Of a stretch of DNA of 64,000 nucleotides, positions 1 to 64,000 are shown one piece after another. How positions within the stretch are numbered: the stretch's first letter is position 1; every line of letters starts with the position of its first letter. A model generated the notes under the pieces. The model saw only the letters and a list, made by a program, of their open reading frames with translations. It searched no databases and was not told the DNA's origin. Made by a program: the position numbers and the translations under genes. The DNA comes from Hypoxylon rubiginosum (lineage: Eukaryota > Ascomycota > Sordariomycetes > Xylariales > Hypoxylaceae), in NCBI GenBank assembly GCA_902806565.1, contig CADCXA010000003.1, positions 1 to 64,000 on the forward strand, read 5' to 3'.

Positions 1-209
1 ACCCTAACCCTAACCCTAACCCTAACCCTAACCCTAACCCTAACCCTAACCCTAACCCTAACCCTAACCCTAACCCTAACCCTAACCCTAACCCTAACCC
101 TAACCCTAACCCTAACCCTAACCCTAACCCTAACCCTAACCCTAACCCTAACCCTAACCCTAACCCTAACCCTAACCCTAACCCTAACCCTAACCCTAAC
201 CCTAACCCT
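1..209. repeat. Telomere, CCCTAA tandem array
   Basis: About 35 head-to-tail perfect copies of CCCTAA read inward from the first base, so the G-rich TTAGGG strand points off the left end. This is the vertebrate-type repeat used by most filamentous ascomycetes. The array is uninterrupted and stops abruptly at a pyrimidine-rich stretch. The window therefore starts at a chromosome end. Confidence 0.99.
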
Positions 210-1750
210 TCTTGTTCGCCGCTTGCTCCTGCGCTCCGCGCATCCGCTCCCGTCTCACTCTATCCGTCCGTTCCCGCCGCCCTCTCAGCTTGTCTCTGCT
301 TTACCCGCTTGTCCAGCTGCACCCCTGTCCGCCCATCCACCTGTGCATAACAGCCAGCGGTTCCGCGCCCTCCCAGCGTCCCACAGACTCCTCGGGCGTG
401 GCGACAGAGTCAGCAATCTACGCTCTTCGCACAGTCTCCGGTGCGCATCGCCATATCCCACCCAGAGCGACAATGACCATCATGACGCAACTGTGGTGCC
501 CGCCACAGCCTCACCGGGGCGGTCCGCTTGAGCTGGACCGCACAGCTCAATTGAGCGGATCGTGGTGGCGACGACGTGGTTCGCGATGCGCTGGTGATAA
601 CTTCACTTTTCAGCTTACGATACACCGTTGCCTATACACTTAACCTTCTCTTCACCTCACATGTGACGGTGGGTTCTGTAACCATTAAACGTGGCGACGA
701 CGTGTTCTACGATCCACTGCAGTGTGCGCATTGCCGATATCCATCCCAACATCCAGAACGACAGTGGCCATCATGATGCGACCGTTGTAATTGCCACAAG
801 CTCAATGAGTAACCACGATTGAGCTGGACAGCTGCTTAATTGTGCAGACAGTGGTATCGACAACGTGGTCCACGACACGCTGTGTTGGTCGCATGACTTC
901 AACTGCCCCTTATCATCCAGATCTATCTCAGAAACGGGGCGACGGTGAGCTTCGTGACGCATATTGGTAACGCGCGAGAATGGAAAATCAAATTTAACAA
1001 TCTCACAGATTCGACACCCTGACCGTACGAAAACACGTCATGTCAGACCCTACTTCTCGTACAGCCAACTTAACCATAACCATGTTGTAGTTAGTTCCTC
1101 GATATGGGGATTGGTCTATGATGTCTTACGCGTTACGTGCGCGTGTCCGTGTTCCAGCGACGACAAGCTTTAATTAAGTGCTTGAGTAAATCTGGTATAA
1201 CCTGTTCGGGCCTATCGTCAACGTTGATGCGCATTTGGGTTACTGCTCGAATATCCTTTGCATTCCATCATTCTTAATCTTCGAGAGACACCGATGACGA
1301 TATGGTATCGCAACACCGTCCCAAAGCTATTGGAACTTATTGATTCTGCAAGATGTTCTATCTTCTCCCAAGTTTTCTACCTACTAGAGAGCCGACCCGC
1401 GATCAGGCGTTGGCTAAGTGAAAGTCGTAACTTACCATTCACCCGTGCTGTGATACCGGCTTCCTCGGCTTCGCGCAGTGGTATATACCTATGACGGGCA
1501 GTGACTTATACGGGTCGCCATGTGCTAGTTCCTGGTGCTGAATAGACATCACCGGATTCCAGTGCAGCATGTGTGAGGTTGATATGGTAACGGTATGGCG
1601 ATATCTTCTTGATATCTGGTTCTTCTCCCGCCGTGTAACTTGCCATAAAATCTGGCCCGCTGCCTCATTTCCAAACAATTCTCAATCTTCCGACAGCATG
1701 TAATAAGTGTAGCCCAAATCTACTGCCACCTCTCCCGTATACTGACTTGA
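210..1750. other. Subtelomeric spacer without a recognisable gene
   Basis: The first 150 bases are strongly pyrimidine-rich on this strand. A diverged direct duplication lies inside: about 440-610 resembles about 720-900, sharing a TGCGCAT(C/T)GCC start, a GGCCATCATGATGCGAC-like block and a TTGAGCTGGAC block. Open frames here show no recognisable domain. No subtelomeric RecQ-type helicase, common next to fungal telomeres, is visible. Confidence 0.7.
440..900. repeat. Diverged direct duplication (two units about 280 bp apart)
   Basis: The block at about 440-610 recurs at about 720-900 in the same orientation with many substitutions. Shared words include GACCATCATGACGCAAC versus GGCCATCATGATGCGAC, GAGCTGGAC, and ACGTGGT(T/C)C(G/A)CGA. 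It looks like an old tandem duplication of subtelomeric sequence. Confidence 0.6.
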
Positions 1751-1754
1751 AAAT

Positions 1755-4700
1755 ACCGGACTCGCCGAAGAGTCGCTCGACGTGTCCACCATAGTAAATC
1801 CGACCCTACCTTATATTTCCAATCGCTGGTTACCATTCCGGAGTCTAACAATGCCGTGTCCCGTTTCCTCATGTCGTAGCTACTTATTACATATCTTCCA
1901 GATTGACCAAGAAATCGCTCGATGTGGAATTACCATACCCGCTGCCTGCCATATTTCGGAGTGATTCTCAACATCCGAAGACACCCACTGCCATGGTACT
2001 GTAGCTTTAATTCCGGGCTGTCTTTTACATGTATCCAATTGCGAATCGAAATGGAAGTGCCTGAGGAATTGCTCGACATGTCATTCACCATAGTAAATCG
2101 GACTCGCTGCCTGCTATACATCTAAGCGATCCTCAATGTTCCGATGGCATGGGCGCATGAACATAATTTCTGACTACGTTTTGGATATATGCAATTGGTA
2201 GTGGCGCTTGACTTGTTTGAGATATCGCTCGACAAGTGTTTCACCATAGTAAAATCGACCGGCTGCCTGCCACATATTTCCAAGTGATTCTCGCTGTTCC
2301 GAAACTACTCACTTTGCAGGCCGGTAGTACGATTTTCTGGTTATTGTATATATGAATCCAATTGCGAATAGCTTTTGAATTACGCGAGAAATCGCTCGAC
2401 AAGTGTTTTACCATAGTAAAAACGACCCGCTGCCCGACGTACTTCATTCGAGGATTTCCAACGTTCCAGGTCAGCGACAGAGGTAAGATGGTCTGGGCTG
2501 ATAGAGAGAGTTTCAAAGTACTTTCTACATTGATTCAATTGGAATTATCTCGCAGGATACGTCAGCAAATGCTCGACAAGTGATTTGCCATAGTAAAACT
2601 GACCCGCTGCCCGGGATATTTGGCCAGTGAAAGTCCCAACGTTCTAGGCCAGCGACGGAAACTAAACTGGGAGGGCATATGAAGAAGGTTGTGAGGTATT
2701 TTTGACACTTATTCAATTGAGGTTTTTTTGTCAGGTACGGCAGAGAACGCTCGACAAGTGTTTTCCCATAGTAAATACGACCCGCTGCCCGGGATACTTT
2801 ACCAGAGTATTCCTGAACGTTCTAGTCCAGCGACAGCAACGAAATGTGCTAGGCTGATAAAGGACATTCCAACGTATTCTCCGCATTCATTCAATTGAAA
2901 GTATCTCGCTAGATACGTCAACAATCGCTCGACAAGTGATTTACCATAGTAAAAACAACCCGCTGCCCGGCATACTTCACAAGAGGAAATCCCAGCGTTC
3001 CAGGCAAGCGACAGGAATGAAACTAGGTGGGCTTATGAAGAAAACGTCAAGGTATTTTATGAATCTATTCAATTCAGGTTCCCTTCTCAGATACGTGAGA
3101 AAACGCTCGACACGTGTTTTACCATAGTAAAACTGACCGGCTGCCCGGCATACTTCACCAGAGTATTCTTGAACGTTCTAGGCCAGCGACAAGTCTCAAA
3201 TGAGCAGGGTATATGTAAAAGGCTTCAAGCTATTTTCCGCATATTTCCAATTGAAATTACGTCGTCAAATACGTGAGAGAATGCTCGACATATGATTCAC
3301 CATAGTAAAAGTGACCCGCTGCCTGTCATGTGTTTCAAGCGACCCCGAGTCCTTCTCAAGCGGAAAACTGGTCAATCGGATAGCCCTGCAATCTAGCTGC
3401 CTGTCGTATCTATTCAATTGGAATCATCCCGCAGATTGATTGAGAAACTCCCGGACATGTGCACCACCATACTAATCCGACTAACGGCTCGACACATAAT
3501 TTATGCGGTCCTTGCGAGAGCTTTCCATGGTCGCGCCGAGAAGCCTTAACGTGTAGCTACTTCCCACACATAACCAACCTAATGTATCGTACAGACTGCT
3601 GGAGAGATTCCCCGACGTGCAATTCGCGATAGTAAATCCGACTTGCCACATCACATATTTGCCAAATACTTCCCAACGCTTGACGAGTAAATCAATTGGC
3701 AGACCGGCAGTTTGACCTTTCAGCTATTTATAGCATATTTTCAACTTGGGATATCTTGCCAATTTCGTCGTGAATCGCTCGACAAATGATTTCCCATACA
3801 AAAATCGACCCGCTGCCTGGCATATATCCAAGCGACCAGCGACGCCGCCATAGTACCCAATGGGCCAGGCTGGTAGATAAAATTCGCAGCAACTTGTTGG
3901 ATATCTTGAGTCACGAATAGCTACTAGATTGCGCCGTGAATTGCTCGACAAGCGATTTCCCATATTAAAACCGACCCGCTGCCCGGCATACTTTGCCAAA
4001 GATCTCTGGACGCTGTGAAAGACTTTATGATCCCCTTAATCTGCAGGCTGATAGTCTGCATTTTCGGCTATTTGTTACATATAGATAATCAAAGATACAT
4101 TGAGAATTACGCTGGCAATCGCTCGACAAGTGATTTCCCATACTAAAACCGACCCGCTGCCAGACATAACTTTGCCGGACAATTGTGAACGCTGCAAAGG
4201 GTCTATGAGGTTTTCCATCGCCAGGCTGGTAGACTGATATTTTGGCTATTTTCTGCATATATCCAAGCAAATATAGAGTTGGAACTGCGCAGTCAATCGC
4301 TCGACAAGTGATTTACCATACAAAAACCGACTCGCTGCCCGACACATGTTATCGAACAATTGCGGCACGCTCAGGAGACTATAGAAGGGCCCAATGAGCA
4401 TAATCTGTAGCTTCAAAAATCGCCTATTTCTCACAAGTATTCAACTCAAGATATCTTGCGAACTTCACTGTCAATCGCCCGACACCGACCCGTCGCCCAA
4501 CATATCTTACCGAAAATCCCCAAATCCACCCAGGGGCATAAGAAAGTCGGCATGTGCTCGGCTGGTAGCCTGATGTATCAGCTATTTTTAGAATATAATC
4601 TTGCATAGACTTCTTCAAAACTGCCTTGTCAATCGCTCGACAAGTGATTCCCCATACTAAAATTGACCCGCTGCCCGGCATAATTCACCGAATATTCCTC

Positions 4701-5600
4701 AGCGCTACAAGACCTTCATGAGTACGTCGATGTGGGGGCTGGTAGGTTGTATTTCTGCCTATTATCTACGCATACTAAACCGAACATATCTTGCAAATTG
4801 CGCTGTCAATGGCTCGACAAGTGATTTCCCATAGTAAAATTGACCCGCTGCCCGGCATAATCCGGCGGACAATTCTGAGCGCTACAAGAGCCGTATGAGG
4901 ACCTTGATTGGGAGGCCCGTAGCTTCTAATTTTCCCTATTTTCCGAGTATACTCAACTGAACATATCTTGCGGATTGCATAGTCAATCGCTCGACAAGTC
5001 ATTCCCCATACTAAAACTGACCCGCTGCCCGGCGAAATCTGGCGGATAACTCTGAGCGCTACAGTGCTTGTATGAAGACCCCAGCTGGGGGTCCCGTAGC
5101 TTGGACTTTGGCCTGTTTTTCAAATATACTCAGCTGAAGATATCTGGCGAATTACGTGGTAAATCGCTCGACAAGTGATTTACCATACTAAAATTGACCC
5201 GCTGCCCGGGCATACTTTGCCCAATAATTCTCAGCGCTCTGAGTGTCGCATGAGGACCTCCACTAGGGGGCCGGTAGCCTTGACTTTTGCGTATTCTTTA
5301 CATTTATTCAATGGACGATATCTTGGAAATTGCGTCGTGAATCGCTCGACAAGTGGTTTACCATACTAAAACTGACTCGCTGCCCGGACATGTGTTATCG
5401 GTCATTTATCGCTCCTTTGGGGGACTGGCAAGGGACTAGATAGTTACGCTAGGTAGCCTGATCTTCTGGCTATCTCCCACATATATCCGATTAAAGATAT
5501 CTTGTATGCTGCCGTGGGAATCGCCCGAAACGTAATCTGCCATAGCAAATCTGTCACTCCCTCACATACATTGCCGGACAATCCCCAGCGCTAGATATTC
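1755..5600. repeat. Subtelomeric tandem satellite, about 178-bp unit, about 22 diverged copies
   Basis: A core of GCTCGACAAGTGATTT, then a block like ACCATAGTAAAA, then GACCCGCTGCCCGGCAT recurs at roughly 177-178 base steps: near 2225, 2395, 2570, 2750, 2928, 3105, 3282, 3775, 3945, 4120, 4300, 4632, 4812, 4988, 5165 and 5343. More decayed units lie near 1774, 1915, 2071, 3450, 3610, 4475 and 5520. The core often contains TTTAC-CATA-GTAAA, two 5-base inverted arms around 4 bases. Each unit also tends to carry a CAATTGGAA or CAATTGAA word. Small open frames across it are by-products of the repeat. Confidence 0.93.
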
Positions 5601-6590
5601 AATGAGCATTCTCTCTAGCTCTCCTTCTAGGATATGTTTCATGTAATTCGTCAGATATCTGACATGTTGCCGACGGGAGATCTACCGGTCTGGCTTGTCA
5701 TGAATTTTCAATTGAATCCACAACGGCGACGACAGGCCGCACCCGTGCCGTGTAGTGTTCCATTTCAAAGCTATAAGAGCCTGGAAAGGCATACAGCACG
5801 TTGTTACGAGACTATTACACCTACGCCAATATGTGACTGGATAGCACTGCAGCTATCTGGGGATCGTGGCAACGCTGATATCTCGCAGTGGACCGCAAGC
5901 TCTACAAGGCGACTGGCACGTACAACGTGAGCGTCAAGTGGTGCCCGGGGAATTGTACCATATACGGCATTGAGTCGGGTATCAGGGTCTTGGCCATTGC
6001 CACCTAGTAGGATCACGGGTTTGTTAGTTGGCAAGAGAAGGGACATGGAATGGGCACTCTAGTTCCCATCTCCTGTATATCCCCTTAGCCAGCAGCTAGT
6101 AGCAATTCGCGTAATAGCAGTGTCGTTTTCTCATCGCAAGGTTGGCCTCATGACACTTTCTGACATCTGGAAAAAGACGGGGGTTCGACGAAGAGAGAAA
6201 GCGAACGGAATCATGTCAAAGTACAAAGGCAGCAAGATAGATGCTTCAGCAGTGGTGACATATACGGGCTCTCTACTAGATACATGAGCCGTGCTTCAAT
6301 CACGACCCAAAGTATCCCAAGAAACGCAAGGCTATATCCATACCAACACTATACCATGACCAGACAAGAACAGGTCAACGAGACTCGGCTTTGTACTATC
6401 TCAAACTTGAGACGGAGACCTTAAACTACGCTGCCTCAATAAGAAACACCAGGCCGTCTAGTACTATAAGAAAATCATTGGGTCATTCAAGAAGTAGGCC
6501 TACCGCTGAGTCGACCACGGTGAATATACAGGAACCTACACTGACTCATAACAAAGTTCCCGCTGTTCTTATGACCAACGGAATATTTCA
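5601..6590. other. Spacer, no gene recognised
   Basis: Unique-looking DNA after the satellite. The only notable item is a short block near 6105-6160 (TCGCAAGGTTGGCCTCATGAC) that recurs in diverged form near 9375-9412 and 30070-30110. No supported coding sequence. Confidence 0.5.
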
Positions 6591-6596
6591 TATAGC

Positions 6597-7330
6597 CTCT
6601 AATGTTATATTGACTTTGATTCCAGCAAACAGCGCATACAGGTCTTGCTTTCACGGCGTTCTGGGGGCTCGGATGCGATATAGGTTAGTTTAGATACAAC
6701 GCTTGGGTGGAATCGGCCGGTCTAGTAATCGCAGCGAGCAAGGCAACTGTATATAGGACTAAACAGATCCATGTAGCATGTAGTATAAAAGGACAACTCC
6801 TAGAAACTAGACCAACCGATGGAGAGGATACAAGGTGATATGCCTTTTGGCGACACGTTTTTAGACGAGATGTGCTAGATACCTCTTTGCAGTTAACCCT
6901 GGGCCTGCACCAACGATCCAGGGGGCTGTCACCCATACGAATATACAGCCGCTGATGTTAGATATGTTAGATATTGACTTTCATTCCAACAAACATCGGG
7001 TACAGGTCTTGCTTCACCGTGTTTGGGGGCTCGAGTAAGGTACAGGTTGGTTTAGGTGGGAATAACGTATAGGCGGAATCGGCCAGTCTAGCAATCGTAG
7101 CGGGCAAGCCCACCAAGGCCACTGAACATAGGACTACACAGATCCGTGTCGTATAGAATAGAACAAATGTTGAGGACTGGACCGGCGGAGAGAGGATACG
7201 AGGTGATATGCTTTTTGGCGACGCGTTTTCAGACGAGATTTGCTAGATACCGCGTTACCCGCAGTAACGATGAAGGGGACTGTCACTCAAATATTAGCGG
7301 GGCGAATGACAAGTTGCGCTGGTTCCATTC
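6597..7330. repeat. Diverged tandem duplication, about 360-bp unit, two copies
   Basis: About 6600-6950 and 6970-7320 are related in the same orientation. Both contain a TTGACTTT(G/C)ATTCCA start, a TACAGGTCTTGCTT block, GGGGGCTCG, GGAATCGGCC(G/A)GTCTAG, a GGAGAGGATAC(A/G)AGGTGATATG block and a TTTTGGCGAC(A/G)CG block. Substitutions and small indels are frequent. No coding capacity is recognised. Confidence 0.75.
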
Positions 7331-7690
7331 CAAATCGCCCAACAAAGAAGAGGGGGGTACCAATAGCGCTGATAGGAATTGAACCTATCCCCCTTTTAAA
7401 CTCCCCAAGTCCAACATCAGGTATATACAACCACCTAGATATTGTACCAGATTTCAAAGCGGCATCATTCGAAAGCCTGGTTTAATGCGAAAGCAATGGC
7501 ATATGTTGCACCTTAGCTGGATGCGACAAAACCTTATTTGGATTAAGGTTTAGGGCCGGCCCGTCCCGAGTGTGGAGCTTCCTCTCATCTTGGCAACTTA
7601 GGTACCTAGGTACTTATTCGAATAACTCCACCACCAAGGCATGCTCCAGCTCGAGTCTTGTATCATTAAGAAGCTCTTAATTAGGCGAAA
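7270..7690. repeat. Dispersed repeat, copy 1
   Basis: Shares ordered blocks with about 27740-28140: GGGGCGAATGACAAGTT versus GTGGCGAATGACAAATT, then CATCATTCGAAAGCCTGGTTT versus CATCATTTAAAAGCCTGTTTT followed by GATGCGAAAG-type sequence, then GCTGGATGCG versus GCCGGATGCG. A third, weaker relative lies near 63345-63490. This looks like an old non-coding mobile or LTR-like element. No terminal repeats could be proven by eye. Confidence 0.6.
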
Positions 7691-7794
7691 CTTTCTATCC
7701 AGGCTGCAGGGTCATTGTGTAATTTATCAAACTGTTTTGGGAATGTATGGTGGCAGCCTTTGGAATTGTATGGCTTTTAGGTTGGCGGCTGTTA

Positions 7795-7935
7795 ATGCGG
7801 GGCAGCTGGATTTTCTCAACACCCACCATGCCCCTCCCAACAGATTTCAAGACCTCTGATGCCTTACTTGCGAAACGACTCCCACACGCGTTACAAGTTC
7901 TCGTAATACTTGACATCCCGCTCAATCTGGCTGTT
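7795..7935 (-). pseudogene. DUF2855 3'-end fragment (relic duplicate)
   Basis: This block is a diverged copy of the 3' end of the intact DUF2855 gene at 21.6 kb. Both have CTTTGATGCCTT-type sequence, then a GACTCCCACGCGCGTT-like block, then GT(T/C)(T/C)TCGTAATACTTGAC, in the same orientation. Only about the last 45 codons of the gene are represented, and the frame is broken, so it is a partial pseudogene. Larger frames seen on both strands over this region do not follow the homologous frame. Confidence 0.75.
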
Positions 7936-8394
7936 AGGATAGACAAGAGATACAACACACCATGTTCCAACCAGGACTTAGTGTCGCGTCTAGGATTCTT
8001 GATATTGCCCCTCCAAGAATCTACAATAAATGACCCCGCGTCTACGAGAGATCCGCTCTCATTGTCATCCAGAGTGATTCTCGAGGCAGCCTGTTCTGAA
8101 CGGATAACACATAAGAAACCCTCATGCATTCCGCCCGTTACCAATTGACACTAGTCGGTGCCTTTGGTAAGCCACATGACGGGTATGCCTGCTGCGAAAC
8201 CTCCTTAATACCTCGACGCTCTGTCAAGGGGTGATAGAAGGCTTCCATTCGTGTCATCAATCACCACCCGAGAATCCTGTTCCCGCGAAATTCAATTGCT
8301 GGCTTCTGTTCTACTGCAAATCAGGTATTCGCCAAACCCTTGCTGGCAATTCCGAAAGAGCCCCCGTTTCAGACAGTGATAGCAGGATCAAGTG

Positions 8395-8640
8395 GCTTGG
8401 AGGAACATTTCCATTCACCATCTTGTCTATGACCTCCTGGAAAGCTCGTTACTGGCCGGCAATAATTTACGACTCGGTCGCGTGCATGGCTTCGTGGGGA
8501 TTTTCCAGGAGCCAGCCTTGATTATTAAGAATAGGAAGCAACGCCGTTCTGGCCTCGTTTTTACTCGGAAGACCTGACCCAAGGTCGAATAGATCAACCA
8601 AGACCACGTCAAATTCCTCATCTCCACATTCTTCACGCCA
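8395..8640 (-). pseudogene. Unrecognised coding relic with internal stops
   Basis: On the minus strand one frame reads as plausible protein (includes FDVVLVDLFDLGSG and ARTALLPILNNQGW) and is broken by two stops close together before continuing as FQEVIDKMVNGNV. The composition looks like decayed coding sequence. I do not recognise the family. No start or splice sites can be defined. Confidence 0.3.
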
Positions 8641-11634
8641 ACATTATATACGTGGAAAGCGCTAGTTGAGTAACCCGCCTTTCAGCGTTCAGAGTGTTAG
8701 ACCAATATCTTATACAAGGTACTAATAACGATGACAGTGCTGGGCAAGATATCCAAGATAACGTCGATGGTTTTTTCAGAGGTATGTTGAAAATTCATTC
8801 GCGACTTGTTGATGCACCACTAGCTTGAGAAGGGGGTTGGCGCTTTTACCTTGGCGCTGGTCGGTTTTCCCACAAGTTTGGTAACGTCTGGCTTCCAAGT
8901 TGCGATCGACAAAAGGGAGTGCTGTACGGTTTATTTTGAACCCACTGGTAAAGCTACGAAAGTGAGGCCTTTGATGTCCATAAATATCCACTGATATATC
9001 CAGTATGATCTACTTGTACATGGGGTTTGAAGCGACGACCGCCCGAGGTGTCTGTCCAGGCGACAGCATGACCCGTAACCGTCTCTGCATGGCCGACTTC
9101 GGGAAGCACTATAGTCATCTCCTCGACGTGCGTGGGTACGACACCCCAAGGCATCTCCTCGTGCTTGTCAAGACCTTAGCCTTTACCACCTGGGTACGAC
9201 CACGGGCCTGGATGTAGTCACGAGTTCACCATATCATAAATAGGGGTTACGGACTTGTTGGCATCAAGAAAGGGATAACTTGGGAGCTTAGCCTCTTGGT
9301 GTATAGGTCCCTTTGTCTTGACTTCATATATAGGGGATTTGGTGGCCCCCTAGGTTTATAGCTCCTTGTGCAATAATCGTTGCTTCCGTATTGCACGGTT
9401 AGCTTCGTGACGCTTGCCAGCATAGACCGAGATAATGATAAGCTCAAGGCAGGCATCAATTGTAGACGGGTGTATGATGCTTCGCGACACAACTTGCATC
9501 AACCCAGAGCTCTCCCGCACCGATGTTGCCGACGGCATGGCGTATACTACGATTGGTGCACGTGTAGTGTAACTGTTGAAAGGATGTTCCGTAGTAATAT
9601 CCAACTCGACGGAATGCTTCGTACCAAGTTCTGGCAGATACACGTTTCGTCAACCGACTTCTCAAGGCTGACTCTTCAACAGAACTTGTTCGCGGAATTG
9701 ATTAGACGAAGCAAACCACATTAGCATGCGTCCCTCGCAATTCAACATTCATCCATCATTGGAATGACTCGATGGTGAACGAACGCCAATCAGGCACGTG
9801 GGTCTCTAGTCGAACAATGAACTCAATGCCTTCCTCATATCTTGTATAACAAGCACGTTTCGGATATCTATATCGTAAAGGACGGCGCCATCGTCTTCTT
9901 AACCATCTCCGCCTCATATACTTAGTATAGCGCCTCGATTACCATCGCAAAGTCTAGATACGACACTCCCGTCGAGGCCATGTACCTAGGTACACACAGT
10001 CAGAGGACATCTCCGTGTCTCACAATGTTGCGCCAAATCCTGTAACCAGTCAAGAGCCCCGTTACTCGACTCCCGAAAAGATCGTGCACAGATATGCCTT
10101 AGCCTTCAGTTTGGCACTGGCCCGTGGCTCACTCCAGTACTGCCACTCATAGTTGCACGGGCAAGGCGGGAGATCGACCAGTTTCTGCCTATGGTGTAAC
10201 GACTTGACTTTGCTGATACTCTTCGTATTTCGTACGCCACCCTGTTACCTGTTCTAGATTCACAGGATACCCTGCTAGGAACAGATCCGGCAACCGAGAG
10301 CAGCTGGTTGGCGTCGTCCTGGTTTCACACAAAGGACGGATGGGTCAAGCCAAACTTGGCTGTCGCGCATATTTGCTTAAAGGGGTTCGCCAGAGCTGAC
10401 TGAGATCCTAGCTCGAGAGCCAACCTTATGTCGTTAAAAGCGCTGCTGGGGTCCATCACTTTGACCGCTGCGCCGAAACGCACTCTTCGATGGAGATTAG
10501 CACCCCAAGAACCGGCTAGAATGATATCACCTTCAACAATCTAACCAATGACTGACGAAATAATCTCACTTCCGTCCCGACCCTTGGCGGCATGGCGTCG
10601 TACGCGGCGCTGGCAGCCGACAGATGGTGCAAGTAGGTATACGGCACGAGTTATTGGTTCTTATCAATTGCCAATGCTACAGGCCTACCGAGCGACCAGT
10701 AATGCGGCGCCACGTATAGCTAAAACACTGGCGAAGATACCAGAAGCCTGTTCGAAATGAGGCTCAGCCATGTGATTGCCGTGCATTGGGCCCGCTCAAC
10801 GATACGATACTCTGACTGCCCAACGGGACCTAACCCGCTATACATACATGATCCGTAATATTGCCACACCGCTCCTGGTGAAAGCCGATTAGAATCGGCA
10901 GCGTTCCGTAGTTACGTTTAATTTCCCGACGTTGTCTCCGTTGTACTGCAGGAGGCTAAGTGCAGGAGGCTTAGTGCTGAAGGCGTTCCGTCACAAGGCA
11001 GACCCAAACCTAAAGACAGACTGCGAGGCAAAAAGGCTTATCCATGAAAGCCTCCACGCGGCCGGAATGCGTGAGGTACACCTATAGGTAAATGAAGAGG
11101 TCAGGAGGTAGGGAGTCAAATAGTGGCGCGCTCTCCATCGCAGTGGCCGTTCGAACCTGAGCCTGTACATTCCAGATATATGTGTTCATTCTGTAGAACT
11201 CTATTGGCCGTGGTACTTGAACCTACCCGTGCCCTTCAGCACTACGTATTAATGAAATGGGCAGAACTGGCAAGTTAATCCAAAGCCACTGTGGCTTTCA
11301 CATTGCATAAATTTAACATAATTGGCTCAGAGAATATTATTAGTCTTGCTTGTTCTGTTAATGAGTAATCTTCGAAGGGTACGAGAGTTTAAAGGCAGTG
11401 CAAGTAAACAATCAAGGAAATCAAAGACTTCAAGGAGAAACCAAAAGGGAAACAAGGAATGTGACAAATAAAAGGTACTGGGAACAGGAGTCTGGTTCTT
11501 CTATACCATACCTCCTTATTTAGGTAGGTGGGTGTATAACTCCCTTTCAAACACCATCCAACTGAGGTTCAGCTCTTCAACGTAAACCACGATATCTTGC
11601 TTAGACGTATACCAATAATTAGGTTAGAAACCGA
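8641..11634. other. About 3 kb without a supportable gene
   Basis: No open frame here shows a family motif or coherent exon structure. A 50-base block near 9360-9412 (AGCTCCTTGTGCAATAA then GGTTAGCTTCGTGAC) is a diverged relative of sequence at about 30050-30110. TACCTAGGTA-type palindromes occur, for example near 9984. Some stretches, such as the minus strand of 8950-9150, may be decayed coding DNA but cannot be assigned. Confidence 0.5.
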
Positions 11635-13002
11635 CTAAACACTACAGCTACTCAGTGGCCTCGTGACCTTGTTAATGTATTGCTCCACGAAAGATTCGTG
11701 GCTAGCGTCCTCGGCCGGGAGATCACAATCAAGCAACGTCTTGACAGCACTTTGATATTTACTCCCCACCCTCCATGCGAGATCATTTTGGCCCCTAGTC
11801 AACAGATACTGCTGCCGTTATTTCCGATTGAGCTTGCCCTTTTTATCAGGAAGAAAGACCCAACGTGTAATCTCAACCAAGACCACCCCTAAACTGTAAA
11901 GGTCCAACTTCCTAGTGAAACCCCTATTTGCGTCGGGGCGATAGTGGGGATGATAATAGTGTTGTAGATTCTTGTCGTCAAGCGGACTTGATGATAATGA
12001 GCTAGCGCCCATCGGCCGGGAATATTGAAACATGGTGATAAAAGGCTCCGTCACATTGACACTATGTATACCACGCTTTCGGAAGAAGAGAATGCTACCG
12101 CTGTGGAATCCCTTATGTAACCATCCTGCGGCATGGAAACGACTAAAAGCACAAGCTAGGACATACGCGAGTTGAAAACGATCTTCTAGTGATGGTACTG
12201 AGTTTGTTTTGTTCGTCTCCTTGATGTAATCACTTAGCGAGATTGGGGTTTGACTGACTAAATCCCTATCGTATACACCCCCCTAGACAGTTTGGAATTC
12301 CCTCGCGTGGAAGACAAAAACGTAGCCTAACCTTTTTTCTCTATATTTCAACTCGTAGTCGGTGTCATCAAATACGCCGTAACATGGGAGTAGACGCAGT
12401 GTCGGCTCGCTAACTCGTTCCAGGATGTATCCTAGCGAGTTGAGGCGATCAACATACTGATCTGTGTCCGGCCCAACTGTTACAACATTCCACTTAATGC
12501 TGACCGTAAGTTGCCTGTTTTTGCGCTTGAGACGATAGATGTTCGATGATTTTCCAATGGGTGTCAAGTGCTGCCTTGTAATGCAAGTCGCCGAACCCGG
12601 ATCCATGGAAATTTAGGATGTCCTTAATTGTAGCAGTTTGGCCTTAGCTAAATGGGCTATTGACTGGTGCGCCGTTGTACTGAATCCGGATAGGATTACA
12701 AGAAGGTTTTCGTGGCCAACTGAGACCAGGACGGAACCTTCGAGGCTATTTGCTAGCAGTTGAATCTCTCTTAGCTGAAGGGTGATATTATACAGGTTAG
12801 TGATGAGAGTTCGAATTTCGTCCACTTTTTCCTTAAACTCAGACCTAGCCTTTATTATCCATCGAATGACGGGCTTTAACTTGGGTTCGCCTGAGCGTTT
12901 CGCGAGCCCTCTGACAATGTCGCTTCCTGGTACCGACACGGCTACTATTCCGGCAGCGCGTGGAGGCCAGGTGGATAGGATGTTTCCCAAAGACAGTCCC
13001 AA
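11635..13002 (-). pseudogene. HeLo-type / kinase-like protein, pseudogene
   Basis: The minus strand holds a recognisable fungal protein in one long frame from 13002 to about 11820. It is interrupted by two in-frame stops (near 12613 and 12283), with a frameshift after about 11830. The first part (about 130 residues; LKPVIRWIIKARSEF, VDEIRTLITNLYN) resembles the helical region found in fungal HeLo/prion-inhibition proteins. Next comes a degenerate protein-kinase fold: RLNSLGYILERV, RFHAAGWLHKGFHSGSILFF in place of the HRD catalytic loop, and LDLYSLGVVLVEI matching kinase subdomain IX. After the frameshift DLAWRVGSKYQSAVK and ESFVEQYINKVTRPL continue the C-terminal lobe to a stop at about 11635. 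The catalytic Asp region is degenerate, so the ancestor may already have been a pseudokinase. The 5' end is lost against an ankyrin relic. Confidence 0.75.
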
Positions 13003-13399
13003 ACATGGCCTGCTCCCCCTTCATGTCAGCATGGAGAATGAGAATATGGCCATGGCAAAGGTACTTTTCGGAGCTGGCGCGGATCCGGACGGCATAATGC
13101 GAGACGGTATTACCCCTTTGAATTATTGTATATCCCGTCGTGACGATCCAGAAATGGTCAGGATGTTGATCTAAGAAGGGGCGAACATTCACAAGACTTC
13201 GGAGAACCTTACACCAATAGAGAAGGCCACATCTTGTGACCGCCAGTTGAGTCTGAAGGTGCTCCAGGAAGCAACTCGAGATGAGGAGACGAGCTTCGGC
13301 GGCAGGAGTAGCGACTCCATATCCCATGCGCAGACCGAAGAGGTGGTTAGAGCCTCTCAGGACTTGGAATCGGACAGTTCCGAGGGTAGTCAGAGATAG
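12930..13399 (+). pseudogene. Ankyrin-repeat protein fragment, pseudogene
   Basis: The plus strand encodes about two and a half ankyrin-like units: GLLPLHVSMENENMAMAKVL then FGAGADPDGI, and DGITPLNYCISRRDDPEMV, then a TAA at 13172, then in the same frame EGANIHKTSENLTPIEKA. The frame runs on to a TAG at 13397. The upstream part runs antisense across the 5' end of the kinase-like relic. The single stop plus the missing N-terminus make this a broken remnant, probably of the ankyrin part of a large intracellular-receptor-like protein. Confidence 0.7.
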
Positions 13400-16091
13400 T
13401 TGGCGGACATGTAACGCGATATGACTGATGTCGATCTCTTTACAGTTTTCGGAACAGATACACGCATGGTGTTTTTCTTATAGCCGGATAAATTTCAATT
13501 CATAAAGTAGCATACTATCTTTACTAGCTTCGGGAGCGCTGATTAGGCCTGCAGCATACGCTGCCCCTACTTCCACCGACGAGTGACTGATACTAACCAA
13601 GGGTTCGATTTCTCACTTCGAGAATAGATCGACGAGGGCAATCTGGATAGCTGTACCTAGTGGTTATGATTGCACCTCATTCATGATGTTTACCGTCTCC
13701 GAGGGGTATCCGAGGAGTCTCCAAGTAGTGTGTTTACCAGCTTAAACGACGGTGTTGGATGTAGCTTTGCAAGAACCCCATCGAGTCTATGTATCGTGTA
13801 TATGAAAAGGGGGGATCCGTGAATAGTAATTCTTCTTATCCCCGGCCATTGGGCCTACAGCAATTTAGCCGTTGGAACCCAACAAGCTCGAGTACTAGCC
13901 CTCTCGCATAATGTAGTAAATTGAGGGTGTGCGCCGGTTCGACAGCGTAACAATTTGAACATAAGGCAGCGACTTTTTTCATCACTCTCTTTAGATTCTT
14001 TCCGTCGTAAATAGACAGGCACACAAGAAAGGGTCCCTTCACAGTCTGGCTGGACGGTGCAGCGCGCTTGGCATTGACGTGGGGATACTGTCCGGTGCAA
14101 AAGCTATCAGCGACCACCTAAAGTGTATGATTATGTCTCTATTAAGCACCCATAGGCACCTAGGTATAGATAGTCGACTGATTCGACGATAATATGGCCA
14201 TTCGTGCCACCATAGCCAAAAGATGAGACGATGCCTCGTCGGATAGGTCAACATTTCGGCCAAGCAGTCGTCTTTCTGAACTCTGACGTTCCACTCCTTC
14301 TCGAGAACTGTTATGCTACTAGGATTATATAATACTGTCGGAATTATGCTCTCCTCGATCCAGATACCGAGGGATACTTGGCTTCACATACTAGCAGGGT
14401 TGATTCTATTCAGCAGAGCTACGCCTGGAACCATGGCATTCTGCGATTGGTACGGCTTTCATCACGGGGAATATACCGCCTGCTTCGCTGGGTCAGATAT
14501 TGGGTATGACCTTATATTATAAGCTCGTATGTTGATTAAGTTATGGGAATAACGTACCGCTCCCAGAAGAAGAGCTTTCTCGGCTGACTGCGTGTCGTTC
14601 AAAGCGCGCTAAATAGCTCGCGCCTCGATTGCGACACCTACAGTGTCGCTGTTCTATACTGCTCTGCATATGCTGTGAGGTTCAGGTCTAGCTTGGCTTC
14701 TTATACGCCATACGTACGACGTTTTCCTGACTTTGACACTAGGATGTGTGATCCCCGTTCCTAGAGCATTGCCGCTGCTGAGAAGCGTCAGCTACTATTA
14801 GGTGAGAATAGAAATGGATTAATACATATTGAGAGACGTTGGATGAATAATTATCTCGAATGTCATCGAAAATATACCTCAAGTATATTCGCTGCGACCG
14901 TACCCTTCATCGGTCTTATCAAAGTTGCGACAGGTTGAGGTGAAAGATACGATGCCAAACTTAGCGGTGTTCATGTGCTGGTCAACTGTAACGATTTTGA
15001 CGCCACCAACGATGGCTGCCTTAGAGTCTCGTGCCCGCGGAGCATTGTATACACCGAAGACGAATAAGCCGTGTTTATCGTGAAGCCGCCAACGTTTATT
15101 TTGATACTTATATGAGTTTTTAGCACTTAAGCGTTTTGATGACGTTTGAAAGGATATAGACTCACCATAGGTAGCTGTAAAAGAGATTAGAAACACGGCT
15201 GTAATTGACCCCGATGAGGGTCAAGCCATTGTGCTTTAATAAAAGTCATATTGAAGGAGGTCGAATCAAAGTCTTCCGGTCTCCCGTCTAGAAAGTATCC
15301 GCACTTTGCTTCGGATTTCTGGCAGATGCTATTCGATAAACGTAAAGGGCAAACCAAGGTCCCAAAGTCCTAAATTCGAGGTTTAACATTAATGTCAACT
15401 ACCACAAGAACCTTGAACGGCCTAATCTCCTTTAATGTAGACTTCACGTCCCCTGCCAAGCGGCATGCTCAGGCATGTTTTGTTCAATGACTAGTCTTCG
15501 TCGTCGTGTATAGGAGACACCACCAAGATAGATACACTCTGCCGCAAACCGCGATCTTCGGTCCTTGCCGTACCGGTCGTAGTCGGTAATATACAGTTAA
15601 ACTGGCTAGCCTAGACGCTGGGTATCGTGCCGAAAGAGCCACTACTAACTATACAGATATCCGTCTATAATTCATGCTGATCTGCGGCAAAAGAGCCCAC
15701 TTCATACTATCTGCCTGGGCATTAAGTGTCGCGAAGCCAACCATGCGATACGGAAAGCAACCATAATTGCGCAAAAAGTTATAAACCTAAGGAGCTACTA
15801 AACCTTTCGTATATACAGGAGATCAGAACAAAGGAACCTAGGAGCTGATGCGCCTTTCTCTTATACTATCCCTTTACTTATACCAGCAGACCCGTAACCC
15901 CTATCTAGGCTCTAAGGATGACAAACAGGCGGTGTTGGGGCGAGCTGGAAATGTTTGCGGAATCAGACTATATGAGGATGAAAATTTCGTGGCAATGTTT
16001 TCAAGACGATAAAAGGTTACGACACCGATGCAGTCAGCTGTCTCCAAGGGGCTGCCTTGATTGAGAAAGGTAAGATCCTATGTTACCAAGA
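13400..16091. other. About 2.7 kb without a supportable gene
   Basis: Short frames exist, for example on the minus strand at 13836-14117 and 14879-15196, but I recognise no family, no start context and no splice structure. They may be decayed genes. Base composition becomes more AT-rich around 14.5-15.9 kb. Nothing else stands out. Confidence 0.45.
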
Positions 16092-16850
16092 TCAAGCCAG
16101 CAGTCCATCCTCCCCAGCACGGCAATCATGGCCCACCGGGCGCCACATAAAAAAGACGCGTAGGTCATCAGTCATGTATTCTTTCCACTTCTCGCTGGGA
16201 TTGGAGGTAGCCATATCTGGGTTGAGGCACTCCAGGTTACCAAATCCGCAATTTTCGTATATGGGCACTCCGAACGGGACGGACTCAACACAGGTTTCTA
16301 ATCTCAGTTCGTCCGACTTCTGGATTCCCCAACTGATGAGAAGCCTTCCAACGCCTCTTCTGCGATGATCGGGGTGTACAACCAGTTGTTCCAGCTCTGA
16401 ATTAAAACGTCAGCTTAAAGGGTCGAAACTGATGTGTGATTACGTACCAATATGAGGTCGAATCATCCTCTCTTTCATGAACCCCCTCAAGTTCATAAGG
16501 AGCTTTTCAGCAAAGACTTTTTCTTCTGAGCCTTCAATGTGCCAATACGCGTTGATTGGCTTCATTGGCTCATCGGATGGGCTTACTTCCCGGCGGATCT
16601 CCCATTCGGCTGCTCCAACAATCTTGCCAGAATCGGTGTCAGTTACCTCGACCCAGTGGATGACAGGGTGCTGCTTCCAGGACTTGATCTGTCGCATTTT
16701 GGCACCATCAATTGCCGCTTCGACTGTGTTGTGGACTGGAATGAACTATCTACGCAGAGAGTTGTAAGGCTCACCAAAGGCAGTATACTGTACAGGAAGG
16801 ATCTCATCAAAGTCCTTTTCGTCTTTAACTTCCTCAAAAATAAGAGACAT
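16092..16850 (-). pseudogene. GNAT-family N-acetyltransferase with one internal stop
   Basis: Exon 1 runs from ATG at 16850 to 16448 and exon 2 from 16396 to TGA at 16092, with a 51-bp GTACGT...TTCAG intron (16397-16447). The joined frame is 236 codons including the terminal stop. It carries the acetyl-CoA-binding motif A (HPDHRRRGVGRLLISWG) and later PIYENCGFGNLE, typical of GCN5-related acetyltransferases. Codon 35 is TAG (16746-16748), between EPYNSLRR and FIPVHNTVEA. Everything else, including the intron, is intact, so loss is recent or the base is an error. The substrate is unknown. A shorter protein could start at the Met at 16697, but it would lack the N-terminal strand and helices of the fold. 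Confidence 0.8.
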
Positions 16851-17128
16851 TTTGGATCGCGACGAATGGTGAAAACTTTAGAGAATGAGTACAGTGTATA
16901 CGAAGGGAAAAGGTGTTGGAATGACTAGAGGCTTGTAACATTGTAGCTCGGGCCTAGGTAGTGACAGCAGGGCTTTGTTCGTGTAGCACGACATGAGCAC
17001 ATGTCACGCTGTAGGTAGACTGTGTAACGAGACAGTGAATCCCTTGTTGGTGTTGCAAACTAATTGGAAGATGTGTGGTTACACGGATGGCCTAGTCCGA
17101 CTTCTAGTTCAACTCGCTAGGAGACACC

Positions 17129-18070
17129 CTACCAACCTTTGCAGTAGCATGCCAACGCTGAGGTAGGCAAGTCCGAGCAGATCCAACAGCCATCAACGGG
17201 TAAGACGATGCCGCTTACGAAGCCACTCTCAGAACCCAGGACGAAGCACACAATCCTAGCAACCTCTTCGGCGTCCTCCTTTCTTGCAAGCACCCCGGGG
17301 TCCCGGCGGCCCTCGCCAAACAGTTCGGTGGTGCCGGTGGCAGACTCGATCCAGGTCATCATTGGGGTACATATGATTCCGCCTTTTCTAGGGTGGAAAA
17401 GAAAGCCAGCAGCTGTAACACTTGGAGAAAAGATGGTGTAAGGCAGGAATTACATACAGAGCGATTGCGTTGGCTCTGATGGCGTTTCTGCCCCCCTCCT
17501 CGGCGACCTGTGCGTCAGCCCGACGACGGCATGCTTGGTAGCGACGTAGGGACCGCTGCGCCCGACGCCTGTGATGCCGGCGATGCCGGCAGTGTTCACC
17601 ATGGAGCTCCCGCTGCGACTGGTTTGGCCGACAAGCATGCGCGGAAGCTCGGCCCGCAGACAGTTGAGAGTGCTCTTGAGATTGACGTCTACGACCTAGT
17701 CGAACTCGGCGTCGTTGACGTGACGAACGAGACCGCACTCTAGGCTGATGCTAGTGCTGATGACGCCGGCGAGTTTTGCCGCCGCGATGGGCTTCTGAGG
17801 GCTGACGGAATGCGACATAGTGGCGTCGATCTAGGCCGTGCACGCGGCTTGCGAGTGCGCGTCGAGCACGGTAGCCAAGGGGGACTGATTCGTAGCAATC
17901 CCGGCCTCGTCTTTCCCGCCGAGGCCCTCCTGCTGCAATTCAGTAACCATCGCGCCGAGAGCAACTTCATTGACGTTGGCTGGCGAGACCAGAGCGCCCA
18001 AGCGCACGAGCAGCCGCACGGTAGTCCGGCCGATGCCCGAGGCCACGCCCGCGATAGTGACAGTTCCATG
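17129..18070 (-). pseudogene. Short-chain dehydrogenase/reductase, pseudogene
   Basis: Pieces of one SDR lie in order on the minus strand. The cofactor motif region GVASGIGRTTVRLLVRLGA is near 18050. VVDVNLKSTLNCLRAELPRM follows an in-frame stop. The catalytic segment is GSSMVNTAGIAGITGVGRSG then PYVATKHAVVG, with the Tyr-x-x-x-Lys. After a frameshift and a preserved intron of about 67 bp with GTATGT donor comes GGIICTPMMTWIES through VLPVDGCW at the C-terminus. Frameshifts and a stop rule out a functional product. It is tail-adjacent to the FAD monooxygenase relic, so they may have been cluster partners. Confidence 0.85.
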
Positions 18071-18506
18071 ACTTCGGGCGCAGAATATTCGGTATAGGGC
18101 CTCGAGGATGATTCACAAATGCCCCAGTTCAGATATCCAAGATCATTGCCTTAGGTAACCTAGAGGTTTGTGCTTGCGGTGTGAAACCCAGTGAGCAGGT
18201 TCGCCTGTATGTCTCTCGGGCAGAAATCAGATGCAAGGGACATAATTAGCATCCAAGGCAGGGCATAAGCAGCTACCATCTATGGTAGAGGGGTTCCTAC
18301 CTAGCATATCCGGCTCATCGGCCGGTCTGGTCCGAACTCACCAAGCGCCCGGGACACCTCAAGAGCGGATGTTCTCCACAGTGGTACAGGGAAGACTCGC
18401 CTGTCAGCTGCCGGGCTCAAATTTACTTCTTCATGTCTACCTAAAGTAAGGCTGATATGAAACGGTAGCGGGGTAAATAATCTAACCTGCCAGATAGTAG
18501 TAGCGA

Positions 18507-19735
18507 TGACTGACAGACCCAAGGACACGAGCGCCTTTCGTATGATCTTAGTGGGTGCCGGCGTCGCAGGGCTCACTGCATCGCATTGCTTTCAGAAAGC
18601 AGGCATCGACGATGTTGCGCTCGAGCTGGAGCGGCACTCGTAAATCGACCCCCCGAAGGCGCCAGCATTGCCGTCTACCTGCACGGGGCGCGGGTCCTCG
18701 AGCAGATAGGATACCTCGACGCAGCACGAGCCGAGTGCAAGATCTGTTTACGCTTCGAGTCTCGATGGCCAGACGGGAAGGTTCTATTCGACGGCCCCTT
18801 CTTCGACCCCGTGAGAAACAGCCACGGCCAAGATATTCTCCTTTTTGAGCGACGTCGACATCTTCGGCTCTTGTACGATTGTCTGTTAGCAAGGCGCGCA
18901 TTCGAACGGGCGCGGCGGTGAAAGACGTGACGCAAACAGTCGACGGCGTCGAGCTACTGGTTCTTGGCTGCGATGGCATGTACAGCCACATCTGAAGTCT
19001 GACGGATATATGGCCACGCGGATGTCGTATCGCTAGGTGGAATAAACAGCGAGGAGAATGCCGCGCTAAAGATACCGGTAAATTGGGAGTGCCTTGTGAG
19101 CATGGGGCCTCCTGAGCCAGGCCTCAGCGAGTGTAACATGATGACTAGTTACGATTGACGCGTCTCGTTCCTAGCACTTGTCTCTGGCACTTACGAAGCA
19201 AACCCGCTCCTTCTAGTTCGTCTTCCTCTGGCTTGACGAGCCCTTACTTGCCCTCAACGCGTCAGGTACACGGCACCAGTGGCCGAGGACCTGGCTGCAA
19301 ACGTGGCAAAACATCCGGTTTCGGACGCCCTCGTGTTCGGTCCGCTGTGGACTAGACGCGACCGCGGCACGCTGATACCCGTCGAGGAAGGCGTCCTTAA
19401 ACATTGGCTCTCGGTCGAGTCGTCTTGGCTGGCGACGCTGCCCACAAGGTCACGCCCAACATTTCTCTCGGCGGAAACTCGGCTATGGGGTCTAGTAGTC
19501 GTGTGCAATCTCGCACACAATGACAGAGCAAGAGGGAGTTAAGCCAAGCCAGGCGACGCTCGAGAGACATCTGGAGGCGTCTCAGGAGGATCAGCGTAGC
19601 CGGGATTGTTGCATCGTGAAGTTTCTGGGGCGTATTACAAACATTTCGGCTTAGGAAACTCCGGTCACCAAGTTCTTAGCCGTCTAGGTGCTTCCCCTAC
19701 TGCCAGACTGCTCTATCGCATTCGCATGTAACAGG
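18507..19735 (+). pseudogene. FAD-dependent monooxygenase, pseudogene
   Basis: Starts at ATG 18507 with the FAD dinucleotide-binding motif ILVGAGVAGLTASHCF, then a stop after LELERHS. It continues in another frame (EGASIAVYLHGARVLEQIGY, WPDGKVLFDGPFFDPVRNSH). GCDGMYSH near 18968 corresponds to the GADGxxS region. Frame-shifted again, 19279 onward gives VSDALVFGPLW, and 19409 onward GRVVLAGDAAHKVTPNISL, the GD motif that contacts FAD ribityl phosphate. A C-terminal piece (MTEQEGVKPSQATLERHLEA) reaches about 19720 with more stops. It belongs to the salicylate-hydroxylase-like/PaxM class common in fungal secondary metabolism. Multiple stops and frameshifts make it non-functional. Confidence 0.85.
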
Positions 19736-19739
19736 TAGG

Positions 19740-20320
19740 TAGAGAGGACCTAAAAGTGAGGTTGAAACTACCTACCTGGTAAAATTCTGCCCCACTTCGG
19801 CGCAGAGTTTTTCCATTATCGCATGTCCGAGGTACCTGTAGGTACATCATTCTACGGCCATTGTAGTCTGACGATCCGAGGCTCAATTATAGCTGCGAAA
19901 GAAAAGAATATTGGGAAATCGAGAAATTCGGGTCTGTCGCACGTACCTTTGATGTTCGGATCGGAGCCGACATTGACGTGTGTAGCACCCCTGGTCTGGT
20001 GTCTTCCACTTAAAGTCAGCCCGTCCTTCCTGCTTACCGATCGCGCGATCAACAGCCCCAAAACACAGCAGAGATCTCGATCAGCAAAATGTTACCTGAG
20101 GCATGTACGTATAGCGCTCACGGATACCAGGAAGAGTTTAACTCCAATCAAGCTGGCTATCGGTTGGTGCCGACGACGCCGGGGAAGAGACTGTAGGGTT
20201 GCAGCCCTCGACCCTCTAGCTTTGCAGCGAGTTACAGAGCGAATATCATATTAAACGTCTTGGATTAGCCATACGCGTGCCACCTATCGTAGTTGGCGCC
20301 ATTCTAAAGCAGTTGGTTAA
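19740..20320. other. Spacer with one unsupported open frame
   Basis: A 143-codon plus-strand frame (19823-20254) lies here, but it has no recognisable domain and sits between two pseudogenes. I do not call it a gene. Near-palindromes GGTACCTGTAGGTACATC occur around 19831. Confidence 0.4.
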
Positions 20321-20324
20321 AGGT

Positions 20325-20850
20325 CAGCCAACCTTTCGCTAGCACTCACCTCCAAGTTATGGTTAGCCCACCTGATGGGATTCAGGCGATGACCGTCGCT
20401 GCTCGCATTGACGATGCGCGGGGACTTGGAGGCCAAGATCTTGTCCATGATGAAGTTGGTGGATAAGGGGCCGAGCTGATCAATCGCAACCTGGCTCTCG
20501 TAGCCATCGGGCGATAGTTTAAATTCGGGGGCCATGATGCCAGCGTTATTTGTCAGCACGTCGATACTAGGCACGCCAGCCAACGAGTTCACCACGTCGG
20601 TTGCGCTGCGCGCTGCGACTAACGAGTCCAGATCTAGTTGAAGAACCCAGGTCTAGACGCTATCATCTAGCTTTAGCATCCTCATTCGTTTGGGTTTTTA
20701 GCCGGGTTGCGGGCAAATAGTATCAAGAGGGCCGGTTGAGCGTTGACCGTGATTTCGGCTGCCAGCTCCTGCAGAGGCTGTTGTCTGCGCGTCGTGTACT
20801 GCGGGCACATTTGCTGCGTTGTAAATTCAAGAGTTAATTTTGTAGTTCGT
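20325..20850 (-). pseudogene. Short-chain dehydrogenase/reductase, pseudogene
   Basis: The minus strand carries PALLILFARNPAKNPNE, the end of the first beta-alpha unit, near 20750. After stops comes DLDSLVAARSATDVVNSL, then the diagnostic NNAGIMA and DGYESQVAIDQLGPLSTN with SPRIVNASSDGHRLNPIRWA. This is the fungal retinol-dehydrogenase/WW-oxidoreductase-like SDR subgroup. The glycine-rich N-terminus and the catalytic Tyr-Lys part are missing or broken. It lies next to another SDR relic and an FMO relic. Confidence 0.8.
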
Positions 20851-21586
20851 CAAGCTGTATAGATTAGTTACTTACAGGCTCCCGATCTTTGATATTGTTG
20901 GGGTAGACTTGAAATGTGATCATCGCTGACCAGCGGGCCGTTGCCGATCCGGTGGCGGTGGTTATATCGCCGCCTGTGCTACCGATGTGGGGCATCCATC
21001 TGCGACCGGCCGGGAACCAACGGCCAGTCCGGACCGGCCGAGCCGATCGGTGATTTGTTAAAAAGGAATTACAGGGCCAAATCATCGTTTCGCGGATGGA
21101 ATAACAGGTATTGTTATTAGGGCTACTATACTTTATTTAATACCTAGCTTAACATGCATTATCTAGCCTATGATAGCCGATGCATTAACTGGAGATTGTC
21201 CAGTCTCTAGGATGAAGCCTTTCTCTCGTACACTTGGGTGCAGCCATTGCTGACCAGCAAAGCCAAAGGGAACGGTAGCATCGTGACTTCGCAAAGATCA
21301 CTTGACCTCGGGTGTCATCTTAATAATTCTGGTATTGATAATCGATCTAGTGGCCTTCTTCGGTTCTTATGTAGTTTTACGCGGCAGCTACTAGAAAGGA
21401 TAAATCCATCATTCCTAGCCATACCCTTGAGGTCAATATGAGCATTGATACCTAGTTGTTATAAAATAGTATAATTCCCTTAAAAGCCCACCCTATTCAT
21501 ATCATATACACTAGGCCCTCATCGGGTTTCACCTTGCCTTTCGCCAGCGCATCCCATCCTTTCTCAACGTCCTCCATGCCCGTCCC
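20851..21586. other. Spacer, no gene recognised
   Basis: AT-rich DNA between the SDR relic and the DUF2855 gene. Short frames have no recognisable domain. It would hold the 3' untranslated region of the DUF2855 gene. Confidence 0.5.
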
Positions 21587-22869
21587 CTAACGGATTTCGA
21601 GACCTTTGATGCCTTCCTTGTGGAACGACTCCCACGCGCGTTGTAGGTTTTCGTAATACTTGACCTCCCCCTCGATCTTGATAGCCTGATCTAATAACTC
21701 ACCCATGTTGACTATCACAGACGTTGTGCCGTAGGCCTGGAGCACGGCAAGGGCGTCGGTCTCCGAGAGCTCCAAAATTTCGTACCCGACGCATAGCATC
21801 AGGAAATTCGGATAGACTGGCCGAAGGGCTGTTGCCCAGGTAATGCCAACTTTGGCGCGCCCTCCAAAGTCCTACATATCACGTCGAGCGTTAGCAAGAC
21901 GACAGTAAAGCGAATCAAATAGCTTATTACAAGCACAATCTTTTCCCGCTCTGAAATACTCATCTTCGCGAGAACTTCGACGGGTGACGATTCAGCTATA
22001 GACACCACCATATCATACAGCCCCGTTCCTTCAACGAAAGCCTTCGAGTACTCGCTAGCCACACCGATAAGTTGTGCGACCGGCTCATTATCCCTACGCG
22101 CACGCAACTGGTGATCAAAGCATAGTCCGACCTTAGATCCAGGGGCGAGCACTAGAAACGTTGCACCTCGAGTGTCGGCATCTTTCGTGGAGGGGGTGCT
22201 AGCTAGGCTATCTAACGTATATCGGTTTATCAGGTATGCAGTCTCGAACATGATGCGAGTGAGTGCAGCGTAGGCAGGGCCATCGGCGCGGGTATTGATG
22301 TCCTGTTTCGCAGTGTTATCCGTGGTGAGAATGTATCGATTGTAGAGGGGCATGAGCTTCTGGCGGAATGTATTTGTAGCGATGATTTGGCCTGGTACGC
22401 TCCCGTCGCATACGGTGAGGTCTTGTGGTAGCGTTCCGATGGGTTGGTAACCGCAGAGGAATAAGCCGGCGGGAACGCCAGTGTGCGTTGATTCGAGAAC
22501 TTCGGCCCAACCCCAGGCACTGAGGCGGCCATACTTCGAAGGGTCATCGTATAGAGCGGACGTGGAGGCTGGTAGAGGGTGGACATCCCACCGGTGGGCG
22601 AGGAAACCTAACTTGGCGGAGGTGAAGTTGTTGACAGTAAGGGCAAGCAACTTGGTGCGTAAACGTAGTGACGAAGGTGCCAGCGGTGGATACGGCAAGG
22701 CGGAAGGGAGAGGAACCAAGGCTTGAGTAAAGTAATGTTCCTTTTCGAGGATTTGAATCACGGGGACTTCAGTCGTAGATTCCAAGGTTGCCATAGATGG
22801 TATGGAAGACGAGTTCTGGTAATGAAGTGTCGGATCGGGATCCGATAGTTCTGCTGTTTTGTTGGGCAT
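21587..22869 (-). CDS. DUF2855 family protein
   Basis: Two exons, 22869-21931 and 21871-21587, joined across a 59-bp intron with GTAATA donor, GCTAAC branch-like site and ATGTAG acceptor. This gives 407 aa. The product matches the fungal DUF2855 family: it opens with a medium-chain-reductase-like N-terminal part (LRLRTKLLALTVNNFTSAKL, then YGRLSAWGWAEVLEST) and later FETAYLINRYTLDS and ATFLVLAPGSKVGLCFDHQL. After splicing it reads DFGGRAKVGITWATALRPVY and ends VIVNMGELLDQAIKIEGEV. No enzymatic activity is established. An alternative start is the Met at 22794, which would remove about 25 residues. It is the most telomere-proximal intact gene, and a broken 3' copy lies at 7.8 kb. Confidence 0.88.
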
Positions 22870-23839
22870 TGGAGAGTTTCATTTTCATGTCACACAGAGT
22901 CATCGCCAACACCTTCGTTCGGCATATCCCGGCTTCCGGCTTCGTTCGGCAATCGGGGCATTCCTCCGATATAAGAATCGAAATTCCATTCGAATTAGCC
23001 CAATATGAGTTGATGAGACCCGTTCAGGGGCACTTACTTCAATCCTTTCAGCGCTCTCTCAGCTGAGAACACTGCATCGAATGTAACAAGTAGGATATGT
23101 AACCCTTACTAGTCTCTTCAAAGCCGTCTTGGTTTTCTAAAGGGTATTATTCCACCAAGCGTAAAATTTGAAAAGTTCAACTCAAACAGTAATCTATTCC
23201 GACGTGTGACCAAACTGGCTGAGCCATATGCTTGGCCGACTCAAGGCCCGAGGGGACATCGCACTCACGTTTCGGTCCGCATCACTTCAAGTACTTGTGA
23301 TCATATTCCGATCACCTCGGGGAATCTTTTGCAATCATCATCAGGCAAAGTGCCGTACATTGATCTGACTTTCTCTGGATGAGCCTGACATAGCTTAGAG
23401 TACATGTCGATACTATCCCAAATCCAAAGCGCGGGACGATGCTATGTAAACCTCATGTTCTGTATTTAAAATTGCACCAAAGAGCCTCTGGCAGATCGTC
23501 AGGGTACCAAGATTCTCTTGTAAGTGATTGGTCTAGGTGGTCTAGCATTCCAGGAACAATCCTCATCATTTGGCTCACGCTCGCAAAAGTACCGTATCGT
23601 CTATTTTCAGGAGCCAACGCTTCATCAATGTATACTGTCAGGCGCATATTCGCGCTGCGACTTATTGGGGTGATAAATGACTAGGGGCTTGCACTACGGA
23701 TGATGGATCTCAGGAGGGCTGCGGAATGACCAAAATAACCAGATCTCGGGGCACCGATACAGTCGCCAAAGCTCAGCCGGCCAACCAGTTCAACGGATCC
23801 GTGTATCAGTAAGGACACCGGCACGATCGCGGAGAGCAA
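22870..23839. other. Intergenic, no gene recognised
   Basis: Promoter side of the DUF2855 gene and 3' side of the CHAT gene. A 64-codon minus-strand frame (23453-23647; MRIVPGMLDHLDQSLTRESW) reads plausibly but has no family I recognise and no upstream exon I can attach. Confidence 0.4.
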
Positions 23840-25237
23840 TTATTTAAATAAAATATCATAGGGAAAGAAAACCCAACACAATAACCTTTCGTAAACTCGA
23901 GTCATTCCAGGGCCTCGGCCACATGTTAACCATCGCCCTAGCCGGGTTGTAAACGTTGTGAAAGTTACCCCTGTTGCCAGCACAGATAGAGAAATTGCCA
24001 AAACAAATGGCCAGTGTGTAGTGTTCATAGACAGGCCCCTATAGTCGCTCCAGGCACTACTTGCCAGTTGTGGAGTAGAGATAGAAGTAGATATCCGCTC
24101 TTTTCGCAGAAGATGCGCTTGGAATCGGGCCTCGGGATCCAATTTTATGACCGATCCCGCCTGATGGAAACAACCTTCTACCGTAAAGCCGTTCCCTAGA
24201 GCCTCATAGAAGGACTTTGTGAAATTGATAGCGTCTTTGTTCCGAATCTTGCCCTCCATGCCAATGAGACATCCGACCGCATCTGCGATGCACTGGCCCT
24301 GAGATCGCGAGTAGCACGTATTGAGTATCACAAGCTTTAAAGTCTTGCATTGTCCAAGCAGGCCTGCAAAGGCTTCCATGGATACTAAATCTGCCTTGTC
24401 ATTTTCGTCCTCAAAGTATAGTCCATCCTTGTTTCCGTGCCCTAAGAACTGCAAGATGTCGGGCCTGTGTCGGGCAAGGGCGCCGGGAATATCACTAGCA
24501 TGACAGCCGTAAATGTTTTTGACGTCGATCTTGTCTCGAAACATTGATTCGCGGAGTTTATTGTCGAGGCTTCTGCGCTCTCCGTCAGTACGGGTCGAGG
24601 TCGCATCCCTGGGATTCGCTGAGATTAAGAGAACCTGGAGAGGTCTGCAGAGCTCCTTGAGGAGTTCTCGGATGTCGTGTATTGGAATTTCTCGGCACTG
24701 GGACAGCTTCTGGTTCAGTTTCGCCAATAGCACGTCATGGTTAATGGAGATGTCTGAACAACTAGTGCTAAGATCTCTCAAATACCCCCTTGCCGCGTGT
24801 TTCAGTTGGTTTCTATGCTTCGACTCGCTAGTCAACTGGTGGCTCTTGCCGAGATACCATAAGCATCCAGCAATGATAAACAGCGCGTATGACTCTTCCT
24901 TATGAATCGCCTTGACAAACGTTCGGATTCCGGTGACAGAGTTTCCAATCTCGATGCGACTTGAGACATGGAATCCAGTCATACGTTTGCTACTAATGTC
25001 GTAGATGCATTTGATTAAATCCTTGAGGCAGGCTTGGTCCTGTAGGTCTCGCTCCCGATACGTCCAGAGGTATTGGTAACGAGCCACAATATTCCTAAAC
25101 TTTAACAGCCAATTATGCTTGTCATCGTCATATTTCAGAGTCCCAAGTACCGCTGAACCAAAGGACGAGGAAAAATCCACCGCCCCCGAGTTGCGACAAT
25201 CAGCAGTCATAGGCAAGCTTCTGAACTTGGAGGTCAA
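23840..25237 (-). CDS. CHAT-domain (caspase-like) protease, predicted membrane-anchored
   Basis: Single exon, 465 aa. Residues about 1-195 form a helical N-terminal region of unknown role. From about residue 198 (RPLQVLLISANPRDATSTR) the protein follows the CHAT fold. DILQFLGHGNKDGLYFEDE supplies the catalytic His, and KLVILNTCYSRSQGQ supplies the catalytic Cys. It continues AVGCLIGMEGKIRNKDAINF, then FYEALGNGFTVEGCF, as in bacterial CHAT/caspase-HetF proteases. The hydrophobic stretch THWPFVLAISLSVLATGV near residue 420 looks like a transmembrane segment, followed by a basic tail. CHAT proteases act in bacterial defence (e.g. gasdermin activation) and occur beside fungal gasdermin-like genes. 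That role here is inference. It faces a PNP_UDP-domain gene across a 1-kb promoter region. Met at residue 10 is an alternative start. Confidence 0.85.
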   Translation of the reverse strand: MTSKFRSLPMTADCRNSGAVDFSSSFGSAVLGTLKYDDDKHNWLLKFRNIVARYQYLWTYRERDLQDQACLKDLIKCIYDISSKRMTGFHVSSRIEIGNSVTGIRTFVKAIHKEESYALFIIAGCLWYLGKSHQLTSESKHRNQLKHAARGYLRDLSTSCSDISINHDVLLAKLNQKLSQCREIPIHDIRELLKELCRPLQVLLISANPRDATSTRTDGERRSLDNKLRESMFRDKIDVKNIYGCHASDIPGALARHRPDILQFLGHGNKDGLYFEDENDKADLVSMEAFAGLLGQCKTLKLVILNTCYSRSQGQCIADAVGCLIGMEGKIRNKDAINFTKSFYEALGNGFTVEGCFHQAGSVIKLDPEARFQAHLLRKERISTSISTPQLASSAWSDYRGLSMNTTHWPFVLAISLSVLATGVTFTTFTTRLGRWLTCGRGPGMTRVYERLLCWVFFPYDILFK

Positions 25238-26263
25238 GAGATAAGGAAAAGCAACAGTACTAACTCTTTTACGATGGCTTGTGCGTGTAAAGGTTGGGGG
25301 GTTCTTTACGTCGAGGGGGAGAAGCCGTGCCCCGAAATCATCTTAGCTAGACGCCATTCTGCAATAGTAATGTGGTGGACTATCACCGGTGTGATATTCA
25401 GGGAGCCTTGTGTGAGTTTGAACCAAAAAGGAAAAGGGGCTCCCCTCCTTAACGAGAGCCTTGCTAGTGTTGGGAACACGGCCGACGACGCTGTTTTTTT
25501 GAATTCATCAGCGACCACCTTCTAGTCTGAAATCGCTCTGACTCTCGGGGTCTTGGGAACCTCCGTCCGACGCCGCCGGATGAGAGGGAGGGGCGTGGCC
25601 GCATTTTTCACCCACGAGTCATTTATTCGAATGTGTTCAGGGGTGACCAGTTTACACATCCGCAGTGCCACGTGACCGTCCAAGGGATGAGGGAACTACG
25701 ACGTTGTTGCACAAGGAGCTATAAATTTAACAGCTATGGATGTCTTTGAATGTTAGATAAACAAGCCCGTTGGACAAGGAAACCCGTTATATCCGCCCCT
25801 GGTGGTACAAGCACCTAAGACCGCCATCCTAGGGGCCACGACACCTCCCGGATAGTAAGGGCTAGGTTTGTGTAACAAAACCCAAGTCCCGACACGCAGC
25901 TTATCAATTAAATAGTCTTCGTCTAGGTGGCGTCAAGCCTCCATCTTACCCACGTACTTGAGGTAGGTAAGTATGTGGAGGTGACGCCGACCCCCAAAAC
26001 ATGGTGACGTTGCTCTTGGATAGGCAGCTGACTGAGGGTAGAGATATCGTTTGGCAAGGGCGAAAAATGCATTATTCAGTCGGCTAGGCCCATAACACCA
26101 GCTTGGAGGTCAGACGCATCGCTGTATTCGTCTGCTCCCACTATATTCAATCTTCCTCCACCCTTGCCAATTCAATTTTTGTACTCCTAAATAAGCCCTT
26201 AGGTAACATTTAATACAGCTTGAGCACCTTTCTTTCTCTGGCTTCCGTGCCCATAAAAATACC
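25238..26263. promoter_or_regulatory. Divergent promoter region of the CHAT and PNP-like genes
   Basis: About 1 kb separates the two divergent start codons. It contains an imperfect hairpin at about 25929-25988 whose arms share GGCGTCA, CCTCCA and CTTACC with their reverse complements, separated by about 14 bases. I see no conserved coding sequence here, and no small gasdermin-like frame. Confidence 0.5.
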
Positions 26264-27295
26264 ATGGATATTTTTGATCCTTTACAAATTTCCGACGATG
26301 GCTGTACTTGCGAAGACTATACGATAGGATGGATCTGTGTGCTGGCAAAGGAGCAGACTGCGGCCATGATGATGTTGGACAAGCGGCACCCCGATATTCA
26401 CAAACAGAGCAACGACCCTAACACGTACAACCTGGGCTCAATTGGGCAGCACAATGTTGTTATCGCTTGCCTACCCCTTAGCTTGAACGGTTCCAATACA
26501 GTAGCGACAATTGCTGTTTGGATGACATCTACCTTTCCGTCTATCCGGCTCTGTCTGCTGGTTGGTATAGGCAGCGGCATTCCTCCCAAAGTCAGGCTCG
26601 GCGATGTTGTGGTTGGTATGCCGTACAACGGGCTTCCAGGAGTGGTGGGGTGGCAGCTAGGCAAACATGAGGCGTATGAGAAGACGGACGAAATGAGACA
26701 TCCTCCAAGCATCCTGATTTCCGCCCTCACAAAGCTGGAGAGTATTCACGAGATCCAGGGGTCCAGAATGGTAGAATACCTGGCCAAGGTGAAGCAGCAC
26801 AAAAGGCTGGCCTCAAGCTATTTGGTATCCGATGCGCTCCAGGATCCTTTCCTTGAGAAGGACGATCCCGAAAAGACAAACGAGAGGCACGTTGATGGAG
26901 TCGCCACCCCTGAGGTCAATGACAGTCTTAAAATGGAGTCTACCCAGAACATCAAGCCAGAGACGCGGGAGACTAAGATTCACTACGGTTTAATCGCCTC
27001 TACAAGCTTCCCGATCAAGGATAAGGCTACTCGCGACAATCTCAACTCAAGTCTCGGCAACCATCGCCTTCTTTGCATCGACACGGAAGTGTCGGATCTC
27101 ACAATCAACTTTCCATGCATCGTCATTCGCGGCATCTGCGACTACGCAGACGAACAGAATAGTGCCTGTAGTAGTTGGCAGAAACCTGCAGCTGCGGTGT
27201 CCGCAGCATTTGCGAAGGAAGTCCTATCTGTTCTGCCGGAGGCTGAGGTAGCTCATTTACCTACCATTAAGAGTATGGGACCGTCAGCTTTCTGA
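26264..27295 (+). CDS. Stand-alone nucleoside-phosphorylase-like (PNP_UDP) domain protein
   Basis: Single exon, 343 aa. It opens with CEDYTIGWICVLAKEQTAAM, the signature start of PNP_UDP domains at the N-termini of fungal NLR/STAND proteins. It continues ASSYLVSD-type linkers around LLVGIGSGIPPKVRLGDVVV (phosphate and ribose side) and ends with NFPCIVIRGICDYADEQNSA then AAAVSAAFAKEVL. The Glu of the usual MEAAGL nucleoside-binding segment is kept in CIDTEVSDLTIN, though the surrounding residues differ. In fungal NLRs this domain is followed by NACHT or NB-ARC and repeats. Here a stop follows about 25 residues later and no NB domain is visible downstream, so it is either a domain-only protein or a truncated receptor. 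Cell-surveillance function is inferred. Confidence 0.85.
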   Translation: MDIFDPLQISDDGCTCEDYTIGWICVLAKEQTAAMMMLDKRHPDIHKQSNDPNTYNLGSIGQHNVVIACLPLSLNGSNTVATIAVWMTSTFPSIRLCLLVGIGSGIPPKVRLGDVVVGMPYNGLPGVVGWQLGKHEAYEKTDEMRHPPSILISALTKLESIHEIQGSRMVEYLAKVKQHKRLASSYLVSDALQDPFLEKDDPEKTNERHVDGVATPEVNDSLKMESTQNIKPETRETKIHYGLIASTSFPIKDKATRDNLNSSLGNHRLLCIDTEVSDLTINFPCIVIRGICDYADEQNSACSSWQKPAAAVSAAFAKEVLSVLPEAEVAHLPTIKSMGPSAF

Positions 27296-28341
27296 GCCGA
27301 CTTTACCTAAAAGCGGCCGATAACCCCTAAAGCTCGTGTATTTTACTTCATCGGTTTCTGTCTAGATATGATTTAACTAGGAACTAGCATTATTCAGCTA
27401 CTCGATAATACGGAAAGCTTCACGATGTTAGTGACAGACTGTGATCTGCCATAGGTCTGATTTGCATAGTTGCCGATCGTTCGTAGTAAAGCTAGAAACG
27501 CAAACCACGACAACAAGGACGCTAGAACTACTGAATTAGTCGTTAGTAAATGCCCTCTACTCAAGTCGAAGTATGAATTGATTGCTTAGAGGAAACATCG
27601 ACAATGGGTCTGCGTTTGGCTGGCAAGGTACGAAGTACGTTGTGTGGCTATTTGACAATCTGCTGTGTGTCCTTATTCATCAATTATGGGTTTTTCGTAG
27701 GTCCCACCAATCAGGTTTAATGCATCTCGCACCCCTATTACCCCGCACTAACAATTAAAGGGTTTGTTACCCATACAAATATGTTAGCGTGGCGAATGAC
27801 AAATTACCAGCTGGTACAATTCCCAGTTGCCCAACTCCTGGTATCTACTTCGTACAGGTATCTTTACCAATGACACCTGAATTTCATTTTTGAAGTTTTC
27901 ATCATTTAAAAGCCTGTTTTGATGCGAAAGTGACGATATAGGTAGCCGGATGCGTCATTTGGAATCTCAATTGGAATAGCGGGGCTGTCTCATGGCTAAT
28001 GTGGGTTTCTATTGGTATCACGTGACACATCTAGCTGTAATCTCGAATCTTGGAATCTCGCCAATCTTTTCATTCCACCAACTCTTCAAACATGGCCTGC
28101 ACCGTTAATCAAGCGAAACGTTTCGCTTCAATTGCACCTTTTGTATTTAAGATAATCAATGTTTCTTGGTTGAATATTGAGCTGTTAGAGGGAGATCTCT
28201 GAAATTCAATTGAGAATATGTCAATCAAAAGTCTGTACCTCGGCAGCTGCAGCGCTAACAGAATTGTATGGTCTGGGGCGCACCGTGATACTGCATAAAG
28301 GGCCACCCCCATACTTCCGCAAGTACTGCACATACCAACTT
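27296..28341. other. Intergenic region with dispersed repeat, no gene
   Basis: After the PNP-like gene the DNA holds no supported frame. About 27740-28140 is copy 2 of the dispersed repeat described at 7.3 kb. Confidence 0.55.
27740..28140. repeat. Dispersed repeat, copy 2
   Basis: Ordered similarity to 7270-7690, with shared GGCGAATGACAA, CATCATT(C/T)(G/A)AAAGCCTG and GATGCGAAAG words, and to 63345-63490 (GGTACAATT, TTGCCCAA, CAATGCGACAA). A further block at 28225-28290 (GGCAGCTGCAGCGCTAACAG, AATTGTATGG) resembles 63730-63765. An old non-coding element is the simplest reading. Confidence 0.6.
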
Positions 28342-29298
28342 CTACGGCAATGTGTATCCTCCATCAATCACCAGGTTAGAACCTATATTGCGCCCGTTAG
28401 CTTGAGAATCTCATCCACTGATAGGTATGTAAAGGGGCCCTACCCGTCATATAGCTGCTTGCATCACTTGCCAAGAAAACATACGACCCCTTCAGCTCGG
28501 CGGGCTCACACAGTCGACCGCCTGGAATCATTTGAAACCACTGTCTTCTCCACTCCTCCGGATGAACCGAGAGCACTATCAAGTTAGCTTCGACATCGTT
28601 TATACCAGAACTGGTCTCATCTTACTGTCGGTAGCAATGAAGCCTGGCGAGACACAGTTCACCCTCGCAAACTCGGTCCACTCCACTGCTAATGACTTCG
28701 CTAGGTGCACAACACCGGCTTTGCTCGCATTATACGCTGCCTGTCTTTGTGGAATATTGACCAAGATAGCCGAGACGCTGGCCGTTATGATGATACTTCC
28801 CCTCCCCTCGCCGCTCTTCGCACCTGCCGCCTTCCACTGTCTCTCCATGACTTTGGCCGCCGCCTGGGCTGTCCAGAATACGCCGTGGAGGTTCACGTCA
28901 AATATCTCCCTGAACTTATCCTCGGGGTAGTCTATAGCTGCGATGTGATCTGCAATGCCTGCGTTGGCAACCACGATGTCTAGCGTGCCGCCGAGCTCCC
29001 GAGTGGCCCGCTCGACAGTCTCTGTGACGGACTCCTTTGATTTGACGTTACACTTGTATGCCAGGACTTTAGGAGTACCTGCAGCGGACGCCGAGATGGA
29101 AGAGGCTATCTTCTCGGCCTCGGCCGGGTTCGTATTGGTGTACGTTATGGCGACGGCGGCACATCCGGCCTCTGCAAGACCCCTGGCAACTTCTAGCCCG
29201 ATACCGCGAGTTCCGCCAGTTACCAAGGCCGTCTTGCCGGCGAGAGAAAAGTGTGTCAGCACCGGGGCAGAGGGGTTGGGATGCGTAGAAAGAACCAT
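28342..29298 (-). CDS. SDR, polyol/ketose reductase-like
   Basis: Three exons (29298-28626, 28575-28444, 28382-28342) with introns of 50 and 61 bp give 281 aa. FSLAGKTALVTGGTRGIGLE is the classical SDR cofactor motif. The catalytic triad lies in IIITASVSAILVNIPQRQAA then YNASKAGVVHLAKSLAVEW (Ser, Tyr, Lys). [20 protein letters not shown] then YTLP is the usual fungal D-arabinitol dehydrogenase / sorbose- and xylulose-reductase-like C-terminus, and it appears only after both introns are removed, which supports the model. It would interconvert a polyol and a ketose with NAD(P)H in the cytosol. The exact substrate is unknown. It sits first in a polyol-type cluster with a second, related SDR at 33.2 kb. 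Confidence 0.9.
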
Positions 29299-30231
29299 TT
29301 TGAATTGTGATGGGATAGACGCAGAAACAGATATTATCGAAAGGATTTGAAATGAGATTAGAGTTGTACGGTGGTCTTTGAAATACCATGTATGGTTTGA
29401 ACGAATAAGGGGCGAAGCAGTTTTTAGCCCTAGGAATGAAGAACCATCATAGCAACGACTCCCATGTGACGAGTTTCATCTTGGAGAGTAGCCAAGACAT
29501 CTTCCACAAGTCCGAGCCTTGTTTATCCGCTTTAATTGACATATTCGGGCGTGGATCCCCGTCCGGAATGTTGTTGCCGGAGTGGAAGTGATAAGTGGGG
29601 ACACGGACGACTGTCGCCCTCGCCGCCAACTCCCATATCGAATCCGCAACATACTTCCAACCACGGAGTAAGAAAAAGGCCGCGTGTGAGCCTAGACCTC
29701 CAACATCTCTGCAAGCTAAATGACCAAGGAAGCACCAAGCGCCAGTATAGCATGAATGAATGAAATAGAATCAAGTCGTAACACAACATGCTATGATAAT
29801 GGTACCGCTAAAAACAATCAATAGCACGGAAATATGTTTAAACGACTTGTTCTATTCTCGTTGTGTCCATTTAAGTGATCTAGAAGCATAAAATGGTTGA
29901 TAATGAGGAAGACTAGTCTTCATACATAAACCTGTCGAGGTCCTACCAGATCTGTTAGTAACAGAGAAGGGCGAGATAGGACCCCTTTTTTCCCGAGCCT
30001 CTTTGTTCTAGGGTCTTGTATATGCTTAGAGCTTAGTAGCTCCTTAGATCCATAGCTCTCCGCACAACATAGTTGCTTTCTTTATCGCATGGTTGGCCTC
30101 GTGATAAAATTACGATTCACCAATACGAATTCCCTACACGACGTAATGGAGAAAAGGAAGACTATCTAACATCATAACTGCGACAAGACTGATTGATGAG
30201 AATCAAAGTATATTAGCTATAATTTCAGTTC
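29299..30231. other. Intergenic, no gene recognised
   Basis: Contains the promoter of the minus-strand SDR and the 3' flank of the polyol dehydrogenase. About 30050-30110 carries a 50-base block related to 9360-9412 and 6105-6160. Short frames at 29447-29789 have no recognisable domain. Confidence 0.5.
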
Positions 30232-31499
30232 CTATTTGACGCCTTGAATGACGACCTTGAGAGTGTTTTCTCCGCCTGCCTTGACCAGTTCAAAGGCTTC
30301 CTCCGCTTGCTCAAATTGAAACCTATGTGTAATAAGCTTACTCGGCTTGATTTTTCCAGAGCCGATAAGCGCAACTGCTTCTGGGTAGCAGCCGATACTA
30401 TATCGGATCGAGCCTTTGATATTGAGGGCTCGGATGCAAGCTGTAGTGATTGGGAAGATGACATTCTATGCGGTCACGGATTAGTACACGAATGCTTTCC
30501 AATGTTACTATTTTGGTCACGAAACGTACCTCTTTTCCCATTCCAGCTTGCACGTAGGTGCCACCTTTTCGGGCGGCGAAAGTTCCTGCTTGTATGCACG
30601 ACTCTGCTCCTGTACATTCTAGGACGACGTCAGCTCCTTCCCCTAGGCCGAAATCTTTGACAATTTTCTCTCCCAGAGCTCTGGAAGCATCGACCGAATC
30701 TATTCCCTCGTTGGAAGACCTCTCCACGAGATGAACACCATCCGCGGCGAATTCTTTCGCAAAGTCGCATCGTGACTTGGAAATATCAACGCCAATGACT
30801 TTGCTCGCTCCGTACGCCTTCGCGACAGCTTGACATAGGACACCGATAGGACCGCATCCCATCACCAGAACCGTCTGGCCACCTCTCAGGTCAGCTACCT
30901 TGCAGATCTGTACAGCTACGGCAACCGGCTCGCACAATGCCCCATCTTCGGCGTTGAGATGGGACGGCAAGGGGTAGCAGTAGTCGCCGGCGACGATATA
31001 GTACTTTTGCAGTGTCCCATCCCATGGAGGAGTAGCCGCAAACACCGTATCCGTGCAGAGATTGTATGCGCCAGAACGGCAGAAATTGCAACTACAATAT
31101 GTCAGTGAAACTATTTTGATTCGGGCCAAACGGTAATACCTACTGTCTGCAGGGAACGCCCGGCTCGATGGCCACCCGATCGCCCAACTTCACATTTTTC
31201 ACCTTGCTGCCAACCTCGACCACCGTGCCGGAACTTTCGTGACCGAGCACTATCGGACTCTCAAGGATGAAGTCGCCAATTCGACCTCGCTGCCAATAAT
31301 GCACATCACTGCCGCAGATACCCGTCTGCTCAATGTGCACACGGACGTCCCATTCATCTCGTAGTTTGGGAACATCTCTATTCTCAAACGAGACCTTCTT
31401 TATGGACTGGAGCACGAACGCGGGATTCTATTCTGTGTGAGCATGCATAAATGTGTCCGTCGTGGGTTGAACGAGGGGGAGACTCACGATTTCGGACAT
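30232..31499 (-). CDS. Zinc-dependent polyol (xylitol/sorbitol-type) dehydrogenase
   Basis: Four exons (31499-31488, 31427-31144, 31091-30530, 30465-30232) with introns of 60, 52 and 64 bp give 363 aa, the usual length of medium-chain polyol dehydrogenases. The first coding exon is only four codons (MSEI). Catalytic zinc ligands are in TGICGSDVHYW and LGHESSG. Structural zinc cysteines are in VPCRHCNFCRSGAYNLC, which is restored by splicing across intron 2. The Rossmann motif is VLVMGCGPIGVLCQA, and VIGVDISKSR carries the Asp expected for NAD specificity. It would oxidise xylitol, L-arabinitol or D-sorbitol to a ketose. Divergently transcribed from the kinase-like gene with a 464-bp shared promoter. 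Confidence 0.92.
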
Positions 31500-31963
31500 T
31501 GTTGCGGTGATTCGCGTGGCACTCACAGTTGATGCCTAGTTGGGTATGGATAACTGCCCCTGTCGTAATAGTATGCGATGTTAATTTTCTTAGATTCCCT
31601 TGAGCTACTAATCTACGCTACTTATCCTTAACGTCAAGAGATGTCCGCCAGTGCGACATACGGACAATGGACCGTGGTTCCTTTGCGGGGAACGGGATTG
31701 GGAATTGTGGGGCAAGGTTGACAGAAGTCCGGGCGGTCCGGGTGGTCTTGCGAACAGCAAACTTCACTGGAAGATCATCACAGAATAGAACACGTAATGT
31801 CGTCTGATCCCATGGTACAGCGAACCGAATTAGCGGGTTAGATGCAAGAGGCAGTCCCGAACCCTTAAAGACTGAAATCGAGATGTTCGTGTTTGGGTTT
31901 TGTGAATAGGGGCTATATTTACTGGTACAACTCAATACATGCATATTACATCACGCTTCACCG
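31500..31963. promoter_or_regulatory. Divergent promoter of polyol dehydrogenase and kinase, with Gal4-type and CreA-type sites
   Basis: At 31661-31674 there is CGG-N8-CCG, an inverted-triplet arrangement bound by Zn2Cys6 dimers. GCGGGG (31685-31690) and GTGGGG (31707-31712) fit the fungal CreA carbon-repression consensus SYGGRG. A second CCGG-rich block (GTCCGGGCGGTCCGGGTGG) begins at 31728. Binding is predicted only. A Zn2Cys6 regulator gene lies in the same cluster at 37.3 kb. Confidence 0.5.
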
Positions 31964-32668
31964 ATGAATATGGAATCAACATATCAACTACTCGTGGAAA
32001 GAGTCCTCACCAAATGGAACGACTTGAAGGCAGCCAATCGTACCGCTACATCTTCTCCATCCCGCCTTCTAATCGCCCTTGCCGGTGCCCCAGGGTCCGG
32101 AAAGACAACAATTGCGCTGCAAGTAGTAAAGCGAATCAATTCTTTGCCAGATGCTCCCAGAATTACAGTCATCTCAGCAGATGGATTTCATCTCCCGCTT
32201 GCCACGCTTCTTGCGATGCCTAACGCGTCCGAGGCGATCGCTCGGCGGGGTATAGCCTGGACATTCGACGGAGCCGGTGTCGCGACACTGGTCCGTAGGC
32301 TCCGCAGTGCTGCCGGACATGAAACGGTCCTAGCACCGACGTTCGATCACGCGATCAAGGATCCTGTGGATGGTGGACTGACCATCGACGAGGATATTGA
32401 GGTTTGCATCATCGAGGGCAACTATCTCCTATGCGAGGAGGAGCCGTGGCGGGAGATTGCGGAACTGGTGGACGACAGATGGTTAGTCCGTGTAGATCCG
32501 GGCTTAGCTAGGAAGAGGGTCGCCGCACGACATCTGGCTGCCGGCATCGAGACCACGATAGAAGATGCATTAAGAAGGACAGACGAGAATGACCTAGTCA
32601 ACGGGCAGTTTGTGATGGAGAAGAGTCAAGGGAGATACGATTTGTTAATTGACAGTTTACAGGACTAG
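31964..32668 (+). CDS. P-loop kinase of the uridine kinase / PRK-like family
   Basis: Single exon, 234 aa. LLIALAGAPGSGKTTIALQV carries the Walker A motif, and VISADGFHLP matches the Asp-Gly-Phe-His element of the uridine kinase/phosphoribulokinase/pantothenate kinase group. VCIIEGNYLLCEEEPW is the Walker B-like strand, and LARKRVAARHLA contributes the lid arginines. Bacterial relatives are annotated as nucleoside/nucleotide kinases or fructose kinases. Its position between polyol dehydrogenases and a sugar transporter suggests it phosphorylates the ketose they make, which is inference. Met3 is an alternative start. Shares its promoter with the polyol dehydrogenase. Confidence 0.88.
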   Translation: MNMESTYQLLVERVLTKWNDLKAANRTATSSPSRLLIALAGAPGSGKTTIALQVVKRINSLPDAPRITVISADGFHLPLATLLAMPNASEAIARRGIAWTFDGAGVATLVRRLRSAAGHETVLAPTFDHAIKDPVDGGLTIDEDIEVCIIEGNYLLCEEEPWREIAELVDDRWLVRVDPGLARKRVAARHLAAGIETTIEDALRRTDENDLVNGQFVMEKSQGRYDLLIDSLQD

Positions 32669-33198
32669 CTCATCAAGGTCGACGTTTCGATGGCTACCTA
32701 CCTAGGTAGGTACCTAGGTAGGTTAATAGATAGTAGGTAGACATAGAACCTATTCTCACTAACTACTAGGCACATTTTGAGGACCTAGTCCACAGCCAGT
32801 CAATTCAATTACAATAGTTATATCAGTTTATAGTCTATCTAAAAGCTGGCGTGATCGCGAGGGTGACAGACGCCCGGTGTCCCCTTCTATTCGCCGTGTA
32901 GCATCCGCTACAACGACAGATCATTCCCGGGATGGTAACTTGTGATCTCCGTACTCCGAGCGGATGACATTAGGCCGTTGTGGTCAGATTGGAGACTACT
33001 CTAAACTAGTGGGTGCGGCCACGGAGCGAATCCTCAGTATTTAGTTAGCTTTTTCAAGTCCGACGATAAGTATCACGAGGCAGGTTTCTCTTTCACGATA
33101 AGGGTAATTGCCATCAATCGTGCTTGAATCAACAGAGAATAGAAGCCAGCGCATCCTTCTTTCTTTTAATCATCATTATCAACTGGCAAGTTATCAGG
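32669..33198. other. Intergenic, palindromic CCTAGGTA words
   Basis: Just after the kinase stop, 32696-32747 is a run of TACCTACCTAGGTAGGTACC-like palindromic sequence. The rest carries the promoter of the SDR at 33199. No gene. Confidence 0.6.
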
Positions 33199-34143
33199 AT
33201 GAGTGTAAGCAACGGAGACAGGATATCAATCAGGGCCCCTAACCCTCCAGTCGAGGATAGTGTGTTCAAACAACTTAGACTGGATGGACGCACAGTCATC
33301 ATCACCGGCGGCGCAGGTGGTATCGGCTATGAGATCGCCAGGGGTCTAGCCGAGGCGGGCGCCAACGTGAGTCAACTCAATTTGATCCGACTCTAATTAT
33401 TGGCATTTTCCGTATCTAACACTGTCGTAGCTCTCAATATGGTACCATAGCTCTCAGGTGGCAGATAAGCTTGCAGCCAATATTGCGGCGGACTTCGGAG
33501 TCAAGACGAAGACCTACAAAGTCGACGTCACCGACTATAGTGCAGTCGAGGCGGCGGTGAGCCAGACCGTGCAAGACTTTGGCCGACTGGATGTAATGAT
33601 TGCCAATGCCGGCGTGCCATCCAAGGTGGGTGGTCTTGACGACAAGGTGGAAGACTGGGACCGAGTCCGTGCTGTAGACTTTGACGGTGCTTACTACTCT
33701 GTGCGCGCCGCGGGTCTCGTGTTCCGTCAGCAGAAGAGCGGCGTGGCTATCATCACAGCGTCCATGAGTGGCCATGCGGCGAACGTGCCGCAGGAGCAGA
33801 GCTGCTATAATGCCGCCAAGGCTGGATGTGTAAGTTGATCTCCCACCAATTCTGAGTGCACATGATGCTGATTTACTATCAGATTCATCTTGCAAAGTCG
33901 CTCTCGGTTGAGTGGGCCAAGTGGGGAGGTAGGATCAACTCGGTATCTCCAGGTTATATTGATACGGCCATATCTGGTGACTGCTCCTTCGAGATGAAGG
34001 AGGAGTGGTACAGTCTTACGCCCTTGAAGCGCGATGCTGATCCAAGAGAGCTTAAGGGTGTATATCTTTACCTTGCCAGTGATGCCAGCTCATACACTAC
34101 AGGCGCTGATTTTGTTGTCGACGGCGGATACACTGCTAGGTAG
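33199..34143 (+). CDS. SDR, xylulose/sorbose reductase-like (second copy)
   Basis: Three exons (33199-33366, 33431-33829, 33883-34143) with introns of 64 and 53 bp give 275 aa. [20 protein letters not shown] is the cofactor motif, [15 protein letters not shown] the NAG strand, and [17 protein letters not shown] then [20 protein letters not shown] the catalytic Ser-Tyr-Lys. It ends [20 protein letters not shown]. Architecture and C-terminus match the SDR at 28.3 kb, so they are paralogues. NADPH-linked reduction of a ketose such as L-xylulose or L-sorbose is likely, with substrate not determined. The catalytic motif and an intron fall in the same place relative to each other as in many fungal polyol reductases. 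Confidence 0.9.
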
Positions 34144-35059
34144 ACAACTTTGAGAAATTGACCTGAGATATAAGCGAAATAGAGGCATAAGCTAGAATTA
34201 TCTGCCAGAGAATAAGGAGTATAGAAGTTCTTATTCATCCAATTGGAAATGCCGCATTAAGATAGGTCTGAAAGAACTAGAAAGGGCCTTTGACCTGGCA
34301 ATAGCTTCACACAAGCCGGATAGCCGAGTCTAGAAATCAAGTAATAGGCGACACGATTGATGTCTAATTACGTGTCTGAATGTGCGACATTATCAAATAA
34401 ATTCGACGTCGAAGCAGCTATCTTGTATTCCAACCTGTCACCGTCTTACAGTATCACAAACTTCACCATTGTCCTCTCTTCTTTGATATTACTATTTTAG
34501 TGCTTCTGGTTTTCTGACAGAGTAGTCAAGCCGAGATACACACCGAAAGCACACACCTGACCGTGCCCGTCTTTGTTCTCCTGGCCCACGTCGCTAGCTA
34601 GTTCGGCTCTAGGTGAGGGTGACAGACATCCGTTACTCCACCATACCTAGACCGAATGGAGGAATGGCCTTGAATCCTACATCCAAGATCCACGTTTCCC
34701 GTAATCTTACCTAGGTAAACAGCATTGTTCATCTCGATGGGAACCCCCGCTAACGGGCTCCAGTGATGAGATTCCCCAGATTCCCCCAGGTTCTCCATTA
34801 TTTTACTTGGTTTTCCCCGGAATATCCACATTCCATGCACCGCGCCTCATGCTTCTCATGTTAGTCGGTAACCCAGTGTTACGATCATCAGCTCATTGTA
34901 GTAACGAGTGACTTAAATAAGTGGTTGCTGTTTTGATAGTTTCCACCTTTGTAGTATCCATTCGCTCCTTTATTGACCAAGTGCCTCAACCTGCGACTCG
35001 TCGCATTGCTCTGAAGATCCAAGTCACATACTTTGCTTATTCCCACATAGCCCATCAGT
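34144..35059. other. Intergenic, no gene recognised
   Basis: Terminator side of the SDR and promoter of the MFS transporter. A TTACCTAGGTAAA palindrome lies at about 34708. No supported frame. Confidence 0.55.
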
Positions 35060-36727
35060 ATGAAAGACGCGGATATTGTGGGATCTGTTCTTGCAGAGGT
35101 GCTGCCGCAGACGGACAAGTGGTGGTTTCAGCAACGTCATCTACTTCGTCTGAATCTGTTGCTCCTTGTCCCCTTACTCTCGTCAGCAGTGTCTGGTTAC
35201 GATGGTCAGTTGCATCATGTTGGAATTGCAGGTATCTCAACTAACTGCTTCTAAAGGTTCCCTCATGAATGGTCTTCAGTCGCTCCAGCAATGGCGTGAC
35301 TATTTCGGACATCCAACCGGAGCGACTCTCGGTCTCGTAAACGCTGCTCAATCCATCGGTTCCGTTCTAGCTTTGCCTTTTATCGGAAACCTCTCGGACC
35401 GATTCGGTCGTAAACCCGTTCTCCTGACTGGAATCCTTCTGGTCATCGCGGCGACCATCATCCAGGGCGCGTCAATCAACTTCCCCATGTTCGTAATATC
35501 GAGACTCATCGTTGGATTTGGTGGCATGTTCGTCGTTCAACCGAGCCCTATGCTCATTGCAGAGCTTGCCTATCCGACGCATCGGGGCAAATATACATCT
35601 GCATTTTGGACAATGTACTACCTGGGTAAGTGTCCCTGTCGCGGTCCGGGTATGACTATAGTTAGACACCGCTCACACAGCTCACACTCGTTACAGGGGC
35701 TATTCTAGCATCGTGGACGACCTTCGGATGCCAAAATTATGAAAGTGATTGGGCCTGGCGAACTCCTTCTATTCTCCAGGCCGGATACCCGCTTATACAA
35801 CTCGCCTTCTTCTACTGGGTTCCCGAATCACCTCGATGGCTTGTTGCTCAGGATAGAGCTCCCGAGGCTGCCGCAATCCTGTCATACTACCATGCCGGCA
35901 TGGTCAACGCGTCTAATGAGGGACACACTCCTCTTGTCACCCGCGAGCTAGCCGAAATTGTGAGCACAATACAGAGAGAGAAGTCGGCCGAGACAGTGGG
36001 TTGGGGTGCTCTATTCTCCACCCGAGGAAATCGAAAGCGTACGCTCATCGCCGTGTGCGTCGGAGCTTTTGCGCAATGGAACGGGATAGGCGTCGTGAGC
36101 TACTATCTCACCTTGGTTCTTAATACTATCGGTATTACGGATACCTTCACACAAACTCTTATCAACGGCTTATTGCAAATTTTCAACTTCGGCGCGGCAT
36201 TGTCGGCAGCGATCTTGGTCGACCGCCTCGGACGGCGAACCTTGTTCCTCTGGAGCGGCGTGGGAATGCTAATCAGCTACATCGTTTGGACTGCGTGCTC
36301 TGCCGTAAACGCCGACACTGGCTCGAAGCCGGCAGGAATTGTAGTGGTAGTCTGTCTGTTTACCTTTTTCTTCCACTATGATATCGCATACACACCGCTG
36401 CTTCTGGGGTATCCAACAGAAATCTTCACCTACACCCTACGGTCTAAGGGCATTGCGTTGGAGTTGATGGCAATTTATGTTTCGCTGACCATCCAGGCGT
36501 TTGTGAACCCGATTGGAATGGAGAATATTGGTTGGAAATACTACATCGTATTTTGTTGTCTGCTCGTGGTTTTCCTCGCTGTCACGTGGGTTCTGTTTCC
36601 TGAGACAAAGGGGCATAGTTTGGAAGACATTGCGGTTCTTTTTGATGGTCCAGAGGCGGATGAGGCACGGGTAGACGCTAAGATTATGGAGAGTGAGATG
36701 ATAGCACACGGTACTCATCATGATTAG
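35060..36727 (+). CDS. MFS sugar transporter (SP family)
   Basis: Three exons (35060-35204, 35257-35625, 35697-36727) with introns of 52 and 71 bp give 514 aa and 12 predicted membrane segments. Splicing rebuilds SSAVSGYDGSLMNGLQSL, the fungal sugar-porter TM1 signature. GNLSDRFGRKPVLLTG and ILVDRLGRRTLFLW are the two conserved loop motifs (D-R-x-G-R-[KR]), WVPESPRWLV is the PESPRWL sequence, and VLFPETKGHSLEDIAVLF is the PETKG motif. It imports hexoses, pentoses, polyols or disaccharides by proton symport. The plasma-membrane location and a polyol or pentose substrate are inferred from its neighbours. Confidence 0.93.
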
Positions 36728-37258
36728 GTTTAGGAACAGCTTTTAGGAAAGTTATGAATACTTCAACTTGCCTACCTAGTAGTGAAAGTGAACGTTCAAG
36801 AGATCATCTTGTCATTAGGAGAAAAAGGCGTCTTACTAAGGGAGGGGCTATGATGACGTAAGCGGTCCATATAAACCACTGGCAGAGAGCCTCTGGCGCT
36901 CTGTTTCTCTTTTATTCCTCGCAAAACAGAGCAGCTTCAAATGATACTCTGCCTCCTGGTGCGCCAACCACTTCGTCTAGAGAGCTGCAAAAAACTAAAA
37001 ATGGACAGCCAAAGCATTCCGGCTTCGAGCGAGAGAGAGGTGGAGCCTGAGTAAGATGATGATGTGGAGGAACGTGGGCTATTTATTAGTGTACCAGCGG
37101 GAATGAGAATTTCTCCAAAAGCCAATCCCCCAGTTCCCCTCATCTCCGCCGGAAAAGAGGAAACACCTTTATGCTCCTACCCGGCAGCCCGGTGTTATCG
37201 GCAAGCGCCGAGCAAAAGGCATGGCATAGGAACCTAAATTTCCCTTGTTCTGACCATC
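36728..37258. promoter_or_regulatory. Intergenic, promoter of the Zn2Cys6 regulator
   Basis: About 530 bases between the transporter stop and the regulator start. I see no gene and no clear repeated operator. Confidence 0.45.
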
Positions 37259-39859
37259 ATGTCACGCGCAAGTCCGTACACAGCCGCCGTAGACTCACAA
37301 CCCTTGACGGGGCCGACCCCGGACACGGCGCTCGGTGTCGCCGAGCAGGCCTGTAAAGAATGCCACAGGAGAAAAGCAAGATGCGATAGAAGCTTGCCGA
37401 CGTGTAATCTCTGCACAAGATATCGTCGCCACTGCCTCTATCAGAAGCATTCGCGGACACCGCTCACCAGGAAGTGAGTTTTGTCCAAGACAACTCGATA
37501 AGCCTGAATTTGCTGACGAGATGCTGATGTAGATACCTGACCGAGGTAGAAGAGAAACTAGAGAGGTCTGAAGCCTTACTGAGGCAACTACGAGCCCTGC
37601 TACCTTCGTCGCGGAATGGTGGAGAGACGAGAAAACCGGCCGAACAACTTGGTGGTGATCAATTTGATTTTGCGCAGCTTGACCACCAAACGTCAGGTGT
37701 AGAGGTCGCCGGCGACCGGGGCTTAACCCGGCCTCTGCAATCCACGTGTGCACGAACGGCTGGTCTTGATACTTGCCAACCAAGTAATGTAGCACCTGAT
37801 AATTGGACTGCACCATTCGGAGACCCAGACAGCACGAGAGATCGAGATGGCAGACTACGTACATCACCGCTTTTCCGGGTGCACCAAAGGGAGTCAGGGG
37901 TTCAAAACACGGTGCTAGAGAGTCCTCCAGCCACGCATGACCTTGATTGGGATGAGCGGGACACCTTTGCGAATTCCCCAACCTCTCAAGAGCCTACCGC
38001 CGGCTCTACGGAAGGTGACGGCCCGGGAATATCAGATGGCATGGCCTCACTTTCTGTTGATGAAGGAGAAGGTGGGTACCTAGGTGTCGCATCCGGGGCC
38101 GCTCTCCTCCGTATACTTGAACCTGCGAGAAGGAGAAGCAGCTCTCAGGCTACCACTCACAGGCCTTTAATGAGGGTTCCACTCCTCGAACAGCCGAACC
38201 CGAACAAGCACATCACAGATGCGATGATCGACGCCTACTTCAGGGTTTACCACGTCAGCTATCCGATAATCCATGAGCCAACCTTCCGGGCCCAGTACTC
38301 GGAGGTCATACCCAGACCTGATGGAAATTCATGGCTCGTTCTTGCATATGTTGTCGCAGCCATCGGGGTGTTTAGCGCGGATACGCAAATATCCAATTTC
38401 GATTTACCCCTATTCGAGCAAGCGAGGTCCATGATGTCGTTTAATCTGCTAGAGGTCGGCAACATGACTCTTGTCCAAGCTTTCACTTTGATATCCAATT
38501 ATCAACAGAAACGGAACAAGCCGAACTCGGGCTATAACTACTTGGGACTGGCTGTAAGAATGGCGATGGGATTGGGTTTACATAAAGAATTTCAAGGATG
38601 GAGTATCTCTCCTTTGAATATGGAGATTCGGAGGCGAGTCTGGTGGACGCTCTGTGTCTTTGAAGTGGGGGCTACGATTACATTTAGCAGACCTTCATCC
38701 TGGCCCTTTGAAGGGGTAGATGTATCCCTTCCCATGAATGTTAATGACCGGGTGAGTTTGTTTATCGATCCCCTTTCCATCCCCTTTCCATCACCAACTA
38801 CCTAACCTAGGTACGTCCTCGAACTAATTAGAAAAAAGGAGCTTACTACCATATCACAAAAGTACCCTCCCGAAAGCCTCGACATCACACCATACACAGC
38901 CGTTCGAACGCAAGCAAGCTTCCACGTCGCCACCATCACCATATACAATCGCGTCATCTCTAAGCCATTTCCAACGGCGGAGGAGCTTCTTCGCCTAGAT
39001 GCCGAGCACTTGGCCCCCTGGATTCAAAGTATTCCGTCGTATTTCTCAGAGACAGCAGCCATGCCGTTGAAGTTCAAACTATCCCATTCGGTCATGCAAT
39101 GGCGATTTCGCAATTTTAGAATCATCATGTATCGACCATTTGTCATTCGACAGGCACTTCATACTCGAGACGGGCGGCTGGAAGACTCATCGCCAGCCAG
39201 TCTTGAGGCATACGAGACGTGCCTAGAAGAAGCTAAATATACCATTACCTCCATCGCGGCCTACTGGGAAGGCAATGAGCATAGTCGGCTGGCTAGTTGG
39301 TACGCTCTGTAAGTGATCTCTCAACCCTAGCGCTATCCCAGACACCCGTGCTCATATTTTCAATTTTAGATATTTCCTTTTCCAAGCAGCGCTCATCCCG
39401 TGCATTTGCCTCCGCAACGGACCATACGGCGCCCAAGCCGGTCAATGGCGGCATCAAATCGCCATAACTCTCCGCACTATCGCGAGTCTCGCCTCGGTAA
39501 ATCCCAGCGCAGGCCGCTGTCACCAGGTTATTTCGGAGCTCTGTAGTAGGTACCTAGAGCCAAGGTCCGGAGCCGTCGACCCCGGACCTTCTGCTGCACT
39601 GAATAATCAACTACCAACACACGAGTATGAAGATGAGCGACCCGGTGAATCCAGAGTCGACGCGACTTCTCAAGACGTTAACATGAGTGGACCTATCGCA
39701 GACAGTCCACAAACGCAGATCAATCATATCTATAGTATGATGTGGCCAAACATTACGCCTCTGGAGGCGGCTGACCTGGTGATGGGTGATGATTCTTGGA
39801 TGGAATTTCTTGGTGAGGATAATGGTGGCGAGGTTGGACGGAATTGGTTTGGTGGCTAG
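37259..39859 (+). CDS. Zn2Cys6 (Gal4-type) transcription factor with fungal_trans domain; apparent frameshift
   Basis: Exon 1 (37259-37473) encodes the binuclear cluster CKECHRRKARC then DRSLPTCNLCTRYRRHC. A 59-bp intron (37474-37532) leads to YLTEVEEKLERSEALLRQL, the linker and coiled coil. The fungal_trans domain covers ITDAMIDAYFRVYHVSYPII, RPSSWPFEGVDVSLPMN and TPYTAVRTQASFHVATITIY. The last intron is 39309-39369 (61 bp), and the protein ends near MMWPNITPLEAADLVMGDD, typical of this subfamily. At the third junction a perfect-looking intron (38753-38811; GTGAGT, CTAAC, CTAG) joins NVNDR to a downstream frame that is one base off, so no canonical splice keeps the frame. Either a one-base indel has broken the gene or an unusual splice is used. 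It is the likely regulator of the 28-37 kb polyol cluster. Confidence 0.85.
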
Positions 39860-40408
39860 TCGAAGTACAGACACATGAACACAGCTGCACTACGTTAGGA
39901 TTTAATACATGTCGGCGAGTAAATATGAACTACAACAAGTGTTCGTCTTGAGAACTCTATCCACTACCAGGGTTCGATGTCTCGGGCTCTCTGCATCTTG
40001 TCGAACTTCATGTTCCATAACCTTGTGCTAGGTGAAGTTTATGTCAGGGCTCTACCCTTCCGGTCTTCGAGTTACTGAAAAGGGGCTGGCAGTGTTGGCC
40101 AATTGAATAGTCTGCTGGTCCGGATAGGGGGGAAGGGCTTAGAAAGAAATAGGCGTCATTGTCTTCGTCTTCGGTTCCGCATTGTAGCAATAAGAGCGTT
40201 TCACAAGATAGTGTAGTTGGAGATGGCCAGTCGAGAAGGTGAGATAAACCGAGCTACATCTTTTGGACAACAATCACATCTACGAGCTTCGAGGCCTTAT
40301 TCAACGAGGCATTGGCCACGATTCCAGTTAAAAAGTATTGACATATCTCGTCTTAACCATTACTATCAGATGTTTCATGTAGATTAGCAATACTTATACT
40401 ATACCTAA
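39860..40408. other. Intergenic between the two clusters
   Basis: Convergent 3' ends (regulator on plus, oxoprolinase on minus) flank this stretch. No gene, palindrome or operator was recognised. Confidence 0.5.
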
Positions 40409-43400
40409 TCATGCAGACTCTCCCATGGACTGTATCATATCAACAGTACCATTAGCCACGCCCATAAATGTCTTCACCACCTTTTCCACTCCAGAATTCA
40501 ACATAGATCCATTAACCAGATCTGGTTTTCCCCAACCGCCACCACCAGGAGACATGATGACAATTCTATCCCCGGCGTCCATCTTGGCCGTGTTCTTACC
40601 TCCTAGATTTATCAACCTGCCATTCTTCTTCAGCCAGAGATTCTGGCCTCTCTTCCCGTCTTCACCGCCCTCGAGGCCGTACGGTGCGAATGCTCGCCGC
40701 TCACTGAGGATAGACACTTTGATAGGTAGGCAGAACTCGATGTCGCGGATAATGCCATCACCTCCCGGGTGCAAACCAGCACCACCGCTATCCTTGCGCA
40801 AGCAAAATCTCCTGAGGATCACCGGATATCGCCGTTCAAGTGTCTCCGGGTCTGTAATGCGTGTGTTGGTCATACTATAGGTAATAGGAAGTCAGTGGTT
40901 TGCTCATTTGGGAAATTTAAAGGGCTCAGGAATATCTGTTTCGCGTATCTCAATTGGGTTAATTGAGGCATTCCACTCTACCCCTGATTCTTCAGACAGG
41001 CGAGGGAAACGAGAACGGAGACGAATAGAAGGTAGAAGGGGGACAGATTGGATTCTTGATGTTACATACTTGGTGTGAACACCGCTCGTGCCGTCCCAGG
41101 TAGGACCGCCGCCCGAACCGCCACAGATGGTCTCGTAGTAACCGAAGCTGTCTTCACTGTCATCGATACCGAACGTCAGGTTATTCATGCAGCCTTGGCT
41201 CGCGGCCACGGCTGAGAACGCCTTGAAAATGACATCGACGACACGCTGGGAAGTCAATACGTTGCCTGCGCACACGGCTGCATCCTCGGATGGTCGTAAA
41301 AGTGAGTCCTCCGGGATTCGAACGTCAATCGGCCGGATGGCACCTTGGTTCAGGGGAATTTCCATGTCAATCATGCATCGCAGAGCGAAGATAATGGATG
41401 AATGGCATATTGCTATCGGCGCATTCCAGTTTCCTGTCCCTTCATTAGCATCCCACCATTATGACTTGGTATCGAAGAGCTTAGACGTACCATAAGCCTC
41501 AGGGCCAGTTCCCTCAAAGTCAAAGGTTGCTCCTCCTGTTTCACCATTGATAGTGACCTTGAGCTGGATTGGGGTACCGTCATCCATATAGTCGATAGCC
41601 TCAAGCGGTTTGCCACCAGTAATTTTTAGAATTCTCTTCAGCATATCCCGCACGGCGAGCTCAGCAGCTCCTATGATCTCCTCCACTTTGGCCAAGTTAG
41701 TATATGGGGGAGACTTGAGCAAACAATTTATACTTACTATAAAACTGTACGACCTCGAGCCCGTAGTCGGCAATGAGTGAGTGGATTAGCTGACTACCGC
41801 GGTGATTCGCAGCAGCCTGGGCTTTGATGTCCGAGATGTTATCATTGAGACATCTCGTCCCCTGACAGCCTGGAAACTTGGCAGGTTCCATAAGTAAATC
41901 CACTAGCTCTCTTTCTTTGAATACACCCCCCTCAATTACTTTGAATGCCCTGATCACGGCTCCCTCTTCCCAGAGCTCTCTCGAGTTGGGTGGCATGGAA
42001 CCCGGTAAGATACCACCCACCTTGAAGACGTGTTAGCGAATGATATTCGGACCTAAGAATACTGAGAAGACTCACATCTGCGTGATGGCCACGAGAAGCC
42101 GTCCAGAATATAATATTCCTTCCTTCGGCGTCGAAAATAGGCGTGATAACAGTCAAGTCTGGCAAGTGCGTGCCACCGCAGACTAAGAGTACGATTAGGT
42201 TAATGAAACTTGGTAATCAATGAAGGGGGTAGACTAACCCGGGGAGTTAGATAAGATGACATCGCCAGGACGAAGGTTGTCTCCCCAATGGTCGATCTGC
42301 CACTTAACCGCAAACGCCATACTTCCAATCTATTTCGAGGTTAGCTAGAGGGTAGGAATTCACGCTCATCATTACCAAGACATACCATTGCGGGCACGTG
42401 TGGCGCGTTTGCCACAAGACCACCATCAGGCGAGAAGACGGTGCAGGAAAAGTCGAGTCGTTCTTTAATATTGGTGCTCACGCTTGTTTTCTGAAGCGCT
42501 CGGCCCATTTGCTCGGCAACGCCCATGAACCTATGTCCAAAAATCGATAGTTGAATAGGATCTACCGTTCTCGACGATAGAGATTCTTTCTTTCCTACTT
42601 CGACATCTATCATTACTGTATCAGAAAGGATAGTTGCCCTAGCTGAGGGTGTAATGACAATAGTCTGCGTGTTGTCGATGACGAGAGCAGGACCCTTGAT
42701 TTTGGACCCTGGTGTCAATGCACCAAGCCTGTAAACTTGCGTTCGATGCCATCCTGTTTCCTTGAAGTATACTTCATTTACCATTTCGGCATCTGCTACC
42801 GGGCTTTCCATCGACATGGAAAGCTCTGTTTTCCAAGACGTCGGCGTCTCGGCCCCGCTGGCACCAATAGACCGCACACGATAATCGTCGATGATTACGT
42901 CTCGTCCAACAGGCAAGAACCCAAATTGCTGCTGGTGTGCTTCTTTAAACGCAGTTAAGAAGTCGGTGCCAGGGGTTTCTTGGATCATTAGAGGCGTGTC
43001 GCTTCCGTGGAAACGCATGTTGAGATATCTCTCCGAAACAATTCTCGATTCGGTTATTCGTTGCTTTATTAGCGCTTTAATCGACTTTGCTTGAATATTG
43101 TCGAGTTCCCTAGCGATAACGTCGAGCTGTCTGTCTGAGTATACTAGAGTGCTAGGGCTGCGCTCTTCGTGGACAACCTCCGCGAGAGCCATACCGTAAG
43201 CCGACAAGACGGAAGAATATTTATGGATGAGCACGCGGGAAATGCCTAGCTTCCTGGCAATCTCGCAAGCATGCTGGCCACCGGCACCACCAAAGGAGGC
43301 GAGATTATGAAGCCCAGCATCATATCCTTTCGCCTCGGTAAGAATTCGGATTGGTCGGCACATGGCTTCATTAGCAACGTCTAGGAATCTATGGCTAGTG

Positions 43401-45113
43401 TCAGCGACAGCCTCAATCGGACTTATACGAGAACTTACCCTGCTGCTACCTGCTCTAGAGTAAACGTCACGGTAGACTCCTTATTGATCTCGATTGTGAG
43501 ATCCTCAAAGAGTCGCTGGCTGGCATCGATATCCAGTGGGAGATCTTCATTCGGCCCGAATATCTTGGGGAAGAATTCTGGTCTGAGACGACCCAGCACT
43601 AGATTGGCATCGGTAACTGTGAGTGGGCCGCCTTTCCGGTAGCAAGCTGGGCCTGGATGGGCAGATGCGCTGTCTGGGCCAACTTTAAACATCCCAGCTT
43701 CCCATTTCAAAATACTGCCGCCTCCAGCAGCTACTGTGTTGATATCTAACTGCGGGCTTTGAACAGTCACACCCGCCGTGGTAGTTTCAAATACTTGCTC
43801 TAGTTTGCCAGCATATCTGTTCACGTGTGTCAGTAATCGGAGCCGGGATAAGTAGAGAGGATGCTGCTATACCTAGAGACGTCTGTGCTTGTTCCTCCCA
43901 TATCAAACCCGATTACGGGTGTCTTGTCTTGCTCGACGTATGCAGTCTTCGCATATCCTACACAGCCTCCGGCGGGACCGGACAGGATAGCTCGTAAGCC
44001 CGAGAGACCGGAAAATTCTACGAGACCGCCGTCACTCTGCATAAACTCGCAGCGACATCCGCTTGATCGTAGATCTTCGAATCCGCTCTCGAAACCTTTG
44101 ATATATCTCTTGATCTCCGGAGTGAGGTAAGCATCTGCAGTAGAGGAATTACCCCTAGGCACGATCTTAATAGTTGGGGATAGCTCGGAGCTTAATGAGA
44201 TGTGCGTGAAGCCTATCTCTTCTGCGAGTTTCCCTACTGCTAGCTCATGGTCACGAAATGTGTAGCTATGCATGAGACAGATCGCAATCGACCGATAGCC
44301 CTCATCGTAAACTTCTTGGAGAGCTTCTCTTGTTGTCTTGGTATCTGACTGGCTGTTAGCTTCTGGGAATAAGACCGACACATTTCGTTTTTCGTATACC
44401 TAGTGGTTCTAATACTCTTACCGCCTCTCCTGTTATCCCCCGAACGAGTGCTGGGTCGGATTTTATGTCAATTGAGGCAAACGTTTTCTTCTCGGACCAG
44501 GCTTCGAGCGTCACTCTTTCTGTGACCTCGATAACCTTTGAATACAGTACATCCGGCTTATTGATCGCCATATCAAAAAGCTTTGGTCGAGATTGATTTC
44601 CAATATGCAGTAGATCCTGATCAACGGTTATCAATGAATTCTCTTCAACGTGATTGTGCGCAAGGGGCTTGTCTTTACCTTTAATCCTCTTGTGACAACG
44701 AAGGCGGTGCGCTCGCCCTTGCGCTCCAATAAAGCGTTGGTCGCGACCGTCGTTCCCATCTTTATCGATTCTTTCAACGTGTTAGAATAGTCACTGTCTC
44801 AAGTATAATCCATCCAACGCTCACGTACCAACTCCTCGTAGGGAAATCCTCTGCCCCTTGGGATATGGCTTTCCCGTGGCTTTCTCCAGCACCCGCCGGA
44901 TTGCTTCGACAGGAGCATCTGCATAGTTACTAGGGTCTACTGATAGGAGTTTGACCAAGATATCGGCCTGTCCTGGGACCATAGCAACACACTGAAGGAA
45001 TCATGTCAATTTTTGGTCTTGGCCGTCGGTGAGAGTGCACTAACGTCTGTGAATGTTCCGCCGCGGTCGATCGCAATGCGAATCCCCCGATGTTGCTCTG
45101 GTAGTGACCCCAT
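40409..45113 (-). CDS. 5-oxoprolinase-like ATP-dependent lactamase (HyuA-HyuB fusion)
   Basis: Thirteen exons starting at ATG 45113 give an uninterrupted 1305-aa protein, full length for eukaryotic 5-oxoprolinases. Introns: 44992-45044, 44771-44828, 44617-44678, 44363-44399 (only 37 bp), 43817-43872, 43389-43438, 42330-42385, 42183-42238, 42021-42075, 41686-41737, 41434-41490, 40875-41069. The N-terminal hydantoinase A half has [13 protein letters not shown] (phosphate loop), [33 protein letters not shown], and [17 protein letters not shown]. The hydantoinase B half has [25 protein letters not shown] and [15 protein letters not shown]. The reaction is ATP-driven opening of 5-oxoproline to glutamate in the cytosol. 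A related lactam is possible given the cluster. The same-strand aminotransferase lies upstream. A palindromic operator candidate lies 286 bp upstream. Confidence 0.93.
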
Positions 45114-45752
45114 TTTCGTAGGAGGTAGGGAGGAGAATTATGTTTCGCGTTTTGAAGTTCAAAGTATAGGGCTTCTCTAGAGAAGAGCTTGAAAGAGTTA
45201 AGAATGGGAGCATAAGGTTCTTTCCTCCAGCCAACATCATATAGAACAGAATCTTCTTCAGTCTACAAACTCCCCTATACCTACACCTAGGCCGCGATGT
45301 CGCGATTCCGCAGCTGCTCGCTGTGTTAGCTTACAAGCCAATCAAAAGCCGTCGCATACACTATCGCATACCTACCTCCTAGGTACGCTACTTTGCATGC
45401 TCCTCCCGGAGGAGCTAATTACGATGGCTTGCGTATCTCCGCCTCCACTACCACCGCATTAGCGGGGCAGGTCATGGTGAAGATAAGAGCACGGGGGGGA
45501 GGACGGAGTGGATAAACGGCACGTAATTTGTTTGGCAGGCCAATTCGCCTAGTTCTTGTATTATGTACCTGCTAGGCTTTGGGGTCTATGGCTCACGGTG
45601 CGACACTGTAAATTTACTGTAAGGTAGTACAGATGTGAGCAGCTGTTGACATTTGCCCGCAGCTGGCACCGAGCACCGCATAGCTTTACAGTGCTACACT
45701 ATTAATAACACAGTGAAAAAGATTTTGGTAGCGCGTGCTGTACAGCCTCCAC
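45114..45752. promoter_or_regulatory. Promoter of the 5-oxoprolinase-like gene
   Basis: Contains the inverted repeat GCTCCTCC-C-GGAGGAGC at 45399-45415, the first member of the cluster-wide motif set. TACCTCCTAGGTACG lies just beside it at 45374. A 66-codon frame at 45040-45240 is only the start of the oxoprolinase in another frame. Confidence 0.65.
45399..45415. promoter_or_regulatory. Cluster palindrome 1, upstream of 5-oxoprolinase
   Basis: GCTCCTCC C GGAGGAGC: perfect 8-bp arms around one base. It has the same half-site as the other sites listed at 47311, 50124, 55163, 57678 and 62003-62053, but with the arms in the opposite order (CTCCTCC first). Confidence 0.7.
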
Positions 45753-47080
45753 CTATCCCTTAACTGTCCTCACAGCGTCGTCTAGAGCTCTAGCAAAATA
45801 CGTGACGTTGCTTTCATTGAGACCCGCTATGGAAATTCTAGACGTGTCGGCCATGTAAACGTGATGTTTTTCTGCTTAGGGTTAGCGATGGGAAGAAATG
45901 TTTGACGCCTTGGCCTGCTCACTTTCGAGATATGCAACTTGTGAAGGGCTAATCCCAGTGTACCCAAACATGCCAGTCTGGTTGATCAGATGCGACCAGT
46001 CCCCAGGCGTCTGAAGACTCATCAACTCGTTGAATAGCCTGTGTCGCATTGACTTGATACGCCCGGACATGGTGATGAGATCCTTGGACCACTGCTCCGC
46101 GATCGCGGGTGTGCTTAAGACGGTAGCGGCAATTCTCGCTCCGTACGCTGGCGGGTTCGACACCGTGGCCCTCTGTACGTTCTCGAAAATTGAAGACATG
46201 ATGCGTGCCGTCTCCGCGGACCGTGTAACAAAGGAGACAAGACCGATCCGTTCACCATAGAGGCCCATACTCTTGGCGAAAGACAAGCAGATTGATGCTT
46301 CCAGTTTCAGGACATCCACAAAAAGTCGGATTGCCCAGGCATCCTCGTCGACTGATCCGGAGTTGAAGCCTAAATAAGCCGAGTCAAAGATAGGGAATAT
46401 GCCCTTTTCCTGTACTAATTTCCCAATTTGCTTCCATTGGTCGCGCGATGGATCGCAACCTGTCGGATTATGTGCACAAGCATGCAAAACTACGGCCGAG
46501 GTTGAGTCAGCTTCCCTGAGGCCGTTCATGTAGCTCTCAAAGTCGAAAGCACCGTCCTTATAGTAAGGTACGGATACGACTTGAAACCCGAGCGAGCTAA
46601 ATAGCAAGTGATGATTAGACCACGTCGGTTCAGTAATATATACCGTAGTGATCCTAGCATCTGCTTTCTTCAAGGCAAGCCCGGCAAGTAATAGTGCACC
46701 CGTACCCGATAATGCTTGACATGTTGCAACCTACACTCAATCAATAATTTGAAAAGATGCTAACCCGTGACTCTTTTACTTACTCGACCGTCCTCGTGCG
46801 CTTCAGTTCCGCGGAGAGCTAGTCTCACGGCTTCGTCTCGAAACGATTTCAAACCAGCAATGGGTAGATACTCGTGGCCGCAGTCACCAATCTCCTCTTT
46901 TGCCATACGGACAGATGGCAAAACCCACGGCTGGCCATTTTCATCGCGATAGGTCCCCTGACCTAGGTTGACCTTGTCACGATTCGAATCTGCTAGATAT
47001 CTTCTCGTTACGTCGAAAATAGCATCGGGTGGGACAAATTCGGCGTTATGAAAAAGCGAGTTCTGCTTCGTAGAGGACAT
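45753..47080 (-). CDS. Aspartate-aminotransferase-like PLP enzyme
   Basis: Three exons (47080-46784, 46730-45923, 45871-45753) with introns of 53 and 51 bp give 407 aa. An upstream in-frame ATG at 47101 would add seven residues. It is class I aminotransferase. VNLGQGTYRDENGQPWVLPS is the substrate-side N-terminal segment, TTVYITEPTWSNHHLLF and VLHACAHNPTGCDPSRDQW contact PLP, and SICLSFAKSMGLYGERIGLV carries the PLP lysine. MADTSRISIAGLNESNV, found only after the last intron, carries the conserved C-terminal arginine that binds the distal carboxylate. Dicarboxylic amino acids are therefore the expected substrates: glutamate, aspartate or 4-hydroxyglutamate. No mitochondrial presequence is evident. 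The position between an oxoprolinase and a DapA-type aldolase suggests it deaminates the product of ring opening. Confidence 0.92.
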
Positions 47081-47543
47081 GATGTTGGCGCCGGGTAGCA
47101 AGCAGGCTGATTCTATGAGATAATGTTAGGGAGACTGTTGACGAGATGTGAACTACCAAATTGGGTTTTCTACGGCATAGCTTGAGTTCTTCACCACAAC
47201 ATCATTCAGGGGTCGCATACCTACCCTAAGGTACCTACCAAGATACCTGAGCCATCTAGGCAGTGACTACTGCACATAGCCGCGACTAATTCTCGGCCCT
47301 AGTTCGAGCGGGAGGAGCCCCTTGTCCACCTTCGCGCTATTATCATAGTATATTACCAAATTGGGCAAGACTAGGGGTCGCCCGAGCGAAACCGGATAGG
47401 GAAGAAGGATCCACCACCGTGATAATTGATCTTTATAGAGTATTATATCTAGTATATGGCCTTATGGTTGCATGAAATACTAGAGTATCGATATTTCTAT
47501 CTGCATTTTGCAACCCTTTACAATTATCTAAACTCTTATCGTC
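47081..47543. promoter_or_regulatory. Divergent promoter of aminotransferase and aldolase
   Basis: GGGAGGAGCCCCTT near 47310-47323 holds the GGAGGAG half-site of the cluster motif with a degraded second arm. CTAAGGTACCTACC lies at 47225. Both genes start from this 460-bp region. Confidence 0.5.
47311..47322. promoter_or_regulatory. Cluster palindrome 2 (half-site), between aminotransferase and aldolase
   Basis: GGAGGAG followed by CCCCT. One arm is perfect and the other is degraded. It is the weakest of the set and is listed because of its position. Confidence 0.4.
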
Positions 47544-48537
47544 ATGGCTCCAGCTTGTCCCCCTCGCGGAATCTATGCGCCAGTGGTGGCTTTCTTTTTC
47601 GAAGATGAGACCTTGGATATTGAGTCGCTGAAGACTCATATCACTCGTCTTGCTGAAGCTGGTGTAGCTGGACTGGTTATCCAAGGCTCTAATGGAGAGG
47701 CACCACATCTACTCCACTCCGAAAGGAAAGAGGTCATCTCCACCGCGGCAGCTATCCTGAAAGAAAAGGGAAAGCCTGAAGCTGTTATCATTGCTGGTTG
47801 CGGTGCCCAAAGTACTCGTGAGACCATCCAGCTCTGTCATGAAGCTCAAGAGGCGGGTGCGGACTATGCCCTCGTCTTAAGCCCAAGCTATTGGGGTGGG
47901 TCTGCTTCAATGTTATTTTACCGGTGCTTGATTCTAATGCGCGTAAATAGTTGGGGCAATGCAACCGCCTACCATTCAGAAGTTCTTTACCGACGTGGCA
48001 ACTGCGTCTCCTATTCCAATCCTGCTATATAACTTCCCGGCAGTGACTGGGGGTATTGACCTCGATTCTGATCTCATAGCGAGTCTTGCGTCCTCCAATC
48101 CAACCAAGATCGTAGGGTGCAAGTTGACTTGCGGAAATCTGGGAAAATTACACCGCGTCGCTCACGACAAGCGAATCAAGACACCATTTGCCGCATTTGC
48201 CGGAAAGTCTGAGTTTTTCCTTCATGGATTGGTGGCTGGCTCACACGGACTCATCGGCGCAGCTGTGAATTTTGTTCCCAAAGTGCATGTGAAGTTGCTG
48301 GAACATTACGATGCGGGAAATCTGGCGGCTGCACAAGAACTGCAAACACAGCTGAGCGAGACAGATTGGATTCTTGTAAGGTCAGGGGTATCTGGATTGA
48401 AAGCATCTTTAGAAAAGTACTACCAATATGGAAGTGGGAGAAGTAGACGCCCTCTTAACCCGGTGCAGAGTAGCGTCTTTTCGGGGGAGAAGAATGTCAT
48501 CTTACAACAAATAGTCGAATTAGAGAAATCCCTATAA
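47544..48537 (+). CDS. DapA/HOGA-type pyruvate aldolase
   Basis: Two exons (47544-47895, 47951-48537) with one 55-bp intron give 312 aa. The TIM-barrel family signatures are present: GIYAPVVAFFFEDETLDIES, AGVAGLVIQGSNGEAPHL (substrate carboxylate loop), PIPILLYNFPAVTGG (catalytic Tyr) and PTKIVGCKLTCGNLGKL, in which Lys forms the Schiff base. Fungal relatives include 4-hydroxy-2-oxoglutarate aldolase-like enzymes and L-threo-3-deoxyhexulosonate aldolases, both of which release pyruvate. Next to a 5-oxoprolinase and an aspartate-type aminotransferase, 4-hydroxy-2-oxoglutarate to pyruvate plus glyoxylate is the most attractive assignment (inference). The C-terminus is slightly unusual (a run SGRSRRPLNPVQ). 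Confidence 0.9.
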
Positions 48538-48760
48538 GTCCTCTAGACTTAGGTTCATCGAAGCTTTAATAGACCTTCATCTTCCAACCGAAGCGAATAT
48601 TAGAGCCTGAAATCGATTATAAGGTGAGAGGCGGATGGTAAGGTACCTGTATAAGTAGTTTGCTAGTACCTTGGGTACGTAGACACAGTTTACAGCTTAT
48701 TCCAAGACACAGTAATTCTAGAGAAATGAGTGATTGAACTAGCTGCTATATACAACACCT

Positions 48761-49882
48761 TTAGGACAACTTGCTGACCTGGTTCACGAAATCCAGTACT
48801 GTCTCCTGAAAAGTCCTGAACTTGACAGCAGGGAAATCTTCTTCTACCGGTTTCCTATCTACATGAATGTGTGTTTTTACCTCCTGCACTCCGGACGATA
48901 TCTTGCCCTGTAATGACGGGAATGCTTCGTTCATGGTTTCCGACGCCATCTGGTACGTGAAAGGCTCTGGAGCAACCGGAACATATCGTTTACCGCCGCA
49001 AGGTTTATTTTCGAGCGATTGGACATGTATCTCAGCCAAGTCCCTCACGTCTATCCAGAAATTGAAACGACAGGGCGGCAGCGCCACGGACGGACCGCTT
49101 GAGGCAACTTTCCATAATAGCCGGTTAGATTCATTAAGATCTTGGATCGACGACGGGGCCTTGGCTAATGGACCGAAGACCATAGAGGGACACAAGGTCA
49201 CAAGATCGAACTGGGGTTTCTTCTCTTCAACGAATTTCCAAGCTTCTTGCTCTGCTATCGTCTTAGATCCCCGGTACGCATCTTGAGGAGTTGCAGTAGG
49301 AGCCGCAGCTTCTTTGAACGTGATGGGGTTCCAGTCTTTAGATGAATATACCCACGGCACGCTCTCTTCTCTGGCCATGTCAAGTACTGCACCGAATGAT
49401 GATGTTAAGACCACCCTCTTCACACCAGATTGCGCAGCTGCTTCAAGTACAGAGCGAACACCCTGGATTGCCGGCAATATGAGATCTTTCTCATAGTCGT
49501 CGACATCGTATTTCAGGGGCTTGGGATCAGATATTAATTGGATTTAGTCTCAAAGAATCTATAGAGCCTCTGAACTCACACTTGCAATATGGATAATCCC
49601 ATCGATATCTCTGACTGCATCATCGAAAACGCCCGGAGTACTGAGATCGTCTATGAAGAAGAATTCTAGCTGAGAGGCAAATTCTGACCTTGCAGCTAAG
49701 AAAAGGTCTGCTTTCTGTTTTGATCGAGCAACAGCCCGAACCTTGATCCCCCTGCCCAAGAGGTTGTCAACCACATGAGACCCAACCAAGCCTGTGGCTC
49801 CGGTAACTAGGACGTGACTACGTAACAAGTTAACTTCTACTGCCTATCGTGGAAGGGTATACTATGCTCACCGTGCTCCCAT
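48761..49882 (-). CDS. NAD(P)-dependent epimerase / dihydroflavonol-reductase-like (extended SDR)
   Basis: Three exons (49882-49872, 49817-49580, 49519-48761) with introns of 54 and 60 bp give 335 aa. The first exon encodes only MGAR and splits the arginine codon. HVLVTGATGLVGSHVVDNLL is the cofactor motif, GIIHIASPLKYDVDD is rebuilt by splicing, KRVVLTSSFGAVLD supplies the Ser strand and DAYRGSKTIAEQEAW supplies Tyr-x-x-x-Lys. The family contains yeast Gre2-type aldehyde/ketone reductases. It probably reduces an aldehyde or keto acid produced in the pathway. It is divergent from the first GST, with the best cluster palindrome between them. Confidence 0.9.
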
Positions 49883-50509
49883 TTCGAATATTGTGCGATA
49901 ATCTATTTTCAAAGTGTGTATACTGAGATCGGTTCTTGCGGGCTACTCTATTCACTTCTTTGAGCGGTCCTGGTTCAATTTTCCTGTAGTCTATACGTTA
50001 GCGGCCACCTCGGCAATCTCGCCGAGACCGAGAATGTTCGTTAGGCCAAGCCGGACTATGTGGAGTAGAGGCGGACTACTTCTAGACTGGTCAACAGTGG
50101 AGCTTCATAGGTAGACTTGAGCTGGAGGAGCTCCTCCCACCTCTTTCGATAATCTCACCTATCAACGACGAGTAAGGATACAGGCCAATTTTTCGTGGTG
50201 TCGCTATCATCGTAACCTTAACGATGGCAACGAATGGGATTATATTGTGTGAATGATACGTAATCTCGAAGGAGCTCTCAAACCGTTCAAGCCGGCACAT
50301 ACACTCGCCGCCGTTCATCGGCGCTGAGCCATGGCGCAATTGAGCTCCTCATAAAGTAATCACCCGAGTTCATCAAGTACATTCTACTTCCTTTGGATCA
50401 TTTACCTACCTATTCGTAAACCCCCATCGATGAGGGATTCCTACATCGCCTCTCATCTTTCTGTATACATCTGACTGAACATACTCTTGAAAAGAAGCAA
50501 ATATTCAAT
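49883..50509. promoter_or_regulatory. Divergent promoter of the epimerase/reductase and GST-1
   Basis: Carries the perfect palindrome GGAGGAGCTCCTCC at 50124-50137, plus partial copies GGAGCTC near 50270 and GAGCTCCTC near 50342. No coding sequence is recognised. Confidence 0.7.
50124..50137. promoter_or_regulatory. Cluster palindrome 3 (perfect)
   Basis: GGAGGAGCTCCTCC, a 14-base perfect palindrome, 242 bases upstream of the epimerase start and about 370 upstream of GST-1. Confidence 0.75.
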
Positions 50510-51314
50510 ATGTCGTTCGGAAAGCTTTACACGTACCCCAAGGCGCCTCGCTCGACGATGGTTCTATTCGTCGCCGAGTATAACAAGTTGGATGTTGAGA
50601 TATGTAACGCTTTTCCTATCAAGGTTTATACCGAGAAGGGTGGCGTTGGCGATGAGTACTTCTCCAAGTTCCACACGGGGAAGGTACCTGCCCTGGAGAC
50701 AGCAGATGGATTCTGCGTCTATGAGAGCATAGCGGTGGCTTGGTTCTGTAGGAACCCCTGAGCATCCAATCCCTTAGTACACGAGCATTCTAACAAAGCG
50801 AGCAGTGGCAAAACAAGATCCCAACACTAAGCTTATCGGGGCTAATCTCAAAGAAGAGACTACAGTTCTCCGGTGGGCGTCATTCACCAACTATGAGCTT
50901 CTACCACCGATCATGGCCTGGATCAACCCAATTACCGGCCGGGCACCATCCAGCCCAGAAATCTTGGTGAAGCTAGAAGAGGGCTGTGAACTCACCATCC
51001 GCGCAGTGGAGAAAGAGATCAAGGGGAAGCAGTACCTTGTAGGCGACTACTTAACTCTGGCAGACTTGTTTGTTGTCTCTGGTCTAGCAAGAGGTTATCA
51101 ATACGTACGTACAGGTTTATATCCATCACTTTGAGTTATATCTAACTTGCACCCGTAGGTCTTCACGAAGAGTTGGGCAGAGAAGCACCCCATTGTACAT
51201 GATTATTATATGCGGGTCAGAAACGATCCGCAAGGAATATTCGACCGCATACTGGGGAAACAGGTTATTCGGGATGAGGCCGGTGGCACATACCCCGACT
51301 ATGACGGCCTATGA
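50510..51314 (+). CDS. Glutathione S-transferase, eEF1B-gamma-like (GST-1)
   Basis: Three exons (50510-50747, 50806-51104, 51159-51314) give 230 aa. The first acceptor is a tandem GAGCAG, so 50803 could be used instead and would add one residue. The thioredoxin-like N-domain runs MSFGKLYTYPKAPRST to FHTGKVPALETADGFCVYES, with the Val-Pro and Glu-Ser glutathione contacts. The helical C-domain has KQYLVGDYLTLADLFVVSGL, the N-capping box typical of GSTs resembling the elongation factor 1B gamma N-terminus. It is about 60% identical by eye to GST-2 at 62.3 kb but lacks two of its introns. It likely conjugates or isomerises a reactive intermediate of the cluster pathway (inference). Confidence 0.92.
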
Positions 51315-51639
51315 AACCCGTCAGGAGGAGGTAGTTACTAGCAACTTATCTAGCGAAAGATATAGCGTGGTTCTAATTTCTTACCTAAATTTACATGCTA
51401 GGCCAGTTGTCACTTTTGCTGTTGATGAACCTTCAATAGGGGTTACATTATGAACCTCACGTAGTTCGGTGAAGCCGGTCTTCGTATGAAAATGCCTGGG
51501 AAACACGTAGATATAGATATGAAAGCTTCAACCACTAGCCATCTTCGTGGTTATACTGACGTTCCAATGATTCCAATCAGGGGACCAATGGCCCTGCCAA
51601 TGGTATTGGACTGGGGACATCAATCCCCAAATAAGCAGC
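51315..51639. other. Short intergenic, convergent 3' ends
   Basis: Lies between GST-1 and the C2H2 regulator, which end towards each other. No gene or operator seen. Confidence 0.5.
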
Positions 51640-54271
51640 TCAATTTACAAGCTCGGGATGGAGTAAGTTAATCTTGTCCCTTCCCTCTTCCCGGGTTTCG
51701 TTAAATACGGCAACTACCCACCCGCCCAGGGGCCAGATTGTTCTTGTAGTGAAAGTACGTTGCATCCATTCTAAGTATTTTGCCTCGGTAGCACTGATTG
51801 TCCCAAGTTCATCGAGGTACTTATTGCCATCGGCAGCTCCCGGTGAAGAACCACCTCCCATATTCAGAGCCTCTATCACTTTCGATAGAATAACCTGAGC
51901 CGATACGGAGTAGATACTTGGCATCCTTAAGTGCAGGATCTCGGAGCCAAGCATAAAAGGTTGCTCAAGTCCCAACACCATGAGACGCACTACGCGCCAA
52001 CCCATCATACACGCTTTGAAGCCAAGCATAGTAATAAATGGATCCTCGATACATGGTGTACCGTTCGTGACCCCCATCGAGTCTCTCGTCACAGAGCCTA
52101 TGGGAGGGGATGTTAACATCTTGATGATTGATTCCACATTGTCGACCACGCGCATTACGTCTCGATCCTCGTAAATGTCGCGGTGTACCTTTGCCCGTGG
52201 CTTTCCGAGCTCCCAAGCGGTTGAAATGGCTGTTGGCAAGCTATACTCTACAATACCACTCGTAAGTAGAGCATCTTGGTGAGTTAAAGAAATGGCGGTG
52301 TAGTGCCAGGCCATCCAAACAGGGTGCCAAAGGGCCGCGCCGATGTGATTATTAGTAGGATCACTGCCGACCACGATAGGCCAGGTAGCGGAGTCATGCC
52401 TAGGCATCAGCTCGGCTAGGTTATTGAGTGCCTGCATGATCGGAGCTCGGTTCGCTTCTGTGATGATAGATAGGCCGTGCCGTGTGTCGTCGCACCGAAT
52501 ATTATTGTACAGGAAGGTGCTCGCGAGGGTCAATTCGCGAGTCATCATTGATATTTGGATGACAAGCATAAGCGACGCAAACGAGGAGTACCAGAGTAGT
52601 CCGAGCGGGCGGGCGGTGGGATCGGGATTCATCAAATACATCAGAGTTTCGTAGAGGTCTCCTTGTGCAGGTCGAGGTTCACCATTTGCGTCAATGTCGT
52701 CTTCCTCATTGAAAGATAATTCCGGCGCTTGCACTAGAGCGTTCCAAGCGGTCGCCGAAGGAGCTGACCAAACATCGTCTCTACACGGTACTGTAGTAAT
52801 CAGAGTCAGTAATTGTTACGTGTTCTAAATGGTAAAAGAGACAGGTGGAGGCTTCATCTCCTCGGAATGAGGGGCTAATATGACGGTAGACACCAGGAGG
52901 GGACGTGATAGATGACAGATCACAATACTCACATTCGTACTTGACCTCGAGTGCAGTGAGCAATGGTCTTATATTGCAACAAATCGAAAGTTGGGCATCA
53001 AGGTAGTATAGACAGTAAATAGTACTATACGAGTCAGCAGTGGTCGATCAGATGTAAAATTTGCCTAGGTACTCACCGTTTTCTTGATTCGTTTTCAATA
53101 AAACGGTGCCAGGCATGCTCGGGCGAGGATGAGTTTGCCAAAAAGCTATCGACAGGGACACCCCTTTGACCTGGTGATGTCCCACTGCCACAACCTCCGG
53201 CCAAAGTTCCATCTTGTAGTAATTGATACTGTCTAGCAGAATCGATGATCCTACGATGGATTTTCATGGCGATAGGGAACAGATCATCGCGACAACTGTA
53301 CAAGGCATAATATGCCAAGATAATGTAAGCTTGTATAACCCATGTCTTCCGAAATCTCGAACGGTCTTGTTGAACCTGGCATTAACATTAGCTATGAGCA
53401 TATGCTGAAGATGGGAGAACCGAAATTACATATGTATCCAGAGACCTTAGGCCAGCCTCGAACAGAGCAGAGCTGATGTCCTGATTACATCTGGGTGAGT
53501 GGTACAAGGCACCAATACAAGCGACTGCTTGTAGTAGCGGTTCTTTGGCGGTGGCAGCATCAAACGTTGGTCGGTGAATTGCCGGAAAAGAAGGATAAAA
53601 CCTTTCAAAAAACGCGCCGATAAATTGAGGGAGTTTGAAAAGCCAAGAAATGTTTTGGGGCGTAAACATGTCGGATGTTGGAGCCGTACTCTAGGTAGAT
53701 ACAATATTGTTAGAATTGGACAAGTATAGGGGTCTATGGTCCCTTACAGCATCATCTCTGGGAAGGAGAGGCGAGTGTTGTTCGAATGTTGCCCCTGGAA
53801 TAGCTTGGGCAGAGGATAGGGGTCCCGAATGTCCTTGCCCCGGAGACATCTGCTCTGAGGGGTTAGGCCCAGCCGAAGGCAACTGCTCTGCCGTAACTTG
53901 TTGAGGATGACATTTTCTGATATGTCGTTTCCTTAGATCACTTTATGGTAAGTTAGCATAGGTTCAAGCCTCTTCTGGTTAATGATCACGGACCTTCTTG
54001 AGAAGCTCACATCGCACTGAGGGCACGGAAATGGTCTTCGGTTGGACTTTCTATGGACTTGACGTGTGTCAGAGCTGGATCGAACAATGCCTTGGATATG
54101 CCTTGGATATATCAATCATTTACCGGAAGCAGTATGTCGATTCAAATTCTCCTGGAGAGATGTTAGAAAGTGACAAACCAAGCCATGAATGAAGCGTACT
54201 TGTCTTGTAAAGCGACTTGGGCAAGCAGGACAGTAGAATGGCTTATTATTCTCAGTACTAGTGCTATCCAT
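51640..54271 (-). CDS. C2H2 zinc-finger plus fungal_trans transcription factor
   Basis: Eight exons (54271-54200, 54151-54124, 54057-53994, 53940-53748, 53690-53430, 53375-53077, 53024-52933, 52790-51640) give an open 719-aa frame. Introns are 48, 66, 53, 57, 54, 52 and 142 bp. Two classical fingers appear only after splicing: YCPACPSRFTRQENLNRH then TASVH, and FPCPQCDVSFSRSDLRKRH then IRKCH. A Pro/Ser-rich linker follows, then a fungal_trans-like domain (FERFYPSFPAIHRPTFDAA, ESRKRTIYCLYYLDAQLS, RPLLTALEVKYELPCRDDVW). C-terminal helices follow, including WPLGGWVVAVFNET. It lies in the middle of the 40-63 kb cluster and is the natural candidate for binding the GGAGGAGCTCCTCC sites, since C2H2 factors often bind AG-rich or CT-rich DNA. 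This is inference. Confidence 0.9.
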
Positions 54272-54913
54272 CTTTATGATATCGGTAGGTGCTTCTGGCG
54301 CCGCGAGGGGACTAGAAGCCCCCGTATAGCGAGAATAGAACTAGAACATGTATATATAGACACTACTGAATTGAATGCGACGATGGTGACGATAACGTGA
54401 TTGCAGTCAGGACCAGTAGTGAGGACAAGAAATAGAGGCGAGATAATGTGAGAATCATTAACTAAACAAGGATGCGGATATCGTGGGGTAAAGTTGTGGA
54501 GAAGACAGCGCCGTTGATACGAAGATAGTCTTAAGGGGGGACTAATGAGACTAAGCTGATAGCGGTTTACGTTACATAGATTAGGGGTAGGTAGTAGCTT
54601 ACATGACTACTATAATATTCAGTGAAGAAACCTCTGGCATACTTGCGTCGTCTTCTCTCCAAGGTAGGTAAGCAAGATATACACTTGGGACAGACTATGA
54701 TCTAATGACTTTGCAGGTCTACCTACGCAGGGACTGGAATTGAATCCATTACATTACCCCGCAATCGCCCTACAGTTTCGTTGGAGCCTTCTATTTGGGA
54801 GGTTGCTATATGTCATTGAACTGTAGGTAGGTCGGTGGGTGGTTTCATAGTCAGTTGGGAACAAGTGTGAAGATGAGATACCGAGCTAGGGCGTCAATTT
54901 GATCGGCAGCACT

Positions 54914-55058
54914 TGATAAGGCTTATCGATAGGCTACTAGGTCTGCTAGGTATGCTGACTAAATTTTGGCCAATGAGAATTCAGGAATTGGATAAAATCG
55001 TCAAGGCAAATTCCATTGGCTCAAATTAGTCAGCTTGGCCCACCGATAAGCCTTATCT
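54914..55058. mobile_element. MITE-like imperfect inverted repeat (about 145 bp)
   Basis: The left end reads GATAAGGCTTATCG then GCTGACTAAATTTTGGCCAA then TGAGAATT. The right end, read on the other strand, is GATAAGGCTTATCG then GCTGACTAATTTGAGCCAA then TGGAATT. The arms are about 55-60 bases with small gaps around a loop of about 25 bases (near CAGGAATTGGATAAAATCGTC). No coding capacity. It could be a miniature transposon or a regulatory hairpin. Each end also holds an inverted GATAAG pair (GATAAG-G/C-CTTATC), the consensus for fungal GATA factors. Confidence 0.7.
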
Positions 55059-55162
55059 ATGCGGCGGAGCGCGACGACGCGTTGAGAATGTACATATTCT
55101 CACTAGGGCTTAGCGGCTGCATACGTCCTCTCGGTTCCCCCACAGAATGACTAGCGGCAATG

Positions 55163-55176
55163 GGAGGAGCTCCTCC
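55163..55176. promoter_or_regulatory. Cluster palindrome 4 (perfect)
   Basis: GGAGGAGCTCCTCC, identical to the site at 50124. It lies 358 bases upstream of the dioxygenase start and about 890 upstream of the C2H2 regulator. Confidence 0.75.
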
Positions 55177-55533
55177 TCCGTCCTCACCTTTGAGATGCTT
55201 TGAACCATTATTGGAGCTCTTTGCAGTACGCGCGCCTTGGTTCAGTGTGGCTTCGGGGTGCAGGATGGGGTGCAGCAGCGAAGTCGCAAACGTATTCGAT
55301 CTTCGATCTCGATTCGTGCCAAGTCATGAAGGAATACCCCTTCTTAGGAAGCCGGAGGCTTCGTCACCCGTGTATATCTATTCGTTTAGGGTGTCTATTT
55401 TTGCCTCGATAAGATAGCAAGATACTTCAGCCGAAAGACGCAACTTCTCTTCTACCTATAATCCCAAGATAGGCTATCGTAGAACTGGTCTTCCAACCAA
55501 TAGTCATCACGCATAGTCGCCATCATAGTCGCC

Positions 55534-56886
55534 ATGTCTCTGCCTCCTTACACGCCGGCAGCGTCTACCAAGGAGCCCTGTAAGTAATTCACCTGCGTTC
55601 AGCAGAAATGTCTTCGTGTTACCAAAGCTAATACCAGTATCTAACTGTAGTGGACTATGTCAAGCTTGTCAACCTCGACCTTTCCAAGTTCGATGATCCA
55701 GTCGGACGTCAAGAGCTTGCTGAAGAACTCTACGAGGCTGCAACTGGATATGGTTTCTTAACGCTCACTAACCATGGCATCTCCGATGAGGTATTATTTG
55801 AATTCTATGTTTTGAACTAAAATGGAATGGTTCCTTACAAGACATTTTGTATTAACAGGTTTCAAGGTCTACAAGAGACAGATGCAGATTGCGAATGCAG
55901 TCTTGACTCTCCCTCCACAGGAGAAGGCCCCTTACGAGGGTAGGATTCCTAATCTCGAGCCCCTATTGTCCAGGCCGCTAATTTTTACAATAGTCACTCC
56001 CGAGGAAGATGCCCGAGGACTGTACGTTGGCTTCAAGCCGGCCGGCCCGCTTGGCCACAAGGGAGGCTTCCCCAAGCAACTCGACCATTACAATATCCTT
56101 GTCCACGATCCCAAGAACCGCCCCCACCCCGAGATCTTGCGACCTCACCTAGAAGAGACCCACGAGGTCATGCATTTCATCCGAAACAATATTCTAAAGA
56201 AGTTACTCACCTTGATGGCGATGATTCTACAAGTTCCCGAGGAAGTGGTGCAGTCTACGCACGCACCGGGTGGTTCCAAGACAGAATACATTCGCTACAT
56301 GATGTGCGAGCCTCGTCCCAAGGAGGAGAGTGAGAAGTACCGTGATATTTTCCTCTCCGGCCACACCGACTGGGGCTCATGGACTTTCCTCTTCTCGCAG
56401 CCCATTGCTGCACTACAGGTCCTGGACCACACCGACGGTCAATACCGCTGGGTTGAGCATCAACCCAAGGGTCTAGTTGTCAACTTCGGCGAGGCTACAG
56501 AGCGCCTCACCGGCGGCCTGTTCAAGGCTACCATTCACAGAGTGGTTCAACCCCCTGTAGATCAACGCCAGCTTCGACGCATTGGTGTCATTTACTTCGC
56601 CCGCCCGGCCGATGACCGTGAACTAGTGCCAATCGAGGGATCTCCTCTCTTAGAGTCCTTGGGAGCCGACAAGCCCATAGATGACAGGATTTTCTGCATG
56701 GCTGACTACTTGGACGCTCGGAAGCATGGCTGGAAGCGCTTTGAATACGATATCGACAGACCCGCCGACTCCAAGAAGCACGCTGACTTCTTCGCTGGTG
56801 AATACCCAGATCCCGAAGGCCACAAAAGTTTAGGAAAGTTTGACAACGTTCCGAGAGACGTCTACGTCCCAACCTTGAAAGCTTGA
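55534..56886 (+). CDS. Fe(II)/2-oxoglutarate dioxygenase, isopenicillin-N-synthase-like
   Basis: Four exons (55534-55579, 55651-55790, 55867-55939, 55994-56886) give 383 aa. The N-terminal DIOX_N part has VKLVNLDLSKFDD and GYGFLTLTNHGISDE. The splice to VYKRQMQIANAVL uses a CAAG acceptor at 55866. The third intron (55940-55993) is 54 bp, a multiple of three and free of stops, so a retained form would still be translated. The C-terminal jelly roll has the iron ligands in LSGHTDWGSWTFLF (His-x-Asp) and FKATIHRVVQPP (His). RRIGVIYFARP supplies the likely 2OG-binding Arg, with Gly where RxS is usual. It probably hydroxylates or oxidatively modifies a pathway substrate. Confidence 0.9.
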
Positions 56887-58270
56887 ATGATTGATATGGA
56901 AGATTTGGTTTGGTTAAGGCAGCTTCCTTAGCTCCGTCATGGTCAGTTCTGAATTCCTGATGGCGCATATTCATTACTGCGCTGCTGGACATCGTAACAC
57001 GGCGATTGTCTTTAGATTAGCAGTACAATGGTAGTTTCACGATAACTAGATGCGATTGCTTCACTTGCTTCTTGCTGCTCCTGTCTTTAGCTCCGAACCA
57101 AGGATGGCATTACGTCTGTGTTAAAGTTACTCTGTACACTATACTATATCACCCCGGAGAACTGGGATATCCAAATCAGTCATTACCTATTCATTCTTAC
57201 TATAGTTTCGGTTAGACGTTGATGTATCACGACCCAGTATAACACTTACAATATATGTACTTGCCGTATTATACATGTGTAGGCCCTCGCGGTCAACACG
57301 AATACCTGGCCATTCCCCCCTAATATTTGGTAACTGCACCTAGTATGCACCTAGTAGATCACCTGTAATACTTTTAGAGTAGAATTCTAGAATTCATCTA
57401 TATCATTACCTAGGTATGTGCGCTCGCCCTGCCAGCCAGGTCTAACTACCTGCATCACCAAGGGGCAATATTACAAAAGACCTAGATACTAAAGAAGGCT
57501 AAAAGGCCGAGATGTCGCATCTGACGTCTCTCGCCTGGAAAAGGACCACATTAGCTGCAACCATCGATCAGCCGTGGTGGCGTTGGCAAGATCCTCGTCC
57601 AGGACCTAGCTGGTATATCTCTATCATGCAGTTTATGATGCATGGTGAGTGAGAAGCAGGTAAGGTTGTTGATGCCAGGAGGAGCTCCCCCCAAATTCAT
57701 AATCAACTTCTCCACTTCCCTGATAGCTTAGCTTCTACCCGGCCTAGGATAGTAACATGAATCCCCAAGTCCCTCGTGCTAGTACGTCTTAGCTTATCAA
57801 ATATGGACAAGATATCCATTTACATGAAATTCTATTGGTCTATCGCCACGAAACTTAGCTCGCCTTGGTCTATTCTTGATCAAAGTACTTCGTATTTCTC
57901 GTTAATCACCGAGGGCGTGGCTACCCCGGTCGTCTAATTTGTACCCCATAAGATTCGTAGCTTAAACGATAAGGACAGTTCAGATACCTTATTAGCTTGA
58001 AATACCTTGGCCTTGGAGTAATGCTGGCCTTACAACATGGAGCACCACTGATTCAACGCTTTGGCCAACGCTCTCTTAAGGCCCCTGATGTTGATCCGTA
58101 GATATAGAAGACACTTAAGTTGCTTCGAAGTTCCGCAATTTCTTCCAAGATCGGAATCCTCAACCATCTGGGAACAAGCAAACCAAGTCGATACTACGAC
58201 GTCTTTCACAGCACAAAGTCGGCTTCAGTAGGCATCTAGGGCTCTACATTCCACCTTGAGCGCCGACGTC
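56887..58270. promoter_or_regulatory. Intergenic, promoter of the Dal5-type transporter
   Basis: About 1.4 kb without a recognised gene. Holds cluster palindrome 5 at 57678-57691 and a TTACCTAGGTATG word at 57408. Confidence 0.55.
57678..57691. promoter_or_regulatory. Cluster palindrome 5 (one mismatch)
   Basis: GGAGGAGCTCCCCC, differing from the perfect palindrome at a single base. It lies about 580 bases upstream of the transporter start. Confidence 0.6.
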
Positions 58271-60077
58271 ATGGCTCCTTTTAAGGACATAATGCACTAC
58301 TTTCGGGGGGAGCAGATATCGGCTCTGGAGAAGAAACTTGTCTTCAAAATGGACTTTTTCATTCTTACGTTCTGTTGTCTTGCCTATTTCATGTGAGTCT
58401 CGGGCATAACTTTTAAAGAATTTCGTCATGAAGCAAAGCTTACTAACTGGTTGATAGGAACTATCTAGACCGCGCGAGCGTTGGCCAAGCCTATGTATCC
58501 GGGATGCAAGAGGATCTACACTTTCAAGGAGCCCAGCTAACCGAGGTCAACACTATGTACTCCGTGGGATATCTCTTGTAATGCTCTCTCTTTACCCTGG
58601 CTTCCTATGCTGTTTCGCTGACAAGTCATTCTACAGAGGCATCATCCCAAACAACATGCTGCTCACCTACTTCAAGCCCGGAAGATTCTTCCCATTCATG
58701 ATCGTTGTTTGGGCTTTACTTACCATGTGCAACGCTGCTGCTTCGAGGCCTCAGCACTTGATGGCCATTCGCTTTTTCCAGGGCTATGCCGAGTCTTGCA
58801 TCTTCGCAGGAACACAGTACATACTGGGTTCATGGTACACCAAGAAGGAGCTCGGGAAAAGAACTGCCCTCTTCACAGCTAGTGGTTTGGCTGGTGGCTT
58901 ATTTGGCGGGTTTCTCCAAACAGGAATCTATCGGTCAATGAACGGGCTTGCAGGCCTGCCTGGATGGAGATGGCTTTACATTGTCAGTACTTCAATGATC
59001 ATCGGCATACCTACTTCTTACTAACTATAAGGAAGATTGACGGAATAATCACTCTTCCAGTCGCAGCCTATGGCTACTTCTTGTTCCCTGATGTCCCCGC
59101 TACGACTAGAGCTCCTTACTTCAACGAAGAGGAAATACAGCTGGCTAGATCACGAGTCCCAGTTGTTGAGGAGACCAGCATACTAAGTCGCGACTTTGTT
59201 TCCAGAGTCTTCAAGTTATGGTACTTTTATGGCTTCGGCTTCTTATGGATCCTGGGCAACTGCTCCGAGTCTTTGGGTAACCAATCGCTCATGAATCTTT
59301 ATCTGAAAGGCCACCCAGAAGAACATTGGTGAGTAAAACCCTCGTCTCACATGTTGATGAGTTTGCTAACATGTGTTTAGTACGTGAATTATATTAAAAA
59401 GGGAAACGACAAGAAAATTGGAAAACAACGCTAACAGATGTTCGTAGACACCGTATATCAACTCAACAATTATCCTACCGGTTTACAAGCTATTGGAATC
59501 GTAAGCACGCTGATGTGGGCCTTCGGCACCGATATCTTTGGCAGGCGATGGTTATCTGGTTATTATGTGGCTATTACAGCTATCTGTGTTGGAATCATCC
59601 TCCTTGTCCCTGACATGCCGAAGTCAGGGCAATATGCAGCATATTATTGGTCTGGATCTATTTACTGTATCCAAGCAACCTACTTTGCCTGGGCCAACGA
59701 TTCTATGCGTCACCAGCCGCCGGCCCTCCGAGCGGTGGTCATCGCCTGCATGAACTTTGGAGGAAACGTGTTCCAGGCCTGGTGGCCGTTGGTATTCTAC
59801 AGGGCTAACGACGCACCGAACTTTACCGTGAGTAGTAACTTCTGCCGCTGCGACCTGAAGTCAATGTCTTGTACTAACAATCAAGCAGAGAGGCATGTAC
59901 GCTTTGATCGGTGTTGGAATATTAATGGCCATCTGGGTCAGTGCCATGTTATACATGGAGAGGAGCTATGCTAAGAAACATATGGACGTCATCGATGCTG
60001 CTGAAGCGTCAAGCAGCCATGGAACTACTCACCATGTTATCACCGCAGGCGACAAAGGCTTGGATAGCAAGGTTTAG
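58271..60077 (+). CDS. MFS transporter, allantoate/pantothenate permease (Dal5/ACS) family
   Basis: At least six exons (58271-58392, 58458-58577, 58637-58982, 59036-59328, 59438-59827, 59889-60077), about 490 aa. Signature segments: FILTFCCLAYFMNYLDRASV rebuilt over intron 1, YSVGYLLGIIPNNMLLTYFK over intron 2, MAIRFFQGYAESCIFAGTQY, FTASGLAGGLFGGFLQTGIY, WRWLYIIDGIITLPVAAYGY over intron 3, and LNNYPTGLQAIGIVSTLMWA. It imports organic acids, vitamins or amides by proton symport, and a cluster substrate such as an acidic lactam is plausible. Between 59328 and 59438 the frame needs one extra base (mod 3), and a simple intron gives a stop. A small exon in this gap or a disruption must exist, so this junction is unresolved. 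Confidence 0.82.
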
Positions 60078-60779
60078 AATTAGGGCCATTGAGATTGACG
60101 CAAGTTTGGGACATTGGGAAATTAGCTTAGCGATGAAGACTGCACTGTTATTCTAATGGGCTTCGAATTTGAAGAGTGTTTGTTGCTTTCTATTATATAA
60201 AATCGACTAAATCAATGACTTTGGTACTTGTACCTTCGGCCAACTTCGAGCAGACCATACGAATGTTGATCTTTAATAGAGGGATAGAGAGATACCCCTT
60301 TTATACCATAGGTCACATCGGCTAGCCGAGGCTTTCCCCCCTATTCTAGCCCCTTTTTCATTTTCTAGCCACTACGGAAGTTGGATTGCTCGCCGCAAAA
60401 TAATACAATTTAGGTCATCATAACTTCTTGACTCGGAGCTTCCCAATAGCTCATTTCATCAGTTGTAAGAAGAATGAAATTATTTGCATTCGAATTTATT
60501 CCACAAGGGGCACTGTGGCCTTGTACAAAGGTACCCGGTGTTTAAGGCATTAGTGTGCTGGGTTATGGGGCACTTAGCATTTAAGGTGCTAAACTTTAGG
60601 CAATTTAGTGGCTACGTGCGCGACGATTTCCTCAATTGTTGCGCAATGCCCGAAAGTCAACGAACTGATATTGGACACCATAAGATCTATACCATCTATT
60701 CCATCTATATCGATATGATTAAAATCCTCTATCCCAAATGAAGCAAGTTAGTTGGTTCGCGTTCTTCGGCGCCTTGTGA
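60078..60779. other. Intergenic, no gene recognised
   Basis: Convergent 3' ends of the transporter and the HIBADH-like gene. An 85-codon frame at 60484-60741 shows no domain. Confidence 0.5.
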
Positions 60780-61834
60780 CTACAGCGTACCATCTCGCTC
60801 CTTGCATTGCTCCGTGAAGAAGTCTAGGCCTGCCTCAGTTCTAATAGTGCCGTACATTGAGCTGCTGTCCAGCGGCCGATCGCCTACCAGAGTTCTTGCC
60901 TTTTCCATATGTCGCAAAGCGACCTCACTGACTTCAATCCTGGTATTGGCTTCTTTAGCACAGTTCAATGCGTGCTTGGCGTCCTTGATTGCAAGCTGCA
61001 CATCAAATCCTGCCTTGCCACCCAGCGCCGGCGCGTAGGCACCAGTCGTCAGCCTCTTGGAGTAACTTTCTAGCACCGGCCCAAACATGTCCCCTAACAT
61101 CGTCTCGAGAATAGCTGAGCCAAGTCCGGTCTTCTCAGCAAAAACGTGGGCTTCCGAGATAACCTCCATGAAGGAAACAACGCAGATATTGCCTGCGATC
61201 TTAAGGAGACTGGATTTGGATGCATCGGAACCCATCTCAATCACCGAACGGCCCATTACACCGTTCAGGTAGGGTGCAATCTTTGACGTCGCTGTCCGGG
61301 GTCCTGCTGTGACGAAGATGAGTTTACCCGCCTCGGCCATGAGTGATGCACCGAAAACAGGTGCTTTAGAAAATATTAGTATTTCCTATATTCAGACGGA
61401 TCCTTCTGTCTTACCTGCGACGAATTCTGCACCAGCTTCGGAAATTTGCTTAGAAATGGCCGCCGAGGTGTCTGGATGAACAGTAGAACAATCGACATAC
61501 ACCTTGCCGCTAATGCTTCCGGATGTCACGATATCGTTAGCGACTTGTTGAAGAACCGCATCATTGCTAACCTAAAGGAACGGTTAATGAAGTTACATCT
61601 CAGGATGGATGAAGCACTGACGCATGAAAATATTATGTCGCATTTTTCTACCACGTCGCTAACGCTTTCCACAGGAATACCCCCTAACGCCTTCAACGAG
61701 TCGCCGCGAGATAGGGTGCGGTTAGTGAAGATTAACGGCGGTGCAGCGGAGCTCGAAAGATACTTCTGGAGATTTTTGGACATGCCAATTCCCATTGACC
61801 CCATGCCAATCCACCCTAGCTGCGTTGTAGCCAT
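60780..61834 (-). CDS. 3-hydroxyisobutyrate dehydrogenase-like (beta-hydroxyacid dehydrogenase)
   Basis: Three exons (61834-61622, 61571-61415, 61363-60780) with introns of 50 and 51 bp give 317 aa. TQLGWIGMGSMGIGMSKNL is the NAD(P) motif. FSCVSNDAVLQQVA and VYVDCSTVHPDTSAAI (substrate-binding DxST) are restored by splicing. APVFGASLMAEAGKLIFVTA is the next conserved strand, and ASKSSLLKIAGNICVVSFME holds the catalytic Lys and conserved Asn. The family includes tartronate-semialdehyde and glyoxylate/succinic-semialdehyde reductases. If the aldolase releases glyoxylate or another semialdehyde, this enzyme could reduce it (inference). Divergent from GST-2 across a 433-bp promoter. Confidence 0.92.
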
Positions 61835-62267
61835 CTTGAACGAGATACTTGAACGAGATACTAGAACTTCGACCCTTGGAACATCAAAATAATCTCTCGA
61901 CTAGCCGACTCTTATTCAGACGAATAGACATTCGAGGGCCGATCGCGGGAGTTCATATCACAGATGATGGTGTCCGGTATCAATTATGGCTCTCGCTCCG
62001 GCGCTCCTCCGCCCGTTGCGCAAGTGGCCCACAGCTGATAGGGGAGCTCCGCCGGCAAGCGTGGGACAATTCAATCGGAATTAGTCACATTGATGGAAAT
62101 AGATGATAGTCAACCCCCTGAGGTGCGTTGGAGATTTATATATTCACCTTGTCGTCGAGACTCTATAGACCAGATAGGACGTTCCTTTCTTGCTATAAGA
62201 CAAAATTGCTAGGATTCTACCAACACTGACCCTTTTGAATTCGCATCCGCGAACCCCTATAGTAAAA
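61835..62267. promoter_or_regulatory. Divergent promoter of HIBADH-like gene and GST-2
   Basis: Contains the half-site GCTCCTCC at 62003-62010 and AGGGGAGCTCCGCC at 62040-62053, which matches the cluster palindrome at 11 of 14 positions. Confidence 0.5.
62003..62053. promoter_or_regulatory. Cluster palindrome 6 (half-site plus degenerate palindrome)
   Basis: GCTCCTCC (62003-62010) and the degenerate AGGGGAGCTCCGCC (62040-62053), centred between the two divergent start codons. Confidence 0.45.
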
Positions 62268-63142
62268 ATGAGCTTCGGAAAGTTATATTGGTACCCGAAG
62301 GCCCCTCGGGCCACGATGTGTCTCTACATCGCCGAAGTTAACAAGTACGTAGTCTCATTGTATACGTGTCCGCGAAGTTTCTAACATCATTTCGAGGCTC
62401 GATGTAGAATACATCGAAGCGTGGCCCATCAAGGTCAACCCTAGCAAAGGGGGCGTCGGCGAAGATTACCTGTCCAAGTTTCCTACGGGAAAGGTTCCGG
62501 CGTTGGAACGACCAAATGGGTTCACTCTGTTCGAGTGCATCCCCGTCGCAATATATCGTAGGTCGAACTCGACAGAACCTGGCTGTTCTTGTGACAGTTT
62601 CTAATCAGTCGGGATTCTAGTCGCGAAGCAGAATCCAAACACAACCCTTCTAGGATCGACTCTAGAGGAAGAAGCTACGATAATCAAGTAGGTTGGCTTG
62701 ATTGTTGCCCTCCAACATGCTCAACGTTCGCAGCTGACCAGCATCCAAGATGGGCGTCATTCGCCAACAGCGAACTCTTACCTCTTATCATGGCGTGGAT
62801 CAAAAGTCCCAAGTCCCCTGAGAGTCTTGCGGCCGCTGAGAAAAACAGCGACGACATGGTCGATGTCGTAGAGAAGTCACTAAAGGAAAAGAAGTACCTT
62901 GTTGGCGACCGGTTGACTCTCGCTGACCTGTTTGTGGTTGCTGCCTTTACCAAAGGATACCAAGCTGTAAGTCGATTGGTTACGTGGTCGTAACCCCTGG
63001 GTCAAACGCAGAGGCTAACATAGGATAGGTTCTCACGAAGAAATGGGCGGCCACTCATCCTGCGATCCATGAATGGTACATGAGGCTTAAGAGCGATCAA
63101 ATTTGGAAGAAAATTGATGGCGAACCGTATGTTCTAGAATAG
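62268..63142 (+). CDS. Glutathione S-transferase, eEF1B-gamma-like (GST-2)
   Basis: Five exons (62268-62344, 62397-62557, 62621-62687, 62750-62966, 63029-63142) with introns of 52, 63, 62 and 62 bp give 211 aa. The N-domain MSFGKLYWYPKAPRATMCLY through FPTGKVPALERPNGFTLFE and the C-domain KKYLVGDRLTLADLFVVAAF align along their length with GST-1. The protein is 19 residues shorter, mainly lacking the tail after WYMRLKSDQIWKKIDG. Introns after VNK and after TIIK are absent from GST-1, while the other positions are shared. It therefore arose by duplication followed by intron loss in GST-1 or gain here. Confidence 0.92.
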
Positions 63143-64000
63143 CTCGCATTTTAAGCCATGGACTTGGAATCTTGGAATGTGTACGATGGTTTGCGGCAGG
63201 CAGATAAATGAGGGTGCAGGGCTATTTGTGCGCTGGTAGGTGGTAGTATTAGCACACATACCTCCTATAAGCTAGCGCACTCATACGCTAAATTATCTTC
63301 AAATTCAGCAGGGGAAATTCCGGTAGCGGGTCGAATGGGAAATGGCAGGCCGGTCAGGCCGGTACAATTTTCAATTACCCCCAAATTGCCCAAGTTCTCA
63401 ATTACACCTAGCTTTCCCAATATGAGCTTGAATTATTTACAACCGGCCTTATTCGAAATCTCATTTCAATGCGACAATAATTGTATAGATTCCACTTCGA
63501 TCAGATAGATAGGCGTAAAGATATTCCAATTTGAATAGGGAGCCAACTCTTGGGAGTGTTGGTTTCAGGGGCAATGCCAACTTATTTAGGTACTCGAATA
63601 ACGTCACAATCAGTCCTGCACTAGCTCGATATCTACGCGATTCAGACCATTGGAAAATCCTCACTTGAGCGAGACTCTTCATATAAGTCCTGGGGCAAGC
63701 CTTCATTTCATTTCAAGTTGGTTGTTATGGCAGCTCGATGCACTAACAGAGTTGTATGGATAATTCATGGAATCCTGTTACTGAGACGCATAGGGGTTGG
63801 GGGTACGAAATGACCAGGAGTTTCGGGCAAGAAAAGGGGCTAGAAAAGGGGGAGAACCCTCTTTACATGCCTACATAGGAACCAGGTAGGTAGCCTACGA
63901 AATAAATGAAGGTATTCTATCATTGAAGCTACAAAGTATTTGTATGGAGAACCCGTATAATTGGATGTACCTCGAATGAATGCCCGGTCTTGCCCAGCAC
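63143..64000. other. Terminal intergenic stretch with dispersed repeat, no gene
   Basis: About 63345-63490 and 63728-63765 resemble parts of the dispersed repeat at 27.8 and 28.2 kb. An 81-codon minus-strand frame (63461-63706) has no recognisable domain. The window ends before another gene. Confidence 0.5.

Follow-up and report, generated by a model that had tools for sequence, protein, structure and literature searches.

Are ten neighbouring genes of Hypoxylon rubiginosum switched together through one promoter element, and does the cluster itself encode the protein that would read it? A sequence-only reading of the window (the whole 64-kb stretch of DNA analysed here) had proposed that one palindrome marks every promoter of the cluster and, as a shared operator, would define a regulon with a C2H2 regulator inside it. 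The full palindrome proved to lie in some of the promoters only, while its half-site, GGAGGAGC, occurs in all six intergenic regions that bear a start codon, in three arrangements.

The cluster and its sites

The ten genes, eight of which stand in four divergent pairs so that six promoter regions suffice for all of them, are as follows.

41000..45113, minus strand: 5-oxoprolinase / hydantoinase A+B gene (partial model, 3' end approximate; PF01968, PF02538 and PF19278 on exon 42344-43480)
45753..47080, minus strand: aminotransferase class I/II gene, 407 aa (gene model; PF00155 on exon 45883-46730)
47544..48537, plus strand: DapA-family pyruvate-type aldolase gene, 312 aa (gene model; PF00701)
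48761..49882, minus strand: NAD-dependent epimerase / 3-beta-HSD-like reductase gene (PF01073 and PF01370 on exon 48764-49543; start read from sequence, 5' exon uncertain)
50510..51314, plus strand: glutathione S-transferase (GST) 1 gene, 231 aa (gene model; Pfam)
51640..54271, minus strand: C2H2 regulator gene, 8 exons, 719 aa (gene model; Pfam; homologues)
55534..56886, plus strand: 2OG-Fe(II) oxygenase gene, 383 aa (gene model; DIOX_N, 2OG-FeII_Oxy)
58271..60077, plus strand: MFS transporter gene (PF07690 on exon 58626-59021; model discontinuous at 59329-59438, end approximate)
60780..61834, minus strand: 3-hydroxyisobutyrate-dehydrogenase-like gene, 317 aa (gene model; PF03446, PF14833)
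62268..63142, plus strand: GST-2 gene, 211 aa (gene model; Pfam)

The Pfam scans of the oxoprolinase, aminotransferase, reductase and transporter covered one exon each. For the aldolase, the best PDB match was 3qfe, a putative dihydrodipicolinate synthase family protein, followed by 3s5n, a mitochondrial 4-hydroxy-2-oxoglutarate aldolase. The sites in the six regions are these.

45399..45415, no strand: pair of half-sites facing outward, GCTCCTCC-C-GGAGGAGC, with the 5-oxoprolinase start ~294 bp downstream
47311..47318, plus strand: single half-site GGAGGAGC halfway along the region shared by the divergent aminotransferase (start 234 bp away) and aldolase (230 bp)
50124..50137, no strand: perfect palindrome GGAGGAGCTCCTCC in the region shared by the reductase/epimerase (start 248 bp away) and GST-1 (380 bp)
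55163..55176, no strand: perfect palindrome GGAGGAGCTCCTCC in the region shared by the C2H2 regulator (start 898 bp away) and the 2OG-oxygenase (365 bp)
57678..57691, plus strand: palindrome with one mismatch, GGAGGAGCTCCCCC, the MFS start lying 587 bp downstream; GNGGAG fits both halves
62003..62010, minus strand: single half-site GGAGGAGC in the region shared by the dehydrogenase (start 172 bp away) and GST-2 (262 bp)
62041..62052, no strand: degenerate palindrome GGGGAGCTCCGC beside the 62003 half-site; GNGGAG fits both halves

Window and genome scans thus recovered the two perfect copies and the one-mismatch copy that had been reported, as well as the version at 45399 with reversed arms and one central base. 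The half-site or degenerate copies reported at 47311 and 62003/62040 are also present, the sites at 47311 and 62003 being single half-sites and the degenerate palindrome starting at 62041. Abutting inverted GNGGAG pairs are found in four of the six regions (50124, 55163, 57678 and 62041). The use of three site arrangements instead of one is unusual and was counted against an operator reading, as was the distance of ~898 bp between the regulator start and its own palindrome.

Copy numbers in the window and the genome

A genome-wide count, named beforehand as the check on the palindrome, showed that it is not equally common elsewhere: the 14-mer GGAGGAGCTCCTCC has two exact copies in the 48.27-Mb genome (50124 and 55163), both inside the cluster. 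When up to one mismatch was allowed, the whole-genome scan gave 18 sites; with up to two it gave 265, compared with 429 for a control, the GGAGGAGCTCCTCC pattern read backwards. Within the window there are four matches (50124 and 55163 perfect, 57678 with one mismatch, and 38979 with two, the last within a 168-codon stop-free frame), and the shuffle expectation for matches with at most two mismatches is 0.21. The outward-facing form GCTCCTCC-N-GGAGGAGC has its sole perfect genomic copy at 45399, and 23 genomic sites with at most two mismatches vs 59 for its control.

The half-site GGAGGAGC occurs 12 times in the window, nine of these being in the six start-bearing regions (2, 1, 2, 2, 1 and 1 per region). 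The other three each fall within a stop-free frame, at 32437 (252 codons), 38979 (168 codons) and 41529 (108 codons). From its genome count of 2113 (3789 for the reversed control word), 0.21 copies would be expected in the six regions (4.8 kb), as against the nine observed; such whole-genome word counts may miss very common words, and the places of GGAGGAGC in the first 64 kb of the contig match the separate count of 12. The word is absent from the three intergenic regions without a start, which is little informative given their total of 1251 bases and ~0.05 copies expected. The core GGAGCTCC is found four times in the six regions vs 0.07 expected (670 in the genome), and GNGGAGCTCCNC, a form devised after the sites had been seen, 40 times in the genome, with four of these in four of the six regions.

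Statistical support for a shared word

The chance of GGAGGAGC falling in all six regions, uncorrected for how the word and the region were selected, is 8.4e-10. Among 4328 8-mers it is the only one present in six of six regions, a test that is conservative, since the 8-mer background holds stretches fetched for near-copies and one window stretch. No 8-mer was common to all six regions in any of 1000 dinucleotide-preserving shuffles, nor to all six members of any of 1000 random genomic sets, which came from the same contig (1-44 kb of the window, plus 64-114 kb) and mixed coding with non-coding DNA. Both word and region were picked after inspection, a selection that the shuffles and random sets allow for as regards the word but not the region. 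For the broader word GNGGAGC, the six regions hold 15 copies vs a shuffle mean of 2.24 (0/1000 shuffles attaining 15), GGAGGAGC including GAGGAG by construction, and there is no enrichment across the entire window (30 vs 31.5).

Chance, base composition or the local duplication of a small element might produce such a pattern, the more so as the window was chosen for a pattern that had been noticed and base composition could give rise to a purine word rich in G+C. We regard this as very improbable: neither shuffles nor random sets ever attained six regions, each word is outnumbered in the genome by its reversed control, so that it is not favoured by composition, and the flanks of the copies are unlike beyond the core (by eye), so the copies are not duplicates of one segment. 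A cis element common to the cluster promoters, rare in the genome, present in six of six start-bearing regions and above shuffled and random controls, is strongly supported.

The regulator and other potential readers

The regulator, encoded at 51640-54271 inside the cluster that it is proposed to control, has two C2H2 fingers near its N-terminus (approximately residues 12-35 and 43-66; two zf-C2H2 stretches in Pfam, with the Cys and His spacing legible in the gene model) and a Fungal_trans domain (PF04082, residues 144-356, E = 2.2e-27). Its recognition helices are RQENLNR and RSDLRKR; against the fit, helix position 4 of finger 2 is occupied by R instead of a hydrophobic residue. When the query and 22 of 46 homologues were aligned, 22/23 rows retained the finger-1 R-N-R and 21/23 the finger-2 R-L-R; the rows without them were gapped or truncated. 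Under the standard finger code, which we presume to hold here, these residues predict GNGGAG. G-rich targets are common for fungal two-finger proteins, and the fit is therefore a permissive one. There is no close paralogue of the regulator in its own genome, the best match outside the window being 27 % identical over Fungal_trans. The in-cluster C2H2 protein is a well-fitting candidate reader of GNGGAG. The earlier proposal is partly supported: the common element and, through the finger residues, the fit of the C2H2 protein have stood, and the operator and regulon keep the rank of predictions from sequence.

The element might also be a genuine operator with a different reader, either a global regulator (CreA, Msn2-like or Adr1-like) or the Zn2Cys6 regulator at ~37.35-39.9 kb, where a Zn2Cys6 motif at 37352 adjoins a Fungal_trans ORF. 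GGAG cores are common in the targets of fungal two-finger proteins, which leaves room for another reader of this kind. In the excerpted text of PMC6769490, the Adr1 UAS1 oligonucleotide has TTGGAG halves. Yet the sites of a global regulator would not be expected to concentrate in one cluster, and the counts led to the rejection of CreA, STRE, Adr1 and CGG-type sites as the common element. CreA-type SYGGRG is missing from the aminotransferase-aldolase region, although its total of 22, attained by 48/1000 shuffles, is near the 5 % level and leaves some room for a CreA contribution. The Adr1-type TTGGRG has eight copies in the six regions (attained by 61/1000 shuffles) and leaves two regions empty; AGGGG (STRE) leaves one empty, with a total attained by 69/1000 shuffles; and CGG-N(0-11)-CCG is missing in 4/6 regions. 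A different reader is on these grounds unlikely.

Proposed mechanism

We put at roughly three in four the probability that the GGAGGAGC words are operators of the in-cluster C2H2/Fungal_trans regulator. Finger 2 would read the 5' triplet GNG and finger 1 the 3' triplet GAG, such that one protein would occupy each GNGGAG, usually followed by C. Two proteins would sit head to head on the abutting inverted half-sites (GNGGAG-CTCCNC) at 50124, 55163, 57678 and 62041, two would face outward at 45399 with three bases between them, and 47311 and 62003 would take one protein each. We infer the binding, the finger reading (from the standard code) and the dimer geometry, and likewise that the regulator activates rather than represses and is under inducer control via its Fungal_trans domain. 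The promoter region of the regulator gene itself also has a site, which makes autoregulation likely. The arrangement as a whole suggests one regulator switching all ten genes.

A less probable variant, which overlaps with this best explanation, is that the cluster regulator reads the sites but represses, or uses some of them only, the regulon then being smaller than ten genes. The lone half-site at 47311, the remoteness of the regulator start and the outward-facing pair in the oxoprolinase region would suit such a variant. Against it, the word is in all six regions, as a ten-gene regulon requires, and HxnR, the nearest described type, is required to induce all six genes of its cluster, according to the excerpt of PMC5746545. 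Returning to the in-cluster regulator as an operator-reading switch, we lean, by a small margin over even, towards a wider proposal: that a C2H2/Fungal_trans family with recognition helices nearly unchanged across the Pezizomycotina controls an undescribed ten-gene glutathione-/nitrogen-linked catabolic or detoxification pathway via abutting inverted GNGGAG half-sites.

Comparison with known systems

Zn2Cys6 cluster regulators of the GliZ type resemble the proposed system in that a single in-cluster regulator acts on the cluster promoters, but their DNA-binding domain is of another kind and their sites are of the CGG type. As a rule, pathway-specific regulators of fungi are Zn2Cys6 proteins, and a C2H2 one is termed unusual in the excerpted text of PMC5746545. 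The closest parallel is HxnR, the pathway-specific regulator of the Aspergillus nidulans nicotinate (hxn) regulon; as described in the excerpts of PMC5746545 and PMC8478523, it likewise has two N-terminal C2H2 fingers and PF04082 and is encoded in its own cluster, which also has MFS and 2OG-oxygenase genes and bidirectional promoters. Its predicted site, GHGGGG, relaxed to GNGGDG, is close to the GNGGAG proposed here, both being predictions, and the HxnR sites lack experimental determination (PMC8478523, excerpt). GNGGDG-type words, counted as the narrower GNGGAGC, are enriched in the cluster promoters (15 vs 2.24). The two systems differ in that none of the ten genes here, judged by Pfam families, is a molybdenum hydroxylase or flavin oxidoreductase, in that HxnR has 865 residues (719 here, with Fungal_trans nearer the fingers), and in that no palindromic operator is described for HxnR in the excerpts of PMC5746545 and PMC8478523. 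Adr1, at UAS1 of yeast ADH2, also combines two C2H2 fingers with a palindrome of two GGAG-containing half-sites, but its TTGGAG half-sites face outward across eight bases (PMC6769490, excerpt), and TTGGRG is without significant enrichment here. In a structure search, the Adr1 structure 2adr was outscored by many other zinc-finger chains, and its match is non-specific.

If the proposal is correct, it would give C2H2 pathway-specific regulators a sequence-supported operator, where the best-described member, HxnR, has predicted sites only. A rare, cluster-concentrated palindrome that matches the predicted reading of the regulator is a pattern that can be tested at the bench and used to scan genomes, and the candidate operator would be a handle on a pathway for which no literature description was found. 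The open-licence literature, judged from titles and listings, held no description of the cluster or of its enzyme combination, and among the papers listed for the 11-mer all were animal or human work, by title. Searches on the regulator led to HxnR and Adr1. A pattern search of a viral sequence collection matched eight stretches, none encoding a relative.

Beyond the cluster and in other fungi

Regulon members elsewhere in the genome were considered and rejected: the 15 remaining sites within one mismatch of GGAGGAGCTCCTCC are all in stop-free frames, whose lengths run from 64 to 1315 codons and in 14 cases reach at least 113, which is expected of coding sequence but is no proof of it. ORF listings covered the surroundings of 10 genome sites and of two neighbours on the same contig, and the inspection took in a minority of the 36 GNGGAGCTCCNC sites outside the window. 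An extension of the cluster to the right was likewise discarded, 64-114 kb of the contig containing a single GGAGGAGC, at 66505 within a frame of 137 codons, and a single GGAGCTCC, at 71870 within a frame of 72 codons. So was a second copy of the cluster, since the paralogues of the regulator, GST-2 and aldolase are distant (36-48 % for the enzymes) and scattered; on contig 37, GST and aldolase pieces lie ~90-110 kb apart.

For 18 of the 46 regulator homologues, the contig is equal in size to that of a GST or aldolase match from the same or nearly the same source, and in Stylonectria norvegica the regulator and GST have adjacent locus tags. Exceptions are Biscogniauxia mediterranea, Hypoxylon sp. 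NC1633 and Stylonectria norvegica, with the regulator and best aldolase match on different-sized contigs, and Exophiala dermatitidis, where regulator and GST contig sizes are equal but the locus tags far apart (000195 and 000117). These exceptions aside, the matches point to probable linkage of the regulator, GST and aldolase genes in other Pezizomycotina, and on this evidence the cluster, or at least a part of it, may be widespread in that group.

Cluster organization

From the sequence, the ten-gene metabolic cluster is likely to have its own cluster-specific regulator, together with the operator of that regulator. The cluster lies in a window that makes up the leading 64 kb of a contig of 615,641 bases, in a genome of 48.27 Mb in 70 contigs, and its predicted gene models were hand-built from splice signals, with domains identified.

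Cluster genes (hand model with domains unless otherwise stated)
Start 45113, minus, 5-oxoprolinase, model partial
45753-47080, minus, aminotransferase
47544-48537, plus, DapA-family aldolase
48761 to ~49882, minus, epimerase/3-beta-HSD-like reductase, 5' exon left out of model
50510-51314, plus, GST-1
51640-54271, minus, C2H2 regulator
55534-56886, plus, 2OG-Fe(II) oxygenase
58271 to ~60077, plus, MFS transporter, model with gap at 59329-59438
60780-61834, minus, 3-hydroxyisobutyrate-dehydrogenase-like protein
62268-63142, plus, GST-2

All ten gene starts fall within six intergenic regions, I1 to I6 from left to right (639, 463, ~630, 1262, 1384 and 433 bases, respectively); the three start-less intergenic regions total 1251 bases. 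Homologues of the regulator cover 97-98 % of the query in alignment, and protein matches put the contig close to Hypoxylon and related fungi, the best species-named ones being from Jackrogersella minutella for the regulator (79 % identical) and Hypoxylon texense for the aldolase (96 % identical). Several predicted introns in the regulator, oxygenase, transporter, dehydrogenase and GST-2 (51640-62750) end in AAG, not CAG or TAG. The transporter yields no continuous model at 59329-59438, indicating either an unrecognised intron or a broken gene. Many relatives of the two GSTs carry the database name 'elongation factor 1-gamma', as does the regulator homologue of Phlyctema vagabunda, a label that looks misplaced.

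A half-site common to the start-bearing regions

The sequence-only reading held that one palindrome marks every cluster promoter. Its site coordinates are correct within one to three bases, and the half-site, the 8-mer GGAGGAGC, is indeed found in all six regions; however, the sites at 47311 and 62003 are lone half-sites, such that the common element is GGAGGAGC rather than the palindrome.

Sites in the start-bearing regions
45399, half-sites facing outward, three bases between the 6-base footprints
47311, single half-site
50124, two half-sites abutting head to head, perfect
55163, two half-sites abutting head to head, perfect
57678, head-to-head abutting half-sites, one change
62003, single half-site
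62041, GGGGAG-CTCCGC

With a genome count of 2113, GGAGGAGC occurs nine times in I1-I6 (0.21 expected) and is absent from the start-less regions, where only ~0.05 copies are expected; the shorter core word GGAGCTCC occurs four times in I1-I6 (0.07 expected). Among the 4328 8-mers of I1-I6, GGAGGAGC is the only one present in all six regions. Across 1000 dinucleotide-preserving shuffles, the widest sharing of any 8-mer was three regions in 833 shuffles, four in 165 and five in two; none gave six. In 1000 random genomic sets of equal lengths, drawn from 1-44 kb of the window and, further along the contig, from 64-114 kb with coding and non-coding DNA mixed, the widest sharing was two regions in one set, three in 710, four in 280 and five in nine, again with none giving six. 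Both controls address the choice of word, not the choice of regions. Based on these counts, shuffles and random sets, the repeated element reported for the cluster promoters is genuine and far exceeds what chance would give.

The 14-mer palindrome GGAGGAGCTCCTCC has two perfect copies genome-wide, both in the cluster; with up to one mismatch there are 18 genome sites, three of them in the cluster versus 0.0064 expected for its 17.2 kb span. No second perfect copy of the outward-facing pair at 45399 exists in the genome. Site centres lie 172 to 898 bases from gene starts, and the site flanks, compared by eye, differ, so the sites are not copies of a single duplicated segment.

Predicted target of the regulator

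The regulator (719 residues) has two C2H2 fingers and a Fungal_trans domain. Under the standard finger code, finger 1 (helix RQENLNR; contacts R, N, R) would read GAG and finger 2 (RSDLRKR; contacts R, L, R) GNG, giving 5'-GNGGAG-3' as the predicted target of both together. Copies of GGAGGAGC fit by construction, since GGAGGAGC contains GAGGAG; more telling are the palindromes that depart from GAGGAG (57678 and 62041), which change at N only. Of 23 aligned rows (the query plus 22 of 46 homologues), 22 keep R-N-R of finger 1 and 21 keep R-L-R of finger 2, the exceptions being gapped or truncated.

GNGGAGC occurs 15 times in I1-I6 against a shuffle mean of 2.24, but its count in the full window shows no enrichment (30 versus 31.5), so the excess is local. 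The palindrome pattern of abutting inverted half-sites, GNGGAGCTCCNC, which was written after the sites had been seen, has 40 genome copies versus 71 for the pattern read backwards; its four copies in the window lie in I3 to I6. One off-cluster copy, on genome contig 69 (~429,325), falls in a coding region matched to an aldolase paralogue (428,484-429,356), an example of a copy accounted for by coding sequence.

Linkage in other fungi

Proteins of one source whose longest contigs are of equal size were taken as suggesting a shared contig, for the regulator (46 rows), GST (70 rows) and aldolase (best 120 of 1853 rows). At least 18 of the 46 regulator rows pair in this way with a GST or aldolase row, the printed species names differing for one of the 18 (Ilyonectria). 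Shorter contigs are the most telling cases, large ones showing linkage only loosely. The regulator is paired with GST on contigs of 41,481 bases (one further source), 51,482 bases (Hypoxylon sp. NC1633, GST-2 match), 134,193 bases (Aspergillus ellipticus) and 136,964 bases (Stylonectria norvegica, adjacent tags G7046_g1239 and g1240), and with the aldolase on 135,030 bases in J. minutella. GST adjoins the aldolase in Cylindrodendrum hubeiense (G7Z17_g9079/g9080) and is close to it in Neonectria ditissima (AK830_g4731/g4733); in Biscogniauxia mediterranea the two share a 31,721-base contig, with the regulator on a different one. Counting against linkage, besides the separate regulator contig of Biscogniauxia, the best aldolase matches of NC1633 and Stylonectria are each on a different contig from the regulator, and in Exophiala dermatitidis the regulator (ABEF91_000195) and GST (ABEF91_000117) have distant tags on equal-sized contigs.

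Proposed regulation and pathway

The shared element would be the operator of the cluster-encoded regulator, a reading that accounts for its presence in every start-bearing region, its concentration in the cluster, the finger match and the freedom at N. The regulator may activate the cluster genes, activation being assumed by analogy with HxnR, the C2H2/PF04082 regulator of the nicotinate (hxn) regulon of Aspergillus nidulans (PMC5746545). According to that paper, fungal pathway-specific regulators are generally Zn2Cys6 proteins, with C2H2 regulators, HxnR being its case, as exceptions. HxnR is alike in architecture and position, but its cluster differs in gene content; HxnR sites were predicted as GHGGGG and GNGGDG, without experimental determination (PMC8478523).

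AreA-type HGATAR words number 34 in I1-I6 against a shuffle mean of 20.9 (reached in 5/1000 shuffles), 13 of them in I4, between regulator and oxygenase (54272-55533; reached in 1/1000). This modest signal would fit joint nitrogen control, as in the hxn regulon (PMC8478523).

The best PDB match of the aldolase is 3qfe (putative dihydrodipicolinate synthase family protein), followed by mitochondrial 4-hydroxy-2-oxoglutarate aldolase; none of the cluster's aldolase, dehydrogenase and oxygenase reaches an NCBIfam cut-off. Conjecturally, a hydroxylated pyroglutamate or glutamate could be broken down by the oxoprolinase and aminotransferase together with an aldolase that forms pyruvate; the two GSTs might point to an electrophilic substrate.

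Neighbouring features

A second regulator, probably serving another gene set, lies next door: 37352-39860 holds a Zn2Cys6 motif and, after it, an ORF with Fungal_trans, and a sugar-transporter ORF (35666-36724) lies alongside. In three ORFs at 23843-27292 and 31910-32665, the Pfam families CHAT, PNP_UDP_1 and P-loop give weak hits below cut-off; these ORFs are possibly parts of fungal NLR-like genes.
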